A stretch of 64,000 nt of DNA, taken from the NCBI RefSeq assembly GCF_003795145.1, contig NZ_CP027786.1, positions 2,294,001 to 2,358,000 on the forward strand. Direction: 5' to 3'. Below are positions 1 through 64,000 of the stretch, in pieces. The stretch comes from Tetragenococcus koreensis. GTDB taxonomy: Bacteria > Bacillota > Bacilli > Lactobacillales > Enterococcaceae. The first letter of the stretch is position 1. Each line of letters starts with the position of its first letter. The notes beneath the pieces were generated by a model. That model ran no database searches. It had not been told where the DNA came from and was given only the letters and a program-made list of their open reading frames with translations. The position numbers and the translations under genes are program-made.

Positions 1-1527
1 GTTATTCTCTTGGGCAAATTTCGTTGCTTGTGTACCAGCTTGGCGACCAAAAATAACTATATCAGCCACTGCATTACCGCCAATGCGGTTGTTACCGTGT
101 AATCCGCCAGTCAATTCACCAGCAGCGTACAAACCAGAAATTGCTTGATCCTCTTCATCTAGTACTTTAGTGTCTGTGTTAATTTTTACACCGCCCATGG
201 TGTGATGAATACCAGGCGCGATTTTGATGGCGTAAAAAGGCCCTTCTGTTAAATCATAGTCCATCGCCGTTTCACGTCCAAAATCTGAATCCTCTTCGTT
301 ATCCACTGCTTCATTCCAAGAATCCAATGTTTCTGTTAAATTATCTGCGGGAACATCGATTTCTTGCGCTAATTCCTCGATCGTATCACCTGATTCGACA
401 AATCCTTGCTCTTGATAAAAATCAACTTGTTTTGCCCGATTAGCTAAAGCATCGTCAAATATTAAATAAGCCCCTTCTTCTGGTAGATCAGTGATGGCAT
501 CTGATACTTTATCACGCGTTTCCATTTCATTGAAGAAACGTTCGCCTTTTTGATCAACTAAAATTGCGCCTTCGCCACGTACAGTTTCACTCACTAACGT
601 TCCATCTTCTTGAATAACGGTAGGATGGACTTGGATTTGGTCCATATCAACCGTTTGCCCGCCTAATTCTTCGATCATTTTAATGCCATCGCCCGTGCTG
701 CCTTCGGAGTTGGTACTTACATAGCCTTCTAAATCGGGACGATATTCTTCGATCATTTCTTCATTGGCACCATAACCGCCTGTTGTTACAGCAACAGCAT
801 CTGCGTCAATCGTCTGTTTATCACCGTTCACCTCAATTTCAACACCATTAACTTGACCGTTTTCTTCGTTGATTTTTGTCACATCGGTGTTTACAAAAAT
901 CGGAATATCATTTTCGTCTACGTTACGCAATAATCCTTCGACTAAATAACCACCAACTGCGGAACCATCTTCTGGTCGATGAATCCGTTGGACGCTGGCA
1001 CCGCCGCTGTAACTAATATTGTTTAAAGTAATACCCATGTTATCGAGCCAATCAATCGCATCAGATGAATGATCAACGAAATAACGTAATAGCTCTTTAT
1101 CATTTGTTTCTTGACCGCCTTCTAAGGTATCGTCATAAAAGGTGTCATTACTATCTTCGATATCTTCTGCTTCCTGAAATTTAGTTTCTGACGCATTCAT
1201 ACCTCCAGAAGATTTCGTTGTGTTACCACCTGCGACTGGTAACTTTTCTAAAATAACTGGATTAGCGCCATCTTCTTTGGCTTGAATAGCAGCAGACATT
1301 CCTGCGCCACCAGCCCCCACGATCACTACATCGTAATTGTCTTCTAATTCACTAGGATCGGCATACTCCTCTTGTTCTGAGGCACCTGAAGCCGCATCAG
1401 CGGATTCCTCCGTAGATTGATTTGTTGCTTCTGATGAACTTTCCACATTATCGGGAGTCGTTACGCCACAAGCACTGAATACAATTGTTGATGAAAGTAC
1501 CAACAAACTGTTAACAAGTTTTTTCAT
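1..1527 (-). CDS. Flavocytochrome c-type FAD reductase, lipoprotein (partial)
   Basis: The reading frame starts at ATG 1527 (reverse strand) behind a GGAGG site and is still open at base 1, so the C-terminus lies outside the window. The N-terminus is a signal peptide ending in a lipobox (FSACG), giving a surface lipoprotein, followed by a Ser/Thr/Glu-rich linker. From about residue 65 the FAD-binding dinucleotide motif VIVGAGGAGMSAAI is seen, then features of the fumarate reductase/urocanate reductase flavoprotein family: SGGMNAS, RHYF-type equivalents such as HRPEDGS, VHPT, RGEGAI, HHTMGGV and GELTGGLHGNNRIGG near the edge. Such proteins reduce fumarate or a related unsaturated acid outside the cell. 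The FMN-binding domain often found in this family is not in the visible part. The acceptor cannot be told from sequence. Confidence 0.88.
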   Translation of the reverse strand, partial: MKKLVNSLLVLSSTIVFSACGVTTPDNVESSSEATNQSTEESADAASGASEQEEYADPSELEDNYDVVIVGAGGAGMSAAIQAKEDGANPVILEKLPVAGGNTTKSSGGMNASETKFQEAEDIEDSNDTFYDDTLEGGQETNDKELLRYFVDHSSDAIDWLDNMGITLNNISYSGGASVQRIHRPEDGSAVGGYLVEGLLRNVDENDIPIFVNTDVTKINEENGQVNGVEIEVNGDKQTIDADAVAVTTGGYGANEEMIEEYRPDLEGYVSTNSEGSTGDGIKMIEELGGQTVDMDQIQVHPTVIQEDGTLVSETVRGEGAILVDQKGERFFNEMETRDKVSDAITDLPEEGAYLIFDDALANRAKQVDFYQEQGFVESGDTIEELAQEIDVPADNLTETLDSWNEAVDNEEDSDFGRETAMDYDLTEGPFYAIKIAPGIHHTMGGVKINTDTKVLDEEDQAISGLYAAGELTGGLHGNNRIGGNAVADIVIFGRQAGTQATKFAQENN

Positions 1528-1737
1528 AAAATTTTTCCTCCTTTTATAATTACCAACAACAAGTATAAAATATCACAAACGAAAAATATAGTGTTTTGTG
1601 CAAATAAATATAAGAGAGAACTGTATTTTTTCTGTTATCTAAGATAGTAAACAGCTGCCTATCAACTTTTTAAGTCTAAAGAGGCTTTTTTGTTAAAAAT
1701 CATCAGTCGAACCAGTGAATAATTGTACAGGTTAAGG

Positions 1738-1767
1738 TATAATTAAGTTAATTGAGAATCATTCTTA
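1738..1767 (+). promoter_or_regulatory. Promoter -10 with Fur-like palindrome ahead of DUF1858 gene
   Basis: A TATAAT box lies at 1738-1743. Ten bases later, at 1753-1767, is the 15-base palindrome TGAGAATCATTCTTA, which fits a 7-1-7 Fur-type box (TGATAATNATTATCA) at 11 of 14 positions. The start codon is at 1783. The -35 is poor. The operator assignment is an inference from similarity and position. Confidence 0.4.
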
Positions 1768-1782
1768 GTCAGAGGTGAAAAA

Positions 1783-2013
1783 ATGATGGAAATTGATTTT
1801 TCTAAAAATTTAGCGACTTTAGTCAAAGAATATCCAGTCACAAAGGAAATTATGACGGAGTTAGGCTTTGCAGATATTAATAAACCCGGTATGTTACAAA
1901 CGGCAGGACGATATATGACAATTCCCAAGGGTGCCAAAATGAAAAAAATTCCGTTAGAGATAGTGATTGAAGCATTTGAAGCGCGTGGTTTTGAAGTAAA
2001 AGGGGTAGAATGA
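1783..2013 (+). CDS. DUF1858 domain protein
   Basis: This 76-residue protein is one DUF1858 domain: it has the pattern of a short helix, TKEIMTELGF, a proline/glycine turn, and TIPKGAKMKKIPLEIVIEAFEARGFEV. The start ATG ATG follows an AGAGGTG ribosome site. The next gene begins at 2015, one base after the stop, so the two are co-transcribed and translationally coupled. DUF1858 domains commonly sit beside or are fused to DUF438 and hybrid-cluster type redox proteins, so a role in redox or nitric oxide handling is plausible but not shown. No metal-binding residues are obvious in this protein. Confidence 0.85.
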   Translation: MMEIDFSKNLATLVKEYPVTKEIMTELGFADINKPGMLQTAGRYMTIPKGAKMKKIPLEIVIEAFEARGFEVKGVE

Positions 2014-2014
2014 A

Positions 2015-3343
2015 ATGGCACGGACAAAAGAAGAACGTAAAAAACGAATTGTAGAAATTCTATCGATGCTGCACGAAGAAGGGACATTTGAAGAGGCCAA
2101 ACGTTTGTTTAACGAAGAATTTGATGGTGTGGATGTGACGGAAATTACTTCAGCAGAAAAGTCATTGATTCAAGGCGGATTAAAACCAGAAGAGATCCAA
2201 AAATTGTGTAATATTCATGCATCCGTTTTCAAAGGGTCCATTAATGATATTCATAAATCTGATGCAGCTTACGGACAGCCAGGACATCCGGTTCATACAT
2301 TGAAATTGGAAAATCAAGTATTACAATCATTGGTTACCGATGAAATTGATGATCTAATGAAAAAAATCGGCAAAGGAGACTGGCAGAAAAAAGAACGGTT
2401 GATTGCAGCACTGAAAGACCTCAAACAAATGGATAAACACTATGCTCGTAAAGAAACGCTAATCTTTTCTTATATGGAAAAATACGGCATAACTGCGCCT
2501 CCTCAAGTCATGTGGGGTGTTGATGATGAGATCCGAGAGCTAATAAAAGATGTCCTTGTTTATGCCGAAAACCCGCGTGCTGCGTTTAATCCACTTTCGG
2601 AAAAATGGGAAGCTGCTAAACATGAAATCGAAGAAATGATTTTTAAAGAAGAAGAAATTATGACACCGATGACACTAGATGTTTTTAGTTTAAAAGATTG
2701 GGAAAATATTGCTGAAGATAGCTATGATATTGGTTTTGCTTTTATTCCCGCACCCCTTGGCTGGCAAGCTGGGCCTAGTGATCTGGCAAAAGAAAAAGAA
2801 CGTGAAGTACAAAGACAAGCAGCCATCCAACAGGCTAAAGAAACAACAGACGGGATTGCAGAAGGTTTAGCAAATGCCCAAGTACAAGAAGTAGAAGAAT
2901 ACGATTGGCAAACTGTTGATTCAAAAGATACAGTGGTGCTTCCTACAGGGATTTTACAACTAGAACAGTTACTAGCAATCTTTGAAGTGTTGCCCGTAGA
3001 TTTAACTTTTGTTGATCATAATGACCGCGTCCGTTTTTTCTCAGAAGGAAAAAAACGCGTTTTTCCACGTACAAAGTCAATTATTGGTAGAGAAGTGGTG
3101 AACTGTCATCCGCCAAAAAGTATGCATATCGTCGAAAAAATCTTAACCGATTTTCATTCAGGAGAAAACGATACTGCAGATTTTTGGATTGATATCAATG
3201 AACGCAAAATCTATATTCGCTACTTTGCTTTAAAAAATCAAGAAAACCAATATCTCGGTTGCTTAGAAGTGACCCAAGATATCACGGATATCCAAAAAAT
3301 TTCCGGCCAAAATCGATTACTAGAAGGCTTTACAAAAGATTAA
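2015..3343 (+). CDS. DUF438 protein with hemerythrin-like and PAS domains
   Basis: The 442-residue protein has a DUF438 region at about 1-75, a hemerythrin HHE-like helical domain at about 80-240 (histidines in GHPVHTLKLEN and DKHYARKE, an acid in SYMEK), and a C-terminal PAS domain at about 315-430 (FEVLPVDLTFVDHNDRVRFF, ending in EVTQDITDIQKI). The domain order is the usual one for this family. It forms a two-gene unit with the DUF1858 gene upstream. A soluble sensor or scavenger of oxygen, nitric oxide or iron is a reasonable reading; the signal and output are unknown because there is no kinase or DNA-binding domain. It is followed by a strong terminator. Confidence 0.88.
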   Translation: MARTKEERKKRIVEILSMLHEEGTFEEAKRLFNEEFDGVDVTEITSAEKSLIQGGLKPEEIQKLCNIHASVFKGSINDIHKSDAAYGQPGHPVHTLKLENQVLQSLVTDEIDDLMKKIGKGDWQKKERLIAALKDLKQMDKHYARKETLIFSYMEKYGITAPPQVMWGVDDEIRELIKDVLVYAENPRAAFNPLSEKWEAAKHEIEEMIFKEEEIMTPMTLDVFSLKDWENIAEDSYDIGFAFIPAPLGWQAGPSDLAKEKEREVQRQAAIQQAKETTDGIAEGLANAQVQEVEEYDWQTVDSKDTVVLPTGILQLEQLLAIFEVLPVDLTFVDHNDRVRFFSEGKKRVFPRTKSIIGREVVNCHPPKSMHIVEKILTDFHSGENDTADFWIDINERKIYIRYFALKNQENQYLGCLEVTQDITDIQKISGQNRLLEGFTKD

Positions 3344-3352
3344 ATGCATAAC

Positions 3353-3402
3353 AGCACGTATGGATTTCTGCAAAGTGATCTCCATACGTGCTTTTTATTT
3401 TT
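3353..3402 (+). terminator. Rho-independent terminator after DUF438 gene
   Basis: A perfect 12-bp stem (AGCACGTATGGA, 3353-3364, with its complement at 3381-3392) is followed by a T-rich tract. Confidence 0.9.
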
Positions 3403-3495
3403 TGCCATTATTTAAAAAATTTCTGTCAATAATTGTAAAAGAGTTTAAATCAGCATTCATTCGTTTCAAAAATGACAAAAAACAAGTATTTTCTA

Positions 3496-3554
3496 TTGCA
3501 TAAAATAAAAGGAAATTATATAATGGGCTTAAAGATAAAGTTAGGTACACCTAA
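3496..3554 (+). promoter_or_regulatory. Promoter and DtxR/MntR-type operator of the fused manganese importer
   Basis: TTGCAT (3496-3501) and TATAAT (3519-3524) are separated by exactly 17 bases. Downstream, at 3541-3554, is the palindrome TTAGGTACACCTAA (6-bp arms, 2-bp centre), matching the TTAGG/CCTAA half-sites used by DtxR-family manganese regulators. A related sequence occurs at 24637-24650 beside the second manganese locus. Confidence 0.75.
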
Positions 3555-3581
3555 AAAGCATTAGATAGATGGAGGAAGACT

Positions 3582-4313
3582 ATGATAGCATTTGATAATA
3601 TATCTGCCAGCTACGATGGTGTTCATCAAGCAGTAGAAGATGTGACATTTACAGTTGATAAACCGGCGATTGTTGGTATTATCGGACCTAATGGTGCTGG
3701 AAAATCAACTTTTATTAAGTCCGCTTTGCATTTGATTGACGGAGGCGGATCAACTACAGTAGATGGAAAACCATTACAAAAAAGGAAAAAAGAAGTCGCT
3801 TATGTGGAACAAAAAAGCGATATCGATTATACATTTCCTATTACTGTTGGGGAATGTGTTTCATTGGGGCTATACCCAGAAAAGCAATTTTTTCAACGGA
3901 TAACAAAAGAAGATTGGCAAAAAGTGGATCATGCGTTAGCTTTAGTTAAAATGGAAGAATTTAAGGATCGTCAAATTGGCGAATTATCGGGCGGTCAATT
4001 CCAACGGATCTTAATTGCTCGTACATTTGTTCAAGATGCGACTTTCATTTTCTTAGATGAACCTTTTGTGGGAATTGACGCGACTAGCGAACAAATTATC
4101 ATGGAATTATTGAGCGGTTTTAAAAAAGAAGGTAAAGCGATATTCATCGTTCACCATGATTTGAGTAAAGTAGAAAGATACTTTGATGAACTCGTCATTT
4201 TAAATAAAAAATTGATTGCCAAAGGGCCGACGGATGAAACCTTTACGAAAGCGAACTTACAAGAGGCTTTTGGTGACACTATTTTCGTTGGAGGAGGTCA
4301 GGTAAATGATTAG
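3582..4313 (+). CDS. mntB: Manganese/zinc ABC importer ATPase
   Basis: This 243-residue ABC ATPase of the metal-chelate (Mn/Zn/Fe) family has Walker [10 protein letters not shown] (about 37-45), the Q-loop in YVEQKSD, signature LSGGQFQR, Walker [11 protein letters not shown] and the H-loop in IVHHD. It energises import by the membrane protein encoded next, whose start overlaps its 3' end by 8 bases. The start ATG follows GGAGGAAG. It resembles the ATPase encoded at 23827-24558 (both have the DEPFVGID motif), so the two systems are paralogous. A DtxR-type operator lies just upstream, implying repression when manganese is plentiful. Confidence 0.9.
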
Positions 4314-6066
4314 TGATTTTATTGAAGGATTAATGGATTATCATTTCTTGCAAAATGCTTTAGTGACCTCAGTTGCCATTGGTATAGTCGCAGGTGTGGT
4401 TGGTTGTTTTATTATTTTAAGAGGGATGTCTTTAATGGGCGATGCCATTTCTCACGCGGTTTTACCGGGTGTGGCGTTATCTTTTATTTTAGGGATTCAT
4501 TACTTTGCAGGTGCTGTTGTATTTGGGGTTCTAGCTTCGATCCTGATTACCTATATTTCGCAAAATAGTACGATCAAAAGTGATACAGCCATTGGGATCA
4601 CATTTAGTTCATTCCTGGCTTTAGGGGTTATTTTGATTGGTGTAGCAAACAGCTCGACGGATTTATTTCATATTTTATTTGGGAACGTTCTAGCTGTACA
4701 AGATGTAGATAAATGGCTAACCATTGGTATTGCTCTATTTGTAATTGCTGCAATTATTATTTTTTACCGCCCGCTTTTAATCACTTCGTTTGATCCTAAT
4801 ATGGCCAAAGCTTTTGGTATGCGGGTGCAAGTGTATCATTACTTACTGATGATTTTATTAACCTTAGTTTCGGTTACGGCGATGCAAAGTGTCGGAACAA
4901 TCTTAATTGTTGCACTTTTGGTAACGCCAGCAGCAACCGCTTATCTTTATACTAAACGGTTAAAAACCATGATTGTGTTATCAGCCATTTTAGGTGGCAT
5001 TTCTTCAGTACTGGGGCTTTTTATTGGCTATAGCTTTAATATTGCAGCTGGTTCTAGTATCGTATTAACAGCAGCCTTTATGTTTGTCATTGGATTTTTC
5101 TTATCGCCTAAACAACGAATTCAACACGGCAAAAGAAGTTATTTCATTGTGGCGCTGGTAGTGGCATTATTTGCTGGAGGTATTGGTTTTTATGCCCACC
5201 AACAATCTAGTGGAGAAGACAGCGACAAGTTAGATGTGGTAGTAACAAACTCCATTATAAATGATATGACAAAAGAAATCGCAGGAGATCGTATCGACTT
5301 ACACAGCATTGTTCCTGTCGGAAGAGATCCTCATGATTACGAACCACTACCTGAAGATGTCGAAGAATCAACAGAGGCTGATTTAATTTTCTATAACGGC
5401 TTGAACTTAGAAACAGGCGGTAACGCTTGGTTTACTAATTTAATGGATAATGCAGACAAAGAAGATAATGAAGATTACTTTGCAGTAAGTCAGGGCGTTG
5501 AGCCGCTTTACCTAGAAGAAGGGGAAGACCAAGATCAACAAGATCCCCATGCTTGGATGAGCCTGGAAAACGGAATGACTTATGCTAAAAATATCGAAAA
5601 ACATCTTAGTGAAAAAGATCCACAAAATGCGGATTATTATGAAGAAAACTTAGATAGTTATCTAGATGAACTAGAAGAGTTGGATCAAGAAGCTAAAGAT
5701 AAATTCAGTGATATTCCTGAAGATGAAAAACTACTTGTAACAAGCGAAGGTGCTTTTAAATATTTCTCCCAAGCGTATGATGTACCTGCTTCTTATATTT
5801 GGGAAATCAATACCGAAGAAGAAGGTACGCCTGAACAAACAAAAAGAGTGGTCGACCAACTTGAAGATACGAATGTAAAATCTTTGTTTGTTGAAACGAG
5901 TGTCAATCCTAGTCCAATGCAAAGTGTTTCTCAAGATTCTGGTATTCCGATTTATTCTGAGATATTTACAGACTCAGTAGCTGAACCTGGAGAAGAGGGA
6001 GATAGTTATTATGCGATGATGAAATGGAACATCGATAAAATTCATGAAGGTTTAACGCAAGAATAG
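4306..6066 (+). CDS. Fused metal ABC permease and substrate-binding protein
   Basis: The 586-residue protein joins two normally separate subunits. Residues about 1-270 are an ABC-3 family permease with many membrane helices ([40 protein letters not shown]). A further hydrophobic segment (about 280-297) then leads into a cluster-A binding protein from about 310 to the end. The four metal ligands of the manganese type are visible: His in DPHDYEP, His in DPHAW, Glu in [10 protein letters not shown] and Asp in IFTDSVAE; a Glu rather than His at the third position favours Mn2+ over Zn2+. The linker helix replaces the binding protein's membrane anchor and keeps the domain outside. The second manganese locus in this window has the same parts as two genes. 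A terminator hairpin (6069-6107) follows. Confidence 0.92.
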
Positions 6067-6068
6067 AA

Positions 6069-6117
6069 AAATTCCATGAGATCAATTCTATTGATTTCAT
6101 GGAATTTATTTTTTTTG
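6069..6117. terminator. Bidirectional terminator between convergent genes
   Basis: An 11-bp stem (AAATTCCATGA at 6069-6079 and its complement at 6097-6107) is followed by a T-run. It sits between the fused manganese importer (+) and the phosphoesterase (-). Confidence 0.85.
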
Positions 6118-6975
6118 TTTTGCTTCCGCTGGGCTTTTGGCTAAATGATAATAAATAATTTCTGGAGGCACGCCAAAACGCACCGGTAGCATAGATGTTC
6201 CGATCCCATTACTAATCGAAAGCAAAGTTTTTTTAGCTAAGAGATATAACCCATGGGTGTAAGTTAATGAACCTTTGATTTTATAAAAAAGGAAAGGCAG
6301 ACGAATTTGTCCGCCATGACTGTGTCCGGCTAGAATTAAATCAAAATCTTTAATATTTTCAGTATCTAATACGGCATCAGGTTCATGCACTAAAAGCAGA
6401 TGCCATTCGGCTAAGGTACGCTCAAAACGAAACTGCGGCTCACCGTTTAAGCAATCATCCATTCCAGCAATGTTAATTGAAACGTCATCATTTGAACCAA
6501 AGATTTCTTCGTTTTCCAAAACGGTAAAACCACCTTGGCTTAATACTTCTTTGACAAAATAATAACCTTCCCCGCGATAATCATGGTTACCTAAGATCGC
6601 AATTTTTCCCATAGGCGCAGTCATTTTGTTCAATTTCTCAATTAGCCGCTGAGTTTCTTTAGTGGGCCATTTTTCATAATTATCAATTAAATCGCCTGTA
6701 AAAACAATTAAATCAGGAGCAACATCCATAATAGAACGAATGACACGATTGATTCGTTGAGGTTTAAAGCTGCGAGAGAAGTGAAAATCGCTTAAGTGAC
6801 AAATAATGATGTTAGAATCTTGTTCGTAAAGGTCGAAGGCATTGGAAATGTCCAATACTTTTTTTTTATTTTTTTTAATAAAATAATGTTTTTCTTTTAA
6901 ACGGCGCGGTTCAACGAAGACCATGTAAAAGATCAGACAAAAAATAAGGAATAAAATTCCTAAAATAATGTACAT
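6106..6975 (-). CDS. Membrane-anchored metallophosphoesterase, YkuE-like
   Basis: The 289-residue protein starts with a hydrophobic anchor (about 1-20) followed by a basic stretch. All calcineurin-like phosphoesterase motifs are present: CHLSDFH (D-x-H), VFTGDLID (GD), LGNHDYRG (GNHD), LLVHEPD and AGHSHGGQIRLPF (GH-x-HGGQ). This set matches the YkuE/YaeI family of membrane-associated di-metal phosphohydrolases, some of which act on lipid-linked pyrophosphates; the substrate here is not known. The start ATG at 6975 follows an AGGAGACC site. It is monocistronic and convergent with the manganese importer. Confidence 0.9.
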   Translation of the reverse strand: MYIILGILFLIFCLIFYMVFVEPRRLKEKHYFIKKNKKKVLDISNAFDLYEQDSNIIICHLSDFHFSRSFKPQRINRVIRSIMDVAPDLIVFTGDLIDNYEKWPTKETQRLIEKLNKMTAPMGKIAILGNHDYRGEGYYFVKEVLSQGGFTVLENEEIFGSNDDVSINIAGMDDCLNGEPQFRFERTLAEWHLLLVHEPDAVLDTENIKDFDLILAGHSHGGQIRLPFLFYKIKGSLTYTHGLYLLAKKTLLSISNGIGTSMLPVRFGVPPEIIYYHLAKSPAEAKQKK

Positions 6976-7085
6976 TTAATCGGTCTCCTTTGCCATTTTT
7001 TTAACACAACTATACATACTATATAGAATAGTGGAATTATCGGAAAAATGCAATCGAACAAAAAGTTTTTCTTTCATTTATATTC

Positions 7086-8561
7086 GAATCAATTTCATAA
7101 TTCATTGCCTTGTTAAATCCTTGATATGACAATACGTTCAAAAAACACAAAAAAGGAACCTCCCCATATGGTACACTTAGGTTGTCCTAGACAGACAAGT
7201 ACGCCAGGAGGGATTCCTTATGTCTATTATACAACAACCAACTTTATTTGACATCGATTATTTAGAAAAATTGGATATTCAGGAGAAGTATAAAGAAATT
7301 TTCTCCCCAATCGATTGGACAAAAGTGTTAGATTTATTTCAAAAAGATACGAAAGTCGGACCGTCTATTACCGTCAATTATGAAGCGGTGCTCCGTTCCT
7401 TAATGGCACGGATTGATCAGAAAATTCCTACACAAAAAGCCTTGATTCAACGTTTGAAAAGTGATTTACGTTTGAAACTAAGCGTCGGTTTTCTTTATTC
7501 TGAACCCATTCCTTCAGAAGCCACCTATTCGCGAGTGATGGCGATTTTGGCAAACCATCTTTCTGTTTTGGAAAGGATAAACCAGCAATTACTCCAACTC
7601 ATTCATGAAGAGTTGGACATTTTTACAGAGAATGTGGCGATTGATGTGACTTCGATCGAAGCACGGACAAAGCCTGTAAAAACAGATAATCCAAAGCTCC
7701 CATCGACTGAAGCACAACGAAGCATGACCACAGAAGCCATTCTTGAGACCCTACCTTCTTATGCTTCATGGGGCGTGAAGAAAAATAGTCAAGGCAAGAA
7801 TTATTTTTGGTTTGGCTATAAAGGGACACTCGCTGTTTCTACGAAAAGCCAATATATTTTAAACATGCATATCGCTTCTGCTTTTGCTTCAGATGTTACT
7901 TTAGCGATTCCCACCATTCGCAAGGTGGCAGAAGCGTTAAGAATGGAAAAAGAGGCCCCTTATCTCTCTTTAGATAAAGGCTATGACGCCAAAGAAATCT
8001 ATCAGGAATGTCACGCCTTAGATATCGAACCCATCATTCCATTAAAACGAATAGCGAAAAACGATGGCGAAGTAGACGCTCACTACGCACCGACCTGTCT
8101 GCTTGAATATGGTTATAAATATGACAGTTATGATAAAAGATATGGGGCGTTGAAATATGCTCGACCCGAAAAATATTGTAGAGATTGTCCACTACAGCAC
8201 GAAGGACTTTGCCAAAAAGTCATCAAAGTCAAACAAATGAATGACCCAAGAAAGTATAATCATCCAGCTCGAGGAACGCGTGCCTGGCAACGGAAATACA
8301 ATGAGCGAAGCAGTGTCGAACGCGTTAATGGTTATTTAAAAGAAAATTACCAGCTAGACAATACCCGTTTTTATCAACCCAGTCATGCGATTGCTTTTTA
8401 TCACTTGATCCAGCTCACTTATAATGCACGAAACTTTGCCAATCAACGTGTCGCTAAGACAACGAAGAAAAAGAAATAGTCATAGAATTTCGAAAAAATC
8501 ACACAATTCGAAATTGGATGAGTGTTTGCTTTTTTGGAAAAGTGAATTATGAAATTGGTTC
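7086..8561 (+). mobile_element. Complete IS, IS1182/IS5-like DDE family
   Basis: This 1,476-bp element has 19-bp terminal inverted repeats: left GAATCAATTTCATAATTCA (7086-7104) and the right copy at 8543-8561, identical in 18 of 19 bases. It is flanked on both sides by the 4-bp direct repeat ATTC (7082-7085, 8562-8565), a likely target duplication. It holds one transposase gene and lies between the phosphoesterase and tatD. Confidence 0.85.
7220..8479 (+). CDS. IS transposase, DDE type
   Basis: This 419-residue transposase has an N-terminal DUF772-type helical domain (VNYEAVLRSLMARI to about residue 125) and a DDE nuclease domain with the first Asp in NVAIDVTSIEA, the second in YLSLDKGYDA and the Glu in RSSVERVNGYLKEN. 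A cysteine cluster (CRDCPLQHEGLC, about 323-334) is typical of IS1182-like enzymes. The start ATG follows AGGAGGG. The gene appears intact, and the surrounding inverted repeats indicate that the element is complete and possibly active. Confidence 0.9.
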   Translation: MSIIQQPTLFDIDYLEKLDIQEKYKEIFSPIDWTKVLDLFQKDTKVGPSITVNYEAVLRSLMARIDQKIPTQKALIQRLKSDLRLKLSVGFLYSEPIPSEATYSRVMAILANHLSVLERINQQLLQLIHEELDIFTENVAIDVTSIEARTKPVKTDNPKLPSTEAQRSMTTEAILETLPSYASWGVKKNSQGKNYFWFGYKGTLAVSTKSQYILNMHIASAFASDVTLAIPTIRKVAEALRMEKEAPYLSLDKGYDAKEIYQECHALDIEPIIPLKRIAKNDGEVDAHYAPTCLLEYGYKYDSYDKRYGALKYARPEKYCRDCPLQHEGLCQKVIKVKQMNDPRKYNHPARGTRAWQRKYNERSSVERVNGYLKENYQLDNTRFYQPSHAIAFYHLIQLTYNARNFANQRVAKTTKKKK

Positions 8562-8953
8562 ATTCAGAATGTTAGCCAAAAACTCTTTGTTCTAAAAATA
8601 ATGAAAATATGCTAGGATATATAAGGAGTTGAAACAGTTTCCTTTATTTAAAAGAAACGGTTTGGATGAATAAAGAAAATGGAATCTTTTTATCAAAACT
8701 CATATTACGAATAATAAAATGCAAAATTATTATCCGAAATTTGAATGTCGGATAATAAAGCCCACGACTTTTATTCGAAAATACAAATAAAACAGTAAAA
8801 GTGAACCAAAATAGTTAATAACGGAGAAAGAATCAAGTAAGCCTTATCCAAGTATTAAATCACGGATAATAAAGCAGTGAACGATTATCCGAAAAACAAA
8901 TCACGGATAATGAATCAACAAGCTTTTGTCCGAGAAACAAGGAGGAAAATTTT
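8562..8953. repeat. Intergenic ATTATCCG/CGGATAAT palindromic repeats
   Basis: This 392-base stretch between the IS and tatD has no gene. It contains repeated half-palindromes: ATTATCCGA at 8729-8737 with TCGGATAAT at 8748-8756, CGGATAATAAAGC ending near 8875, GATTATCCGA at 8883-8892 and CGGATAATGAA near 8904-8914. The same ATTATCCG...CGGATAA pair recurs inside the 155-bp tandem repeat at 48301-48700. Confidence 0.6.
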
Positions 8954-9724
8954 GTGATTTTTGATACACATACGCATTTAAACGCCGAAGAATTTTCCGG
9001 CATCGAAGCAGAAACCATCGAACATGCCAAAGAATTAGGAGTTAGTGAAATGGCAGTGGTTGGATTTGATTATCCGACCATCGAGAAAACCCAAAAGTTA
9101 AGCCAAGAGTATGAAAATATTTATAGCATCGTCGGCTGGCATCCCACCGAAGCCGGAAGCTATACAAAAGAAGTCGAAAATTATCTACAGGAAGAATTAA
9201 CCAAGTCTAAAGTTGTTGCCTTAGGAGAAATTGGTTTGGACTATCATTGGATGGACGATCCCAAAGATGTGCAAGAAAAGGTATTTCGCCGGCAAATCGC
9301 TATGGCACGCGAAATGCAGCTGCCATTTAGTGTACACAATCGAGATGCGATGGAAGACACTTACCGGATTTTAAAAGATGAAAAGATCCACGACATCGGC
9401 GGCATTATGCATAGTTTCAATGGCGATTATGAATGGGCGCAACGATTTTTAGATTTAGGTATGCACTTGTCTTATAGCGGCGTCGTTACTTTCAAAAAGA
9501 CACTTGATGTACAAGAAGCGGCTAAAAAAATGCCATTTGATCGGATGCTAGTAGAAACGGATGCGCCTTATTTAGCACCTGTTCCTTATCGTGGCAAGCA
9601 AAACGAGCCCGGCTATACGCGTTATGTCGTGGAAAAAATTGCAGAATTAAAAGACCTCAGTGTTGAAGAAGTGGCTGCACAGACCACTACGAATGCGCAT
9701 CGACTGTTTGGTATTAACCAATGA
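8954..9724 (+). CDS. tatD: TatD family metal-dependent hydrolase
   Basis: This 256-residue TatD-type DNase/hydrolase carries all metal-site motifs: DTHTHLN at the N-terminus (HxH), [16 protein letters not shown] (Glu), SVHNRDA and GIMHSF (His), and VETDAPYL (Asp). The start is GTG 8954, preceded by a GGAGG at 8941. It overlaps the next gene, rnmV, by four bases (ATGA), and rnmV overlaps rsmA by four bases, the classical Firmicutes tatD-rnmV-rsmA operon. Confidence 0.95.
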
Positions 9725-10287
9725 ATGGAGGAAAAATAGAAGAAGTCATTGTCGTTGAAGGTAAAGATGATACGAGACGGCTCCAGGAGGTATTCCCGGT
9801 TGATACAATTGAAACGATTGGTTCTGCGATTAACGAAGAAATCATTGAGCGTATTATCCATGCGCAAGAAACTCGCGGCGTGATCGTTTTTACTGATCCT
9901 GATTACTCGGGTGAAAAAATTCGTAAAATCATCATGAATGAAGTGCCCGACGCTAAGCATGCTTTTTTACCGCGTGATAAAGCACGAGGCAAAAGAAAAT
10001 ATGCTAGTTTAGGAGTGGAGCATGCTAGTGATGAAGCGATTTTAGCAGCACTAGAGCACGTGGTAACACCAACGAAAGAACAAGATGTACCCAAAATCCC
10101 ACGACAATCTTTACTCAATTACGGTCTACTAGGTGGAAAGCAAGCGAAAAGACGTCGTGAATTATTGGGAGATGAACTGCGAATTGGCTATACCAACGGC
10201 AAACAACTTGAAAAGCGTTTAGCGATGTTTCGCATTACTGAAGAAGAACTAGAAAAAGCCATGAAAATCGTGGAGGAAAATTTGTGA
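9721..10287 (+). CDS. rnmV: Ribonuclease M5
   Basis: This 188-residue protein has an N-terminal Toprim domain: [12 protein letters not shown] (catalytic Glu), then [13 protein letters not shown] (DxD-type acidic pair). It matures the 5S rRNA precursor. Its length is normal for the family. Its ATG overlaps the tatD stop, and its stop overlaps the GTG start of rsmA, indicating tight translational coupling. Confidence 0.96.
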
Positions 10288-11177
10288 AAGATAAAAGAGA
10301 AATTGCGGTACCCTCAAAAACCAAAGAAATTTTAGCTAAACACGGACTTACCTTGAAAAAAAGTTTGGGGCAAAATTTCTTAACCGAGCCCAATATTTTG
10401 CATAAAATCGTACAGACGGCAGATGTCACGAAAGAAACGAACATCATCGAAGTAGGTCCTGGGATTGGTGCTTTGACTGAACACTTAGCGCAAAATGCGG
10501 CGCAAGTATTGGCCTTTGAAATTGATGAGCGGCTGATTACCGTTTTAGCTGATACCTTACAAGAGTTTACGAATGTAACGATCCGCCATCAAGATGTCTT
10601 ACAAACGGATTTAGTAAAAGTAACGGATGAAGCTTTTTTTGAAAATTTGCCGATTAAAGTCGTCGCTAATTTACCTTATTATATTACTACACCTATTATG
10701 ATGCATTTTTTGGAATCGACACTTCCAGTAGCTGAAATGATTGTGATGATCCAAAAAGAAGTCGCAGAACGCATCAACGCTAAACCTGGGACTAAAGCTT
10801 ACGGTTCTTTATCCATTGCGGTGCAGTATTATATGGAAACAGAAATTTCATTCATTGTTCCTAAAACCGTTTTTGTACCACAACCTAAGGTGGATTCAGC
10901 AATCTTGAAGCTGACGCGCCGCAGACAACCAAAAGTTCAGGTAAGCAATGAAAAAGCCTTTTTTAGATTAACCAAAGCCGCTTTTCAATTGCGCCGTAAA
11001 ACTTTATGGAACAACTTGCAGCATACTTATGGGAAAGATCCTGCAACGAAAGCCTGGTTGCAAGAAAGTTTGGAACAAGCTGAAATCGATCCTTCTCGCC
11101 GTGGCGAAACCTTGTCACTAGAAGAATTTGCTTGTTTAAGTAATAAAATGGAAGAAAACGCAGTGGATACGCAATAA
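10284..11177 (+). CDS. rsmA: 16S rRNA (A1518/A1519) dimethyltransferase
   Basis: The 297-residue KsgA/RsmA enzyme dimethylates the two adjacent adenines near the 3' end of 16S rRNA using S-adenosylmethionine. Visible motifs are SLGQNFL at the start, the SAM site [20 protein letters not shown] and the catalytic [10 protein letters not shown]. The start is GTG 10284 behind GGAGGAAAA. It is the last gene of the tatD-rnmV-rsmA unit and ends at a strong terminator. Confidence 0.97.
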
Positions 11178-11212
11178 AAACACGATCTGTCTTGACAGGT
11201 CGTGTTTTTGTC
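11176..11212 (+). terminator. Terminator after rsmA
   Basis: A nearly perfect long hairpin (AAAAACACGAT pairing with GTCGTGTTTTT, extended inwards by CTGTC/GACAG) is followed by T residues. Its apex holds TGTCTTGACA. Confidence 0.9.
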
Positions 11213-11234
11213 GGTAAACTTAAGCTCAATCTAA

Positions 11235-11248
11235 GGTGTCAAGACACC
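11235..11248 (+). promoter_or_regulatory. Palindrome upstream of S component (candidate operator)
   Basis: GGTGTC and GACACC are separated by two bases. The core TGTC-N2-GACA also occurs 47 bases upstream in the apex of the rsmA terminator (TGTCTTGACA). The position just before the ribosome site suits a repressor site, but the protein is not known. Confidence 0.35.
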
Positions 11249-11265
11249 CTGTGAGGAGACCGAAA

Positions 11266-11829
11266 ATGAAAAAGAATTCTATCCACCAACTAACGCTTTC
11301 AGCTTTATTAATTGCATTAGGTGTACTAATTCCGCTTGTTATGCCGCGCATTGTTATTGGTCCGGCATCATTTACGTTAGCGAGTCATGTACCGTTATTT
11401 GTGGCCATGTTTTTTTCACCTCGTATGGCAATCACCGTTGCTTTAGGAACGGCATTTGGCTTTTTACTAACTGCACCTTTCATTATTGCATTACGAGCAC
11501 TTTCCCATCTAGTTTTTGCTGTTTTAGGAGCTTATTATTTACAAAAACGACCACAAATTGTGAATCAGCCCAAAAAATTTCAATTGTATAATCTCGTCAT
11601 TGCGATTATTCATGCGGCAGTTGAAGTGTTAGTCGTTGCCGGCTTTTTCCTTTTAGGCGGCAGTCCGCAAGTAAGCTATGATCATTCGATGTTTACGTTA
11701 TTATTTGGTTTTATAGGAGTGGGCGGTGTTATCCATAGTTTGATCGATTATAATATCGCCTTTTTTGTTGTTAAAACGCTCAGTAAAGCCTATGCTGTGC
11801 CTGTATTTAAGAAGGCAAAAGAAGGTTAA
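11266..11829 (+). CDS. niaX: ECF transporter S component, niacin type (NiaX-like)
   Basis: This 187-residue membrane protein has about six hydrophobic helices and the pattern of the vitamin S components of ECF transporters (LTLSALLIALGVLIP; GPASFTLASHVPLFVAMF; ALRALSHLVFAVLGA). The LASH motif and length best fit the NiaX group that binds niacin, but folate or other vitamins are not excluded. It needs the shared ECF module encoded elsewhere. I take ATG 11266, with GAGGAG 9 bases upstream; a GTG at 11236 in the same frame has no ribosome site. A GGTGTCAAGACACC palindrome at 11235-11248 is a candidate operator. Confidence 0.7.
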   Translation: MKKNSIHQLTLSALLIALGVLIPLVMPRIVIGPASFTLASHVPLFVAMFFSPRMAITVALGTAFGFLLTAPFIIALRALSHLVFAVLGAYYLQKRPQIVNQPKKFQLYNLVIAIIHAAVEVLVVAGFFLLGGSPQVSYDHSMFTLLFGFIGVGGVIHSLIDYNIAFFVVKTLSKAYAVPVFKKAKEG

Positions 11830-12005
11830 AAAACCATATTCGAAAAGCAAAAAGGATATTGCAGTTCTGTTATTTTCTATATGACAGTTCTGCTTTTTTT
11901 GATAAGTATAATTTATCAATCTTCATTAAAAAAATTATTTGTATTCTACGGAGAAATCGCTTATTATTATAGTGAAAAACATCACAAAATAAAAAGAGGT
12001 TTCAT

Positions 12006-13229
12006 ATGCAGAAAAAAAGCTATCATTTATTAGTTGCTAGTCTTTATTTTAATTATATCTTTCAAGGGATGGCTGCGATCATTCTTTCACAAAATATGAA
12101 TGAACTAAAGGTCTTTTGGCAAGCCACCACCAGCCAGGTTACTTTGGTGATGAGCGCGATTGGTTTAGGTAGAGTATTAGTCTTGTACTTTTCTGGCTAT
12201 TTTTCAGATCACTTTGGGCGCAAGAAAACCGTCATTATTGCTATTGTATCCTATGCTATTTTCTTTTTGGGCTTATTACTGAGTCGTAATTACCTTGGGG
12301 CAGCTTTTTTTGCCCTTTTTGGTGGCGTCAGCAACGCCTTTTTAGATACGAGTACATATCCGACGTTAATGGAAGCTTATCCTAACCAAAGAGTGAATAG
12401 TTCATTAAGCGTTTTGAACAAAGCATTTATCTCAACAGGACAGTTTATTTTACCGTTTCTGACCCGTTTTCTTATCCAAAGAGGGCTATTTTTCGGCTGG
12501 ACGTTTATTTTATGTGCCATCTGTCTTTTAGCAAATATGATTCTTTTGATTTCTTTGAGTTTTCCGCCATTAAGTACAAGAGAAGTACCTACTAATAATG
12601 ATGAAAGGACATTTTATAAACCAACGAATCATGGAATATTTCGTTTAGATGGCACTGCTCTATTGGTTTTTTCTTTCGTCTCTGTTTCGATCTTTAATAT
12701 ATTTATTTTATGGATTCCGCAATTTGTCGAGGAAGCTGGAATTACCACTCATGAAAACAGTTTGATGTTTGTCAGCATTTACAGCGCGGGCTCGTTTATT
12801 TCGGTGTTTTTAACTTCTGCCATTGTAAAAAATGGCGTTCATATCCCTAAATTCATTTTATTTTGCTTGATCGTTTCGGCCAGCGCGCTATTTATGATGC
12901 TAGTATATCCAGTTTTTATTTCCGTATTCATCGCTTCGATTCTTATTGGCCTATTTGCCGCAGGGGGCATTTGGCAATTAGGATTGATGTTGATGCTAGA
13001 AATGTTTCCCGTCTATAAGGGAAAGTGTACTAGTTATTATTCGCTAGCAACCGCCATTGGGATCATGGTGATTCCTTACATCACAGGAAATTTAAATGAT
13101 CTTTTGGGAATAAATGCTATTTTTTGGTTCAATTTTCTGTTAGTTTTGATCGGCTTGTGTGCCGCGCTTATGATCACTATGCGGTACAATAAATTGTTCA
13201 AAAAAACAGAAGAGACTGTCATTCTATAA
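12006..13229 (+). CDS. MFS transporter, YdiN/YdiM-like
   Basis: This 407-residue protein has twelve hydrophobic segments and the MFS signature GYFSDHFGRKK in the loop between helices 2 and 3. It precedes a YdiB-type shikimate/quinate dehydrogenase, mirroring the ydiN-ydiB neighbourhood of enterobacteria, so uptake of a cyclohexane carboxylic acid such as shikimate or quinate is a reasonable inference. The start ATG follows AAAGAGG. A 203-base gap separates it from the next gene, so the two may have separate promoters. Confidence 0.8.
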   Translation: MQKKSYHLLVASLYFNYIFQGMAAIILSQNMNELKVFWQATTSQVTLVMSAIGLGRVLVLYFSGYFSDHFGRKKTVIIAIVSYAIFFLGLLLSRNYLGAAFFALFGGVSNAFLDTSTYPTLMEAYPNQRVNSSLSVLNKAFISTGQFILPFLTRFLIQRGLFFGWTFILCAICLLANMILLISLSFPPLSTREVPTNNDERTFYKPTNHGIFRLDGTALLVFSFVSVSIFNIFILWIPQFVEEAGITTHENSLMFVSIYSAGSFISVFLTSAIVKNGVHIPKFILFCLIVSASALFMMLVYPVFISVFIASILIGLFAAGGIWQLGLMLMLEMFPVYKGKCTSYYSLATAIGIMVIPYITGNLNDLLGINAIFWFNFLLVLIGLCAALMITMRYNKLFKKTEETVIL

Positions 13230-13432
13230 ATAGAATTTATTGATTATTTAAAAAACAAGCATTAGACGTTATAGATCACGTTACTTATAATAGGTTTGTA
13301 GAGATTGTATGATTGATAAGGTCGTTTGTGAACAATTGCGCAAATAATCTTATTATAAACAATTTGAAATAGCGCTGGGAGTACGAACAGTGTACCTTCA
13401 ACGTAAATAAAAAAATGAAGGAGATTATAAAC

Positions 13433-14314
13433 ATGACAGAAAGATTAACTGGCCATTCGTTGTTAATTAGCTTGATCGCAACGCCCATACGACACAGTAT
13501 GTCTCCTACCATGCATAATGAAGCATTTGCCAAATTAGGTTTAGACTATGCTTATTTGGCATTTGAAGTGGGAAATGAAACATTAAAAGAAGCGGTGGAT
13601 GGGATTCGTGCTTTGGGCATTAGAGGTTCCAATGTTTCCATGCCGAATAAACAAAAAATTATCCCTTATTTAGATGAAATTGCTCCTGAGGCTGAATTAA
13701 TCGGCGCGGTAAATACAGTAACCAATAAAGATGGCAAGGGCCATTTAGTGGGCTATTGTACAGATGGGACAGGTGCGATGCAAGCTTTAGTTGATGAAGC
13801 AGTCATGGTGAAAGATCAAATTGTTACGCTGAGTGGAGCAGGAGGCGCCGGCACAGCAATTGCCATTCAAGGAGCTTTCGATGGAATAAAAGAATTGCGT
13901 ATTTTTAATATTAAAGATGAACATTATGACAATGCCAAAGCGACTGTAGATAAAATTAACGAAAATACGAATTGTCAAGCGACCTTGACTGATTTGGCTG
14001 ATCAAGATGCGTTTAAACAATCCATTGCTGAAAGTTCAATTTACATTGATGCCACAAGTGTTGGCATGAAGCCATTAGAAGATCAAAGCTTAATTGATGA
14101 GCCAGCAGTGATCCGTCCAGACTTAGTGGTGCTTGATATTTGTTACGCACCAAGAGAAACGAAATTATTGAGCTTTGCTAGAAAACACGGCGCAAAAAAA
14201 GCGATCAATGGCATTGGCATGATGATCCATCAAGGCGCTGCAGCTTTTCAACTGTTTACCGGAGAAGATATGCCCGTAGATTATATTAAAGAATTACTAT
14301 TTTCCGAAGAATAA
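13433..14314 (+). CDS. aroE: Shikimate/quinate dehydrogenase, YdiB type
   Basis: This 293-residue enzyme interconverts shikimate (or quinate) and its 3-dehydro form with NAD(P). It has the substrate site [15 protein letters not shown], the catalytic lysine in [17 protein letters not shown], the glycine-rich GAGGAGTA and the C-terminal [19 protein letters not shown] in place of the AroE NVTxPxK is characteristic of the YdiB branch, which favours a catabolic role. The chosen ATG has AAGGAG 9 bases upstream; an in-frame ATG at 13415 has none. It ends at a hairpin terminator (14341-14374). Confidence 0.9.
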
Positions 14315-14340
14315 TGAGTGAATGCAAATCATCCATTAAG

Positions 14341-14380
14341 AGCGATGAATTTCAACTAGTTGAGATTTATCGCTATTTTG
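14341..14380 (+). terminator. Terminator after aroE
   Basis: A stem of 14 or more pairs with two mismatches starts at AGCGATGAATTTCAACT (14341) and closes at ATCGCT (14374), followed by ATTTTG. Confidence 0.75.
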
Positions 14381-14520
14381 CGTTTAAATTAAAAAGATGG
14401 GCTTTACTTTATCCATAGAAATCGAATCGTTTTAATTTTAAGAAAATTCTCAATTAAACTTTACAATTGATTAAAACAGGTTTACCATTTTTTTAATGCA
14501 AATAGAAAGAAGACTGATTT

Positions 14521-15690
14521 ATGACCAAAACACTATATAAAAACGCACAGGTATTTACCGGGAAAAATGAAGAATTTACAGCAGGTTTCAATTTTGTAGT
14601 TGATGATGAGACTGGCACTTTTACTCAAGATGAACAAGTTGATCAAACAGTTGATCTTGCTGGTCAATATGTTATGCCAGGAATGATTAACGCACATACT
14701 CATATCGTTGCTGATCCTTATGCCAAAATAGCGCAATTAGGATCACCAGACGCGACGGCTCCAACGGCTACTTTCTTAGCTTTAAGCAATTTACAAAAAT
14801 TGTTGGCCGATGGCGTCACTTATATTCGCGACGTTGGTTCCGTTGCTGATGTAGATCTAGAACTGGCTGCTCTTGAAAGACAAGGAGATTTATTTGCACC
14901 AGGAATTATTGCTTCAGGCTCGCCATTGACGATGACAGGGGGTCACTTCAGCGAAGCAGCTTATGAAGTTGATGGGGTCGATGAAGTCAGAAAATATGCA
15001 CGTGTTTTACTGAAAAAAGGCGTTGACAATATTAAACTGATGGCTACCGGGGGTGTATCCTTTAACGGGGAGACACCCCACGATATACAGCTGACTGAAC
15101 CAGAATTAAAAGCTGCAGTCGAAGAAGCACATCATAAAGGCCGGACTGCTAATGCGCACGCCCAGGGAACAGTAGGTATACAAAACGCGCTTCGTGCAGG
15201 AGTGGACTCAGTTGAACATGCTGTTTATTTAGATGATGAAACGATTGATATGTTTTTACAAAAGGGCACGTATATTGTTCCCACATTAGCTGCACCTTGG
15301 GCCATTAACCAAAATACTGAACAGCTGCCTGATTTTATGGTCGAAAAATCTTTAGGCCTTGAAAAAGCGCACATCAAAAGTATTGGTAAAGCCGCTCAAG
15401 CAGGCGTGAAATTAGCAATGGGAACGGACTCGGGCACCGCTTTTAATAATTTTGACAAAAATTCTTCATTAGAATTGGAATTAATGGTAAATGCGGGCGC
15501 TACAAATTTACAAGTATTACAAGCAGCAACGATAAACGCGGCTAATTTATTACAAGTGGCCGATCGGGCGGGTACGATTGAGCCCAATAAGTTTGCTGAT
15601 TTTATTGTTTTAGCTGACAATCCGCTAGCAGATATCAAAGCAATTCAAAAAGAAAAGACGGTTTACAAAAAGGGAAAAGAAGTAAAATGA
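14521..15690 (+). CDS. Amidohydrolase family protein (prolidase/imidazolonepropionase-like)
   Basis: The 389-residue enzyme has the metal-dependent amidohydrolase fold: GMINAHTHI (HxH), the lysine in NIKLMATGGVS, NAHAQG and SVEHAVYLD (His), GTDSGTAF (Asp), and the C-terminal beta-sandwich with ADFIVLADNPL. The best family match is the Xaa-Pro dipeptidase-like/imidazolonepropionase-related cytosolic group; the substrate is uncertain. The ATG follows AGAAAGAAG. It is separated from its neighbours by terminators and is probably monocistronic, though the nearby yfcC transporter and iadA peptidase suggest a local theme of unusual dipeptides. Confidence 0.83.
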   Translation: MTKTLYKNAQVFTGKNEEFTAGFNFVVDDETGTFTQDEQVDQTVDLAGQYVMPGMINAHTHIVADPYAKIAQLGSPDATAPTATFLALSNLQKLLADGVTYIRDVGSVADVDLELAALERQGDLFAPGIIASGSPLTMTGGHFSEAAYEVDGVDEVRKYARVLLKKGVDNIKLMATGGVSFNGETPHDIQLTEPELKAAVEEAHHKGRTANAHAQGTVGIQNALRAGVDSVEHAVYLDDETIDMFLQKGTYIVPTLAAPWAINQNTEQLPDFMVEKSLGLEKAHIKSIGKAAQAGVKLAMGTDSGTAFNNFDKNSSLELELMVNAGATNLQVLQAATINAANLLQVADRAGTIEPNKFADFIVLADNPLADIKAIQKEKTVYKKGKEVK

Positions 15691-15730
15691 AAATATAAAG
15701 CACTGAGTGTAAAATTTATTTGAATAGGGA

Positions 15731-15786
15731 AAAATCGCCTTTATCTTTAGAGACTGTCACAGCCTAATGATAAAGGCGATTTTAAT
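15731..15786 (+). terminator. Terminator after amidohydrolase
   Basis: AAAATCGCCTTTATC (15731-15745) pairs perfectly with 15769-15783. T and A residues follow, so it may act in both directions. Confidence 0.8.
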
Positions 15787-16154
15787 GGAGAAAGACATGA
15801 AGAGAGAATCAAAGAAACAACCCCTGTCTTTGACTTAACAGGGATTGTTTTTCAATCCCCATATTTGCCTTTCTTTAACCGATTCTCTTATATTTTTCCT
15901 TTTCCCCTTAATAACTAGGAAGACTTTTTCCGATTCCTTCTTATCATAGTCAGCCAACTAGCCTTTCACCCTCTGTCTTTACACGAACAGAAAGTATTCC
16001 TAGGTTGTCAAAACGGGGACTTTAACTCATAATAGTCAGTGTAAGGTGAAATGACTACTTAGCAACAACAAAAGGTCGCTAAGGAATGGTTTATAGGATT
16101 CTCCAAAAAATAGGAAGATTAAAATCCTAAATCTAATAGGCAGGACAGAAATAG
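15784..16154. other. Gene-free stretch with hairpins upstream of galM
   Basis: No gene is visible in this stretch. A hairpin of AAACAACCCCTGT (15814-15826) with 15838-15850 has Ts after it. It is nested inside AGAGAATC/GATTCTCT arms (about 15803 and 15884). Further inverted segments include TTTCACC/GGTGAAA. It may be a decayed mobile-element end or a structured leader; nothing decides between them. Confidence 0.4.
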
Positions 16155-17192
16155 ATGCAAACAGAAAAATTTGGCGTTACTAAAGACGGACAAGAAGCTT
16201 TTTTGTACACATTTGAAAACGATAACAAAATGAAAATGACTGTGAGTAATATTGGGGCAGTTTTAACTAATCTTTGGGTGCCAGATAAAGAGGGCAACTT
16301 AAGAGATGTTGTTTTGGGTTATGATACTGTCGCAGCCTATGAAAATAATAGTGATACTCATTTTGGCGCAACAATAGGACGTAGTGCAAATCGTACAGAA
16401 AATGCTAGATTTGAGTTACGGGATAAAAAGTACAAATTAGCAAAGAATGATGGTAAGAATAATTTGCACAGTGGTCCCAATGGTTATCAGCTGAGAATTT
16501 GGACGGTGAAAAAAATAGATGACACAAATCATTCCATTACTTTTTCACTTGTTAGCTCTGATGGAGACCAAGGCTATCCAGGAGAATTACATTTAGACGT
16601 GACCTATCAGCTACAAGAAAATGGAATAAAGATTACCTACCATGGAGTTTCTAATGAAGATACTATTTTTAATCCAACGAATCATAGTTATTTTAATCTA
16701 AATGGTCATGCAAGTGGCGATGTTTCAGAACATAAATTACAATTAAAAGCAAAAGCTTTTACCCCAGTAAAAGACAACCATTCAATTCCAACGGGTGAGG
16801 TATCGACAGTCGAAGATACACCAATGGATTTCAGGCAAGAGAAAACCATTGGCAGCGATATCGAGGAAGAATATGATCAGTTGATCTATGCTAAGGGCTA
16901 TGATCATAATTTTGTCTTAGAAGAAACGGAAAAATTTGCTAAATTAACTGGCAACCAAAGTGGCATTACAATGCAAGCTGAAACAAATATGCCCGGAGTT
17001 CAAATATATACAGGGAATTTTTTAGATCATGTTTTAGGGAAAGACGGGGCTGTTTATCCAACCCGTGCAGGAGTTTGTTTGGAAACGCAATATTTTCCTA
17101 ATGCAGTAAACGAAGAAAATTTTGTTACTCCTTTATTGGAGAAAAATAAAAAGACGGCGTATTGGACACGTTACTTTTTTTCTTTAACATAG
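16155..17192 (+). CDS. galM: Aldose 1-epimerase
   Basis: The 345-residue mutarotase interconverts the alpha and beta anomers of galactose or glucose. Motifs include GATIGRSANR, NNLHSGP, NPTNHSYFNL (catalytic His), and the C-terminal CLETQYFPNAVN with the catalytic Glu. Its length is normal. The ATG at 16155 is preceded by an AGGCAGGAC stretch that gives a poor ribosome site. It has no galactose genes beside it and stands alone before a terminator (17201-17232). Confidence 0.93.
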   Translation: MQTEKFGVTKDGQEAFLYTFENDNKMKMTVSNIGAVLTNLWVPDKEGNLRDVVLGYDTVAAYENNSDTHFGATIGRSANRTENARFELRDKKYKLAKNDGKNNLHSGPNGYQLRIWTVKKIDDTNHSITFSLVSSDGDQGYPGELHLDVTYQLQENGIKITYHGVSNEDTIFNPTNHSYFNLNGHASGDVSEHKLQLKAKAFTPVKDNHSIPTGEVSTVEDTPMDFRQEKTIGSDIEEEYDQLIYAKGYDHNFVLEETEKFAKLTGNQSGITMQAETNMPGVQIYTGNFLDHVLGKDGAVYPTRAGVCLETQYFPNAVNEENFVTPLLEKNKKTAYWTRYFFSLT

Positions 17193-17200
17193 GTCCGCTT

Positions 17201-17233
17201 AAAACCTTCCAAATAGGTTTGGGAGGTTTTTAT
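17201..17233 (+). terminator. Terminator after galM
   Basis: AAAACCTTCCAAA pairs with TTTGGGAGGTTTT (one G-T pair) around a short loop, followed by T residues. Confidence 0.8.
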
Positions 17234-17393
17234 GATGATTAGAGGAATTTTTCTCTGTTATATTTATACAGTTCTATGCGTGATCATTCACCGAATTCAT
17301 TTAATTAAAATAAAAAATTTATTGAAAAACTGGAGTAACAAACGTATCATAGAACTGGTTAAAGAACTGATAAAAAGAATGGAGTAAATAATT

Positions 17394-18923
17394 ATGCAAG
17401 AAGAGCTAGAAAAAGAAGAGAAAACAGGATTCCAGATGCCGCACACCTACGTGATCATCTTTGGGATTGTGGTGGTAGCGTGGCTTTTGACTTTAGTTAT
17501 CCCAGCCGGTAAATTCAGCACAGAAGAAGTAGAATACGAAACTGGTGATGGCGGAGTTGAAACACAAGAAGTGCTACAGCAGGATTCATTCCGTTATATG
17601 CATCCGCTTGAACAAGATACTTTGCGTACAGAGTTAGAAGAGCTGTCACAAGATACAGAGACATTAGCTAATCTTCAAGTGGAAGAAGAGGACTTAACGC
17701 AAGTTTTAGATGAAAACCAAGAGATTTCGTTAAGCCAATTGTCTGAAATTGGGCTGTCTGAAGATGAGCTGTATGATCTTTATGGAGATAGTGTTTATGA
17801 CACGTCTGAAAATTTGAACAAAACTGCTAATGTCTGGGGAACAGAAGATCATTATGGTTTTGGTGTGTTCAATTACTTGTTTGAAGGGTTGGTAACCGGG
17901 GATCGGTTTAGTTCTGCGATCGGAATTGTGGCGATGCTTTTGGTAGTCGGCGGTGCCTTTGGAATTATCATGAAAACTGGAGCGATCGATGCTGGGATCT
18001 ATGCCTTTTTACGTAACGCTCGTGGCATGCAGGATTTAGCTGTGCCTTTGATTTTTGTCGCTTTTTCTTTTATGGGCGCAACTTTTGGGGCTTCTGAAGA
18101 AGTGATTGCTTTTGCGATTATTATTGTGCCGTTTACGATTGCGTTAGGTTATGATTCGATTACGGCGGTGACGATTACAATTGCGGCGGCTGAAATCGGG
18201 AATGCGGCCTCCTGGATGAGTCCTTTTAGTATCGCGATTGCCCAAGGAATTGCCGGATTGCCAGCGTTATCTGGAGCGGGCTTTCGGATTGTCATGTGGA
18301 TCGTTATCACGACCCTTGCTTGTGGTTATACGGTTCGTTATGCCAGAAAAATCAAAGCTAATCCGACCCAATCTGTAACCTACAAGTCAGATGGCTACTT
18401 CCGCAAAAATTTAAAGGGACAAAAGGAAGTAGACCATCCATTTACCTTAGGTCATAAAGTAATTTTGTTGGAATTATTAGTAGGTTTAATTTGGATTGTT
18501 TATGGTGTGATGGCTCAAGGGTTTACGATCCCGGAAATGGCTTCTCAATTCTTTGTAATCGGACTAGGTGCAGGCGTGATCGCTATTGTTTTACGTGTGA
18601 ATAATATGAGAATTAATGATGTTGCATCAGCCTTTCAAGATGGTGTGGCAGACCTTGCTCCAACAGCTGCAGTTGTCGGCATGGCCCAAGGGATTCTTTT
18701 AGTATTAGGCGGTTCAGATGCAGGTAGTTATTCAGCTTTAAATACAATTTTACACAGTGTCGGTCAACTCTTATCAGGCGTGCCTTCAATGATCGCTGCT
18801 TGGTTTATGTATATTTTCCAAAGTTTATTTAACTTAGTCGTGACATCTAATTCAGGACAAGCTGCATTAACTATGCCAATTATGGCACCTTTAGCAGACT
18901 TGGCGGGCGTTTCGGTTCTATAA
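17394..18923 (+). pseudogene. YfcC family transporter, 5' part (split by composite insertion)
   Basis: The frame encodes a YfcC/DcuC-like (C4-dicarboxylate or aminobenzoyl-glutamate-type) membrane carrier. After the first helix (about 20-42) there is an acidic exported loop of about 100 residues, then multiple helices (FGASEEVIAFAIIIVPF; TSNSGQAALTMPIMAPLADLAG). True coding ends at 18913, where a GGTTCT inverted repeat starts; the last few codons are element sequence. The missing 70 residues are at 29867-30079, and joining across the duplicated GGCGTTTC restores one frame (...LAGVS-RQVAVL...). The product is therefore truncated and loses its last helices. The intact gene would have preceded iadA, suggesting transport of isoaspartyl peptides or similar. 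Confidence 0.93.
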
Positions 18924-20448
18924 TATATGACGTTGGTGAGAAATCACTGGCGTCTTTTTTTGTCTCAGAAAATAGAAAACAAGTGAGTTCTCCTGTAGAA
19001 TAATAGTCGACAAAAACCAAATATCCATAGGAGGAACTCACTTGCCTACATCAAATGATATGCAAAATGTACTAGATATTCAAGACAAAAACATGATTTT
19101 CGAAGATAACTGCGTGTCTTATGGGATACACAAACAAAAGAAATGTAAATTTATAGACTGTACATTGACTTATATTCCTACGGAATGTAAGAAATGTCAG
19201 GAACCAAACAAGGACTTCTCTATCTATAAAAATGGGACTCAGACTTCTAGAATCACTTTTCCAATATCTGGCATTTACCCGACCTATCTTAGAGTGAAAA
19301 AGCAGCGGTTCAAGTGTACATCTTGTGAAGCAACATTTACTGCGGAAACACCGATTGTAAAAGAGGCGTGTTTTATCTCTAATTTTATCAAAGCAGAAAT
19401 ACTGGCGAAGTCAGCTGATGCTCGTTCGATCAAGAGCTTGGCAGAAGAGACGAATGTCTCTTCCACAACGATTCAAAGAATCATCAATGAACAGGTGAAG
19501 TATTATCGACCTTACTATCATTCATTGCCGGAGAACTTGTCTTTTGATGAGTTTAAGTATGGTAATGGGCAAATGGCTTTTGAGTATATTGATGTCGTAA
19601 CAGGAACGATACTAGATATTTTAGAAAGCAAAGATACTCGTACAATCAAAGATCACTTCTGTTCTCGATACAGCCAAAACCAGAGAAATCAGGTCAAAAC
19701 GATTACGACAGACATGAATGCCAGTTACGTCAGCTTCATCCCTGAACTGTTTCCAAACGCTGATATCATTATTGATCGATTTCATATCGTTCAGCTCGTG
19801 AACCGAGCGATGAACAAAACACGCGTAAAAGTCATGAATCGACTTCGAACGTCCAATGGAGAAGACCAAAAGAAGTACAGACGACTCAAACGCTTCTGGA
19901 AGAAACTACTGAAGAAAGAGTCCGAGTTGTCTTATACTACCTATCAATACTTTCCCATGTTCGGACAGCGTCTGGAATCAGCAATCGTTTCTGAGATGTT
20001 GGCGTACGATCCAGAACTAAAAGCAACTTATACAATGTATCAAGCTATTCTTAAAGCCGTCGAACACAATGACTCAAAACAGTTAAGAACTGTTTTAGAT
20101 CAACCCGCTTCTCCTGAACTATCTGGATACATGAAAACCAGTTTAAAGACGTTGAGCGCTCATTTTCCTCATATCCAAAACACCTTCTATTATCCTTATA
20201 ACAATGGAAAGATAGAGGGAATCAATAACAAGATCAAAGTATTGAACCGGGTAGCCTATGGTTACGGTAACTTTATTCATTATAAAAATCGCATTATCCT
20301 GCACTTCAATTTAAAACCAATCAGAAATAAAATCAAAATGATAGAAAAAGAAAGAGAACATACAGCAGCGTAAGCTCGTTGTACATCCTCTTCCAAAATC
20401 TATTATTATTTGACTTTATTCTTTACCAACGTTGTTTGACAGAGAACC
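18914..20448 (+). mobile_element. ISL3-family insertion sequence at the left end of the composite
   Basis: The element is 1,535 bp. The left end GGTTCTATAATATATGACGT and the right end (reverse complement GGTTCTCTGTCAAACAACGT) are related inverted repeats. It contains one transposase. Its right end abuts IS3 orfB sequence without a copy of GGCGTTTC, so the copy is not a simple insertion in yfcC. Confidence 0.85.
19042..20373 (+). CDS. ISL3 family transposase
   Basis: This 443-residue transposase has an N-terminal zinc-finger region (CKFIDC...CKKC and later FKCTSCEATF), a helix-turn-helix at about 135-155 (IKSLAEETNVSSTTIQRII), and the DDE domain: FDEFK, TITTDMNASY, IIDRFHIVQLVNRA and the C-terminal KIEGINNKIKVLNR. 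It starts with TTG 19042 behind AGGAGG at 19029-19034. It appears intact and could mobilise the whole composite in trans. Confidence 0.9.
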   Translation: MPTSNDMQNVLDIQDKNMIFEDNCVSYGIHKQKKCKFIDCTLTYIPTECKKCQEPNKDFSIYKNGTQTSRITFPISGIYPTYLRVKKQRFKCTSCEATFTAETPIVKEACFISNFIKAEILAKSADARSIKSLAEETNVSSTTIQRIINEQVKYYRPYYHSLPENLSFDEFKYGNGQMAFEYIDVVTGTILDILESKDTRTIKDHFCSRYSQNQRNQVKTITTDMNASYVSFIPELFPNADIIIDRFHIVQLVNRAMNKTRVKVMNRLRTSNGEDQKKYRRLKRFWKKLLKKESELSYTTYQYFPMFGQRLESAIVSEMLAYDPELKATYTMYQAILKAVEHNDSKQLRTVLDQPASPELSGYMKTSLKTLSAHFPHIQNTFYYPYNNGKIEGINNKIKVLNRVAYGYGNFIHYKNRIILHFNLKPIRNKIKMIEKEREHTAA

Positions 20449-21250
20449 TTATTATCAATCAAAACCAAAGAAAGACGAATCAGAACTTGAAGAAGTAGTC
20501 GCTGAAGAATTTATCCGCAGCCGAAAGGCCTACGGCTCAAGAAAAATAAAAAAAGCCTTATCAAAACGAGGCATTCAGATCAGCCGACGAAAAATTAGTA
20601 GAATCATGAAAAATAGAGGATTAAAATCGAGCTATACTGTTGCTTATTTTAAAGTACATCATTCTACTTGCAATGAAGCCAAAACGACAAACGTATTGAA
20701 TCGTAAATTCTTAAGAGACAACCCATTAGAAGCGATCGTAACAGACTTGACTTATGTACGAGTCGAGAAAAAATGGAATTATGTCTGTTTCATTTTGGAT
20801 CTGTTCAATCGAGAAATTCTCGGCTATTCTTGTGGAGAACATAAAGATGCCGTTCTAGTAAAAAAAGCATTTAGCCGTATCAAACAACCTCTGACAGAGG
20901 TTGAGATTTTTCATACTGATCGTGGAAAAGAGTTTGATAACCAAGCTATTGATGAATTATTAACAACTTTTGACATCAATCGATCATTGAGTCATAAAGG
21001 CTGTCCTTTTGATAATGCCGTAGCTGAATCAACTTATAAGTCGCTGAAAGTAGAATTTGTCTATCAATACACATTTGAAACCTTACAACAATTGGATTTG
21101 GAGTTATTTGACTATGTCAATTGGTGGAACCACCTTCGGTTGCACGGTACACTTGGCTACGAGACACCGGTTGGTTACCGTAACCAGAGATTGGCGCAGC
21201 GAATCCTTGATAATGAGCTCGGATGTGCTAACGCTAGCGAGGCAGTCTAA
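20432..21250 (+). pseudogene. IS3 orfB transposase, 5'-truncated
   Basis: The open frame of 272 codons keeps nearly all of the IS3 orfB integrase core, but its first six codons come from the ISL3 right end. The normal copy (28841-29677) begins MCRILGLSRQSYYYQ. Without orfA and the left inverted repeat it is not expected to make a functional OrfAB transposase. Confidence 0.85.
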
Positions 21251-21377
21251 CTTTAACTGTTAGCTCCTGCCGAAGATCGTCACATCCGAGGAGGCTCATT
21301 GTCAAGGACAATCGGAATAGCATACGGAAAGAAGTTCTGCACCTTATAAAATTTGTCAAAAAAACTGTTGCCATTCC
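20449..21377 (+). mobile_element. Truncated IS3-family element (right part)
   Basis: This stretch is identical by eye to 28876-29805 with no indels and lacks the left end and orfA. The orfB relic runs from 20449 to 21250 (any start used would come from the ISL3 end, MFDREP...), keeping the DDE residues TDLTYV, HTDRGKEF and AVAEST. It is fused directly to the ISL3 right repeat. Confidence 0.9.
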
Positions 21378-21385
21378 AACTTATT

Positions 21386-21787
21386 TTATGAAAAGTATTT
21401 ATCATATTGGATACGACTTTCAATAGTCTCCTGTTCTATATAACATTTAAGTCTTTCAAAAAATAGAGAGCTATGAATTTGTAGGAGTTCATTTATAATT
21501 TCTGGTGCCTCAGTTCTAGAAATGCCGAGATATGATGTTAAGAAAGTTGAGAGTATGAGACGTCTTTCTTTAAGTAAAGCTACTTGTTCCTCACCCGAGG
21601 ATGTTAAAAAAACACCTTGATAAGAAATGTGCTGAATCATATTTTGATTTACCAGTCTATCCATTATTTCTGTAACAGAAGAAGGCTTGACCTCTAGGAT
21701 ATCAGCAACCTGTCTATTTCTTACCAACTTTTTATCTTTACTAAGTTTGTCAATAACTAGCAGATACTTTTCTTGGGTTGGTGTCAA
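21386..21787 (-). CDS. mntR: DtxR/MntR-family metal-dependent repressor
   Basis: The 134-residue protein has an N-terminal winged helix (TPTQEKYLLVIDKL; VRNRQVADILEVKPSSVTEIMDRLVNQNMI) and a helical dimerisation/metal region with the EAPEIINELLQIHSSLFFERLKCYIEQ pattern (about 85-125). It is short and lacks the SH3-like third domain, as in MntR. I choose TTG 21787, preceded by AAAGGAG with 8 bases spacing; a TTG at 21805 has no ribosome site. The protein then begins MTPTQEKYL, as family members do. It is oriented with mntABC and is likely to regulate mntABC and mntH through TTAGG/CTAA sites. It lies 8 bases from the IS3 end. Confidence 0.85.
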   Translation of the reverse strand: MTPTQEKYLLVIDKLSKDKKLVRNRQVADILEVKPSSVTEIMDRLVNQNMIQHISYQGVFLTSSGEEQVALLKERRLILSTFLTSYLGISRTEAPEIINELLQIHSSLFFERLKCYIEQETIESRIQYDKYFS

Positions 21788-21903
21788 TGTTAGTTCTCCT
21801 TTCAAGTAAAATCAGTAGCATCCTACGTTATTAAACTGGGGTGTCTTTATGTAACATATCTAAAAATAATCCTAAGAAAAAAATTAGCTAAGTAATAATT
21901 TGT

Positions 21904-22001
21904 CTTTTGATGATATCTTATCGTAATGAGATATCTGAGGACCGCTCAATCATCAAAAGTCGTCCCTCTAAATAAACTACAAGAATAATTACTTAGAGGG
22001 A
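21904..22001 (-). terminator. Hairpins downstream of mntA
   Basis: Two hairpins lie between mntA and the regulator. One is CTTTTGATGA (21904) with TCATCAAAAG (21950-21959), with an inner GATATCTTA/GAGATATC. The other is CCCTCTAA (21964) with TTAGAGGG (21993-22000). They probably end the mntABC transcript; the U-runs are weak. Confidence 0.45.
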
Positions 22002-22033
22002 AACTTTAAAATATCAATATGTTTTTAACATTG

Positions 22034-22969
22034 CTAAGCTAGACCATCATGAATTTTGTTTAGATTCCATTTCATCATTGTATAGTAGGTATCGCCTTCG
22101 GAACCTTCTTTTGCTAATGAATCAGTAAAAATTTTGGAATAAATTTCTAATCCCGTTTCATCGGCAACTTTATTCATTGACTTAGATGAAACAGAGGTTT
22201 CTACGAACAAATGTTTGACATCAGAGTTTTCTATTTTAGCTAACACAGCTTTCATTTGTTCGGGAGTACCTTGAGATTCGGTATTGATTTCCCAAATGTA
22301 AGCTGGCGCAACATGATAGGCTTTTGAGAAGTATTTGAAGGCACCCTCTGAGGTGACCAATAAACGCTGTGATTCAGGAATATCGAGAAATTTTGATTGC
22401 GCTTCCTCATGTAACTTTTGTAATTTTTTGATATAAGCATCAGAATTAGTTTGGTAATAATCTGCATTTTTTGAATCTTTTTCCTTTAAGACTTTGGTGA
22501 TTGTTTTGACGTATTGAACACCATTGGCTAAATCAAGCCAGGCATGAGGATCTTCTTCTTCGACGTTGGTTGTTAAGTGCTCCGGTGTTACACCTTCACT
22601 GGCGGCGAAAACATCTTTATCGAATTCTTTATGAGCAGTGCTTACCAACTTCTTGAACCAACCACTACCGCCAGTTTCTAAATTCAGTCCGTTGTGAAAT
22701 AAAACTGTTGCATCTGTTGCTTTTGAGATATCTTCCGGTTTAGGTTCATACTCGTGGGGATCCACGCCGCGTTGAACAATACTATATAGTTCAACGCGAT
22801 CTTTAGCCACATTTTTAACCATGTCTTCCAAAATCGAGTTTGTAGTTACTACGCTGATTTTTTTGGAATCTGTTGATTGTTTGGAATCTCCACTTCGTCC
22901 GTTGACAAAAAAGATTACTCCGGCGACGGCTGCGATCACTACTACGATGGTTACTAATATTCTTTTCAT
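22034..22969 (-). CDS. mntA: Manganese ABC importer, substrate-binding protein
   Basis: This 311-residue cluster-A binding protein has an N-terminal hydrophobic anchor (about 4-23) but no lipobox cysteine, so it is anchored by its signal segment. Manganese-type ligands are seen: His in DPHEYEP, His in DPHAW, Glu in [10 protein letters not shown], Asp in IFTDSLAK. It is closely similar in motif spacing to the C-terminal half of the fused protein at 4306-6066. It is the last gene of the mntBCA-order operon, with a 2-base gap after the permease gene. Confidence 0.92.
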   Translation of the reverse strand: MKRILVTIVVVIAAVAGVIFFVNGRSGDSKQSTDSKKISVVTTNSILEDMVKNVAKDRVELYSIVQRGVDPHEYEPKPEDISKATDATVLFHNGLNLETGGSGWFKKLVSTAHKEFDKDVFAASEGVTPEHLTTNVEEEDPHAWLDLANGVQYVKTITKVLKEKDSKNADYYQTNSDAYIKKLQKLHEEAQSKFLDIPESQRLLVTSEGAFKYFSKAYHVAPAYIWEINTESQGTPEQMKAVLAKIENSDVKHLFVETSVSSKSMNKVADETGLEIYSKIFTDSLAKEGSEGDTYYTMMKWNLNKIHDGLA

Positions 22970-22971
22970 AT

Positions 22972-23826
22972 TTACGCCTCTTTTCTATTTTTGTGTATAT
23001 GTAACAAGTTTTGTTTTGGTGAGAAGATAAAGGAAATTAAGAATAACCCTGCTGCGACAATAACAATCGCTGGACCAGAAGCCCAGTTGAATGTGTAGCT
23101 GAAGTACAAACCACAAATTGATGCGACAACACCAAATATAGCGGAGAAAACAAGCATCACGGACAAGCGGTCGGTCCAAAAGTATGCTGTTGCAGCTGGC
23201 GTAATTAACATGGCCACTACTAAGATGATTCCGACAGTTTGTAATGCTGATACGGTTACTAGCGTTAAGACGAGCATAAGGCTATAGTGGATTAGTTGGG
23301 TATTTAATCCATATGTTTTAGCGAAGGTCTGATCAAAGGAAGTGATTAACAATTCTTTATAAAATACTTGTACAAAAATAATCACAATTCCTAAAACAAT
23401 TGCCGTTGTGATCATATCACTATTACTAACAGCTAGAATGTTTCCAAATAAAATATGGTGTAGATTGGTTGAGCTTTCGGCCATAGAGATTAAAATGAAT
23501 CCCAATGCATAAAAGAAGCTGAAGACAACCCCTATTGCAGTATCTACTTTGATTTTACTATGAGAAGCCACGTAGCCGATTAACATTGCAGCTAGTACAC
23601 CAAAAATAGATGCTCCAATCAAGATATTTATACCTAACATATAAGCAACAGCAACCCCTGGCAATACTGAATGAGAAATAGCGTCCCCCATCAAAGACAT
23701 TCCTCGTAGAATGATGAAACTCCCAATAATCCCAGACATAATCCCCACCATTATTGCAGTGATTAATGCACTTTGAAGGAAATCATATTTTCCTAACGCT
23801 TGAAAAAAATCCGAGAGAGCAGTCAT
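22972..23826 (-). CDS. mntC: Manganese ABC importer, permease
   Basis: The 284-residue ABC-3 family permease has eight or so hydrophobic helices and the motifs [21 protein letters not shown] and GIILVVAMLITPAATAYFW. It stops before the extra anchor-plus-binding-domain found in the fused relative of this window. Its start directly follows the ATPase stop, so the operon is tightly coupled. Confidence 0.93.
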   Translation of the reverse strand: MTALSDFFQALGKYDFLQSALITAIMVGIMSGIIGSFIILRGMSLMGDAISHSVLPGVAVAYMLGINILIGASIFGVLAAMLIGYVASHSKIKVDTAIGVVFSFFYALGFILISMAESSTNLHHILFGNILAVSNSDMITTAIVLGIVIIFVQVFYKELLITSFDQTFAKTYGLNTQLIHYSLMLVLTLVTVSALQTVGIILVVAMLITPAATAYFWTDRLSVMLVFSAIFGVVASICGLYFSYTFNWASGPAIVIVAAGLFLISFIFSPKQNLLHIHKNRKEA

Positions 23827-24558
23827 TCAATTTACCTCCTGAAATAGAACTGAAGATAAGTCATCACTGAATGCTTTACTGATATTCTTCGAATTGTAGA
23901 CTTCTTGAGTTGGCCCAAAGTCAATGATTCCGTGATTCATAATGACTAATTCATCAAAGTAATCATAAACTTTATTTAAATCGTGATGGATAACGATAAT
24001 GGTTTTTTGTTCGTCTCGCCATTGTTTTAAAATAGCCATGATGGCACGCTCACTTTCCACATCAATTCCAACAAAAGGTTCATCTAAGACAACAATTTCT
24101 GCCTGTTGTAAAATTGCTCGAGCTACGAATACCCGCTGTAATTGTCCGCCTGACAAATTACCTATTTGCCGATTAGCAAAGTCAGTCATTTTAACTTGCT
24201 CAAGAGCTGCATCACAAGCAACACGTTCGCTTTTTCCTGGAGTCTTAAACAATCCCAGTTTTCCATAACTACCAGTTAAAACCAAATCATAGACATTGAT
24301 TGGAAAACTGAGATCTAAATCCTTTCGTTGCTCTACATAGGCAACCTTCTTTTTTACTGTTGCCATTGAATGACCATCAAGCGCGCTACTACCTGATTTT
24401 GGATGAATAAGACCCAATATTGCCTTGATTAAAGTAGATTTACCAGCTCCATTAGGTCCGATAATGCCAGTAATCTTCCCTGCATTAAAATGGACGGATA
24501 AATTATTGAATACCGGTGTATCGCAGTACGCAACAGATAATTTTTTTACAGTTAACAA
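23827..24558 (-). CDS. mntB: Manganese ABC importer, ATPase
   Basis: The 243-residue ABC ATPase has Walker [10 protein letters not shown], the Q-loop in YVEQRKD, signature LSGGQLQR, Walker [14 protein letters not shown] and switch histidine VIHHD. The likely start is TTG 24558 (read as Met) behind AAAGGAGG. It is the first gene of the operon, divergent from mntH. A near-ideal promoter lies in the intergenic region. Confidence 0.92.
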   Translation of the reverse strand: MLTVKKLSVAYCDTPVFNNLSVHFNAGKITGIIGPNGAGKSTLIKAILGLIHPKSGSSALDGHSMATVKKKVAYVEQRKDLDLSFPINVYDLVLTGSYGKLGLFKTPGKSERVACDAALEQVKMTDFANRQIGNLSGGQLQRVFVARAILQQAEIVVLDEPFVGIDVESERAIMAILKQWRDEQKTIIVIHHDLNKVYDYFDELVIMNHGIIDFGPTQEVYNSKNISKAFSDDLSSVLFQEVN

Positions 24559-24596
24559 ATAAAAACCTCCTTTAAAAACTAAATTTTTCTAATTTT

Positions 24597-24650
24597 AGTA
24601 TAACCTCTAAAAATATTTTGGTCAACCTTATTTTTTTTAGGTTTGTCTAA
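24597..24650. promoter_or_regulatory. Divergent mntB/mntH control region with operator
   Basis: On the reverse strand TTGACC (24620-24625) and TATACT (24597-24602) are 17 bases apart and drive mntBCA. On the forward side, at 24637-24650, TTAGGTTTGTCTAA matches the TTAGG-N4-(C/T)CTAA palindrome found at 3541-3554 ahead of the resident manganese locus, which suggests control of mntH and perhaps both directions. Confidence 0.65.
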
Positions 24651-24682
24651 TATTTTGCTTTAATTTAATAAAAAAGAGGTGT

Positions 24683-26296
24683 ATGCTTATGATGTTTTTA
24701 AAGGAAGGTGGAAATATTTTGAAAGATACAACAAGTCAGTCCGGTAAAGAGCACAAACCTCGATTAATTCAGCATGCGAATGGTCCCTCTTTAGAGGAAA
24801 TTAACGGAACTGTCGAGGTACCCAAAGGCAAAGGCTTTTGGAAAATCCTGTTCGCCTATTCTGGACCGGGAGCATTAGTTGCTGTGGGATATATGGATCC
24901 AGGCAACTGGTCTACTTCGATTACGGGTGGGCAAAACTTCCAGTATTTATTAATGTCGGTCATTTTAATGTCTAGTTTAATTGCAATGCTATTACAATAT
25001 ATGGCTGCTAAATTGGGAATTGTTAGTCAAATGGATTTAGCTCAAGCAATTCGAGCGAGAACGAGTAAAAAACTAGGAATCATTTTATGGATTTTAACGG
25101 AATTAGCGATTATGGCAACAGATATTGCGGAAGTAATTGGCGCATCAATTGCTCTTTATTTACTTTTTAATATTCCGCTTGTCGTCGCAGTCTTTATTAC
25201 GGTATTTGATGTTTTATTATTATTGTTGTTAACGAAAGTTGGTTTTAGAAAAATTGAAGCAATAGTTGTCTGTTTGATTTTTGTAATTCTTTTTGTGTTT
25301 GTTTATCAAGTAGCGTTGTCTGATCCTAATTGGGGGGATGTACTTAAAGGATTGGTTCCGACTGGTGAAACGTTCTCCTCTACACATTCAATTGGTGGTC
25401 AAACGCCTTTAACTGGTGCATTAGGAATTATTGGTGCAACAGTTATGCCTCATAATTTATATCTACATTCGGCTGTGTCTCAGACTCGAAAGATAAATCG
25501 TACGGATGAAGATGAAATCGCCAATGCTGTACGATTTTCAACATGGGATTCTAACATTCAATTGACTCTCGCTTTTTTTGTTAACTCCTTATTGCTCATA
25601 ATGGGAGTTGCTGTTTTTAAAACAGGGGCAGTGAAAGATCCATCATTCTTTGGGTTGTATGAGGCTTTATCAAATCCGGATACATTGAGTAACGGAATTT
25701 TAATCACCGTTGCAAAATCAGGTCTTCTTTCTACATTATTCGCAGTCGCGTTACTAGCTTCTGGACAAAATTCAACGATTACCGGAACTTTAACTGGACA
25801 AGTAATTATGGAGGGATTCATTCATATGAGAATGCCAATTTGGCTAAGACGTTTAATTACGCGTTTGATTTCAGTTATCCCAGTGTTAATCTGTGTAATT
25901 ATTACAAGCAGGCAAGGAACGATTCGGGAGCACACAGCGTTAAATACACTAATGAATAATTCACAAGTCTTCTTAGCTTTTGCGTTACCATTTTCGATGG
26001 TACCATTATTAATGATGACCAATAGTGAGGTGGAAATGGGAAGCCGGTTTAAAAATTCGATAGTTATTCGGATACTAGGATGGGGTTCAGTAATTGGATT
26101 GACATATTTAAATTTGATTGGATTGCCCGGCCAAATTGAAGGTTTTTTTGGTGAAAAGGTGACATCAAGCCAACTTGTACTAGCTGATTCTATTGCCTAT
26201 GTCATTATCGTCGCAGTATTACTACTGTTAGCGTGGACAATTATTGAACTGTATAAAGGAAATAAAAAATATAATCAATTAATTAATGAAAGGTAA
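24683..26296 (+). CDS. mntH: Nramp family Mn2+/H+ symporter
   Basis: This 537-residue Nramp transporter has eleven or twelve helices. The helix 1 motif GYMDPGNWSTSITGG carries the DPGN metal-binding residues, and helix 6 has the MPHNLYLHSA motif with the metal-binding Met, both diagnostic of MntH. The start could be ATG 24683 (AGAGG, short spacing) or TTG 24719 (AAGGAAGGTGG); the latter gives MKDTTSQSGKEHKPR, and I cannot decide between them. It is followed 8 bases later by a universal stress protein gene, probably in one transcript. Confidence 0.94.
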   Translation: MLMMFLKEGGNILKDTTSQSGKEHKPRLIQHANGPSLEEINGTVEVPKGKGFWKILFAYSGPGALVAVGYMDPGNWSTSITGGQNFQYLLMSVILMSSLIAMLLQYMAAKLGIVSQMDLAQAIRARTSKKLGIILWILTELAIMATDIAEVIGASIALYLLFNIPLVVAVFITVFDVLLLLLLTKVGFRKIEAIVVCLIFVILFVFVYQVALSDPNWGDVLKGLVPTGETFSSTHSIGGQTPLTGALGIIGATVMPHNLYLHSAVSQTRKINRTDEDEIANAVRFSTWDSNIQLTLAFFVNSLLLIMGVAVFKTGAVKDPSFFGLYEALSNPDTLSNGILITVAKSGLLSTLFAVALLASGQNSTITGTLTGQVIMEGFIHMRMPIWLRRLITRLISVIPVLICVIITSRQGTIREHTALNTLMNNSQVFLAFALPFSMVPLLMMTNSEVEMGSRFKNSIVIRILGWGSVIGLTYLNLIGLPGQIEGFFGEKVTSSQLVLADSIAYVIIVAVLLLLAWTIIELYKGNKKYNQLINER

Positions 26297-26304
26297 GATG
26301 CACT

Positions 26305-26742
26305 ATGGAAGGATTTGATGAATTTAAAAATATTTTAGTTGGGGTAGATGAATCAGAAGGAGCTCAAAAAGCCTTTCAATATGCTGTAAAGCAAGCGAGT
26401 AAAACTGGAGCCGCATTACTGATTGCCTCAATTTTAGAAATTGAAGAGTTGAATGTTTATGAAGCGTTAGACCCTGAGTACTTGAGCCAGAAACAAAGTC
26501 AATTGTTACTTAATTTGGAAAAGTACAAACAATATGCAGAAAATAGCGGTGTAAAAAACATTCAGCTGTACAGTGGAGAAGGTGATCCGGCCGAGGAAAT
26601 TACTAAGACGATTTTGCCAGCAACATCTGCAGATATCTTAATCATTGGATCGCGATCAATGCATGGAATTAAAGGATATTTTGGTTCGCATGCTACTTAT
26701 ATGGTTAAAAATTCTCCAATCTCAATTACAGTTATTAAGTAA
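26305..26742 (+). CDS. Universal stress protein, UspA family
   Basis: The 145-residue single-domain Usp has ILVGVDESEGAQKAF at the N-terminus (the Asp that contacts adenine) and the C-terminal GSRSMHGIKGYFGSHATYMVKNS stretch forming the G-2x-G-9x-G(S) nucleotide loop, so ATP binding is likely. It sits immediately downstream of mntH in the same direction. A GTG or ATG just before it (ATG 26305 after AAGG) is used. Its role alongside manganese uptake is not known. Confidence 0.9.
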   Translation: MEGFDEFKNILVGVDESEGAQKAFQYAVKQASKTGAALLIASILEIEELNVYEALDPEYLSQKQSQLLLNLEKYKQYAENSGVKNIQLYSGEGDPAEEITKTILPATSADILIIGSRSMHGIKGYFGSHATYMVKNSPISITVIK

Positions 26743-26799
26743 ATATTGCAGATAATATGTATTTGGGTCAATATCTTGGACAAATTTTAATAGAGATGG

Positions 26800-26997
26800 T
26801 TATGCTATTTCCTCTCTTGACAGGTCTTCAAACTCCTGTGGAGTTAGATAACCAATCGAACTAATGTAGCTAAATAGCGCTCGTTTGGCTTCTTCAAAAT
26901 CTGAGTAAGTAGTCGTATAGACCTCTTCTTTTTTCAATGATGCATAGGAAGATTCGATTATTGTATACTGGCTGCATAAATCCGTTTGTAGAACCAT
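26800..26997 (-). pseudogene. IS3 orfB C-terminal fragment
   Basis: This fragment of about 65 codons resembles the end of an IS3-family integrase: LQTDLCSQYT (decayed HTD-GSQYT), LKKEEVYTTTYSDFEEAKRALFSYI and IGYLTPQEFE. The catalytic regions upstream are missing. It is distinct from the two other IS3 types in this window. Confidence 0.75.
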
Positions 26998-27041
26998 TCC
27001 TCCTGGAATGTGATAATGCTTTTTGGATTAGAGTCAATAGC

Positions 27042-28260
27042 TGAGACACTTTTTACGAGAGATTTTTTATGTTAAGCAGCCAGTATCTTTTTCTAAAATT
27101 CAACCGGAGACAGATATGCTAAAGCACTGTGAATTCTGTGGTTGTTATAAAATCCTTGAACGTAACTGAAAATTTGTCGCCTTGCTTCTTCAAAAGTTTG
27201 ATATATTGGTCGTTGGGACACATGTTCTTTCTTCAATAATGCATGGAATGATTCGATTCCTTCGTTATCGTAGGGACAGCCTTTACGGCTGTAGGAATGG
27301 TGATAGTTAATTCTTTCAGCCGTTCTTCGTATTCATTACTTGTATACTGCGACCCTAAATCGGTATGCAAAATCAGCCCATTTTCAACATTTCTATTTGA
27401 AACAGCGTCCTCAAGGGCTTTTTCTACAATAACAGTCGTCATATTACGATCAAAGTGATAACCGATAATTTTTCTTGAATGAAGGTCCATGATGGTTGAG
27501 AGATAGCACCATCCATCGTCTAACGTATGGATGTATGTGATATCAGCTACCCATTTCTGATTCAACCTAGTAGTAGAAAAATCTTGCTTCAATAAATTTT
27601 GATAGTTTTTCAAGAGTTTCTTGGCAGGCTTACCTGCTTTGAATTTCTTAATGACAATAGATCGGATCTTTTGACGCCTCATTGATCTCTGAATACATTT
27701 CATGCTGATTTTTCGATAGTCTGAATAGTTTTGTGCGAGTATATAATGAATTTTCCCAGCACCGTAGACACGACCACTTTCGTGGTAGACACGGAGGACT
27801 CGACGATCCAACAAAACTTGTTCGTTAGCTCTTTTGGATGGGGTCGGATTAATTTTACGATAGTACACAGCTCTAGATATGCCAAGCAGACGACACATTT
27901 TTGACACACTGTGATGGCCTGCTTCTCTTTCTTGACGGATGAATTCAATGATTTCTATTTCTTTGCCAGCAGGCCGAGTGATTTTTTTAAGATGAGGAGT
28001 TCCTCGTCTTTTTCTTTTAATTGCTTTTTTAAAGCTTTAGCTTCGTCCGGAGTAAGTCCGCCCGGACTTATTCTGGTTGTAACTTGAACCCACTTTAGTA
28101 TAGTAGAATATCCAACTTCGTATTCTAAGGATAATTGTCGTGCTTATTTTCCTTGTTTGTGCAACTCTAAAATCGCTTCTTAAATTCTTTCGTGTAGCGT
28201 TTTGGCATGACGAGACACCTTCCTTTGAGATTAGTTTACCCTCTCTCAAAATCTGTCTCA
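27042..28260 (-). mobile_element. Degenerate IS3-family element
   Basis: TGAGACACTTTTTACGAGAG (27042-27061) and the reverse complement of 28241-28260 (TGAGACAGATTTTGAGAGAG) match at about 15 of 20 positions and mark the ends of a 1.2-kb element. No clear target duplication is seen. The reading frames are broken. Confidence 0.75.
27093..28208 (-). pseudogene. IS3 transposase OrfA/OrfB, multiply disrupted
   Basis: OrfA begins MPKRYTKEFKKRF at 28208 and soon meets in-frame stops; its frame later reads LTPDEAKALKKQLKEKDEEL. OrfB begins near SVSKMCRLLGISRAVYYRK and is open from 27907 to 27233 with KWVADITYIHT and HTDLGSQYTS. It then shifts frame before the third catalytic residue and ends with SALAYLSPVEF at 27093. 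At least one frameshift and several stops make it inactive. Confidence 0.85.
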
Positions 28261-28261
28261 A

Positions 28262-28381
28262 CTTCTATCCTACATCCAGGACTTAATAGTTATTAACAAA
28301 CACTATTATGAATATCAATTCATGCGCGGATTAAAATATGCTATCGATACCAGTAGTGTTGTGCTTGCGGATAGTATATAA
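28262..28381 (+). pseudogene. 3' fragment of an unrecognised gene
   Basis: Between two IS3 elements a frame open from the left element reads ...NKHYYEYQFMRGLKYAID and ends in VVLADSI before TAA at 28379. It looks like the last 40 codons of a real gene cut by the IS3 insertion. I do not recognise the family. Confidence 0.35.
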
Positions 28382-28514
28382 ATTTAATAAAAGATTCATT
28401 AAAAAAATTACATATAGGATAATTTTGTAGGTATGAATCTGGATAGGCTACAATTAACTAGACAGAAAAATTAAGGTGTGTAGACTAGAAGAAAATATAC
28501 CAGGAGGAATTTTT

Positions 28515-28805
28515 ATGTCTAAGAGAACACGAAGAACTTTTTCACAAGAATTCAAGCAACAAATCGTCAATCTTTACTTAGCTGGAAAGCCACGTGTAGA
28601 AATCATTCGAGAATATGAACTAACGGCTTCAGCATTTGACAAATGGGTAAAGCAATCTAAAACGAGTGGTTCATTCAAAGAAAAAGATAATCTTACGCCT
28701 GAACAAAAAGAATTGTTAGAACTACGTAAAAGAAACCAGCAATTAGAAATGGAAAATGATATTTTAAAGCAAGCAGCGCTGATATTCGGACGAAGAGACA
28801 AGTAA
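28515..28805 (+). CDS. IS3 family transposase OrfA
   Basis: The 96-residue OrfA has an N-terminal helix-turn-helix (RRTFSQEFKQQIVNLYLAGKP...EYELTASAFDKWVKQ) and a leucine-zipper-like coiled coil (LTPEQKELLELRKRNQQLEMENDILKQAALIF). ATG 28515 follows CAGGAGG. It is expected to be joined to OrfB by -1 frameshifting near its end, as usual in IS3. Confidence 0.92.
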   Translation: MSKRTRRTFSQEFKQQIVNLYLAGKPRVEIIREYELTASAFDKWVKQSKTSGSFKEKDNLTPEQKELLELRKRNQQLEMENDILKQAALIFGRRDK

Positions 28806-28840
28806 TCGATGCGAATAAGCATCTTTACCCTATATCAGCG

Positions 28841-29677
28841 ATGTGCAGAATATTAGGTCTATCACGTCAGTCCTATTATTATCAATCAAAACCAAAGAAA
28901 GACGAATCAGAACTTGAAGAAGTAGTCGCTGAAGAATTTATCCGCAGCCGAAAGGCCTACGGCTCAAGAAAAATAAAAAAAGCCTTATCAAAACGAGGCA
29001 TTCAGATCAGCCGACGAAAAATTAGTAGAATCATGAAAAATAGAGGATTAAAATCGAGCTATACTGTTGCTTATTTTAAAGTACATCATTCTACTTGCAA
29101 TGAAGCCAAAACGACAAACGTATTGAATCGTAAATTCTTAAGAGACAACCCATTAGAAGCGATCGTAACAGACTTGACTTATGTACGAGTCGAGAAAAAA
29201 TGGAATTATGTCTGTTTCATTTTGGATCTGTTCAATCGAGAAATTCTCGGCTATTCTTGTGGAGAACATAAAGATGCCGTTCTAGTAAAAAAAGCATTTA
29301 GCCGTATCAAACAACCTCTGACAGAGGTTGAGATTTTTCATACTGATCGTGGAAAAGAGTTTGATAACCAAGCTATTGATGAATTATTAACAACTTTTGA
29401 CATCAATCGATCATTGAGTCATAAAGGCTGTCCTTTTGATAATGCCGTAGCTGAATCAACTTATAAGTCGCTGAAAGTAGAATTTGTCTATCAATACACA
29501 TTTGAAACCTTACAACAATTGGATTTGGAGTTATTTGACTATGTCAATTGGTGGAACCACCTTCGGTTGCACGGTACACTTGGCTACGAGACACCGGTTG
29601 GTTACCGTAACCAGAGATTGGCGCAGCGAATCCTTGATAATGAGCTCGGATGTGCTAACGCTAGCGAGGCAGTCTAA
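28841..29677 (+). CDS. IS3 family transposase OrfB
   Basis: This 278-residue integrase core has an HTH_21-type segment (AYGSRKIKKALSKRGIQISRRKISRIMK) and the DDE residues in VTDLTYVRV, FHTDRGKEF and NAVAESTYKSLK. The frame is open a little upstream (VIDANKHLYPISAMCRIL), consistent with production as an OrfAB fusion. The gene is intact and probably active. Confidence 0.93.
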   Translation: MCRILGLSRQSYYYQSKPKKDESELEEVVAEEFIRSRKAYGSRKIKKALSKRGIQISRRKISRIMKNRGLKSSYTVAYFKVHHSTCNEAKTTNVLNRKFLRDNPLEAIVTDLTYVRVEKKWNYVCFILDLFNREILGYSCGEHKDAVLVKKAFSRIKQPLTEVEIFHTDRGKEFDNQAIDELLTTFDINRSLSHKGCPFDNAVAESTYKSLKVEFVYQYTFETLQQLDLELFDYVNWWNHLRLHGTLGYETPVGYRNQRLAQRILDNELGCANASEAV

Positions 29678-29804
29678 CTTTAACTGTTAGCTCCTGCCGA
29701 AGATCGTCACATCCGAGGAGGCTCATTGTCAAGGACAATCGGAATAGCATACGGAAAGAAGTTCTGCACCTTATAAAATTTGTCAAAAAAACTGTTGCCA
29801 TTCC

Positions 29805-29866
29805 ATCTAAAAATAATTCAATAAAAAAGATTATTATTCTCCACCAACGTCATTTGACGTAGAACC
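29805..29866. repeat. Distal ISL3-type right end of the composite
   Basis: About 60 bases to the right of IS3 end in CCACCAACGTCATTTGACGTAGAACC's repeat core (29841-29866). It differs from the right end at 20448 but pairs better with the left end at 18914. It is the outer boundary used with the GGCGTTTC duplication. Confidence 0.75.
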
Positions 29867-30079
29867 GGCGTTTCAAGACAAGTAGCTGTACTTTGTTTCC
29901 AATTAGGTGCTGGTTTTGTCGATGCCTTTACGCCAGTTTCTGCCAGCTTGATCGGTGTATTAGGAATTGCTCACATGAATTGGAGCCAATGGGCGAAGTT
30001 CCAAATCAAAATGCAAGGCTTTTTATTCGTTATTGGAAGTGCCTTTATTATCGGCGCAGTACTGATTGGTTATCACTAA
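29867..30079 (+). pseudogene. YfcC family transporter, 3' part
   Basis: From the second GGCGTTTC copy the frame reads GVSRQVAVLCFQLGAGFVD and continues through TPVSASLIGVLGIA to a final helix and TAA at 30077. This is the missing C-terminus of the carrier at 17394-18913. It has no start codon of its own and is separated by 10,953 bp. It ends 13 bases before iadA, so it marks the original yfcC-iadA operon. Confidence 0.93.
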
Positions 30080-30092
30080 GGAGGCGATACAG

Positions 30093-31280
30093 ATGAAGTT
30101 ACTCAAACAGATTGCAACTTATGCTCCCGAATATCAAGGAATCAAAGATATCTTACTTGCCAACGATAAAATTATCGCTATTGCAGACCAGATCGATACC
30201 TCAATTACTGGTGTTGAAGTAGAAGAAATCGATGGCAGTGGTAAAGTTGCGGTCCCAGGTTTTATTGACAGCCATTTCCATTTACTGGGTGGTGGCGGCG
30301 AAAACGGGTTTCACAATCGTACGCCAGAAGTACAATTAAGTCAGCTAACGACAGCTGGTGTGACAACTGTGGTCGGCGTACTGGGGACTGACGGCGTTGG
30401 ACGTGATGATATGGCGTTGTTGAGTAAAGCACGCGGATTAGAAACAGAAGGAATGACCACCTATATGTATGTGGGCAATTATCGCTTGCCAGTAGAAACG
30501 ATTACCGATTCAGTCATCAAAGATTTGATGGCCATTGATAAAGTCATTGGTATCGGCGAGATCGCGATTGCAGATCATAGAAATGGGGCTCCTACCTTTG
30601 CGGAATTTGCGCATGCTGCAGCTGATGCCCGAGTGGGTGGTTTATTAGCAGGAAAAGCAGGCGTAACTAATATTCACGTGGGCCCTGGTAAAAGTCGTTT
30701 AGCTTTTATCAAGCAAGCTTTGGAAGAAACCGATATTCCGGTGACTAATTTTTATCCCACCCATTGTGAAAGAAATGAAGAATTGTTAGACGAAGCTATT
30801 GCGTTGGCTAAAGCAGGGGGCGTTTTTGATATCACTGGCAGTGAAAATCCTGATCAAACTTATGAATTAGATGGATCGATTCCGTTTCGTCAATGTTTGA
30901 AACGAGTGCTTGATGAAGGGCTCGACCCGGATTGTATAACGATGACCTCTGACGGCCAAGGCAGCTTACCGATTTTTGATGAAAATAATCATTTTGTGCA
31001 AATGGGCGTAGGTAGCTCGAAATCACTTTTAGTCGGTGTAAAAGAAAGTGTTCAAAGAGAAAATATTCCACTAGAGATTGCTTTACGCGCTATTACAAGT
31101 GCTCCGGCCAAATTGTTGAAATTTACGAATAAAGGGCAATTGAAAGCAGGATTTGACGCCGATCTTGTTTTACTTGATGAGACCACTCTATCGATTGATA
31201 CAGTAATCGCCAAAGGAGAAACAATGGTTGAAAAGGGCGTAGCAGTCAAATGGGGGACCTTTGAACAAAATGAAGTGTGA
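30093..31280 (+). CDS. iadA: Isoaspartyl dipeptidase (beta-aspartyl peptidase)
   Basis: The 395-residue amidohydrolase cleaves isoaspartyl dipeptides. Motifs are PGFIDSHFHLLGGGGENGF (HxH and the family glycine stretch), VTTVVGVLGTDG, IGIGEIAIADHR (metal-site region), THCERN, TSDGQGSLP (Asp) and the C-terminal AGFDADLVLLD. The chosen ATG 30093 has AAGGAGG 6-7 bases away; an in-frame start at 30066 lies inside the yfcC remnant and lacks a site. It was the second gene of the yfcC operon, so the composite insertion has probably removed its normal promoter. Confidence 0.92.
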   Translation: MKLLKQIATYAPEYQGIKDILLANDKIIAIADQIDTSITGVEVEEIDGSGKVAVPGFIDSHFHLLGGGGENGFHNRTPEVQLSQLTTAGVTTVVGVLGTDGVGRDDMALLSKARGLETEGMTTYMYVGNYRLPVETITDSVIKDLMAIDKVIGIGEIAIADHRNGAPTFAEFAHAAADARVGGLLAGKAGVTNIHVGPGKSRLAFIKQALEETDIPVTNFYPTHCERNEELLDEAIALAKAGGVFDITGSENPDQTYELDGSIPFRQCLKRVLDEGLDPDCITMTSDGQGSLPIFDENNHFVQMGVGSSKSLLVGVKESVQRENIPLEIALRAITSAPAKLLKFTNKGQLKAGFDADLVLLDETTLSIDTVIAKGETMVEKGVAVKWGTFEQNEV

Positions 31281-31396
31281 AATGCATTGAGCTTTCACAT
31301 TTTCCGAAGCTAAGTTTAAAAAAGAAGGTTTGCAAATTTTATTTTTAAATCTAAATGAACAAAATGCAAGTTACGCTTCTTTAAAAAACAAATCCA

Positions 31397-31425
31397 TTGT
31401 AGTTCTTAGACTCCTGTGCTATAGT
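31397..31425 (+). promoter_or_regulatory. Promoter of the THF riboswitch-folT unit
   Basis: TTGTAG (31397-31402) and TATAGT (31420-31425) have a 17-base spacer and an extended -10 (TGC). The riboswitch follows 33 bases later. Confidence 0.65.
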
Positions 31426-31457
31426 CTTTGTGGTGGATAAAAGATCCATTAATAAAT

Positions 31458-31553
31458 CAGAGTAGAAAACAGAGCGTCAAGTGCCGGAAGGATGGGATGT
31501 TGCTTTCTGGACGAAGGACAGATTTGTTCGCGGTTTTGTTTTCGCATTCGCTG
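31458..31553 (+). promoter_or_regulatory. Tetrahydrofolate (THF) riboswitch
   Basis: The leader matches the THF aptamer along its length: CAGAGTAGA at the 5' side of P1, GCGTCAAGTG, GGATGGGATGTTGC, GGACGAAGG, then TTCGCGG and GCATTCGCTG closing P1 with CTG. Conserved blocks and order are as in known folT leaders. A hairpin after it (about 31550-31571) may form the expression platform. It lies upstream of an S component that fits FolT, so folate binding should reduce its expression. Confidence 0.9.
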
Positions 31554-31613
31554 CATTTTAAATGTAGCAGCTCTAGCGACACGTTTGCGTGCCGTAAAAA
31601 GGAGATGCTAGTA

Positions 31614-32144
31614 ATGAAAAAAAAGATCAATGCACATATGATTACCATGCTAGGGCTATTGATCGCACTGACCGTTATTTTGTCGCGTGTCTTAGGTTTT
31701 GAGTGGCAATTTATCAAAATTTCTTTTGACTTTGTCCCTAAAATTATCATGGGCGCGCTATTTGGTCCGGTTTGGACCGGAGTAGGGGCGGTTGCCGCAG
31801 ATACGATCGGAATGATGCTATTTGCCAGAGCACCTTTTTTTCCTGGATTTACCCTGAATGCATTTATCAGTGGGTTACTTTATGGCTACTTCTTTTATCA
31901 AAAAGAAGTGACTTGGAAAAATGCGATTCTTTGCTCTTTGTCAATTACAATCATTGTCAGCTTAATTTTAACACCAATATGGTTAGCGATCATGTATAAC
32001 CAACCACTAACTAGTTGGGTTATTTGGGGGCCGCGACTGGTAAAAGCTTTAGTCATGTTCCCAGTTCAATCGATTTTGAATTATATCGTAGGCCGTGCCT
32101 TACCGCTGAAACGATTGAAGAGCTATTTACTTACGATTCGTTAA
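31614..32144 (+). CDS. folT: Folate ECF transporter S component
   Basis: The 176-residue membrane protein has about six helices and typical FolT features: LIALTVILSRVLGFEWQFIKISFDFVP, MGALFGPVWTGVGAVAADTIG and FFPGFTLNAFISGLLYG. The THF riboswitch directly upstream supports folate as the substrate. ATG 31614 has AAGGAG with 9 bases spacing; the frame is open far upstream but that part is the riboswitch. A terminator follows at 32200-32237. It needs the common EcfAA'T module encoded elsewhere. Confidence 0.93.
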   Translation: MKKKINAHMITMLGLLIALTVILSRVLGFEWQFIKISFDFVPKIIMGALFGPVWTGVGAVAADTIGMMLFARAPFFPGFTLNAFISGLLYGYFFYQKEVTWKNAILCSLSITIIVSLILTPIWLAIMYNQPLTSWVIWGPRLVKALVMFPVQSILNYIVGRALPLKRLKSYLLTIR

Positions 32145-32199
32145 TTTAAATGAACAATAACATCCAAAAACAGCTGCATTTATACGAGTGTAGTTTAAA

Positions 32200-32237
32200 A
32201 GGGCAACTCCGCGTTAATTTACGGAGCTGCTTTTTTA
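32200..32237 (+). terminator. Terminator after folT
   Basis: GGGCAACTCCG pairs with CGGAGCTGCTT (one mismatch) and is followed by TTTTTT. Confidence 0.85.
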
Positions 32238-32292
32238 TTGCTCATTTATTAGATAAAATAACTTCTTCTGGTAAACATTACAATGAAAAACT

Positions 32293-32326
32293 ATTGGAGG
32301 CACATCAGCGAAGTAGCCACCAAAAT
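32293..32326. repeat. Dispersed ATTGG-GG palindrome, copy 1
   Basis: ATTGGAGGC and GCCACCAAAAT form an imperfect hairpin. Two related units occur at 54858-54889 and 54900-54931. The rest of 32240-32488 has no gene. Confidence 0.5.
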
Positions 32327-32488
32327 AAAATTTTTAGAGAATGGTTAAAGTAGTAGAAAAATAATATATTCAATCTTGTTAGAAAATGCGTTAAAATAGA
32401 GGAAAGAAAAAAGTTTTATCTTGAAAACAAGGATAACTTCAAGTGCCACAAGGTGAAACAATAATCGAAATTTTTTAGGAGTATAGAG

Positions 32489-33661
32489 ATGAAGAAAAAA
32501 GGGATTATTATTAGTTTAGCTGCTGTTTTGGTGGCAATTTGCGCAGGTAGTATTTGGGCATTGACGCGGGATGAAGAAAAGCAAACAACAGCGGCCACTT
32601 CAACCAGTTCTACTGCAAAAACGATGGAAAGTAGTAGCTCAGAGCCAGCAGAAAATAGTATCGATACGATGATTGATAATATGTCGCTGGAAGAAAAAGT
32701 GGGTCAGTTGTTTTTTGTGCGTACACCGCCGGAAAACCAAATTTCTGATATCCAAAATTATCATTTAGGCGGGTATGTTTTATTTGGTGATGATACGGAA
32801 AACGCCACTAAAGAAAGTTTACAAGAACAGATTCAGTCTTTTCAAGAAGCTAGCGATATTCCACTGTTGATTGGTTCTGATGAAGAAGGCGGAACAGTTA
32901 CGCGAATTAGTAATAATTCGGAGTTGGTTGATCAACCATTTAAAGCACCGCAAGAAATTTATGCTGAAAATGGCTGGCAAGGGATTATTCAAGATACTGA
33001 ACAAAAAGCGGCTACTCTTGATGAATTGGGCATTAATACCGGACTGTTTCCTGATGCAGATGTATCAACAGACGAAGAGTCGTTTATTTATGATCGTACC
33101 ATTGGTATGGATGCCAAAGGAACCAGCAAATACGTAGAAAATGTTGTCAAAGCATTGGAAGAAGCCCAAAGTGGTTCGACTTTAAAACATTTCCCAGGTT
33201 ATGGGAACAATCGCGATTCACATGTTGAAATTGTGACTGACGACCGGTCATTAGAAGAATTACGTCAAAATGACTTTCTGCCTTTTGAAGCAGGCATTAA
33301 AGCGGGCGCAGACAGCGTATTGGTTTCGCATAATATTGTAAATAGTATTGATCCTGATGCTCCTGCTTCCATTTCTCCTGCTGTTCATGAAATTTTGCGT
33401 GATGAGTTAAATTTTGATGGGGTAGTGATGACAGACGATATGGATATGGCTGGATTAGCAGACTTTATTTCCCAAGAAGAAGCGGGCTTAGCAGCATTAA
33501 AAGCAGGAAATGATTTAGTGATGTCTTCAAGCTATCAAAGCCAAATTCCTTATGTCATTCAAGCTGTTGAGGACGGCGATTTTTCAGAAGAAGAACTAGA
33601 CGTCTCTGTTCAACGTGTATTGACTTGGAAAGAGGATTTAGGCATTTTACATGAAAATTAA
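32489..33661 (+). CDS. Exported glycoside hydrolase family 3 (NagZ-like)
   Basis: The 390-residue protein has an N-terminal hydrophobic signal/anchor (about 5-25), a Ser/Thr-rich linker (35-55), and a GH3 TIM barrel. The region KHFPGYGNNRDSH is the family's His-Asp general acid/base loop of beta-N-acetylhexosaminidases, and GVVMTDDMDM contains the nucleophile Asp. GSDEEGGTVTRI is also typical. An external enzyme acting on GlcNAc-containing glycans or muropeptides is likely. It may be membrane-tethered, since no lipobox is seen. ATG follows TAGGAG. Confidence 0.9.
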   Translation: MKKKGIIISLAAVLVAICAGSIWALTRDEEKQTTAATSTSSTAKTMESSSSEPAENSIDTMIDNMSLEEKVGQLFFVRTPPENQISDIQNYHLGGYVLFGDDTENATKESLQEQIQSFQEASDIPLLIGSDEEGGTVTRISNNSELVDQPFKAPQEIYAENGWQGIIQDTEQKAATLDELGINTGLFPDADVSTDEESFIYDRTIGMDAKGTSKYVENVVKALEEAQSGSTLKHFPGYGNNRDSHVEIVTDDRSLEELRQNDFLPFEAGIKAGADSVLVSHNIVNSIDPDAPASISPAVHEILRDELNFDGVVMTDDMDMAGLADFISQEEAGLAALKAGNDLVMSSSYQSQIPYVIQAVEDGDFSEEELDVSVQRVLTWKEDLGILHEN

Positions 33662-33708
33662 GTAAATCTCTTTTATAATGGACGTAGAACCAAAGAAGGG
33701 AAGGATAT

Positions 33709-34560
33709 ATGATGACATTGAATAACAAGTTTCTTTTGAATGATGGAACGAGTTTACCACACATTGCGCTGGGAACAATTGACCTGCAAGGTGGCAAAGG
33801 TGTCCATCAAGCCCTCGCTGCCCTTGATATTGGCTACCGTGTTCTTGATACAGCAACCAATTACAATAACGAAGGCATGATAGGCGAAGTTGTTCGTCGT
33901 TCATCAATTCCTAGAGAGCAACTCTATGTGAGTGCAAAACTCCCTGGGTTAGCACACAAATATGATAAAGCGATCGCGCTTATTCAAGAATCGCTATATC
34001 GCACAGGTTTAGATTATTTTGATAAATTCCTGATCCACTGGCCCAACCCTAAAGAAGGATTGTACGTTGAAGCTTGGCAAGCCCTCGTGGATGCGCAAAA
34101 ATATGGGTTGATCAAGACAATCGGAGTTTCCAATTTCTTACCAGAACATTTAGATAATATTATTGAAGCAACGGGCGTAACGCCAGCAACCAACCAAATT
34201 GAACGTCATCCTTACTTTAATAACAAAGATTTAGTTGCAGAAAACGATAAACGTGGCATTGTTTCTGAAGCTTGGAGTCCATTTGGTCGCGAAATCAACG
34301 ATGTGTTGACTAATGACACTATCAAAGAAATTGCTAAAAAATACGGTCGTAGTCCTGCACAAGTGATTATTAACTGGGATAATCAAAACCATGTATTTCC
34401 AGTGGTTCGCTCAGCTAATCCTAAACATCAATATGAAAACTTCCATTATACAGATTTTGAATTAGCTCAAGAAGATTTGGTTAAAATCGATGCCTTAGAT
34501 AAGGGAGAAGAAGGCCGTGTCGAAGGCCAAAACCCAAACGAATACGAAGAATTTGTTTAA
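33709..34560 (+). CDS. Aldo/keto reductase (tandem copy 1)
   Basis: The 283-residue NADPH-dependent AKR has the catalytic tetrad: Asp and Tyr in RVLDTATNYNNE, Lys in VSAKLPG, His in LIHWPNP. NADPH-site elements are GVSNF, NQIERHPYF and VFPVVRSANPKH. The gene begins ATGATG after AAGGGAAGG. The next gene is a close copy, separated by a terminator. The enzyme would reduce small aldehydes or ketones; the substrate is not known. Confidence 0.9.
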   Translation: MMTLNNKFLLNDGTSLPHIALGTIDLQGGKGVHQALAALDIGYRVLDTATNYNNEGMIGEVVRRSSIPREQLYVSAKLPGLAHKYDKAIALIQESLYRTGLDYFDKFLIHWPNPKEGLYVEAWQALVDAQKYGLIKTIGVSNFLPEHLDNIIEATGVTPATNQIERHPYFNNKDLVAENDKRGIVSEAWSPFGREINDVLTNDTIKEIAKKYGRSPAQVIINWDNQNHVFPVVRSANPKHQYENFHYTDFELAQEDLVKIDALDKGEEGRVEGQNPNEYEEFV

Positions 34561-34566
34561 TAAAGG

Positions 34567-34602
34567 AAAAAAAGCATGTCTGTTTAATAGGCATGCTTTT
34601 TC
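34567..34602 (+). terminator. Terminator between the two reductases
   Basis: AAAAAAGCATG (34567 on) pairs with CATGCTTTTT around a loop, followed by T residues. The second copy must therefore have its own start of transcription or rely on read-through. Confidence 0.75.
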
Positions 34603-34628
34603 TATTGAATTTATGAGGAGGATGTCTA

Positions 34629-35477
34629 ATGACATTGTATGATCAATTTTATTTAAACGATGGCACAACTTTACCTCATGTTGGATTTGGAACAGTCCAT
34701 ATCCAAGGAGGTAAAGGGGTTCATCAGGTGTTGTCCGCGCTTGATGTTGGGTATCGTGTCCTTGATACCGCAACAGGTTATAATAATGAAGGTATGGTAG
34801 GCGAAGCTGTTCGACGTTCTTCTATTCCTAGAGAACAACTCTATGTAAGCGACAAGCTCCCTGGTTTAGCGCATCGGTATGACAAAGCGATCGACCTTAT
34901 CCAAGAAACCCTTTATCGAACAAAGTTAGATTATTTTGATAAATATCTTATCCACTGGCCCAATCCTCAAGAAGGTTTATACGTCGAAGCTTGGCAAGCC
35001 CTCGTGGACGCACAAAAATATGGACTCATTAAGACAATCGGTGTTTCCAACTTTTTACCAGAACATTTAGATAACATTATTGAAGCAACAGGCGTAACCC
35101 CAGCAACCAACCAAATTGAGCGTCACCCTTACTTTAATAACAAAGAATTAGTCAAAGAAAATGACAAACGCGGGATTTTATCCGAAGCCTGGAGTCCTTT
35201 TGGTCGTGAAATCAATGATACGTTAACCAATAATACGATTAAAGAAATTGCTGAAAAATACGGTCGTAGCCCTGCGCAAATTATTCTTAACTGGGACAAC
35301 CAAAGTCGCGTCTTTCCTGTAGTGAGATCCGCAGATCAAAAACATCAATCGGATAATTTCCACTATTTAGACTTTGAACTAGCCCAAGAAGATTTGGAAA
35401 AAATCGACGCCTTAGACAGAGGCGAACAAGGACGTATCGAAGGACAAAATCCAAACGAATACGAAGAATTTACTTAA
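34629..35477 (+). CDS. Aldo/keto reductase (tandem copy 2)
   Basis: This 282-residue paralogue of the preceding gene keeps the tetrad (LDTATGYNNE, SDKLPG, LIHWPNP). The central stretch from KYGLIKTIGVSNF to IERHPYFNNK is the same protein sequence in both copies. Differences cluster at the N-terminus and around the cofactor phosphate site (RSADQKHQSDNF versus RSANPKHQYENF). ATG follows GAGGAGG. It is a recent tandem duplication. A terminator lies at 35491-35527. Confidence 0.9.
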   Translation: MTLYDQFYLNDGTTLPHVGFGTVHIQGGKGVHQVLSALDVGYRVLDTATGYNNEGMVGEAVRRSSIPREQLYVSDKLPGLAHRYDKAIDLIQETLYRTKLDYFDKYLIHWPNPQEGLYVEAWQALVDAQKYGLIKTIGVSNFLPEHLDNIIEATGVTPATNQIERHPYFNNKELVKENDKRGILSEAWSPFGREINDTLTNNTIKEIAEKYGRSPAQIILNWDNQSRVFPVVRSADQKHQSDNFHYLDFELAQEDLEKIDALDRGEQGRIEGQNPNEYEEFT

Positions 35478-35490
35478 TAAAAAATAACAC

Positions 35491-35527
35491 AAACGCCTGC
35501 CTGTCTTAGTTGATGAGCAGGTGTTTT
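35491..35527 (+). terminator. Terminator after second reductase
   Basis: AAACGCCTGC (35491-35500) pairs with GCAGGTGTTT (one G-T pair), followed by Ts. Confidence 0.85.
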
Positions 35528-35587
35528 TATTTGGCCAGCGAATACTTATTATGCGTGTTTAACCCCACAGCTTTTAGATTCTAATGA

Positions 35588-35829
35588 GCTTATTTGTGAT
35601 TAACCACACCAGATTAATAAACTAGCGTGCTTAATTAGAATTAACCTCACTGTTTTGCAGTTTTACTGTGCTTAAAGTGGCTAATAGTTCCTTTTTTCTT
35701 CTTTTCCCTTAAATTAAGCACAGAGCATTAGTATTTTACCGGGCTTATTTGCGAACAACCCCACTAGATTGATGAACTAGCGTGCTTAATTAGAATTAAC
35801 CACATTGTTTTGTCATTTTACTGTGCTTA
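35588..35829. repeat. Two 87-bp imperfect direct repeats upstream of the opu cluster
   Basis: Copy 1 is 35588-35674 and copy 2 is 35743-35829, offset 155 bases without indels. Shared blocks include GCTTATTTG, AACTAGCGTGCTTAATTAGA (start of a longer identical block) and TTTTACTGTGCTTA. Shorter relatives (TTTAACCCCAC, TTAAGCACAG) lie around and between them. The whole 35528-36028 stretch has no convincing gene. Confidence 0.75.
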
Positions 35830-36028
35830 GTGTCGTTTAACTATCAATTCCGTTAAAAATGATACAAATTTATATTTATCTAAAATCACTGTGAGGCTTT
35901 TAATGACACCACTTGAAGCTATGAAAAAATCACTGCATCTCAGGGCTGAATTTGCATGTTACCGGGATGTTTGTTACTCTAAATAACATGTATTAATTCC
36001 AAATCCAAAAAAATAAGGAGAGTTTATT

Positions 36029-36079
36029 ATGAGAGCAAAGAAATCTGAACCACACGCTGAGGTGTCTAGCCATTATTGA
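36029..36079 (+). other. Possible leader peptide overlapping the first opuABC
   Basis: ATG 36029 with AAGGAG 8 bases upstream opens a 16-codon frame (MRAKKSEPHAEVSSHY) that ends at TGA 36077-36079. This overlaps the start region of the opuABC frame by 8 bases, in the -1 register relative to it. It may couple translation or be the frame-shifted N-terminus of the transporter. Confidence 0.4.
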
Positions 36080-37802
36080 TTTTTTAGAAAATCCGATTCC
36101 GATAGCTGCTTGGGTAGATAATATTGTTGAATGGTTGACTGAAAATCTTACAGTTTTCTTTTCAATCATTCAGTCCATTGGTCAATTTTTAATGGATATC
36201 ATGTCAAATGGCTTATCTGCAGTGCCACCCATCGTAATGATGGTAGTGTTAACAGTAGCAGCTTATTTTATTTTTAAAAAACGATGGCAAATGCCAGTGT
36301 TTATCTTGGTTGGCTTATTGTTTATTTACAACCAAGATATGTGGTCAGACTTGATGTATACACTCACGTTAGTGATTTTATCTAGCTTAATTTCTGTAGC
36401 TGTCGGGGTTCCTATTGGAATCTTGATGTCTAAAAGCAATAAAACAGAAGCCATTATTAAACCCATCTTAGATGTGATGCAAACTATGCCAGGCTTTGTG
36501 TATCTGATACCCGCCGTTGCTTTCTTTGGTATTGGCATGGTACCCGGCGTTTTTGCTTCCGTTATTTTTGCAGTACCACCTACTGTTCGTTTAACTAATC
36601 TGGGGATTCGGCAAGTAGATAACGAATTGAAAGAAGCCTCGGATTCATTTGGCGGAACCAATTGGCAAAAACTTTATAAATTGGAAATCCCACTTGCTAA
36701 AGGCAGTATTTTTGCCGGTATCAATCAAACCATTATGTTGAGTTTATCAATGGTGGTTATTAGTTCAATGATTGGTGCGCCAGGACTTGGCCAGGGAGTT
36801 TTAGCAGCGGTGCAACGCTCTGAGGTCGGCAGTGGATTTGTATATGGCGTGGGGATTGTGATCCTAGCGATTATTATGGATCGTCTGGCACAACGGATGA
36901 ACCAATCGAGTGCAGAAAAAGTAAACGAACACGTTAAAACACCGAAGCGCCAAAAACAAATAATGAGACTATCGATTGCTGCAGCTGTGGTAGTGATTAC
37001 TACTCTTGGGTTAATGACTTCAAATCGGTCGGCAAGAGGTTCGATCACGCTATCTTATATTAATTTAGATACCGAACTGGCTTCGACGAACGTCATCGCT
37101 CAAGTTTTAAGAGACGAAGGCTATGAAGTGAACACCATCGCTTTGGATATTCCAGTGATGTGGGAAGCTGTGGCAAATGGCGAAGCCGATGCAATGGTTG
37201 GCGCGTGGCCGGCAACCAATAAAACCCAATATGATATGTTTGGCGATCAAATGGATAAATTAGGCGCAAACTTAGAAAATAGCGCACAAACGGGTTTGGT
37301 TGTTCCTGCTTATATGGAAGATGTTGAAAGCATTGAAGACCTAACGGATCAAGCAGATCAAGAAATTGTCGGCGTTGAGCCGGGGACAGGGACGTCAGAT
37401 GCGACGGATGAAACCATTGATGCTTATCCGAATTTATCTGGTTGGGAACAAGTTAATTCGTCAACAGCTGCCATGATTGCTGAACTAGATCAGGCGATCA
37501 AACAAGAAGAACCAATCGTGGTTTCGATCTTTGCACCGCATTGGATTTTTTCACGTTATGATTTAACGATGCTAGAAGATCCTAAAGAGACGATGGGAGT
37601 ACCTGAAAATATTGAAACCATGGCACGAGAAGGTTTAGAAGAAGACGAACCAGAAGCTTATCAAATACTAGATAATTTTCAGTGGGAAATTGACGATATT
37701 CAGTCTGTAATGTTTGAAATAGAAAATGGAGCCGAGCCTGAAGAGGCAGCTCAAAACTGGATTGAAGAGAATCCAGAAAAAGTTGAAAGCTGGACTGAAT
37801 AA
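36072..37802 (+). CDS. opuABC: OpuABC-type betaine ABC permease-binding fusion, copy 1
   Basis: This is a fused glycine betaine/proline betaine importer subunit. The permease part has the EAA loop [24 protein letters not shown] and [11 protein letters not shown] single helix (IAAAVVVITTLGL) then tethers a C-terminal OpuAC-like binding domain. Homology to the other copies begins at ATT 36072 (IIDFLENPIPIAAW against MADFLQQKIPIAQV), but there is no ATG, GTG or TTG there; the first ordinary in-frame start is TTG 36135, which would remove about 21 residues. In the ligand motif it reads SIFAPHW where the others have (A/G)WxP(H/Y)W, losing a Trp. Substrate choice may thus differ. It needs the ATPase at 39745. 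Confidence 0.85.
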   Translation: MIDFLENPIPIAAWVDNIVEWLTENLTVFFSIIQSIGQFLMDIMSNGLSAVPPIVMMVVLTVAAYFIFKKRWQMPVFILVGLLFIYNQDMWSDLMYTLTLVILSSLISVAVGVPIGILMSKSNKTEAIIKPILDVMQTMPGFVYLIPAVAFFGIGMVPGVFASVIFAVPPTVRLTNLGIRQVDNELKEASDSFGGTNWQKLYKLEIPLAKGSIFAGINQTIMLSLSMVVISSMIGAPGLGQGVLAAVQRSEVGSGFVYGVGIVILAIIMDRLAQRMNQSSAEKVNEHVKTPKRQKQIMRLSIAAAVVVITTLGLMTSNRSARGSITLSYINLDTELASTNVIAQVLRDEGYEVNTIALDIPVMWEAVANGEADAMVGAWPATNKTQYDMFGDQMDKLGANLENSAQTGLVVPAYMEDVESIEDLTDQADQEIVGVEPGTGTSDATDETIDAYPNLSGWEQVNSSTAAMIAELDQAIKQEEPIVVSIFAPHWIFSRYDLTMLEDPKETMGVPENIETMAREGLEEDEPEAYQILDNFQWEIDDIQSVMFEIENGAEPEEAAQNWIEENPEKVESWTE

Positions 37803-37868
37803 GTCGTGGAAACTGCTGGAATGAAAATTCTGGCAGTTTTTGTCTTACAAAAATGAGGAGTGTTTAAG

Positions 37869-37910
37869 GTGAATAAAAACAGAATAAAAGAAGTGATCGC
37901 AAATGGCTGA
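37869..37910 (+). other. Possible leader peptide overlapping opuABC copy 2
   Basis: GTG 37869, with GAGGAG 8 bases before it, opens a 13-codon frame (MNKNRIKEVIANG) ending at TGA 37908-37910. It overlaps ATG 37903 by 8 bases, the same geometry as at copy 1. The transporter's own ATG has only a weak site. Confidence 0.4.
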
Positions 37911-39633
37911 TTTTTTACAACAAAAGATTCCAATTGCCCAGGTAATTGATGCGATTGTCGACTGGTTAACTGAGAATTTATCCGGACTTTTTAGTTTGTT
38001 GCAGGTCATCGGCCAAAGCGTGATGGACGTAATGTCCAACACATTAGCGGCAATCCCTCCTATACTATTGATCTTATTACTTATAATTGCAGCTTACTTT
38101 GTCTTTAATAAGAAATGGCAAATGCCAGTATTCATTTTGATTGGCTTCGTCTTTATTTATAATCAAAATATGTGGGACGATTTAATGTATACACTCACGT
38201 TAGTCATTGTTTCCAGCTTTATTGCGATTGTCATAGGTGTTCCTGTAGGGATAGTAATGGCTAAAAGCGATAAAGCACAAGTGGTGATTAAGCCCATTTT
38301 AGATGTGATGCAAACAATGCCTAGCTTTGTGTATTTGATTCCAGCCGTTGCTTTCTTTGGTATTGGGATGGTACCAGGGACCTTTGCTTCAGTCATTTTT
38401 GCGGTACCACCGACTGTTCGACTAACTAACTTGGGTATTCGCCAAGTGGATACCGAAATCAAAGAAGCTTCAGACTCCTTAGGGGGTACAGGGATCCAAA
38501 AATTGATTAAAGTCGAACTTCCGCTAGCCAAAGGAAATATTTTTGCTGGTATTAACCAAACGACCATGATGGTTTTATCTATGGTGGTTATTGCTTCAAT
38601 GATCGGAACACCTGGTTTAGGCCAAGGCGTATTAGCTGCTGTGCAACGTTCACAAATTGGCTCAGGTTTTGTTTATGGTGTTGGCGTAGTTATTTTAGCG
38701 ATTATGATGGATCGCTTTACCCAAAGCTTAAATAAAAATCGTGGGAAAGATCAAAGTGAAATTGAACCTATACCTAAGAAAAGAAAAATATTGGTTGGCG
38801 GCCTTACTGCTGCAGCAGTAATCGTACTTGCAATCATAGGTGGGGTGTCACAAAGTGATGCTAACAAAGGAGCCCTTACACTCGCTTATGCCGAACAAGA
38901 TGACCAAGTAGCAACAACAACTGTGATCGCACAAGTGCTAGAAGAACAAGGGTATAATGTTACCATGACGGCTTTGGATATTCCGGTCACTTTTGAAGCG
39001 GTGGCAAACGGTCAAGCCGATGCGATGTTAGGTGCATGGTTACCGACAACCCATGAAGCAAATTATGCTCAACTAGGAGACCAGTTAGACAATTTGGGCC
39101 CCAGCTTAGATGAACAAGCCCAAAATGGCATTGTCGTACCATCTTATATGGATGTTGATTCGATTGAAGATTTAACAGATGAAGCCGATCAGACCATTAC
39201 TGGTGTTGAGCCTGGTGCAGGAAATACAGCAGCTGCTCAAGCGACTTTAGAAGCTTATCCTAATTTAGAAGATTGGGAATTAGCTACTTCTTCTGCTGGA
39301 GCGATGACGACACAATTGGAGCGTGCCATTAGTCAAGAAGAGGAAGTTGTGGTATCAGCTTGGAGTCCACATTGGATTTTTTCACGTTTTGATGTGAAAT
39401 TTTTAGAAGACCCAGAAGGTGGCATGGGCGGTGCTGAAAGCATTGTGACCATGGCAAGATTAGGTCTAGAAGAGGACATGCCAGAAGCTTATCAAATTTT
39501 GGATAACTTCCAGTGGGAGGTCGAAGATATCGAATCAGTCATGCTTGAAATAGAAGAAGGGACAGACCCAGAAGTAGCGGCCCAAAATTGGATTGAAGAA
39601 AACCCCGACAAGGTCGAAGAATGGGTCAAATAG
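37903..39633 (+). CDS. opuABC: OpuABC-type betaine ABC permease-binding fusion, copy 2
   Basis: The 576-residue protein has an N-terminal amphipathic segment, permease helices to about residue 285 with EAA loop EASDSLGGTGIQKLIKVELPLAKG, and a tethering helix (about 290-312). The external binding domain carries GAWLPTTHEANY and VSAWSPHWIFSRF, the aromatic residues that cage the trimethylammonium group in OpuAC-like proteins. It is the same architecture as lactococcal OpuABC/BusAB. It lies 100 bases after copy 1 and before the ATPase gene, all in one direction. Confidence 0.93.
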   Translation: MADFLQQKIPIAQVIDAIVDWLTENLSGLFSLLQVIGQSVMDVMSNTLAAIPPILLILLLIIAAYFVFNKKWQMPVFILIGFVFIYNQNMWDDLMYTLTLVIVSSFIAIVIGVPVGIVMAKSDKAQVVIKPILDVMQTMPSFVYLIPAVAFFGIGMVPGTFASVIFAVPPTVRLTNLGIRQVDTEIKEASDSLGGTGIQKLIKVELPLAKGNIFAGINQTTMMVLSMVVIASMIGTPGLGQGVLAAVQRSQIGSGFVYGVGVVILAIMMDRFTQSLNKNRGKDQSEIEPIPKKRKILVGGLTAAAVIVLAIIGGVSQSDANKGALTLAYAEQDDQVATTTVIAQVLEEQGYNVTMTALDIPVTFEAVANGQADAMLGAWLPTTHEANYAQLGDQLDNLGPSLDEQAQNGIVVPSYMDVDSIEDLTDEADQTITGVEPGAGNTAAAQATLEAYPNLEDWELATSSAGAMTTQLERAISQEEEVVVSAWSPHWIFSRFDVKFLEDPEGGMGGAESIVTMARLGLEEDMPEAYQILDNFQWEVEDIESVMLEIEEGTDPEVAAQNWIEENPDKVEEWVK

Positions 39634-39744
39634 AACCTTAATCGATGATCGTTATCTTTTGGTTCGATTTTTAAGTATGGTATTATGAACTTGAGATTAT
39701 GCGATGATGATAGAAATAAAATTCTTTAAAAATAGAAAGGGAGT

Positions 39745-41022
39745 ATGATGAATTTGAGTAAAGTTCGAGTAGAACATTTGACCAAAGTATTTGGTAGAAG
39801 AACCCAACAAGCACTTGATTTGGTCAAAGAAGGAAAATCCAAACAAGAAATCCTAAAAGAAACAGGTGCAACTGTAGGGGTTCATGATGTTAGTTTTGAT
39901 GTAGAAGAAGGAGAAGTCTTTGTTATCATGGGGTTATCCGGTAGTGGGAAATCCACTTTGGTACGATTGATCAACCGTTTAATCGAACCAACTTCAGGTG
40001 AAGTGTATATTGATGATGAAGATGTAGCAAAAATGTCCAAAGAAGATTTACGTGAAGTTCGTCGTACGAAAGTCAACATGGTTTTCCAAAACTTTGGGCT
40101 TTTACCACAACGGACAGTTTTAGAAAATACCGAATACGGCTTGGAAGTCCGTGGGGTAGCAAAAGAAGAACGGCAGAAAAAAGCCGAAGAAGCATTAGAT
40201 AACTCCGGCTTGCTATCAGTGAAAGACCAATTTCCTAGCCAACTATCCGGTGGTATGCAACAGCGTGTCGGTTTGGCTCGAGCATTAGCTAATGATCCAG
40301 AAATCTTGCTGATGGATGAAGCATTCTCCGCATTGGATCCGTTGATTCGCCGCGATATGCAAGATGATTTATTGGATTTACAAGAAAGAGTCCAAAAAAC
40401 CATTATTTTCATTACCCATGATTTGGATGAAGCTTTGCGTATTGGTGACCGGATTGCTTTGATGCGTGATGGGAAAATCATGCAAATTGGTACCGGTGAA
40501 GAAATCTTGACGCATCCAGCCAACGATTTCGTTCGCGAATTTACAGAAGATATCGACCGTTCAAAAGTTTTGACGGCCGAAAATATTATGGAACCTGCCC
40601 TTGTCATTAATGCCGAAGAAGACGGTCCTAATGTGGCATTGCAACGGATGCGTAAAGAAGAAGTCAGCATGCTGTTAGCCGTGGATCGTAAACGTCACTT
40701 AGATGGTAGTTTGACGGCTGAAGAAGCTTTAGATGCTCGTAAGAACGATAAGCCGCTCAAGGAAGTAATAGATAAAAACGTACGAAAAATTCAAAAAGAT
40801 ACCTTAGTCACTGATATCTTTGATTTAATCTATAATTCACCTGCACCACTTGCAGTTGTGGATGAAAATGATCGGGTAGCAGGCGTTGTCGTTCGTGGTA
40901 GCGTGATTGGTGCTATGACGGCTAGTGATAAGGAAGAAGAAAACGAAGAGACAAATAATAATGAAAAAACGGCTTCCTCTCAAGAAGAAGCTGACGAAAA
41001 TGGGGTGAATGTGGATGCTTGA
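39745..41022 (+). CDS. opuAA: OpuAA glycine betaine ABC ATPase with CBS domains
   Basis: The 425-residue ATPase has Walker [10 protein letters not shown], signature LSGGMQQR, Walker [15 protein letters not shown] and switch His ITHDLDEAL. Two CBS domains follow (about 280-390, from [11 protein letters not shown] to [11 protein letters not shown]), then a strongly acidic tail of about 30 residues ([12 protein letters not shown]...). In OpuA-type transporters the CBS tandem and anionic tail sense ionic strength, gating import on osmotic stress. It is the only OpuAA gene in the cluster. Its stop overlaps the ATG of opuABC copy 3 by 8 bases. ATG follows AAAGGGAG. Confidence 0.95.
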
Positions 41023-42745
41023 TTTGCTACAACAAGAAATTCCTGTGGCAGATTGGGCTGATGCGGCGGTTGATTGGCTAACTGAAAACTTGTCAGGATT
41101 CTTTTCATTTTTACAAACGGTAGGACAAATGATAATGGATGGTATGACCAATCTGTTATCGATGATTTCACCATTGATTTTAATTGTATTATTAGCTGTT
41201 GCTGCGTATTTTGCCTTTAATCGAAAATGGGGAATGCCTATTTTCACCTTTTTGGGATTATTATTTATTTATAACCAAGACATGTGGGGAGATTTATTAA
41301 ATACGATTACTCTTGTCATCATGTCGAGTTTGATTTCTGTTGTGATCGGTGTTCCTTTAGGCATTTTGATGTCAAAAAGTGAAACTGCTCAAAGTATTAT
41401 TAAACCGATTTTAGACATTATGCAGACGATGCCAGGTTTTGTTTATTTGATTCCAGCGGTAGCTTTCTTTGGTATCGGGATGGTTCCCGGTGTATTTGCT
41501 TCCGTCATTTTCTCCTTGCCACCCACTGTTCGCATGACAAACCTTGGAATTAGGCAAGTCCCTACTGAACTAGTCGAAGCTTCCGATTCTTTTGGTGGAA
41601 CCGGCTGGCAAAAATTATTTAAATTAGAAATGCCACTGGCAAAAGGAAACATTTTTGCCGGGATCAACCAAACGATCATGTTAGCTCTTTCCATGGTTGT
41701 GATTGCTTCCATGATCGGTGCTCCTGGCTTAGGCCAAGGTGTATTATCTGCGGTACAACGTTCACAAGTAGGGAATGGTTTTACTTTTGGCGTAAGTATT
41801 GTAGTTCTAGCAATTGTTATGGACCGTTTTACCCAACGGTTAAATAAAACGAGTCAACCAAAACAAGTGGCAGAAAAGAAAAAGTCTAAAAAAGGCAAGA
41901 TTTGGATAGCTACAGCAGTTGCAGCTGTAGTAATTGTTTGGGGAGCGATCAGCGCTTTTTCTTCTGGTAGTTCAAATACTGGAAATATCACACTGGCTTA
42001 CACTGAACAAGATGACCAAATCGCTTCGACGAACGTGATTGCACAAGTACTAGAAGATCAAGGCTTCAATGTGACCACATCTTCACTGGATAATGCGGTG
42101 ATGTGGGAATCCGTAGCCAATGGCGAAGCCGATGCGATGGTCGGCGCTTGGCTGCCAGTTACTCACCAAGCGCAGTACGAAGAATTTAAAGATGACTTGG
42201 ATAATTTAGGTCCAAATGTGGATAAACAAGCGCAAAACAGCTTTGTAGTTCCATCGTATATGGATGTTGATTCGATTGAAGATTTGGATGACCAAGCCGG
42301 TCAAGTTGTTACAGGGATTGAACCAGGTGCAGGGATCGTGCAAGCTGCAGAAAATACCTTAGAAGAATATCCTAACTTAGAAGGCTGGCAGCAAGAATTA
42401 TCATCTACAGGTGCGATGACGACTCAGTTAGAACGGGCGATTGCACAAGAAGACGAAATTGTGATCACTGGTTGGACCCCGCACTGGATGTTCTCACGCT
42501 TTGATATAAAAACATTGGATGATCCAAAAAGTGCAATGGGGGATGCTGAAAGTATCTACACTTTCGCACGTGAGGGCTTAGCAGACGACATGCCAGAAGC
42601 TTATCAAATTTTGGATAATTTCGAATGGGATGTCAAAGACGTGGAAGGCGTAATGCTAGATATGGAAGACGGTAGAGATCCAGAAGATGCAGCCAGAGAT
42701 TGGATTGAGGATAATCAAGACAAAGCAGATAGCTGGGTCGAATAG
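41015..42745 (+). CDS. opuABC: OpuABC-type betaine ABC permease-binding fusion, copy 3
   Basis: The 576-residue fusion starts [14 protein letters not shown] at ATG 41015 (an ATG two codons upstream is also possible). It overlaps the ATPase gene by 8 bases, so this copy is probably the ATPase's original partner. The permease EAA loop [24 protein letters not shown] and tether [13 protein letters not shown] are followed by the binding domain with [12 protein letters not shown] and [11 protein letters not shown], the full aromatic ligand motif. It is the most typical of the four copies. Confidence 0.95.
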
Positions 42746-42779
42746 TCCATAAAGGAATATAAGAAAGAAGTGAGTGCTA

Positions 42780-44504
42780 ATGTTTGATTTTCTACAACAA
42801 TCGATCCCGCTGGCTGATTGGATCGATACTGGCGTTGATTGGCTGACTGAACATTGGTCAGGATTCTTTTCATTTCTACAGACAGTAGGTCAAGCGGTCA
42901 TGGATTTCATGACGAATACCTTATCAGCAGTACCACCGTTATTATTGATGGTATTGATCGCTATTGCTGCGTATTTTATTTTCCATCGAAAATGGTGGAT
43001 TCCAATTATTACTTTGTTAGGTCTACTACTTATCTATAATCAAGAGATGTGGGCAGACTTGATGAACACAATTACGCTGGTAGTTATCTCCAGCTTGATC
43101 GCTGTTGTGATTGGTGTTCCGTTAGGGATTTTGATGTCTAAAAGTGAAACAGCACAAAGTATTGTTACTCCCATTTTAGATGTGATGCAGACGATGCCAG
43201 GTTTTGTTTATTTGATACCTGCTGTGGCTTTCTTTGGTGTAGGGATGGTTCCCGGAGTATTTGCTTCGGTCATCTTTTCACTGCCGCCGACTGTCAGGAT
43301 GACCAACTTCGGGATTCGTCAAATTTCAACTGAATTAGTCGAAGCTTCCGAATCCTTTGGTGGAACGCCTTGGCAAAGATTATTCAAACTAGATTTACCT
43401 CTAGCTAAAGGAAATATCTTTGCTGGGATTAACCAAACGATTATGTTGACTTTATCCATGGTCGTGATTGCTTCAATGATCGGTACACCTGGTTTAGGAC
43501 AAGGCGTTCTAGCAGCGGTGCAACGTTCAGACGTTGGTAATGGCTTTGTTTATGGCGTAGGTATTGTTATTCTTGCTATTATCATGGACCGCTTCACCCA
43601 AGCCATGAATCGGCCCGTTGAACAAACGCAAGCAAGAATATCCAAGAAGAAAAAAACCATTGTTGGAGGAGCTATTGCAGTAGTGGTCGTATTTTTTGCT
43701 ACAATCGGCGTTTATTCTTCCATTAATCAATCGAACCAAGGCACAATTACATTGGCTTATGCACAACAAGACGACCAAGTGGTTTCCACTAATGTGATTT
43801 CCCAAGTCTTAGAAGAACAAGGCTATAATGTTAATATGACCTCCCTTGATATCCCGGTTGTTTGGGAAGCTGTCGCAAATGGACAAGCTGACGCGATGAC
43901 GGGGGCTTGGTTACCGATTACTCATCAAGCCCAATATGAGGAATTTAAAAATGACGTTGACGATCTAGGACCTCACATTGATAAGCAAGCGAAGCTAGGA
44001 CTGGTTGTCCCATCATATATGGATGTCGATTCCATTGAAGATTTAGATGATCAAGCGAATCGAGAAATTACCGGAATCGAGCCGGGCGCCGGAATCGTCC
44101 AAGCGACCGACGAAACACTGGAAGCTTATCCGAATTTATCTGATTGGGAACAAATCATTTCATCCACGGGTGCGATGAATGCTCAATTGGAGCGTGCCAT
44201 TAATGATAACGATGAGATTGTCGTTGAAGGTTGGAATCCTTATTGGATCTTCCAACGATATGATTTGAAATATTTAGATGATCCTAAAGGCACTATGGGA
44301 GAAGCTGAAAGTATCCATACGATGACCCGACTCGGCTTTGAAGACGATATGCCAGGAGCTTATCGAATTTTAGATAACTTCAAATGGGATGTCGATGATA
44401 TGGAATCAATCATGTTGGACATCGAGGATGGAAAAGATCCAGAAGATGCAGCCAGTGATTGGATTGATGAAAACCGAGACAAAGTGGATAGTTGGGTAGA
44501 ATAA
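42780..44504 (+). CDS. opuABC: OpuABC-type betaine ABC permease-binding fusion, copy 4
   Basis: The 574-residue fusion starts MFDFLQQSIPLADW at ATG 42780, 34 bases after copy 3. The EAA loop is EASESFGGTPWQRLFKLDLPLAKG. The binding domain has GAWLPITHQAQY but EGWNPYWIFQRYDL, where His of the PHW motif is Tyr, so ligand contacts may differ. A 6-codon frame (from GTG 42770) ends 8 bases into the gene, repeating the overlap seen at the other copies. A strong terminator follows (44549-44580). Confidence 0.93.
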   Translation: MFDFLQQSIPLADWIDTGVDWLTEHWSGFFSFLQTVGQAVMDFMTNTLSAVPPLLLMVLIAIAAYFIFHRKWWIPIITLLGLLLIYNQEMWADLMNTITLVVISSLIAVVIGVPLGILMSKSETAQSIVTPILDVMQTMPGFVYLIPAVAFFGVGMVPGVFASVIFSLPPTVRMTNFGIRQISTELVEASESFGGTPWQRLFKLDLPLAKGNIFAGINQTIMLTLSMVVIASMIGTPGLGQGVLAAVQRSDVGNGFVYGVGIVILAIIMDRFTQAMNRPVEQTQARISKKKKTIVGGAIAVVVVFFATIGVYSSINQSNQGTITLAYAQQDDQVVSTNVISQVLEEQGYNVNMTSLDIPVVWEAVANGQADAMTGAWLPITHQAQYEEFKNDVDDLGPHIDKQAKLGLVVPSYMDVDSIEDLDDQANREITGIEPGAGIVQATDETLEAYPNLSDWEQIISSTGAMNAQLERAINDNDEIVVEGWNPYWIFQRYDLKYLDDPKGTMGEAESIHTMTRLGFEDDMPGAYRILDNFKWDVDDMESIMLDIEDGKDPEDAASDWIDENRDKVDSWVE

Positions 44505-44548
44505 AAAAAGACTACAGGTTTTTATAAGTCCTTTTAAAAATAACTTTT

Positions 44549-44582
44549 AATAGAGCAGGTGATCTGCTCTATTTTTTTTTTT
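44549..44582 (+). terminator. Terminator of the opu cluster
   Basis: AATAGAGCAG pairs perfectly with CTGCTCTATT around GTGAT, followed by a run of ten Ts. Confidence 0.92.
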
Positions 44583-44673
44583 CGCCTTCTTTATCATAAT
44601 GGCTTTCGTTGGACAGACGTTTTTATAAAAGTTATAGTTTAATTGTAGTTAAATAAAGAGAGGAGAGATCTAA

Positions 44674-45765
44674 ATGGCAATTAAAAGAGCGATAAACATT
44701 GATAACTTAGACTTTGCTTACACCTTAGGTCAAATTTCTTTAACTGAATTGATTAAACAATTACCAGAAGAACCACGCCGTTTTTATATGTTTGGTGTCC
44801 CTGATTATAACAATTTAGGCGACCAAGCAGTAGCTTATGCTGAAAAAGCTTTTTTCAAAAGAGTTTTTCCTGAAATAACTTATATCGAAATTTTAGAATC
44901 ACAAACAGATGATGCAATTAAAGAACTAGTACCGATGCTACGCGAGAGTGATATGATCGGCTATACTGGTGGAGGAAACATTGGCAATACCTATTTAGAC
45001 CATGAAGAACCACGCCGTAAGGTATTCTCTACATTTGTCAATAATAAAACCATTTCCTTTCCACAATCGGTTAACTTTGAAGATACAGAACAAGGACAAG
45101 AAGAATTAAGAAAAAGCCAAGAAGCTTACAATAAAAATCCTAATTTAACCCTTGTTGCTAGAGAAACACAACCATTAGATTATTTTAAAAAGAATTTTGA
45201 CGTAGATGTTATTTATACTTCAGATATCGTCGCTTCACTTAAACCAGACCCTTCGGATGTTGAACGTGATGGGATACTATTTATTATGCGACAAGACACT
45301 GAAAAAGTTATCAACCCAGAATTGTTAGAAAGATTAAGCTATAAACTGAATAACGTGGGCGATGACGTAGAACAAACGGATACCGTTTTGCCATTTAAAG
45401 CTTCCGATAGCAATGCGGATACAGCAGCTAATTTAGATGAAGTACGTATCTCAGAACGTGGCTGGTTGATTGAACGTAAATTAGAAGAAATCAAAGCCAG
45501 TGAAGCTGTAGTAACGGACCGCTTGCATGGCATGATCTTTTGTGTACTAACAAAAACGCCTTGCTTGGTATTTGACAATAGCTACGGTAAAGCGAGTGCC
45601 TCTTACTATAACTGGTTTGAAGATTTGGATTACATCCAACATACAACAGAAAAAGATCCAGACAAATTGGCACCTATGATTGAAGGATTAAAAGGCTACG
45701 AACATTCATATCTACATGATTTTTCACATAGCTATGATGAATTGATCGATTTGATTAAAAAATAA
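44674..45765 (+). CDS. Polysaccharide pyruvyl transferase family protein
   Basis: The 363-residue protein matches the pyruvyl transferase (CsaB/EpsO-like) fold: YNNLGDQAVAYAEKAFF near the N-terminus, a GYTGGGNIGN motif, FPQSVNF, VARETQPLDYF, and the C-terminal VTDRLHGMIFCVL with CLVFDNSYGK. Such enzymes move pyruvate from phosphoenolpyruvate to cell-surface glycans. No glycosyltransferases lie nearby. A TTGGAC/TATAGT promoter with an 18-base spacer lies at 44609-44638, and GAGAGGAGAG precedes ATG. A near-copy follows. Confidence 0.85.
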   Translation: MAIKRAINIDNLDFAYTLGQISLTELIKQLPEEPRRFYMFGVPDYNNLGDQAVAYAEKAFFKRVFPEITYIEILESQTDDAIKELVPMLRESDMIGYTGGGNIGNTYLDHEEPRRKVFSTFVNNKTISFPQSVNFEDTEQGQEELRKSQEAYNKNPNLTLVARETQPLDYFKKNFDVDVIYTSDIVASLKPDPSDVERDGILFIMRQDTEKVINPELLERLSYKLNNVGDDVEQTDTVLPFKASDSNADTAANLDEVRISERGWLIERKLEEIKASEAVVTDRLHGMIFCVLTKTPCLVFDNSYGKASASYYNWFEDLDYIQHTTEKDPDKLAPMIEGLKGYEHSYLHDFSHSYDELIDLIKK

Positions 45766-45833
45766 AAAATAAAGAAGTCGTTTATTCTGGCTTGACTACG
45801 GACAATCACTTTCTAAGAAAGGAAGCGGTTTGT

Positions 45834-46925
45834 ATGACAGTAAACTTGTTAGCGGATATTACGAATTTAAATTTTGCTTACACCTTAGGACAACTTTCTT
45901 TAACAGAGTTAATTAAGCAGTTGCCTGAAGACCGACAACGTTTTTATATGTTTGGAACACCGATTTATAATAATTTAGGCGATTTAGCGGTTAGTGAAGC
46001 ACAAAAGAGATTTTTTGCAGAAAACTTTCCGGAATTAGTCTACATTGAAATCACCGAACCACAAACGGACCAAGCGATCGAGGAATTATTACCATTACTG
46101 CGCCCTGATGACATGATTGGCTATGTCGGCGGTGGGAATATTGGTAACTTACACATAGCGCATGAAATTCCGCGACGCAAAGTGTTTTCTACTTTTGTTA
46201 ACAACAAGACGATTTCTTTTCCTCAGTCTGTTTATTTTGAAGACACAGAAGAAGGACAAGAGGAATTAAGAAAAAGCCAAGAAGCTTATAATAAGAATCC
46301 TAATTTGACCCTTGTTGCAAGAGACACGCAAACACTAAATTATTTCAAAGAACATTTTGAGGTAAATGCCATTCTCACATCTGATATGGTTTTATTTCTA
46401 CAACCAAAACGCCCTGAGTTTGAGCGAGACGGTACGTTGTTTATCATGCGTAAGGATGCTGAAAAAGTCACATCAGATGAATTAATAGCGCAACTAACCA
46501 ACAGCTTGGAAAATGCTGGCGAAGAAGTAGAACCAACGGATACTGTGCTTTCTTTTAAAGCTTATGATGTAAAAACGGATGCAGATCCTCCCCTTGATAT
46601 TGTAAGGATATCTGAGCGGGATTGGTTATTGACGCTTAAATTAGATCAAATCAAAGCAAGCGAAGTGGTGGTAACCGACCGTTTGCATGGGATGATCTTT
46701 TCTGCCATTACACAAACACCGTGCCTTGTATTTGATAACAACTATGGTAAAGCGAGTGCGTTTTACTATAACTAGCTTGAAGATTTGGATTATATTCAAC
46801 ACACCACTGAAACAGATCCAAAAAAATTAACAGCGATGGTAAAAGATTTGAAAAATTACGACCATTCAGATACACTTGATTTTTCGCATACTTATGATGC
46901 GTTAATTAATTTGATCAAAGAATAA
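45834..46925 (+). pseudogene. Pyruvyl transferase paralogue with internal amber codon
   Basis: This is a tandem copy of the previous gene (NNLGDLAVSEAQKRFF; GYVGGGNIGN; VTDRLHGMIFSAI). ATG 45834 follows AAAGGAAG. The frame is interrupted by TAG at 46773-46775, where the intact paralogue has TGG (YYNW), and then continues in frame for 50 codons (EDLDYIQHTTE...LINLIKE) to TAA 46923-46925. The truncated product would lack the final helices. It may be a recent nonsense mutation, as no other damage is seen. Confidence 0.88.
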
Positions 46926-46947
46926 AAAACGAAAGGAGTCGTTTATT

Positions 46948-47190
46948 ATGGGTTGGTTATGGACAATTATCGTCGGTGGCGTCATTGGCGCAATTGCTGG
47001 CGCTATTACAAACAAAGGCGGATCAATGGGCATTATCTTTAATGTGATTGCAGGCCTGGTTGGTTCATCTATTGGACAAGCAATTCTAGGAAATTGGGGC
47101 CCTGTTATCGGCGGTATGGCGATTATCCCATCTATTATTGGGGCAATTATCGTTGTTGCAGTTGTTTCATTTTTCTTAGGTAGAAATTAG
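46948..47190 (+). CDS. GlsB/YeaQ/YmgE family membrane protein
   Basis: The 80-residue glycine-rich protein has three hydrophobic helices and the family pattern GWLWTIIVGGVIGAIAG and FNVIAGLVGSSIG. GlsB-type proteins are linked to general stress in enterococci, often with Gls24. The start ATG follows AAAGGAG. It lies 22 bases after the pyruvyl transferase relic and ends at a terminator (47197-47240). Confidence 0.9.
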   Translation: MGWLWTIIVGGVIGAIAGAITNKGGSMGIIFNVIAGLVGSSIGQAILGNWGPVIGGMAIIPSIIGAIIVVAVVSFFLGRN

Positions 47191-47196
47191 AAATTT

Positions 47197-47241
47197 AAAA
47201 TCGTCCTAGGCTGATCTTTTCAGCAGGGGCGATTTTTTTTG
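47197..47241 (+). terminator. Terminator after the GlsB-type gene
   Basis: AAAATCGTCCT pairs with AGGGGCGATTTT (one G-T pair) with an inner GGCTGA/TCAGC stem, followed by eight Ts. Confidence 0.82.
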
Positions 47242-47307
47242 TTGAAAAAAAGATTTGACTTATTTTTGCGTACTTATTAATGAATACAATTTATTAGGAG
47301 GCGCAAA

Positions 47308-48300
47308 ATGAGAAAGAAACCGCATGGCTTACAATGGCTGGAAACAGTCGGTCAACGTAAACAACTAAGCGAGAAAGAACGTTGGGACTTACAAAGATTG
47401 CAAAAAGGCGTTTTAGGAGAGAAACAAATGGATAAAATGGCGGAGACGTTTTTGTCGGGGAAAATAACGGCAATAGATGATATTACCTTGCAATACCAAT
47501 CAAGCATTGTCCAGATTGATAAAATATTGCTCATAGGCAGTATCGTGTATATCATTGACATGAAGTTTTACCAAGGAGACTACACTTTACAGGATGGGAG
47601 TTGGCAGCGTAATGGGAAAAAACTACCCACCAACATTTTGGAGCAATTGCGCAGAGCCGTACGAATCATTGAAAATATACTCAAAGAACAAGGAATACAG
47701 CTGCAAGTAAAAGGTGTTTTGGCCTTTTTGGATCCAGAATCAAATATTCAAATAAAAGATGATATTGCAGAAACAATCTTAACTTTTAATAAAATTCCGC
47801 TGTGGTTAACGAAGTTGAATCAACAATCGTCCGATGAACGCTACCCCCATTGGAAATCTATCCTTTTTCAATATCAAATAAACGACTTTCGAACAAAGTA
47901 TAAGTTAACGCATGCTGAAGCAGAACAACTGCAAAAAGGGATTTGTTGTCCTCGTTGTCATCAATTTCAAACGACGCCAAAAAGACATACTGTTCACTGT
48001 AGTTGTGGATATGTTGAGGCAAAAGCAACGGCATACGTACGGACAATCTGTGAATACGGTGTGATTTTCCATGACCAAGATCTAAAATTGAAAGATTTAA
48101 AGAATTTTTTTGGAAAAAACGTACAAGAAACATATTTGAAGTATATCCTGAAAAAGTATTTTACAGTGATTCAGAAGTCAACTAAAAGAAGTATCGGTCA
48201 TAGAAACGAAGGAATCTTATTTGAATACTGGTTTGAAAATAAAATGGACTATTTTAATAATTTAGAAAAAAGGAAAAATTGGAAAAATGCTAATTTTTAG
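47308..48300 (+). CDS. NERD domain protein with zinc ribbon
   Basis: The 330-residue protein has a nuclease-related (NERD) domain at about 30-150: GEKQMDKM, the acidic and lysine residues in VQIDKILLIGSIVYIIDMKFYQG, and QLRRAVRIIE. A zinc ribbon follows near residue 214 (CCPRCHQF...HCSCGY), and the C-terminus is helical and basic. NERD proteins are thought to act on nucleic acid, but no function is established. ATG follows TTAGGAGG. The 3' end runs directly into the 155-bp tandem repeats, so the last codons may be altered. Confidence 0.82.
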   Translation: MRKKPHGLQWLETVGQRKQLSEKERWDLQRLQKGVLGEKQMDKMAETFLSGKITAIDDITLQYQSSIVQIDKILLIGSIVYIIDMKFYQGDYTLQDGSWQRNGKKLPTNILEQLRRAVRIIENILKEQGIQLQVKGVLAFLDPESNIQIKDDIAETILTFNKIPLWLTKLNQQSSDERYPHWKSILFQYQINDFRTKYKLTHAEAEQLQKGICCPRCHQFQTTPKRHTVHCSCGYVEAKATAYVRTICEYGVIFHDQDLKLKDLKNFFGKNVQETYLKYILKKYFTVIQKSTKRSIGHRNEGILFEYWFENKMDYFNNLEKRKNWKNANF

Positions 48301-48700
48301 AAAAAGGTAAAAGATAGAGAAAGAAACATAAAAACATTATCCGAGAAAGAAAAGACGGATAACGTTTTAGACATTTATTCTCCGAAAAGTGAAAGATGGA
48401 TAAAGAAAAACAAAAGTATTATCTGAAAAAGAGGAGAAATCAGTATAAAAGCATGAAAAAGGTAAAAGATGAAGAAAGAAACATAAAAACATTATCCGAG
48501 AAAGAAAAGACGGATAACGTTTTAGGCATTTATTCTCCGAAAAGTGAAAGATGGATAAAGAAAAACAAAAGTATTATCTGAAAAAGAGAAGAAATCAGTA
48601 TAAAAGCATGAAAAAGGTAAAAGATGAAGAAAGAAACATAAAAACATTATCCGAGAAAGAAAAGACGGATAACGTTTTAAGAATTCTTTCTCCAAGGATA
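48301..48700. repeat. 155-bp tandem repeat, about 2.6 copies
   Basis: Copies start at 48301, 48456 and 48611 with the shared start AAAAAGGTAAAAGAT. The third ends near 48690. Each unit contains ATTATCCG and CGGATAA about 12 bases apart, the palindrome also seen at 8729-8914. The unit length is not a multiple of three, so it is not a coding repeat. It fills the gap between the NERD gene and the ABC exporter. Confidence 0.9.
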
Positions 48701-48748
48701 CCTATATAAGCAATACAGTGGCTTTTGGGAAAGAAAAGATGCTGCTAC

Positions 48749-50500
48749 TTATTCTTCAAACTGTACTCGGTACAATTGTTCGTAATAACCTTTTTTCTCT
48801 AGTAGATCTTCGTGAGTACCGGCTTCTACGATCTGGCCGTTTTCCATCACGAGGATTTTATCGGCAGATTGAATTGTCGACAGACGATGGGCGATCACAA
48901 AGCTGGTCCGACCTTCCATCATTTCAAGGAAAGCAGATTGGATTTTTTGCTCCGTCAGAGTATCTACGGAACTGGTTGCTTCATCTAGAATTAACATCGG
49001 AGGCTCGCTGACCATTGTACGTGCAATGGTTAGCAATTGCCTTTGTCCATCCGAAATTTTGATGCCATGATGGCCAATTGATGTATCCAAGCCGTGTGGC
49101 AGACGCATTACATAATCATACATATAAGCTTTTTGTAAAGCTGTATAAATTTCTTTATCGCTAGCAGCTTCATTGCCATAAGTCAAATTTTCTCGTAAGG
49201 TGGCATCAAACAGCCACGTATCTTGCAGCACCATGCCAAAACTTTTGCGGAGTTGATCACGTTTGATGTCATCAATATTGAGACCATCGAGTAAAATTTC
49301 CCCACTGTCTACTTCGTAAAAACGCATCAATAAATTCACTAGCGTTGATTTTCCTGCACCTGTTTTTCCCACGATAGCTATCGTTTCACCAGGTTTAGCA
49401 GTAAAATTAAAGTCCTCAATCAAAGATTGACCATTTTCATAGGAAAAATCAACGTAATTAAATTGGATCTCGCCTTTAATTGTTGGTAAATCTTGTTTAT
49501 CTGCATCTGAATCTTCTTCTTTTTTATCCAATAAATCAAAAGTTCGCGTCAGTCCTGCCAGAGCCATTTGAATTTGGGTCATGACACCAGAAATTTCAAT
49601 AAAGGGTTTCGTGAATTGGGTAGAATAGATCGTAAAACTTGAGACCACTCCGATTGTCACCAATTCGCTTCCGGATAAAATCAAATAACCGCCTGTAAAT
49701 CCCACAGCTAAATAAGCTAAATGATCAACAAAGCGTGATAAAGGATTGCTCAATGAAGAAGAAAATTGCGCTTTTTGTCCTTTAACGTATAATTCTTGAT
49801 TGATCTTTTCAAACTGTTCTTGATTATTTTCTTCTTGTTGAAAAGCTTTGACAATCTTTTGGTTACCTACCATTTCAGTAACAAATCCTGATACGGTGCC
49901 GACAATTTCTTGCTGTGCGGCAAAATTTGCTTGGGAAGACCTAGCCACTAGATAACTCACCAGAAAAATTATAGGCGTCGAAACTAGCACAACGATCGTC
50001 AAAACGACACTCATTCGCAGCATCATAAATAAAGCCAATAGCACAACCGACATTCCGGCAAATAATTGATTGAAAATCTGGGAAACAGCGATGGAGATGT
50101 TATCCATGTCATTAGTAAAATGACTGACGATATTACCATGTGACGTTTGATCATAGTACCGCAAAGGCAAACGATTCAGATGAGAAAAGGCATCTTTGCG
50201 TAAATCGGCTACTGCCCAATAGGCAACCTTGTTTCCTAGACGTTGAATGAGCCATTGACTGACCACCGTAAGCAATACAATACCTGCAAATAAGCCGCCT
50301 ATTTTAAATAAACCAGTAAAGTGAACTTGGTTTTCACCTACCAATTGATCAACACCACGACCAATTAAATAAGTAATATAAACTGTCGTTGAGCCAGCGA
50401 TCAGCCCAAAGAGGACAGCTAACCAATTTTCTTTTTTATATTTTGCTAAATAGGATAAAAAGCGACGAAAGCTAGTCCAGTCCAGCGACTTTGTTTTCAT
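48749..50500 (-). CDS. Heterodimeric ABC exporter subunit (catalytic Glu present)
   Basis: This 583-residue half-transporter has six membrane helices (1-320) and a nucleotide-binding domain: Walker A GKTGAGKST, Walker B LILDEATSSVD with the catalytic Glu, and a degenerate signature ISDGQRQ in place of LSGGQ. This combination, paired with the next subunit, is that of LmrD/EfrB-type subunits of multidrug or lipid exporters. Its start overlaps the stop of its partner by four bases. The substrate is not known. Confidence 0.92.
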   Translation of the reverse strand: MKTKSLDWTSFRRFLSYLAKYKKENWLAVLFGLIAGSTTVYITYLIGRGVDQLVGENQVHFTGLFKIGGLFAGIVLLTVVSQWLIQRLGNKVAYWAVADLRKDAFSHLNRLPLRYYDQTSHGNIVSHFTNDMDNISIAVSQIFNQLFAGMSVVLLALFMMLRMSVVLTIVVLVSTPIIFLVSYLVARSSQANFAAQQEIVGTVSGFVTEMVGNQKIVKAFQQEENNQEQFEKINQELYVKGQKAQFSSSLSNPLSRFVDHLAYLAVGFTGGYLILSGSELVTIGVVSSFTIYSTQFTKPFIEISGVMTQIQMALAGLTRTFDLLDKKEEDSDADKQDLPTIKGEIQFNYVDFSYENGQSLIEDFNFTAKPGETIAIVGKTGAGKSTLVNLLMRFYEVDSGEILLDGLNIDDIKRDQLRKSFGMVLQDTWLFDATLRENLTYGNEAASDKEIYTALQKAYMYDYVMRLPHGLDTSIGHHGIKISDGQRQLLTIARTMVSEPPMLILDEATSSVDTLTEQKIQSAFLEMMEGRTSFVIAHRLSTIQSADKILVMENGQIVEAGTHEDLLEKKGYYEQLYRVQFEE

Positions 50501-52212
50501 TGGTTTCCCTCCTCTTGTGAGGCGACGATTTCCTGATACTCTTGGGAAGTTTCTAATAGTTTTTCATGCGTCCCTTTAGCTACCAGACGGCCTGCCTCCA
50601 TAACAAAGATTTGACTGGCATCTTGAATAGAACGAATGCGTTGTGAAATGACTAAAACCGTGCAATCTAACCCCTTTAAGGTTTGACGTAGGTTATAATC
50701 GGTTTGATAATCTAAAGCACTTAAAGAATCATCAAGAATTAAAATTTCGGGCTGTTTAATTAGCGCCCGCGCAATGGTTAAACGTTGTTGTTGACCACCA
50801 GAAAGGTTTTTCCCGCCTTCATAAACCGGTGTGTCTAACCCTTGAGGTAAATGGGATACAAATTCTTGAGCCTGTGCAATTTCTAGTGCGCGCCAACATT
50901 CTTCATCGGTCGCGTCATTTTTTCCCCATTGTAAGTTTTCACGGATAGTACCAGTAAATAGGATGGCTGTTTGTTGGACCGTACCGACGTTTTTGCGTAG
51001 ATCAGTTAATGGCCACTTCCTTACATCCACATCATCGACCAAAACCGCGCCATCCGCTACATCATAAAAACGGGGGATGAGTTGTGTCAATGCAGTTTTC
51101 CCACTACCCGTTGGTCCGGTAATGCCAATTGTTTTCCCAGCTTCAACTGTGAAATCAATGTCTTTTAAAGCTAAACCAAAATCAACTGAAAAACGAAAAT
51201 CAACATGAGAAAACTGGATAGCGCCGCCTGTTTTTTTCGGTGTGGTACTTTCTTTTGGATCGTGAATTTCTACCGTTGCATCAAAGACCTCTTCTATCCG
51301 ACTTGCTGAAGCAAAAGCACGGGTAAAGATAACCACCAAGTTGGATACCACAATCAAAGCCAAGAGCATTTGGTTCATATAATTAACCAGAGCTAAAATT
51401 TGTCCTTGTTGTAACCCGCCGATATTTACTTTGAATCCACCAATGGTTAGAATGCCTAAAACGCCGATATTCATGATTAAAGTGGTTGCTGGATTTAATA
51501 AAGCGGAAATGTTGGATACGCGAACGTAGACCGAAGAAAGTTTATCGGTTGATTCATCGAAACGGTCAACCTCTGTTTTACGACGGCTAAATGCGCGAAT
51601 CACACGTACGCCGCTTAAATTTTGGGCTACAATTTCATTGATCCGATCCAGATAGCTTTGTACTTTTTGATATAAAGGAACAGAACGGGTAATGATTCCA
51701 AATAAAATTAAACAAAAAGTAGGGAGTACAATTAAAAAAATGAGTCCCATTTGCCAATCAATAAAAAACGCCATGACTACAGCACCTATACTTAAAAAAG
51801 GTGCTCGTACCACTAGGCGGATCAGCATCGCCAAAGCCAACTGTACTTGGTTGATATCATTTGTCATCCGGGTAATTAAGGTATCAGTACCGAAATCATT
51901 GAGTTCTTGATGTGAAAGCTGATTGACTTTTTTCATCAGCTGATTGCGTAATTCGGTACCATAGCCCTGCGATGCCACCGAGGCAAAATATTGACAAACA
52001 ACAGCACATCCGAGACCAATTATGGAAATCACCAGCATCCAAATTGCTCTATTTACTACAATAGGCCAATTGCCTTTTTGAATACCGTCATCGACTAAAC
52101 TTGCCATCAATAAGGGTAAAATTAATTCAAAAATCGCTTCTAGAAATTTGAATACGGGTCCTAAGATAATTTGTTTACGATAGCTTTTCGCAAAATGAAG
52201 CACCTGAGACAT
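50497..52212 (-). CDS. Heterodimeric ABC exporter subunit (degenerate site)
   Basis: The 571-residue partner half-transporter has six helices, Walker A GPTGSGKTA, a canonical signature LSGGQQQR, and Walker B LILDDSLSALD, where Asp replaces the catalytic Glu. Together with the other subunit this gives one canonical and one degenerate ATP site, the mark of LmrCD/EfrCD-type exporters. It is transcribed first. ATG 52212 follows GGAGGTCAG. A divergent small-gene promoter lies about 60 bases away. Confidence 0.92.
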   Translation of the reverse strand: MSQVLHFAKSYRKQIILGPVFKFLEAIFELILPLLMASLVDDGIQKGNWPIVVNRAIWMLVISIIGLGCAVVCQYFASVASQGYGTELRNQLMKKVNQLSHQELNDFGTDTLITRMTNDINQVQLALAMLIRLVVRAPFLSIGAVVMAFFIDWQMGLIFLIVLPTFCLILFGIITRSVPLYQKVQSYLDRINEIVAQNLSGVRVIRAFSRRKTEVDRFDESTDKLSSVYVRVSNISALLNPATTLIMNIGVLGILTIGGFKVNIGGLQQGQILALVNYMNQMLLALIVVSNLVVIFTRAFASASRIEEVFDATVEIHDPKESTTPKKTGGAIQFSHVDFRFSVDFGLALKDIDFTVEAGKTIGITGPTGSGKTALTQLIPRFYDVADGAVLVDDVDVRKWPLTDLRKNVGTVQQTAILFTGTIRENLQWGKNDATDEECWRALEIAQAQEFVSHLPQGLDTPVYEGGKNLSGGQQQRLTIARALIKQPEILILDDSLSALDYQTDYNLRQTLKGLDCTVLVISQRIRSIQDASQIFVMEAGRLVAKGTHEKLLETSQEYQEIVASQEEGNQ

Positions 52213-52269
52213 AACTGACCTCCTCGATTATTTACAATTATTGTACCCTAGGAAAAGAGGAAAAGAAAG

Positions 52270-52298
52270 TTGACAGAATAAATGAGTCTTGTTAGTTT
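52270..52298 (+). promoter_or_regulatory. Promoter of the small basic protein
   Basis: TTGACA (52270-52275) and TAGTTT (52293-52298) are 17 bases apart, 23 bases before the start codon. Confidence 0.6.
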
Positions 52299-52321
52299 AC
52301 CAACTAAGAGGTGAAAAATAA

Positions 52322-52489
52322 ATGCTAGGAAGAAGACGAGCCACTAGAAACTGGGCGCAAGCTTCAAAAAAGCTACGTACCGGACAAGGGCCCTCCAAGA
52401 AAAAGAATTTGAGCAAACAACAGCGCAAAGTGAAAGCCAGACGCAGAGGAGCTGTCGCTGGTGCAATCAGATCAGCCTTTAAGAAATAG
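52322..52489 (+). CDS. Small, highly basic hypothetical protein (55 aa)
   Basis: ATG 52322 follows AAGAGGTG and opens a 55-codon frame ending TAG 52487-52489. The product begins MLGRRRATRNWAQASKKL and ends AVAGAIRSAFKK, with about twenty Lys/Arg and almost no acids, so it could bind nucleic acid or ribosomes. It has its own promoter and ribosome site, unlike a random frame. I do not recognise the family. The following gene has a separate TATAAT at 52552-52557. Confidence 0.6.
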   Translation: MLGRRRATRNWAQASKKLRTGQGPSKKKNLSKQQRKVKARRRGAVAGAIRSAFKK

Positions 52490-52585
52490 TTAAGCTGCCA
52501 AATGCAGTTAACACAATAAATCGATGACATGACTGGAGCAATGCAAACTGGTATAATGTTTACGACAAGGAGGCGTTTAGAGACT

Positions 52586-53287
52586 ATGAAGACGCTTATT
52601 ATCGTTTCACATCCTGAAATCGATGAATCTGGCAGCCAGCAATATTTAAAAGAAGCATTGCCGGATACTGCAGAAGTTACGTATCACCACTTAGAATCGA
52701 CCTATCCTGCGGGGAAGATTGATATTAAACAAGAACAAGAGCTACTGCAAAACCATGATCGTATTATCTTGCAATTTCCATTGTACTGGTATTCCTCACC
52801 GCCCATGTTAAAACATTGGTTGGATGAAGTGCTGACCGAAAATTTTGCCTATGGTTTTGGTGGCAACAAGCTAAAAGGAAAAGAACTGGGTTTAGTGTTG
52901 ATGATCGGTATGCCAGAAAAAGAATACCAAGTGGGCGGTCGCGAAGGCTTTTCACTCAGTGCCTTAACAACGCCGTATCAAGCGATGGCTAAAAAAACGC
53001 AGATGCACTTTTTAAAACCATTTCTCATTTTCCAATTTCACTATATGGAAGAAATCGAAAAAATGCGCATGCTGATTGCTTACCAGCAATACTTGATGAT
53101 CGAAGATTTCGATACTTTACGTGCTAAAGAAACATGGTTCTTACAACAATTGGATACCATAAACGAGAAAACATTACCTGCTGGAAGTCCATTTGTTTTA
53201 GAACAAGTGAAAGAATTGATTGAAGATAATCGCATGGAATTAGATGAGATCCAAATGTATCTGGATCAAGCAGGAGGTTCTTGGTAA
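52586..53287 (+). CDS. Flavodoxin-fold NAD(P)H oxidoreductase (KefG/MdaB-like)
   Basis: The 233-residue protein begins TLIIVSHPEIDESGSQQYLKEAL and has the flavin-site motif LQFPLYWYSSPPMLKHWLDEVL and GLVLMIG, typical of the NQO1/KefG family of FMN or FAD quinone reductases. It continues with a less conserved helical C-terminus (170-233). I choose ATG 52586 with AAGGAGG upstream; an in-frame ATG 52529 would include the promoter. It overlaps the next small gene by one base. Confidence 0.87.
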   Translation: MKTLIIVSHPEIDESGSQQYLKEALPDTAEVTYHHLESTYPAGKIDIKQEQELLQNHDRIILQFPLYWYSSPPMLKHWLDEVLTENFAYGFGGNKLKGKELGLVLMIGMPEKEYQVGGREGFSLSALTTPYQAMAKKTQMHFLKPFLIFQFHYMEEIEKMRMLIAYQQYLMIEDFDTLRAKETWFLQQLDTINEKTLPAGSPFVLEQVKELIEDNRMELDEIQMYLDQAGGSW

Positions 53288-53472
53288 TGGAAGAAGATAT
53301 TCAATGGTCACTCGAACAGCTTGATCAATTAGTTGCAGGCAGTCTGGACTATAAACAAAAGGCTTTACTACTAGGAATGAGAGATTTACTTTTAGAACAA
53401 CAAAAACGTACCGAACAAATTCAAGGACAACTTGACGGTACGCTTTGGTCCCCCAACGATTGGGGCGAATAA
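53287..53472 (+). CDS. Small hypothetical protein (61 aa)
   Basis: ATG 53287 shares its A with the previous stop (TAATG) and has AGGAGG about 9 bases upstream, so it is translationally coupled to the oxidoreductase. The 61-residue acidic helical protein (MEEDIQWSLEQLDQLVAG...LLLEQQKRTEQIQGQLDG) has no recognised family. It probably works with the oxidoreductase. A bidirectional terminator follows. Confidence 0.75.
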   Translation: MEEDIQWSLEQLDQLVAGSLDYKQKALLLGMRDLLLEQQKRTEQIQGQLDGTLWSPNDWGE

Positions 53473-53521
53473 AAAGATTGTCGTTTTTGTACGCTGCATT
53501 TACGACAATCTTTTTTATTAT
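53472..53521. terminator. Bidirectional terminator
   Basis: AAAAAGATTGTCG pairs with CGACAATCTTTTT across a 19-base loop, with A- and T-runs on either side. It lies between convergent genes. Confidence 0.85.
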
Positions 53522-54675
53522 TTTCGTGCAGAATCAGACACGCTGTGGGCAACAATATTTACCACATCAGGATGAAAAACATCAGGGATAATATAATCGG
53601 CATTTAACTCCTCTTCTGGGATCACCGCTGCAATTCCCTTTGCGGCAGCAATCTGCATTTCATCTGTAATATCACTGGCACGTGAATCTAGTGCTCCGCG
53701 GAAAATACCCGGAAACGCCAACACATTATTGATTTGATTTGGAAAGTCAGAACGCCCCGTGCCTACAATAAATGCGCCACCTTCTTTAGCTTCATCTGGC
53801 ATAATTTCGGGCGTAGGGTTTGCCATGGCGAAAATAATCGGTTGGTCGTTCATCGCTTGGATCCATTCCTTTTGCAAGATATTACCAGCGGATACCCCAA
53901 TAAATACATCGGCGTCTTTTAATGCTTCCTGCAAATCGCCTTTTAAATGGTTTGGATTGGTTACTTGGGCAATTTCTTGATGTCGTTCATCTAAATCAGA
54001 CGCGTCAGCGGAAATGATCCCAGCTTTATCAACCAAAAGGATATTTTGCGCGCCAGCTGCTAAGAATTTTTTGGTGATGGCAATTCCTGCAGCTCCCGCG
54101 CCATTGATCACAATCTTGCTTTTAGCTATATCTTTTTTAACTAATTTTAAGGCATTATATAAAGCAGCTAAAACGACAATGGCGGTGCCGTGCTGATCAT
54201 CATGAAATACCGGAATATCCAAGCTTTCCTTTAAGCGCCGTTCAATTTCAAAGCAGCGTGGAGCCGCGATGTCTTCCAAATTAATCCCACCCAATGAAGG
54301 GGTGAGCGCTTGAATGTGCGAGATAATTTCCTCTGTATCTTGAGTAGCAAGACAAATCGGAAAGGCATCAATGTTGGCAAATTCTTTGAATAAAACCGCT
54401 TTCCCTTCCATTACAGGTAATGCCGCTTCGGGGCCAATATTACCCAAACCTAACACTGCAGAACCATCCGTTACAATCGCAACGGTATTTTTCTTAGTCG
54501 TATAAGTGTAGACATCTTCCTTATTTTCTGCAATGGCCGAACTCACCGCCGCTACTCCGGGAGTATAAGCGATGGCTAAATCTTCTCGATTTTGCACTGG
54601 GACTTTCGATCGTATCTCTAGCTTACCGCCCTTTTCCTGGCTAACTTTTAGCGCCTCTTTTTTTACATCCGTCAT
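53518..54675 (-). CDS. NAD(P)-dependent malic enzyme
   Basis: The 385-residue short-form malic enzyme decarboxylates malate to pyruvate. Seen are AYTPGVA (catalytic Tyr), the Lys in VMEGKAVLFKEFA, LEDIAAPRCFEIE (metal site), FHDDQHGTAI, the dinucleotide loop INGAGAAGIAI, and AMANPTPEI. This is the MaeE-like type with a single NAD fold. ATG 54675 follows AGGAGGAGA. It is monocistronic. No malate transporter or sensor kinase lies nearby. Confidence 0.93.
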   Translation of the reverse strand: MTDVKKEALKVSQEKGGKLEIRSKVPVQNREDLAIAYTPGVAAVSSAIAENKEDVYTYTTKKNTVAIVTDGSAVLGLGNIGPEAALPVMEGKAVLFKEFANIDAFPICLATQDTEEIISHIQALTPSLGGINLEDIAAPRCFEIERRLKESLDIPVFHDDQHGTAIVVLAALYNALKLVKKDIAKSKIVINGAGAAGIAITKKFLAAGAQNILLVDKAGIISADASDLDERHQEIAQVTNPNHLKGDLQEALKDADVFIGVSAGNILQKEWIQAMNDQPIIFAMANPTPEIMPDEAKEGGAFIVGTGRSDFPNQINNVLAFPGIFRGALDSRASDITDEMQIAAAKGIAAVIPEEELNADYIIPDVFHPDVVNIVAHSVSDSARK

Positions 54676-54857
54676 TTAGTTCTCCTCCTTTGAGAATTTG
54701 TCTTCACCCCCATTGTGAAATAAATCATTTTTTTTAGCAAGTGATTTAAGCAATCGCTATGTATGAAAGTGAAAATTAGCTCTCTATATTTGCGAAGATA
54801 ACAAAATATCACCGTTTTTGATGGATACCAAACAATGTCCATCCAATTTGCAAACCT

Positions 54858-54931
54858 ATTGGTGGGAACTTATAAAATGTACCACCGATCGGAAAAAATA
54901 TTGGAGGCAACTCACAAGATGAGCCACCAAT
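54858..54931. repeat. Dispersed ATTGG-GG palindrome, copies 2 and 3
   Basis: Two adjacent hairpin units: ATTGGTGGG...CCACCGAT (54858-54889) and ATTGGAGGC...GCCACCAAT (54900-54931). They match the unit at 32293-32326 in length (32-34 bases) and arm sequence. No gene is seen from 54676 to 55069. Confidence 0.6.
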
Positions 54932-55069
54932 AATTATGAATAATTGTGGCATGTACGAGAGAAACGATTTCAGTTACTATAAAGTTTAGCCTTAATAAAT
55001 TTTATAAAAGTTTCTTCCATATTGTGATTTAATAAACGTGTTGAAATGAACTTTAGAAAGGGAGATTTA

Positions 55070-55521
55070 ATGCGTTAGCTAAAATTGTATACGCTGCCAC
55101 GACGGGGACACAGAAAAAATATCTGAAATTTTAGAAGGAAAATTCCAAAATCAAGGTGTTGAAGGTCATACGGATGGGGACTGACGACGCGGAGGACGCA
55201 GATGAGGAGGAATTTACGGGTGTGGATATTTGTGTTATTGCGACGTATACTTATAATAATGGTGAGGTATCGGCTAATTTTGTTTACTTCGAAGAAAATT
55301 TAAGAAAACAAGGTTTGAAAGGGAAAGTTTATGGTGTAGTTGGTAGTGGTGATAAAGAATATCATTCTGATACGTATTGTTTTGCTGCTGAGATATTTAA
55401 CGAAGATTTCCAGCAAGCAGGGACGAAAAAAGGACATGATGTATTAAAAATTGATAATAAAGCGGATGAAAAGGATAAAGAAGCATTAAAAGAATTTGTC
55501 AGCAGTTTAACCAATGCATAA
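55070..55521 (+). pseudogene. Flavodoxin, frameshifted
   Basis: ATG 55070 (AAAGGGA upstream) is followed by flavodoxin sequence in changing frames: LAKIVYAATTGTQKK, then ISEILEGKFQNQGVE, then KVIRMGTDDAEDADEEEF to the end (AAEIFNEDFQQAG; LKEFVSSLTNA). At least three single-base shifts occur near 55073, the A-run at 55112 and about 55157. The FMN phosphate loop usually TGNTE is here TGTQK. The longest intact frame (from 55156) lacks the phosphate loop, so the gene is dead. Confidence 0.85.
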
Positions 55522-55649
55522 GTTTTTTTGATAAAGTAAAATAGTCCCAATTCATCTAATCATTTGGGTGACTCTTTCGATTGTTAATGACGAAAATGAG
55601 ATGTTTTTATCAACGTAAATACGGGAAAAAAGTTTTCTCCTATTTCGTC

Positions 55650-55678
55650 TTGACAAAAACATACCCGCTCTATAGAAT
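55650..55678 (+). promoter_or_regulatory. Promoter of glcT-PTS operon
   Basis: TTGACA (55650-55655) and TAGAAT (55673-55678) are separated by 17 bases. Confidence 0.8.
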
Positions 55679-55699
55679 TAAATTTGTTAACATATTATT

Positions 55700-55783
55700 T
55701 TCATGTGACTAGGAAAAGACTAGGCATGGAAAGGTCCATAAAGGGTGCCGTATACACCTTTAAGGATTTTTCCATGCTTTTTT
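55700..55783 (+). promoter_or_regulatory. GlcT-type antiterminator RNA (RAT) overlapping a terminator
   Basis: CATGTGACTAGG followed by GACTAGGCATGG (about 55702-55730) resembles the RNA element bound by GlcT-type antiterminators (TGT-ACT...AGGCATG). Its 3' side overlaps a terminator: GCATGGAAA (55723-55731) pairs with TTTCCATGC (about 55769-55777), followed by six Ts. The antiterminator gene itself follows at 55854, so control is autoregulatory. Confidence 0.75.
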
Positions 55784-55853
55784 GTTTGTTGGCCCCAAGC
55801 AAAAGTTCCTAGAAAATGAAAATTACCATTCTGCAGAAGAGGGATTGTTAGAA

Positions 55854-56705
55854 ATGAAAATCAAAAAGATCTTAAATCAAAATGCTGTATTGGTTGAGGA
55901 TGATAGGGAAGAAAAAGTAGCCATCGGTAAAGGGGTTGGTTTTGATAAGAAACGAAACGACCTTTTATTTTCCAATGAAGTGGAGCGAATGTTTGTAATG
56001 GAACCTGAGGGACAGAAAAAATTACAAAGTTTGCTAAATCAAATCGATGAAAAGTTTTTGTTTGCAGTAGAACATATTGTGGATTACGCAGAAACGGTTC
56101 TGATGGAAAAACTAGATGAGCATGTATTGATTGCATTGGCTGACCATATTGCTTTTTCAGCTTCAAATATTCGAAACGGCATTATTATCCGAAACAAGCT
56201 GCTGCGAGAAATTGAAATTTTATATAGTGACGAATTCAGTATCGCACAATGGGCGGTCGATTATTTAAATAAGGAATTAAATATCCCTTATACATATGAT
56301 GAAGCTGGTTATATTGCAATCCATATTCATAGTGGTCGGATGGGCAACCATAATAATCATCAAAGTATCCGAGAAGTCACCATCATTTCAAATATTATTC
56401 GTTTAGTTGAAAAAGAATTAGACGTCGATATTCATTCGGAACAAATGTCATTGAACTATTCTCGTTTAGCCAATCATATGCGGTTACTTTTACAACGCTA
56501 TTACAAACAACAATATGCCGTTTTAGATGATGAGATTGTAAAAATGGTAAAAAGTAAATACCCTGAAAGTTACGAAGTAGCAAAAAAGATACGGGTTTTA
56601 CTGATTAAAGAATATCAAATATCTACTACAAGTGAAGAATTAGGCTACCTAGCGATTCACATTGAACGCTTGCGTTTAGCCAAACAGACGGAGGAAAAGA
56701 AATGA
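55854..56705 (+). CDS. glcT: BglG/GlcT-family transcriptional antiterminator
   Basis: The 283-residue protein has an N-terminal RNA-binding CAT domain (MKIKKILNQNAVLVEDD...EEKVAIGKGVGF, 1-55) and two PRD domains with phosphorylatable His (LADHIAFSASN and AIHIHSGR; ANHMRLLLQRY and LAIHIERLR). It binds the leader RNA at 55700-55730 when sugar is present and lets transcription reach the PTS gene, whose start overlaps its stop by four bases. I take ATG 55854 with AGAGGG upstream; an in-frame GTG/TTG farther up lies in the terminator. Confidence 0.88.
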   Translation: MKIKKILNQNAVLVEDDREEKVAIGKGVGFDKKRNDLLFSNEVERMFVMEPEGQKKLQSLLNQIDEKFLFAVEHIVDYAETVLMEKLDEHVLIALADHIAFSASNIRNGIIIRNKLLREIEILYSDEFSIAQWAVDYLNKELNIPYTYDEAGYIAIHIHSGRMGNHNNHQSIREVTIISNIIRLVEKELDVDIHSEQMSLNYSRLANHMRLLLQRYYKQQYAVLDDEIVKMVKSKYPESYEVAKKIRVLLIKEYQISTTSEELGYLAIHIERLRLAKQTEEKK

Positions 56706-58654
56706 AAGCTTATATGCAACGGATGGGACGTTCGTTAATGCTGCCGGTTGCAACTTTACCAGTTGCTGCACTATTTATGGGGATTGGTTATTGGATTGAT
56801 CCTAGTGGTTGGGGAGAAAATAATATTATTGCAGCCTTCCTAATACAAGCTGGCGGCACCATCTTAGATAATTTAGGGATTTTATTTGCAGTTGGTATCG
56901 CTATAGGGATGGCAAAGGATAAAGATGGCTCTTCTGCTTTAGCAGGATTAGTCGCATTCTTAACACCTATGACTTTGGTCAATTCAGAAGCTGTTGCAAC
57001 TTTTACAAAAGTTGATATAACAGAGGTAAATGTTGCTTTTGAAGCCATCAATAATGAAAATGTATTTGTTGGGATTGTTGCTGGTTTGGTTGCTGCGGCA
57101 TTATATAATCGTTTCAATAATGTGAAGTTGCCGATGGCCTTGTCATTTTTTAGTGGGAAACGATCGGTTCCCATTGTAACAGCTGTAGTCATGTCTCTGA
57201 TTTCAGTCGTGTTCATTTTTGTTTGGCCTACAGTTTACACTGCTTTAGTTACCTTTGGAGAGTTTATTTCTGGCTTAGGGGCATTGGGCGCAGGCCTCTA
57301 TGGCTTCTTTAACCGTCTCTTAATTCCGACGGGTTTACACCATGCGTTAAACAACGTTTTCTGGTTTAATTTAGCTGGAATTGATGATATTGGTAAATTT
57401 TGGGCAAATGACGGAATTAAAGGAATTACTGGGATGTACCAAGCAGGTTTCTTCCCCGTTATGATGTTTGGTTTGCCAGCAGGCGCTCTTGCGATGTATC
57501 ATACAGCTCGTCCGGAAAAGAAAAAAGAAACAGCTTCATTAATGCTAGCTGCCGCATTTGCTTCTTTTTTTACGGGAGTTACTGAGCCGTTAGAGTTTGC
57601 TTTCATGTTTGTTGCATGGCCATTATATGTTGTACACGCTCTTTTAACAGGTCTTTCAATGTTTATTGTGGCAACATTTCAGTGGACAGCCGGGTTTAAC
57701 TTTAGTGCAGGTTTAGTTGACTTTGTGTTAAGTTTACGCGTGCCAATCGCTAATCAACCTTATATGTTGCTGGTCTTTGGGCTTGTAATGGCTGTCGTTT
57801 ACTACTTTACTTTCCGCTTTGTTATTACTAAATTTAATTTAATGACGCCTGGCCGAGAAGAAAGTACGAATGAGGAAATGACAGAGGATATTCCTGCAGG
57901 CGATGATAAATTTGCAGCATTAGCCCAACGTATTTACGCTGGTTTGGGCAAAGATAACTTAGTAAGTGTTGATAATTGTACGACACGTTTACGTTTACAA
58001 GTAAAAGATACACAGGATGTGGACCAAGCTAAAATCAAAGCAACAGGTGTTCCAGGCGTAAAAGCCATTGATAAAAATAATATTCAAATTATTGTCGGAA
58101 CAGAAGTACAGTTCGTTGCGGATGAGTTGTCTCGTCTTCATACTGGCGCACCCGTGGCTTCTACAGCTAAACCGGTAGAAGCAGTTGAAGAAATTTCTGC
58201 CGTTAATGAAGTTTACGCTGCAGCGAACGGAACCGTTATCCCAATGACAGAAGTTTCAGATGATGTTTTTTCACAAAAAATGATGGGCGATGGCTATGCA
58301 GTTCTACCAAATAATGGAGAAATTTTTGCTCCTGTTGCGGGTAAGATTACCAATATCTTCCCAACCAAACACGCCTTAGGAATTGAAACAGCAGCTGGCG
58401 TAGAAGTGTTATTACACATGGGAATTGATACGGTTACCTTAAAGGGAGAACCATTTAATTTGTATGTAACAGAAAATCAAAAAATAGCTCGAGGACAGCT
58501 GCTTGCTAAAATTGATTTAGAGGCTATTGAAAAAGCAGATCGTAAAACAGACATTATCGTTGTCTTTACAAATCCAGATAATATTGCGGATTTAGCAATA
58601 GAAGTTGGGGACAAACAAGCAAACGATATTATTGGTTCTGTAGAAGCTAAATAA
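56702..58654 (+). CDS. nagE: PTS EIICBA, glucose/N-acetylglucosamine type
   Basis: The 650-residue PTS permease has the EIIC domain (1-375) with helices and the GlcNAc/glucose-type motif FFTGVTEPLEFAFMF, EIIB at about 405-480 with the phosphorylated Cys in VDNCTTRLRL, and EIIA at about 510-640 with VLLHMGIDTV (His). The start PTGLHHALNNVFWF and the overall order fit the N-acetylglucosamine transporter NagE better than PtsG, but glucose is possible. It is co-transcribed with glcT, giving sugar-dependent expression. Confidence 0.88.
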   Translation: MKAYMQRMGRSLMLPVATLPVAALFMGIGYWIDPSGWGENNIIAAFLIQAGGTILDNLGILFAVGIAIGMAKDKDGSSALAGLVAFLTPMTLVNSEAVATFTKVDITEVNVAFEAINNENVFVGIVAGLVAAALYNRFNNVKLPMALSFFSGKRSVPIVTAVVMSLISVVFIFVWPTVYTALVTFGEFISGLGALGAGLYGFFNRLLIPTGLHHALNNVFWFNLAGIDDIGKFWANDGIKGITGMYQAGFFPVMMFGLPAGALAMYHTARPEKKKETASLMLAAAFASFFTGVTEPLEFAFMFVAWPLYVVHALLTGLSMFIVATFQWTAGFNFSAGLVDFVLSLRVPIANQPYMLLVFGLVMAVVYYFTFRFVITKFNLMTPGREESTNEEMTEDIPAGDDKFAALAQRIYAGLGKDNLVSVDNCTTRLRLQVKDTQDVDQAKIKATGVPGVKAIDKNNIQIIVGTEVQFVADELSRLHTGAPVASTAKPVEAVEEISAVNEVYAAANGTVIPMTEVSDDVFSQKMMGDGYAVLPNNGEIFAPVAGKITNIFPTKHALGIETAAGVEVLLHMGIDTVTLKGEPFNLYVTENQKIARGQLLAKIDLEAIEKADRKTDIIVVFTNPDNIADLAIEVGDKQANDIIGSVEAK

Positions 58655-58661
58655 AAATTAG

Positions 58662-58809
58662 AACTGGGATAGGGGTTATTTCCCAGCAATGATCCACGAA
58701 AGATTACTTACTTCAAGTTTTGGGTTTTTGACTTTTGCGATCGGTAATCGCAGAAGTAATCCGCTAATCATTCGTCACTTTACCATTGCTGGAGACTTTT
58801 ATCCCAGTT
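58662..58809. repeat. 148-bp nested hairpin element
   Basis: The outer arms AACTGGGATA (58662-58671) and TATCCCAGTT (58800-58809) are perfect complements. Inside are CCAGCAATG/CATTGCTGG and AGATTACTT.CTTC/GAAGTAATC. The whole stretch can fold into one long hairpin. It may be a terminator for nagE or a small palindromic mobile element. Confidence 0.65.
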
Positions 58810-58894
58810 TATTTAAGCAAATATGTAATCGCTAACAACGATTTAAGGGTGATCGCGTAATAAATAGATTAAAACTTAAAAAAGGGGAGATAAC

Positions 58895-59362
58895 ATGAAT
58901 AAAAAAGTGTTCTTTATTTTGTTAACATTTTGCTTCGCAACTTTTCTTTTTAATGGAAAGAGTGTGCATGCAGAAGATGCAGAGGGCTTACTTTACCAAA
59001 AGGATGTTACTTATTCAGGAGTAGAAGGGGGCAAGTCAGGTGATGATTGGAATTACCCTCAGTTTGTGGGAGAAAATGCAGTAGACGGGGATCCAACAAC
59101 CAGATGGTCAGCAGATAAAACAGATGATCAATGGCTGGTTGTAGATATAGGTGAAGAAAAGAAAATCGGAGAGATTATTTTACAATTCCATGCAGAAAGC
59201 CCGCAATATGAAATATTAGCCTCAAAAGATGGGGACGATTATCAGTCGATTTATAAAGAAGAGGAAGGAGATAGCGGAAAAGAAGCCGAAAAACATATTG
59301 ACGTAGACGATGATCTGACTGCACGGTATGTAAAATATCAACAGCATATCATGAAAAATTAG
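58895..59362 (+). pseudogene. Exported F5/8C (discoidin) domain protein, truncated
   Basis: The frame encodes a signal peptide (1-27, ending KSVHAED) and an F5/8 type C/CBM32 domain (GENAVDGDPTTRWSADKTDDQWLVVDIGEEKKI; ARYVKYQ). It ends abruptly at TAG 59360 just where a muralytic enzyme sequence starts in another frame. The CBM32 domain is usually followed by a catalytic part, which is missing. The secreted 155-residue product might still bind sugar. Confidence 0.75.
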
Positions 59363-59817
59363 ACGCGATTATTGAAACATACGACTTAATAAACTATGAC
59401 GAGGCGGAAAAAGAGCTAGGAAATGAAAGCGGGGACTACATTACTCCTGTAGAAAAACCGACGCTGACCTCGCAGTTTGGTCAACGTGGAAGCGGATTTC
59501 ACCGAGGAATCGATTTTGCTGCTGCAAAAGGCACACCGATTAAAGCAGCAAAAAGTGGGAAAGTGATCCAATCAGAATATCATCCCTCTTGGGGAAATTA
59601 TGTTGCAATTAAACATAGCGATGGTTTAACCACCCTTTATGCGCACTGCAGTCGTAATATTGCCAAGGTGGGACAAACGGTTAAACAAGGGCAAACAATT
59701 GCTCTTCTCGGTTCAACAGGGAACAGCACAGGTCCCCATTTGCATTTTGAAGTTAACCGCTCACAAAACTTAGAGCAAAAGCAATTAATGAACCCACTAC
59801 AAGTATTAAAAGAATAA
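59341..59817 (+). pseudogene. GH73-M23 autolysin, 3' fragment
   Basis: From 59341 the frame reads TAYHEKLDAIIETYDLINYDEA, then an intact M23 peptidase domain (GFHRGIDFAAAKG; TGPHLHFEVNRSQ) to TAA 59815. It matches the last half of the protein at 61859-62935. It has no start or signal peptide and is joined out of frame to the discoidin gene. The join falls at CGGTATG, where the RYVK of one and RYAT of the other families align. Confidence 0.85.
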
Positions 59818-60114
59818 ACGATTCATTGCCAACTAATGCTGGTGATGAGAAAAAGATTGTCACTTTTGTACTCATTGTATGCACATTTGCGACAATCTTT
59901 TCTATTTTTATAATGACACTAAGGCAAATCAAGAAAGTATATTTTTCAAATGTTTGGGTCAAAATCAATTTATTACCCGAATATTTGGTTTTATTTATTG
60001 TAAGTAGTAATTATAAATAAATTGATAAAGCGTAGCTTATAGGCTGCAATTTGAAGAGGGATAGATAATACGAAGCGTCTGTTTTGCAAAAAATAAGAGA
60101 GGAGGTCGAGAAAA

Positions 60115-60394
60115 ATGAGCAAAGTAGATCACTATATTGATCAGTATTCGTAAAATGATCCAAGCTTTAAGCAGGCGATGCGAGAAGAAGATACGATTAC
60201 CAGCTTGCTCAGATCGTTCGTCAAATTCGTAAAAAAATGGGTTAACGCAACCTAAGTAAGCAGGGTTATCAGACGTTAATCGTGTGACCATTTCAAAAAT
60301 CGGAAATGCGGACATGAATCCGTCTTTTACACTTGTATCGCGACTTTTAAATAGTATGCAAACAACTATTGAGTTCAAAACGAATAATAATGAA
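60115..60394 (+). pseudogene. Decayed HTH antitoxin-like gene
   Basis: ATG 60115 follows GAGGAGG and begins MSKVDHYIDQYS, then a TAA, NDPSFKQAMREED, and after shifts VRQIRKKMG and NRVTISKIGNADMNPSFTLVSRLLNSM. This is the pattern of HigA/XRE-type antitoxins with several stops and shifts. A toxin is not recognisable upstream. The remainder of 59818-60496 holds only a terminator. Confidence 0.6.
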
Positions 60395-60455
60395 GAATTT
60401 TTTATAAGCTCTCTTTCAGCGTTGGGAAAATTTTGCCAGCGCTATTTTTGTGCCA

Positions 60456-60490
60456 AAAAAAGCCAAGCAGCTTTAGCCGCTTGGCTTTCT
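60456..60490. terminator. Terminator of the AI-2E transporter gene
   Basis: AAGCCAAGC pairs with GCTTGGCTT around a short loop. On the reverse strand it is followed by a T-run. Confidence 0.82.
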
Positions 60491-60496
60491 AAATCA

Positions 60497-61666
60497 TCAT
60501 TCACTTTGTTTATCTTCTTGTGTTTCATAGCTGCCTTTATCTTCGCTAAAGAAACGATTATACCGTCTTTTAAAGCGTTCGAAGATGTATTGTACGCCGA
60601 TTTTAAGTAGGCTGTAAATGGGAATCCCAAATAAAACGCCGACAAAGCCGAGCAAATCTCCCATCACCAGTACGACTAATAAAATCGTAAGGAAGTGTAA
60701 TTGTAATTTATCCCCCATCACTTGTGGCATTACGAAGTTACCATGGAGCGCTTGAATCACAAACCAAGCAACCACAAAGATCACTGCTTCTAAAAATGAT
60801 TGTTGGAAAGCAATGATTAAACCAGGGAAAAAGGTAATAAAAGAGCCAATATAAGGCACAAGACTTAAAAGCCCGACTAAAAAGGCCATTACAGTTGCAT
60901 AATTTAAGCCAATCAACAAGAACGTTCCCCAGTACATTAACCCTAAAACAGCACTGGAAACGAGTTGTCCTTTTAAATAAGCGCTAAGTTGTTCGTCACT
61001 TTTTTTGACCAACATTTTGAAATCTTCCCGAAAGTTTGGCGGGACAATTTTTAATACTGATTCAGAGAATTTTTCGGTATCTTTTAATAAGAAAAATGCC
61101 AGTACGGGTCCGATAAATAAAGTCATAGCTGTCGCAGATACTGCGGAGAAGACGCTGCCTAAACCAGATAACCCTTTTTGCCAATTGTCGCCTAAGGCTG
61201 AAAGAGTGCTTTGAATTAAATCATTTGCTGAACTGGCTAATTCATCCAGTTGGTCTTGGAAAGGTAATTGTCCGACGATCGCGCGGAAATTTTCTTGCAC
61301 ACTATCGAGCATAGAAGGAAATTGTTCTACGAATTCTTGGCCTTCTTGTACCAGTGAACGAATTCCGAAAAATCCCAATACACCAATCAGTAAAACAGCT
61401 AAGACATAAATTAAGGTGACCGCCCAAGTACGTGATATTTTCTTTTCTACCCAAGTAACAAAAGGTTTAAATATATAATAAATAATGACAGCGAAAATCA
61501 TTGGGGGTAGAAATGAGACTAAAATTGTAATAAAAGGGACAAATATAAATGAGACTTTATTCACGAGAAAAATTGCAATGGCACTTAGAATAATTAAACC
61601 AAGTACATAATAGGAAGTTTTGCCTCCTAAAAATTGAATGAGTCGATGATGCCGTTTTTGTTCCAT
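60497..61666 (-). CDS. AI-2E family transporter (TqsA/YdbI-like)
   Basis: The 389-residue membrane protein has about eight hydrophobic segments with the family's central helical region (QEFVEQFPSMLDSVQENF) and C-terminal motifs (GLLSLVPYIGSFITFFPG; QVMGDKLQLHFLTILLVVLVMGDLLGFVGVLFGIP). Members include Na+/H+ antiporters and the AI-2 exporter TqsA; the substrate here is open, but a Na+/H+ role would suit a salt-tolerant host. ATG 61666 follows AGGAGGAAA. It is monocistronic. Confidence 0.88.
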   Translation of the reverse strand: MEQKRHHRLIQFLGGKTSYYVLGLIILSAIAIFLVNKVSFIFVPFITILVSFLPPMIFAVIIYYIFKPFVTWVEKKISRTWAVTLIYVLAVLLIGVLGFFGIRSLVQEGQEFVEQFPSMLDSVQENFRAIVGQLPFQDQLDELASSANDLIQSTLSALGDNWQKGLSGLGSVFSAVSATAMTLFIGPVLAFFLLKDTEKFSESVLKIVPPNFREDFKMLVKKSDEQLSAYLKGQLVSSAVLGLMYWGTFLLIGLNYATVMAFLVGLLSLVPYIGSFITFFPGLIIAFQQSFLEAVIFVVAWFVIQALHGNFVMPQVMGDKLQLHFLTILLVVLVMGDLLGFVGVLFGIPIYSLLKIGVQYIFERFKRRYNRFFSEDKGSYETQEDKQSE

Positions 61667-61858
61667 ACTTTTCCTCCTTGTTAGGAATACAATTATCGCT
61701 CATTATAAGGGAAAACTAGCAACTATACAATCAATAACTATTTTTGTAATGAAAAAACTGAGCCCCTTAGCTAAAACTTTTTTGGTAATTAAAAAAGAAA
61801 CGCGCTTTTTTTGCGTACTTCATTATGTACCAACAAAAATATTAAGGAGGCCTCGTCA

Positions 61859-62935
61859 TTGAAACAAAAAATGCAGTGGAAGTTATTGTGGTTATTTACC
61901 ATACCGTTAGGATTTAGCACGACAAATTTGGTGGCAGCTGATGAAATTACGATAATGGCAGAACAAGCAGCATTAGTCAAAGAGAAAAGTCAACCGAACG
62001 CCCAGCAAATAGAAATAAGCACTGGTAATATCTCACCCTCTAAAGAAAAAACAGAAGATGTGACGTTAAATTTTATTGAACAAATTGGGGAGACTGCGCG
62101 TGAAATTGGACAAAAAGAGGACTTGTATGCTTCAGTGATGATCGCACAAGCGACTTTAGAATCGGGCAGTGGACAAAGTCAGCTAAGTCAAGTTCCTTAT
62201 TTTAATATTTTTGGTATTAAAGGCCAATATGAAGGTCACGGCGTTTCTTTACCAACACAGGAAAGTGATGGAAAGGGTCAAATGTATACTACTCATGCTA
62301 CTTTTTGCCAATATGAAAACTATGAAGCATCATTAAAGGACTACGCCAAATTAATGAAAAACGGCTTATCTTATGATCCAATATTTTATCAAGGAACTTG
62401 GAAAACAGAAACGAGGGACTATACAGAGGCAACACGATTTCTGACCGGCCGTTATGCGACAGACCCTCATTACCAGGAAAAACTAGATAATCTAATTGAA
62501 ACATATCATTTAACAAAGTATGACGAGGCCAAAAACATTGGAAACGAGGAAAGCGACTATATTCTTCCAACGGATGATGCTATTATTACTTCTACTTATG
62601 GCAGGCGTGAGCAAGGATTTCATCGAGGAATTGATTTAGCGGTAAAACAAGGAACAGACATTATAGCGGCAAAAGAAGGACAAGTAACACGCTCGGAGTA
62701 TCACCCGTCTTGGGGAAACTATGTGACAATTCTGCATCCAGATGGATTGACAACCTTGTACGCTCATTGTAAACAAAATTTAGCTCAAGCCGGCCAGATA
62801 GTCAATCAAGGCGAAACGATTGCATTAGCAGGCAGCACGGGTCACAGTACTGGCTCTCATGTACATTTTGAAATCAATCGTTCGCAAAATTTAGAACAGA
62901 ACCAACTGCTTGATCCATTGGAAGTGTTGAAATAA
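61859..62935 (+). CDS. GH73-M23 bifunctional autolysin
   Basis: The 358-residue exported protein has a signal peptide (about 1-30, ending NLVAADE), then a glucosaminidase GH73 domain (65-215; catalytic Glu in ATLESGSGQSQLS, FGIKGQYEG). A C-terminal M23/LytM peptidase (about 240-350) carries FHRGIDLA (HxxxD) and SHVHFEIN (HxH). It cuts both glycan and peptide bonds of peptidoglycan. The start is TTG 61859 with AAGGAGG and 8 bases spacing; the frame is open farther up but without a site. The fragment at 59341-59817 is a relic of a close paralogue. Confidence 0.9.
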   Translation: MKQKMQWKLLWLFTIPLGFSTTNLVAADEITIMAEQAALVKEKSQPNAQQIEISTGNISPSKEKTEDVTLNFIEQIGETAREIGQKEDLYASVMIAQATLESGSGQSQLSQVPYFNIFGIKGQYEGHGVSLPTQESDGKGQMYTTHATFCQYENYEASLKDYAKLMKNGLSYDPIFYQGTWKTETRDYTEATRFLTGRYATDPHYQEKLDNLIETYHLTKYDEAKNIGNEESDYILPTDDAIITSTYGRREQGFHRGIDLAVKQGTDIIAAKEGQVTRSEYHPSWGNYVTILHPDGLTTLYAHCKQNLAQAGQIVNQGETIALAGSTGHSTGSHVHFEINRSQNLEQNQLLDPLEVLK

Positions 62936-62944
62936 AAAAACACA

Positions 62945-62984
62945 AAAAATCAGTTAGGTAATGACATCTAGCTGATTTTTTGTA
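62945..62984 (+). terminator. Terminator after the autolysin gene
   Basis: AAAAAATCAGTTAG pairs with CTAGCTGATTTTTT (one G-T pair), followed by GT. The region from 62985 to 63400 is AT-rich with no gene visible. Confidence 0.85.
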
Positions 62985-63408
62985 CGAAAGTCAAAAAAAT
63001 TTGACTTTTACTGACGTTATTTTTTTCAGTTAAATAAAACAACAGCGTAAAATATTTTCACAAAGAAATTTCAACCATCAATTTTATCAATAAAAAATGT
63101 TATGACGATATTCAAAAGTAGAGTATTTCCCTAAAATAAAGCCTAATACAGATTATTCTGACAATAAAAAACGTTATTGATTGTAATTTACCTATTTATT
63201 AAAATGTGAAAAAATAAAATGAAACAATTACCTTTTGTATTACTGATACCAGGTCATTTGTAAACGTTATTAAATAAAAGATAAAATAGTGTTTTTATCA
63301 AACCTTCGTTTTTTTAATCAATAAATTTCACAAAAAAATTTTTCTAGCATGAATAAATCGCGATGTTGAAAGTCCTTGTCTTACAAGGATTAACGATTGT
63401 AATAAAAA

Positions 63409-63474
63409 AGAAATCGGAAGGTAAAACCCTATGAAATGAGGATTTGGCCTTTCCGATTTCTATTTTTTTAGAAT
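63409..63474. terminator. Hairpin near the right IS
   Basis: AGAAATCGGAAGG (63410 on) pairs with CCTTTCCGATTTCT, followed by ATTTTTTT. It may shield the adjacent element from read-through. Confidence 0.65.
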
Positions 63475-63582
63475 TTCACGGTATAAATGAAAATAGAAAA
63501 AAGAATCATAAGAAAAGCCGACAAATCGAGCGATTTCCACTATAATAGTAGTAACGACAAAACTAAATAGGAGGCTTTTCTT

Positions 63583-64000
63583 ATGAATTCTGAAACTATT
63601 GTACCATACAATATCAACTTATTTGAAGATTTTGATTGCGGACCGCTTCAAGAGTTTGAAGCTCTATTAAATCAGATCCCTTACCAGCACTTGATCCAGG
63701 AATTAGATGACCGACGTGCGAGCGGACGCGATGATTGGCCGAACGACGCGATGTTTCGCTGCTGGATTGCGATGTTTGTCTTCCATCATCAAGGGCCCAC
63801 GGAGTTAATCAATGAACTTGAGCGGAATCCTTTTTTACGTCATGCTTGTCATCTTGAACCACGCTACAATCGAAAAAACGGCCGCAAAAGTTTAGCTCCT
63901 AGTCCTTCAGCTTTCACACGATTTCAAAGGCGACTGATCGATGTTCAAGACCTGCTCGACGCCCTATTTGCCCATATGACCGAGGAGCTACAAGAAGCGC
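63583..64000 (+). CDS. IS transposase, DUF772 N-terminal domain (partial)
   Basis: ATG 63583 follows AGGAGG, with TATAAT at 63541. The frame is open to the end of the window (139 codons). The N-terminal domain (NDAMFRCWIAMFVFHHQG; ELERNPFLRHACHLE; SPSAFTRFQRRL) is the DUF772-type domain of IS1182/IS5-like transposases, but it is not the same element as at 7086-8561. The DDE part lies beyond the edge. The left end could not be fixed. Confidence 0.82.
   Translation, partial: MNSETIVPYNINLFEDFDCGPLQEFEALLNQIPYQHLIQELDDRRASGRDDWPNDAMFRCWIAMFVFHHQGPTELINELERNPFLRHACHLEPRYNRKNGRKSLAPSPSAFTRFQRRLIDVQDLLDALFAHMTEELQEA

Follow-up and report, generated by a model that had tools for sequence, protein, structure and literature searches.

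The structures most like the locus described here are the ISL3-bounded ones around liaSR in Enterococcus faecium, where, as here, host genes are enclosed by equally oriented ISL3 elements or ends (PMC9484755). That case involves two full ISL3 elements in a neighbourhood common to all isolates. Its authors favoured recombination, asked for a check of target duplications, and stated that such an ISL3 structure was to their knowledge undescribed (PMC9484755). Our locus differs in that a single full ISL3 element is combined with the lone end of another ISL3, the 8-bp duplication is perfect and relatives have the site empty; it supplies the duplication and empty-site evidence asked for in that report (PMC9484755).

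The genes carried by our locus, a manganese-uptake module, also have described counterparts. The dairy Lactococcus plasmids pLd7 and pLd9 carry mntH-uspA (PMC6098607), by sequence the same mntH-usp pair as the one found here. IMESag-rpsI and other IMEs at the 3' end of rpsI resemble the settings of the module in two genomes, G098 and G209, in which it stands next to rpsI with a tyrosine integrase and a Rep_trans protein close by; both settings are probably integrative elements. Unlike the rpsI IMEs, the copy studied here has neither tyrosine integrase nor Rep_trans and uses a different vehicle (PMC5704250). The RUSTI islands of cheese bacteria are likewise a metal-uptake module that has moved among food bacteria with an identifiable vehicle, although the metal is iron and the version with a known vehicle occurs in Actinobacteria, on an ICE (PMC5526665). 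We recognised no description of the present unit in the literature searched, most subscription papers lying outside that search.

The window, by which we mean the whole 64,000-nucleotide stretch of Tetragenococcus koreensis DNA analysed, contains a unit of 10,953 bp (18914-29866) that interrupts a YfcC-type transporter gene and has a copy of GGCGTTTC on either side. Its features, in window coordinates, are as follows.

17394-18913, plus strand: 5' part of the YfcC-type transporter gene (NF008611 YfcC, 513 bits, cut-off 500; joins in frame with 29875-30079)
18906-18913, plus: left copy of the 8-bp target duplication GGCGTTTC (from the sequence and the empty site in relatives)
18914-20448, plus: complete ISL3-family insertion sequence, ISL3-A (1,535 bp; second genomic copy 100% identical)
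19042-20373, plus: ISL3 transposase gene, 443 aa (NF033550 295 bits, cut-off 180; PF01610 177 bits, cut-off 23)
20449-21378, plus: left copy of the IS3-family element, truncated at the ISL3-A boundary and lacking its 5' part (100% identical to 28876-29805)
21386-21805, minus: DtxR/MntR-type metal-dependent regulator (PF01325 42.9 bits, cut-off 26)
22034-22969, minus: Mn/Fe ABC transporter substrate-binding lipoprotein, EfaA-like (NF053703 EfaA 449 bits, below 485; PF01297 267 bits)
22972-23826, minus: metal ABC transporter permease, SloB-like (PF00950 280 bits; NF040927 348 bits, below 460)
23827-24558, minus: metal ABC transporter ATPase (PF00005 110 bits; best NCBIfam match MntA-type, below cut-off)
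24683-26296, plus: MntH, Nramp Mn(II) transporter (NF001923 487 bits, cut-off 430)
26305-26742, plus: universal stress protein (PF00582 80.8 bits, cut-off 24; no NCBIfam match)
26800-28260, minus: degenerate remains of IS3-type transposases lying between usp and the right IS3, with approximate limits set partly by eye (PF00665/PF13276 in ORF 27233-27907)
28440-29805, plus: right IS3-family element, full length (ORFs 28476-28805 and 28841-29677; NF033516 249 bits for the second ORF)
29806-29866, plus: isolated right end from a second ISL3 that is otherwise absent, forming the right end of the unit (the same end lies downstream of the transposase in related ISL3 elements)
29867-29874, plus: right copy of the 8-bp target duplication GGCGTTTC (from the sequence)
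29875-30079, plus: 3' part of the yfcC gene (from the sequence and the join with the 5' part)

An earlier note on this DNA had proposed ISL3-type ends at 18914 and 29866 bordered by an 8-bp repeat, a length of 10,953 bp for what lies between, and in-frame rejoining of the two yfcC halves once one repeat is taken out, and all three points are correct. With one repeat copy removed, 17394-18913 and 29875-30079 form a single open frame of 574 residues; as it stands, the truncated product has 507 of the 574 native residues plus two foreign ones. The octamer alone is weak evidence, since the window has four copies where 1.54 would be expected, and at least four turned up in 7 of 100 shuffles. It gains weight because it abuts a 26-nt inverted repeat, 81% complementary, at 18913-18938 and 29842-29867. 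At one pre-chosen place, the chance of eight matches out of eight is about 1.5e-5 and that of at least 21 complementary bases out of 26 is about 4e-9.

The empty site that the note suggested seeking in relatives is present. Eight other genomes of the genus were compared: yfcC is uninterrupted in seven, where a single alignment runs across the junction at about 80-84% identity, and the eighth (G006) gave no yfcC match. The uninterrupted gene in these seven congeners indicates that the empty site is ancestral and rules out the split gene as the ancestral state. Neither of the arrangements that the note had named as contrary to its reading, an ancestral split or, in close relatives, a manganese locus at the same place without ISL3 ends or the duplication, was found. 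The unit thus has the target duplication outside its outermost ends and the empty site in relatives that are looked for in a composite transposon.

The left end of the unit is also the left end of ISL3-A, which encodes an ISL3-type DDE transposase and has imperfect terminal inverted repeats, its own ends matching at 20 of 30 positions. Its inner right end, at 20448, differs from the far right end of the unit, which matches the ISL3-A left end at 22 of 30. An 8-bp target duplication is a feature of the ISL3 family. The second copy of ISL3-A, at G000:C1:2375061-2376595 of the same genome, is 100% identical and is flanked by a perfect 8-bp duplication, TCAATCTT. The window copy taken alone has none, with GGCGTTTC to its left and TTATTATC after 20448, whereas the whole unit does, as is expected if the outer unit moved. 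The sequence after 20448, together with the perfect duplication around the second copy, rules out ISL3-A alone as the maker of the yfcC duplication.

Very probably, to judge from these sequences, a 10,953-bp composite transposon moved as one unit into yfcC by way of the left end of ISL3-A and the lone right end. A manganese-uptake module bounded by IS3 copies would have come to lie inside or beside a second ISL3 element, and ISL3-A would then have inserted into the left IS3 copy. Being in the same orientation, the left end of ISL3-A and the right end left over from the second ISL3 would have made up a new transposable unit. The left ISL3 transposase would have paired the outer left end with the lone right end 10.9 kb away, passing over the inner right end of ISL3-A, and everything between would have moved into yfcC with duplication of 8 bp of target. 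It counts against this that the right end of ISL3-A itself is only 1.5 kb from the left end and might be used first. The earlier note had the movement rely on the left ISL3 enzyme, and this is plausible because it is the sole ISL3 transposase gene found in the unit and because a sister element, L127, carries both of the unit's terminal 25-mers. Strictly, a composite transposon has a full IS copy at each end, whereas the unit has a full ISL3 at the left and only a 61-bp ISL3 end at the right; it therefore falls outside the strict definition, although it appears to work as such a transposon does.

L127, a complete sister in genome G015 (1,534 bp, 87% DNA identity), has these two 25-mers letter for letter and a perfect 8-bp duplication, TTTAATAG. 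Of 18 loci scanned, seven gave elements with both ends, five of them flanked by a perfect 8-bp duplication; of the other two, L085 was not readable and L091 has no duplication. L091 counts against transposition of the unit, for it too has the unit's two terminal 25-mers and yet lacks a duplication; it is 1,451 bp long, with a transposase match starting from residue 32. In a duplication scan of six loci, four gave no pair of ends to measure, one being cut and three not having both ends.

The right end of the unit is a piece of ISL3 cut off by an IS3. A distant search for it returned 22 records with weak partial matches, none of them from Lactobacillales; the exact pattern was absent from the viral contigs searched, and of three stretches examined, two, from Paraliobacillus, have only the terminal 25 nt in common with it. 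The two IS3 copies of the unit are direct repeats, 100% identical over 930 bp. Another full-length copy of the right one lies at G000:C1:2583417-2584782; the first ORF of the right IS3 scores below the NF033516 cut-off.

Near-identical full-length ISL3-A was found in 2 of 395 sampled Lactobacillales genomes, the window genome and Ruoffia tabacinasalis FAM 24227, and the exact ISL3 right end (71 bp at 100%; 100% over 72 bp at Ruoffia locus L062) in the same two only. A near-identity search of plasmids for ISL3-A gave no match. In Ruoffia, the right end joins, to its last base, a different sequence inside an IS30, so that the same junction of IS3 with the 61-bp ISL3 end stands at a different site, and the manganese module is also in that genome. 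It is therefore very likely that the right-hand part was assembled before it reached yfcC. The Ruoffia ISL3-A is reversed, its left end being joined to the equivalent of window position 21896, which counts against the proposal, and neither mntR nor the outer left junction turned up on the Ruoffia contigs examined. An inversion of the equivalent of 18914-21895 would explain both this contig and the missing pieces. An IS30 query in Ruoffia gave the 5' IS30 part on the right-end contig, four fragments of 127-128 bp and a single weak match. The earlier prediction that the same unit would be found at another site with another flank is borne out for the right end and the cargo, but not for an intact left end; with the left end in Ruoffia not readable and its ISL3 copy reversed, the searches yielded no second copy of the unit in intact form. 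No donor of the unit was found in the genomes searched.

The Ruoffia junction also bears on the strongest alternative, namely that a simple ISL3 inserted into yfcC and made the duplication, with the manganese module added in place by IS3 recombination or later insertions. The module is indeed bracketed by two direct IS3 copies, the 3-bp sequences on either side of the right IS3 do not match as a duplication would, which fits a past IS3-IS3 recombination, and L127, with both outer ends on one simple element, is the kind of element that could once have stood here. We nevertheless consider this unlikely, as the same IS3/ISL3-end junction occurs at a different site in Ruoffia, in a genome with the module, and as ISL3-A is a complete element whose own inner right end is a different one. 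Homologous recombination could also have brought the block from a strain with a unit-bearing yfcC, the unit having transposed once elsewhere in the species and perhaps being inert now. The comparison set of one genome per species does not make strain-level history visible, but this account still needs an original transposition into yfcC, and the duplication is perfect; we regard it as quite improbable. Misassembly or chance repeats can be dismissed, since, even though assemblers can be misled by repeated IS copies, the genome assembly consists of two contigs at 100% estimated completeness, an unrelated assembly shows the same right-hand junction, and intact relatives align straight across both unit ends.

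Transposition of the whole unit would have carried a gene set whose content, by profile searches, is the one given in the earlier note (a DtxR-type regulator, mntABC, mntH and usp). The regulator carries a DtxR DNA-binding domain and scored below the cut-offs of PF02742 (22.1 against 27) and of its best NCBIfam match, MntR (51.9 against 138). The binding protein met the general ZnuA family, PF01297, and fell below every Mn-specific cut-off, that for EfaA as listed above, SloC at 391 against 525, and staphylococcal MntC at 375 against 500. The cargo would import Mn(II) by two routes, ABC and Nramp, under its own metal-responsive regulator and with a stress protein. It may be expressed and of benefit, including tolerance of oxidative stress or metal starvation.

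We offer a broader reading tentatively, thinking it possible but rather doubtful as a whole: that ISL3 can assemble large transposons out of one full element and the solitary end of a sister, that one of these has been a live vehicle for a complete, self-regulated manganese module between lactic families, and that the module changes vehicles (rpsI-linked integrase elements, plasmids, IS composites) much as resistance genes do. If so, manganese uptake would be an actively traded trait in lactic communities. The unit itself makes a sequence-level case that ISL3 elements with mismatched ends can mobilise over 9 kb of DNA useful to the host. Its cargo (MntR-like regulator, metal ABC importer, MntH and Usp) is 94-100% identical in six genera, and the occurrence of one module, nearly unchanged, in different settings across them suggests recent selection on manganese supply. 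Manganese limitation has been proposed as a Lacticaseibacillus route to restraining Listeria in cottage cheese (PMC8230772).

The mntABC-mntH spacer is 139 bp shorter in the window and in Ruoffia. This form is not private to the two, as G209 (L111) is also short, and for that reason we do not use it as evidence of common descent of the unit. The mntH-usp pair occurs alone on Lactococcus and Enterococcus plasmids. On the Lactococcus plasmid pCIS8 the pair is 99.4% identical, and the stretch examined is without the ABC genes and the regulator but retains 36 bp of the spacer from its ABC side. In the Lactococcus case a plasmid serves as the vehicle, and mntH has an IS6-type gene next to it.

The YfcC-type transporter gene at 17394-30079 is interrupted by 10,953 bp, and the octamer GGCGTTTC is present at both borders of the interrupting unit (18914-29866). 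The earlier note had described two gene halves that join in frame around a composite insertion with ISL3-type ends, and this reading holds: with one octamer copy removed, the halves give a single in-frame product of 574 residues, the octamers are perfect, and the outer ends of the unit are the ones that were used. The note also proposed looking for an empty site in relatives, for which we used a joined yfcC query of 690 bp (414 bp from the left and 276 bp from the right). Since this query aligns unbroken over the junction in seven of the eight other genomes of the genus, at about 80-84% identity, the split state is the derived one; the eighth genome, G006, has no match to the left part of the query. 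We regard the insertion of an ISL3-ended composite unit as real, and as probably recent, because the duplication is perfect and the IS copies are identical. The unit is made up as follows.

18914-20448: complete ISL3 element (ISL3-A)
20449-21378: IS3 copy lacking its 5' part
Between this copy and the right IS3, from left to right: mntR-like gene, three ABC genes, mntH, usp and decayed IS3-type remnants
28440-29805: full IS3 element
29806-29866: ISL3 right end, 61 bp

Among the plasmid matches listed, 27 of 30 records align in the IS3 stretches, so the IS3 of this unit is common on Enterococcus plasmids. A further cluster of the same IS3 lies within 8 kb elsewhere in the genome (L038 6803-14787; G000:C1:2576802-2584786), comprising a copy with about 58 bp missing at its end, one 3' fragment and one full reversed copy.

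Taken alone, ISL3-A in the window is bordered by unlike octamers, GGCGTTTC on the left and TTATTATC on the right, so the duplication is that of the two outer ends. The other ISL3-A copy of this genome is identical throughout its 1,535 bp and has perfect octamers TCAATCTT at its borders. Just two of the 395 sampled genomes carry full-length ISL3-A at more than 99% identity: the window's own, which has two copies, and that of Ruoffia tabacinasalis FAM 24227 (Aerococcaceae); the next-best matches are in G140 (98%, but only over the last 846 bp) and G163 (94%).

The far terminus, which the note had called an ISL3-type end, proves to be a lone right end. Over the outermost 26 nt, the left and right ends of the unit match at 81% as an inverted repeat, and the ISL3-A left end agrees with the far right end at 22 of 30 positions, compared with 20 of 30 for ISL3-A's own right end. 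At a threshold of E 1e-6, the 71-bp right end is matched in 15 of the 395 Lactobacillales genomes, its own included, with 100% identity only there and in Ruoffia. Eighteen matching loci other than the window and Ruoffia were fetched. Thirteen of them contain a stretch resembling the ISL3-A transposase, always with the end downstream of it, which identifies the far terminus as a right end oriented like ISL3-A. One locus in G015 (L127) holds a complete sister element of 1,534 bp, 87% identical to ISL3-A, with both terminal 25-mers of the unit letter for letter and a perfect duplication, TTTAATAG; thus the two end sequences co-occur on one natural element of the subfamily. Another copy in G015 (L091), shortened to 1,451 bp, bears both ends and is not flanked by a duplication. 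Both ends were located in seven elements among the 18 loci, five with a perfect 8-bp duplication; in one of the seven (L085) the fetched stretch is too short for the duplication to be read.

Parts of the unit, which the note proposed to seek at other sites, recur in Ruoffia. Scanning genome contigs with the exact 25 bases of the right end found three stretches, two of them in Paraliobacillus and sharing only those 25 bases. In the Ruoffia stretch the identity extends over 72 bp, beginning at the IS3 end and reaching one base past the last base of the unit; different sequence follows, part of an IS30 transposase gene whose whole form is known on plasmids; the adjoining octamer, on the other strand, is at the matching place in an Aerococcus urinaeequi IS30. 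The cargo stretch is also present: on another contig ISL3-A is reversed, its left end joined to the equivalent of 21896, and the contig continues for 6,980 bp to 28875 at 99.84% identity. That contig ends at 20448 and 28875, the points that lead into the common IS3 stretch in the window, which suggests that Ruoffia also carries the ISL3-A/IS3 joint. Neither mntR nor the middle part of the IS30 was found on the Ruoffia contigs searched.

For the cargo, a query of 21379-24631 (E 1e-200 or better) matched 14 of the 395 genomes, six at 69-74% and eight, its own included, at 94-100%; these eight represent six genera and two families. Over 2,525 bp of the ABC genes, the window is matched without a difference by G002 and G098, followed by Ruoffia (99.88%), G209 (99.80%), G335 (99.68%), G382 (99.64%) and G083 (96.2%). 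Because G002, of the window's own genus, has identical ABC genes while its yfcC is only 80% identical, the module has moved recently between species; homology in G002 stops at 21379 (a contig end) and at 28437, just before the right IS3. G098 and G209 come from different families, and in both the module has a tyrosine integrase and a Rep_trans protein in its vicinity, adjoining rpsI.

L110 6550-16288: Mn module in G098
L111 578-10169: Mn module in G209

These loci probably represent an integrative element that carries the Mn genes, in a setting like that of streptococcal IMEs (PMC5704250). By eye, the integrase and Rep_trans pair is almost identical in the two genomes.

Against plasmids, the mntR-ABC part gave near identity over just 85 bp, in one record. 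For mntH-usp, the best 40 matches listed comprise 35 Lactococcus and 5 Enterococcus plasmids at 94.9-99.5%, with pCIS8 at 99.4% and pEDNV at 99.5%. Ahead of mntH-usp, the Lactococcus plasmid pCIS8 (L109 5001-7340) retains 36 bp of spacer from its ABC side, suggesting that the pair was cut out of the fuller module. In the window, the ABC-mntH spacer (24626-24660) falls short of that in G002, G098, G083, G335 and G382 by about 139 bp, with the break in a TTATTTTTTT repeat; the short form is shared by Ruoffia and G209. Control sites for mntH may lie in the absent stretch.

As for function, the gene assignments of the note stand. MntH scores over its curated cut-off; the regulator has a DtxR DNA-binding domain and scores under the MntR cut-offs; and the ABC binding protein is closest to EfaA, under the cut-off of that model. 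A promoter-like pair (TTGACC-17-TATACT) upstream of the ABC genes is weak evidence, since two sites were found and shuffles give 0.9. Two further metal transport loci are present in the genome: another, more distant Nramp gene at G000:C1:2501094-2502140, and, at about 3582-6066, a resident metal ABC operon whose DNA matches the imported ABC genes only in pieces (two longer ones at 63-67%, and 85% over 52 bp). The genome lacks the 72%-identical mntH of four relatives. On these grounds the module may restore or add high-affinity Mn import, and may benefit this host. In Lactococcus cremoris without Mn, plasmid-encoded MntH is reported to increase 4.2-fold and a UspA 3.2-fold (PMC9241929).

Overall, the feature is a variation on known kinds of element; its novelty lies in combining one full ISL3 and the lone end of a sister element, in a duplication that reveals use of the outer ends, and in the spread of the module over several vehicles. 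Elsewhere in the window, at 33709-35477, two aldo-keto reductase-like genes lie in tandem and are, by eye, similar to each other.
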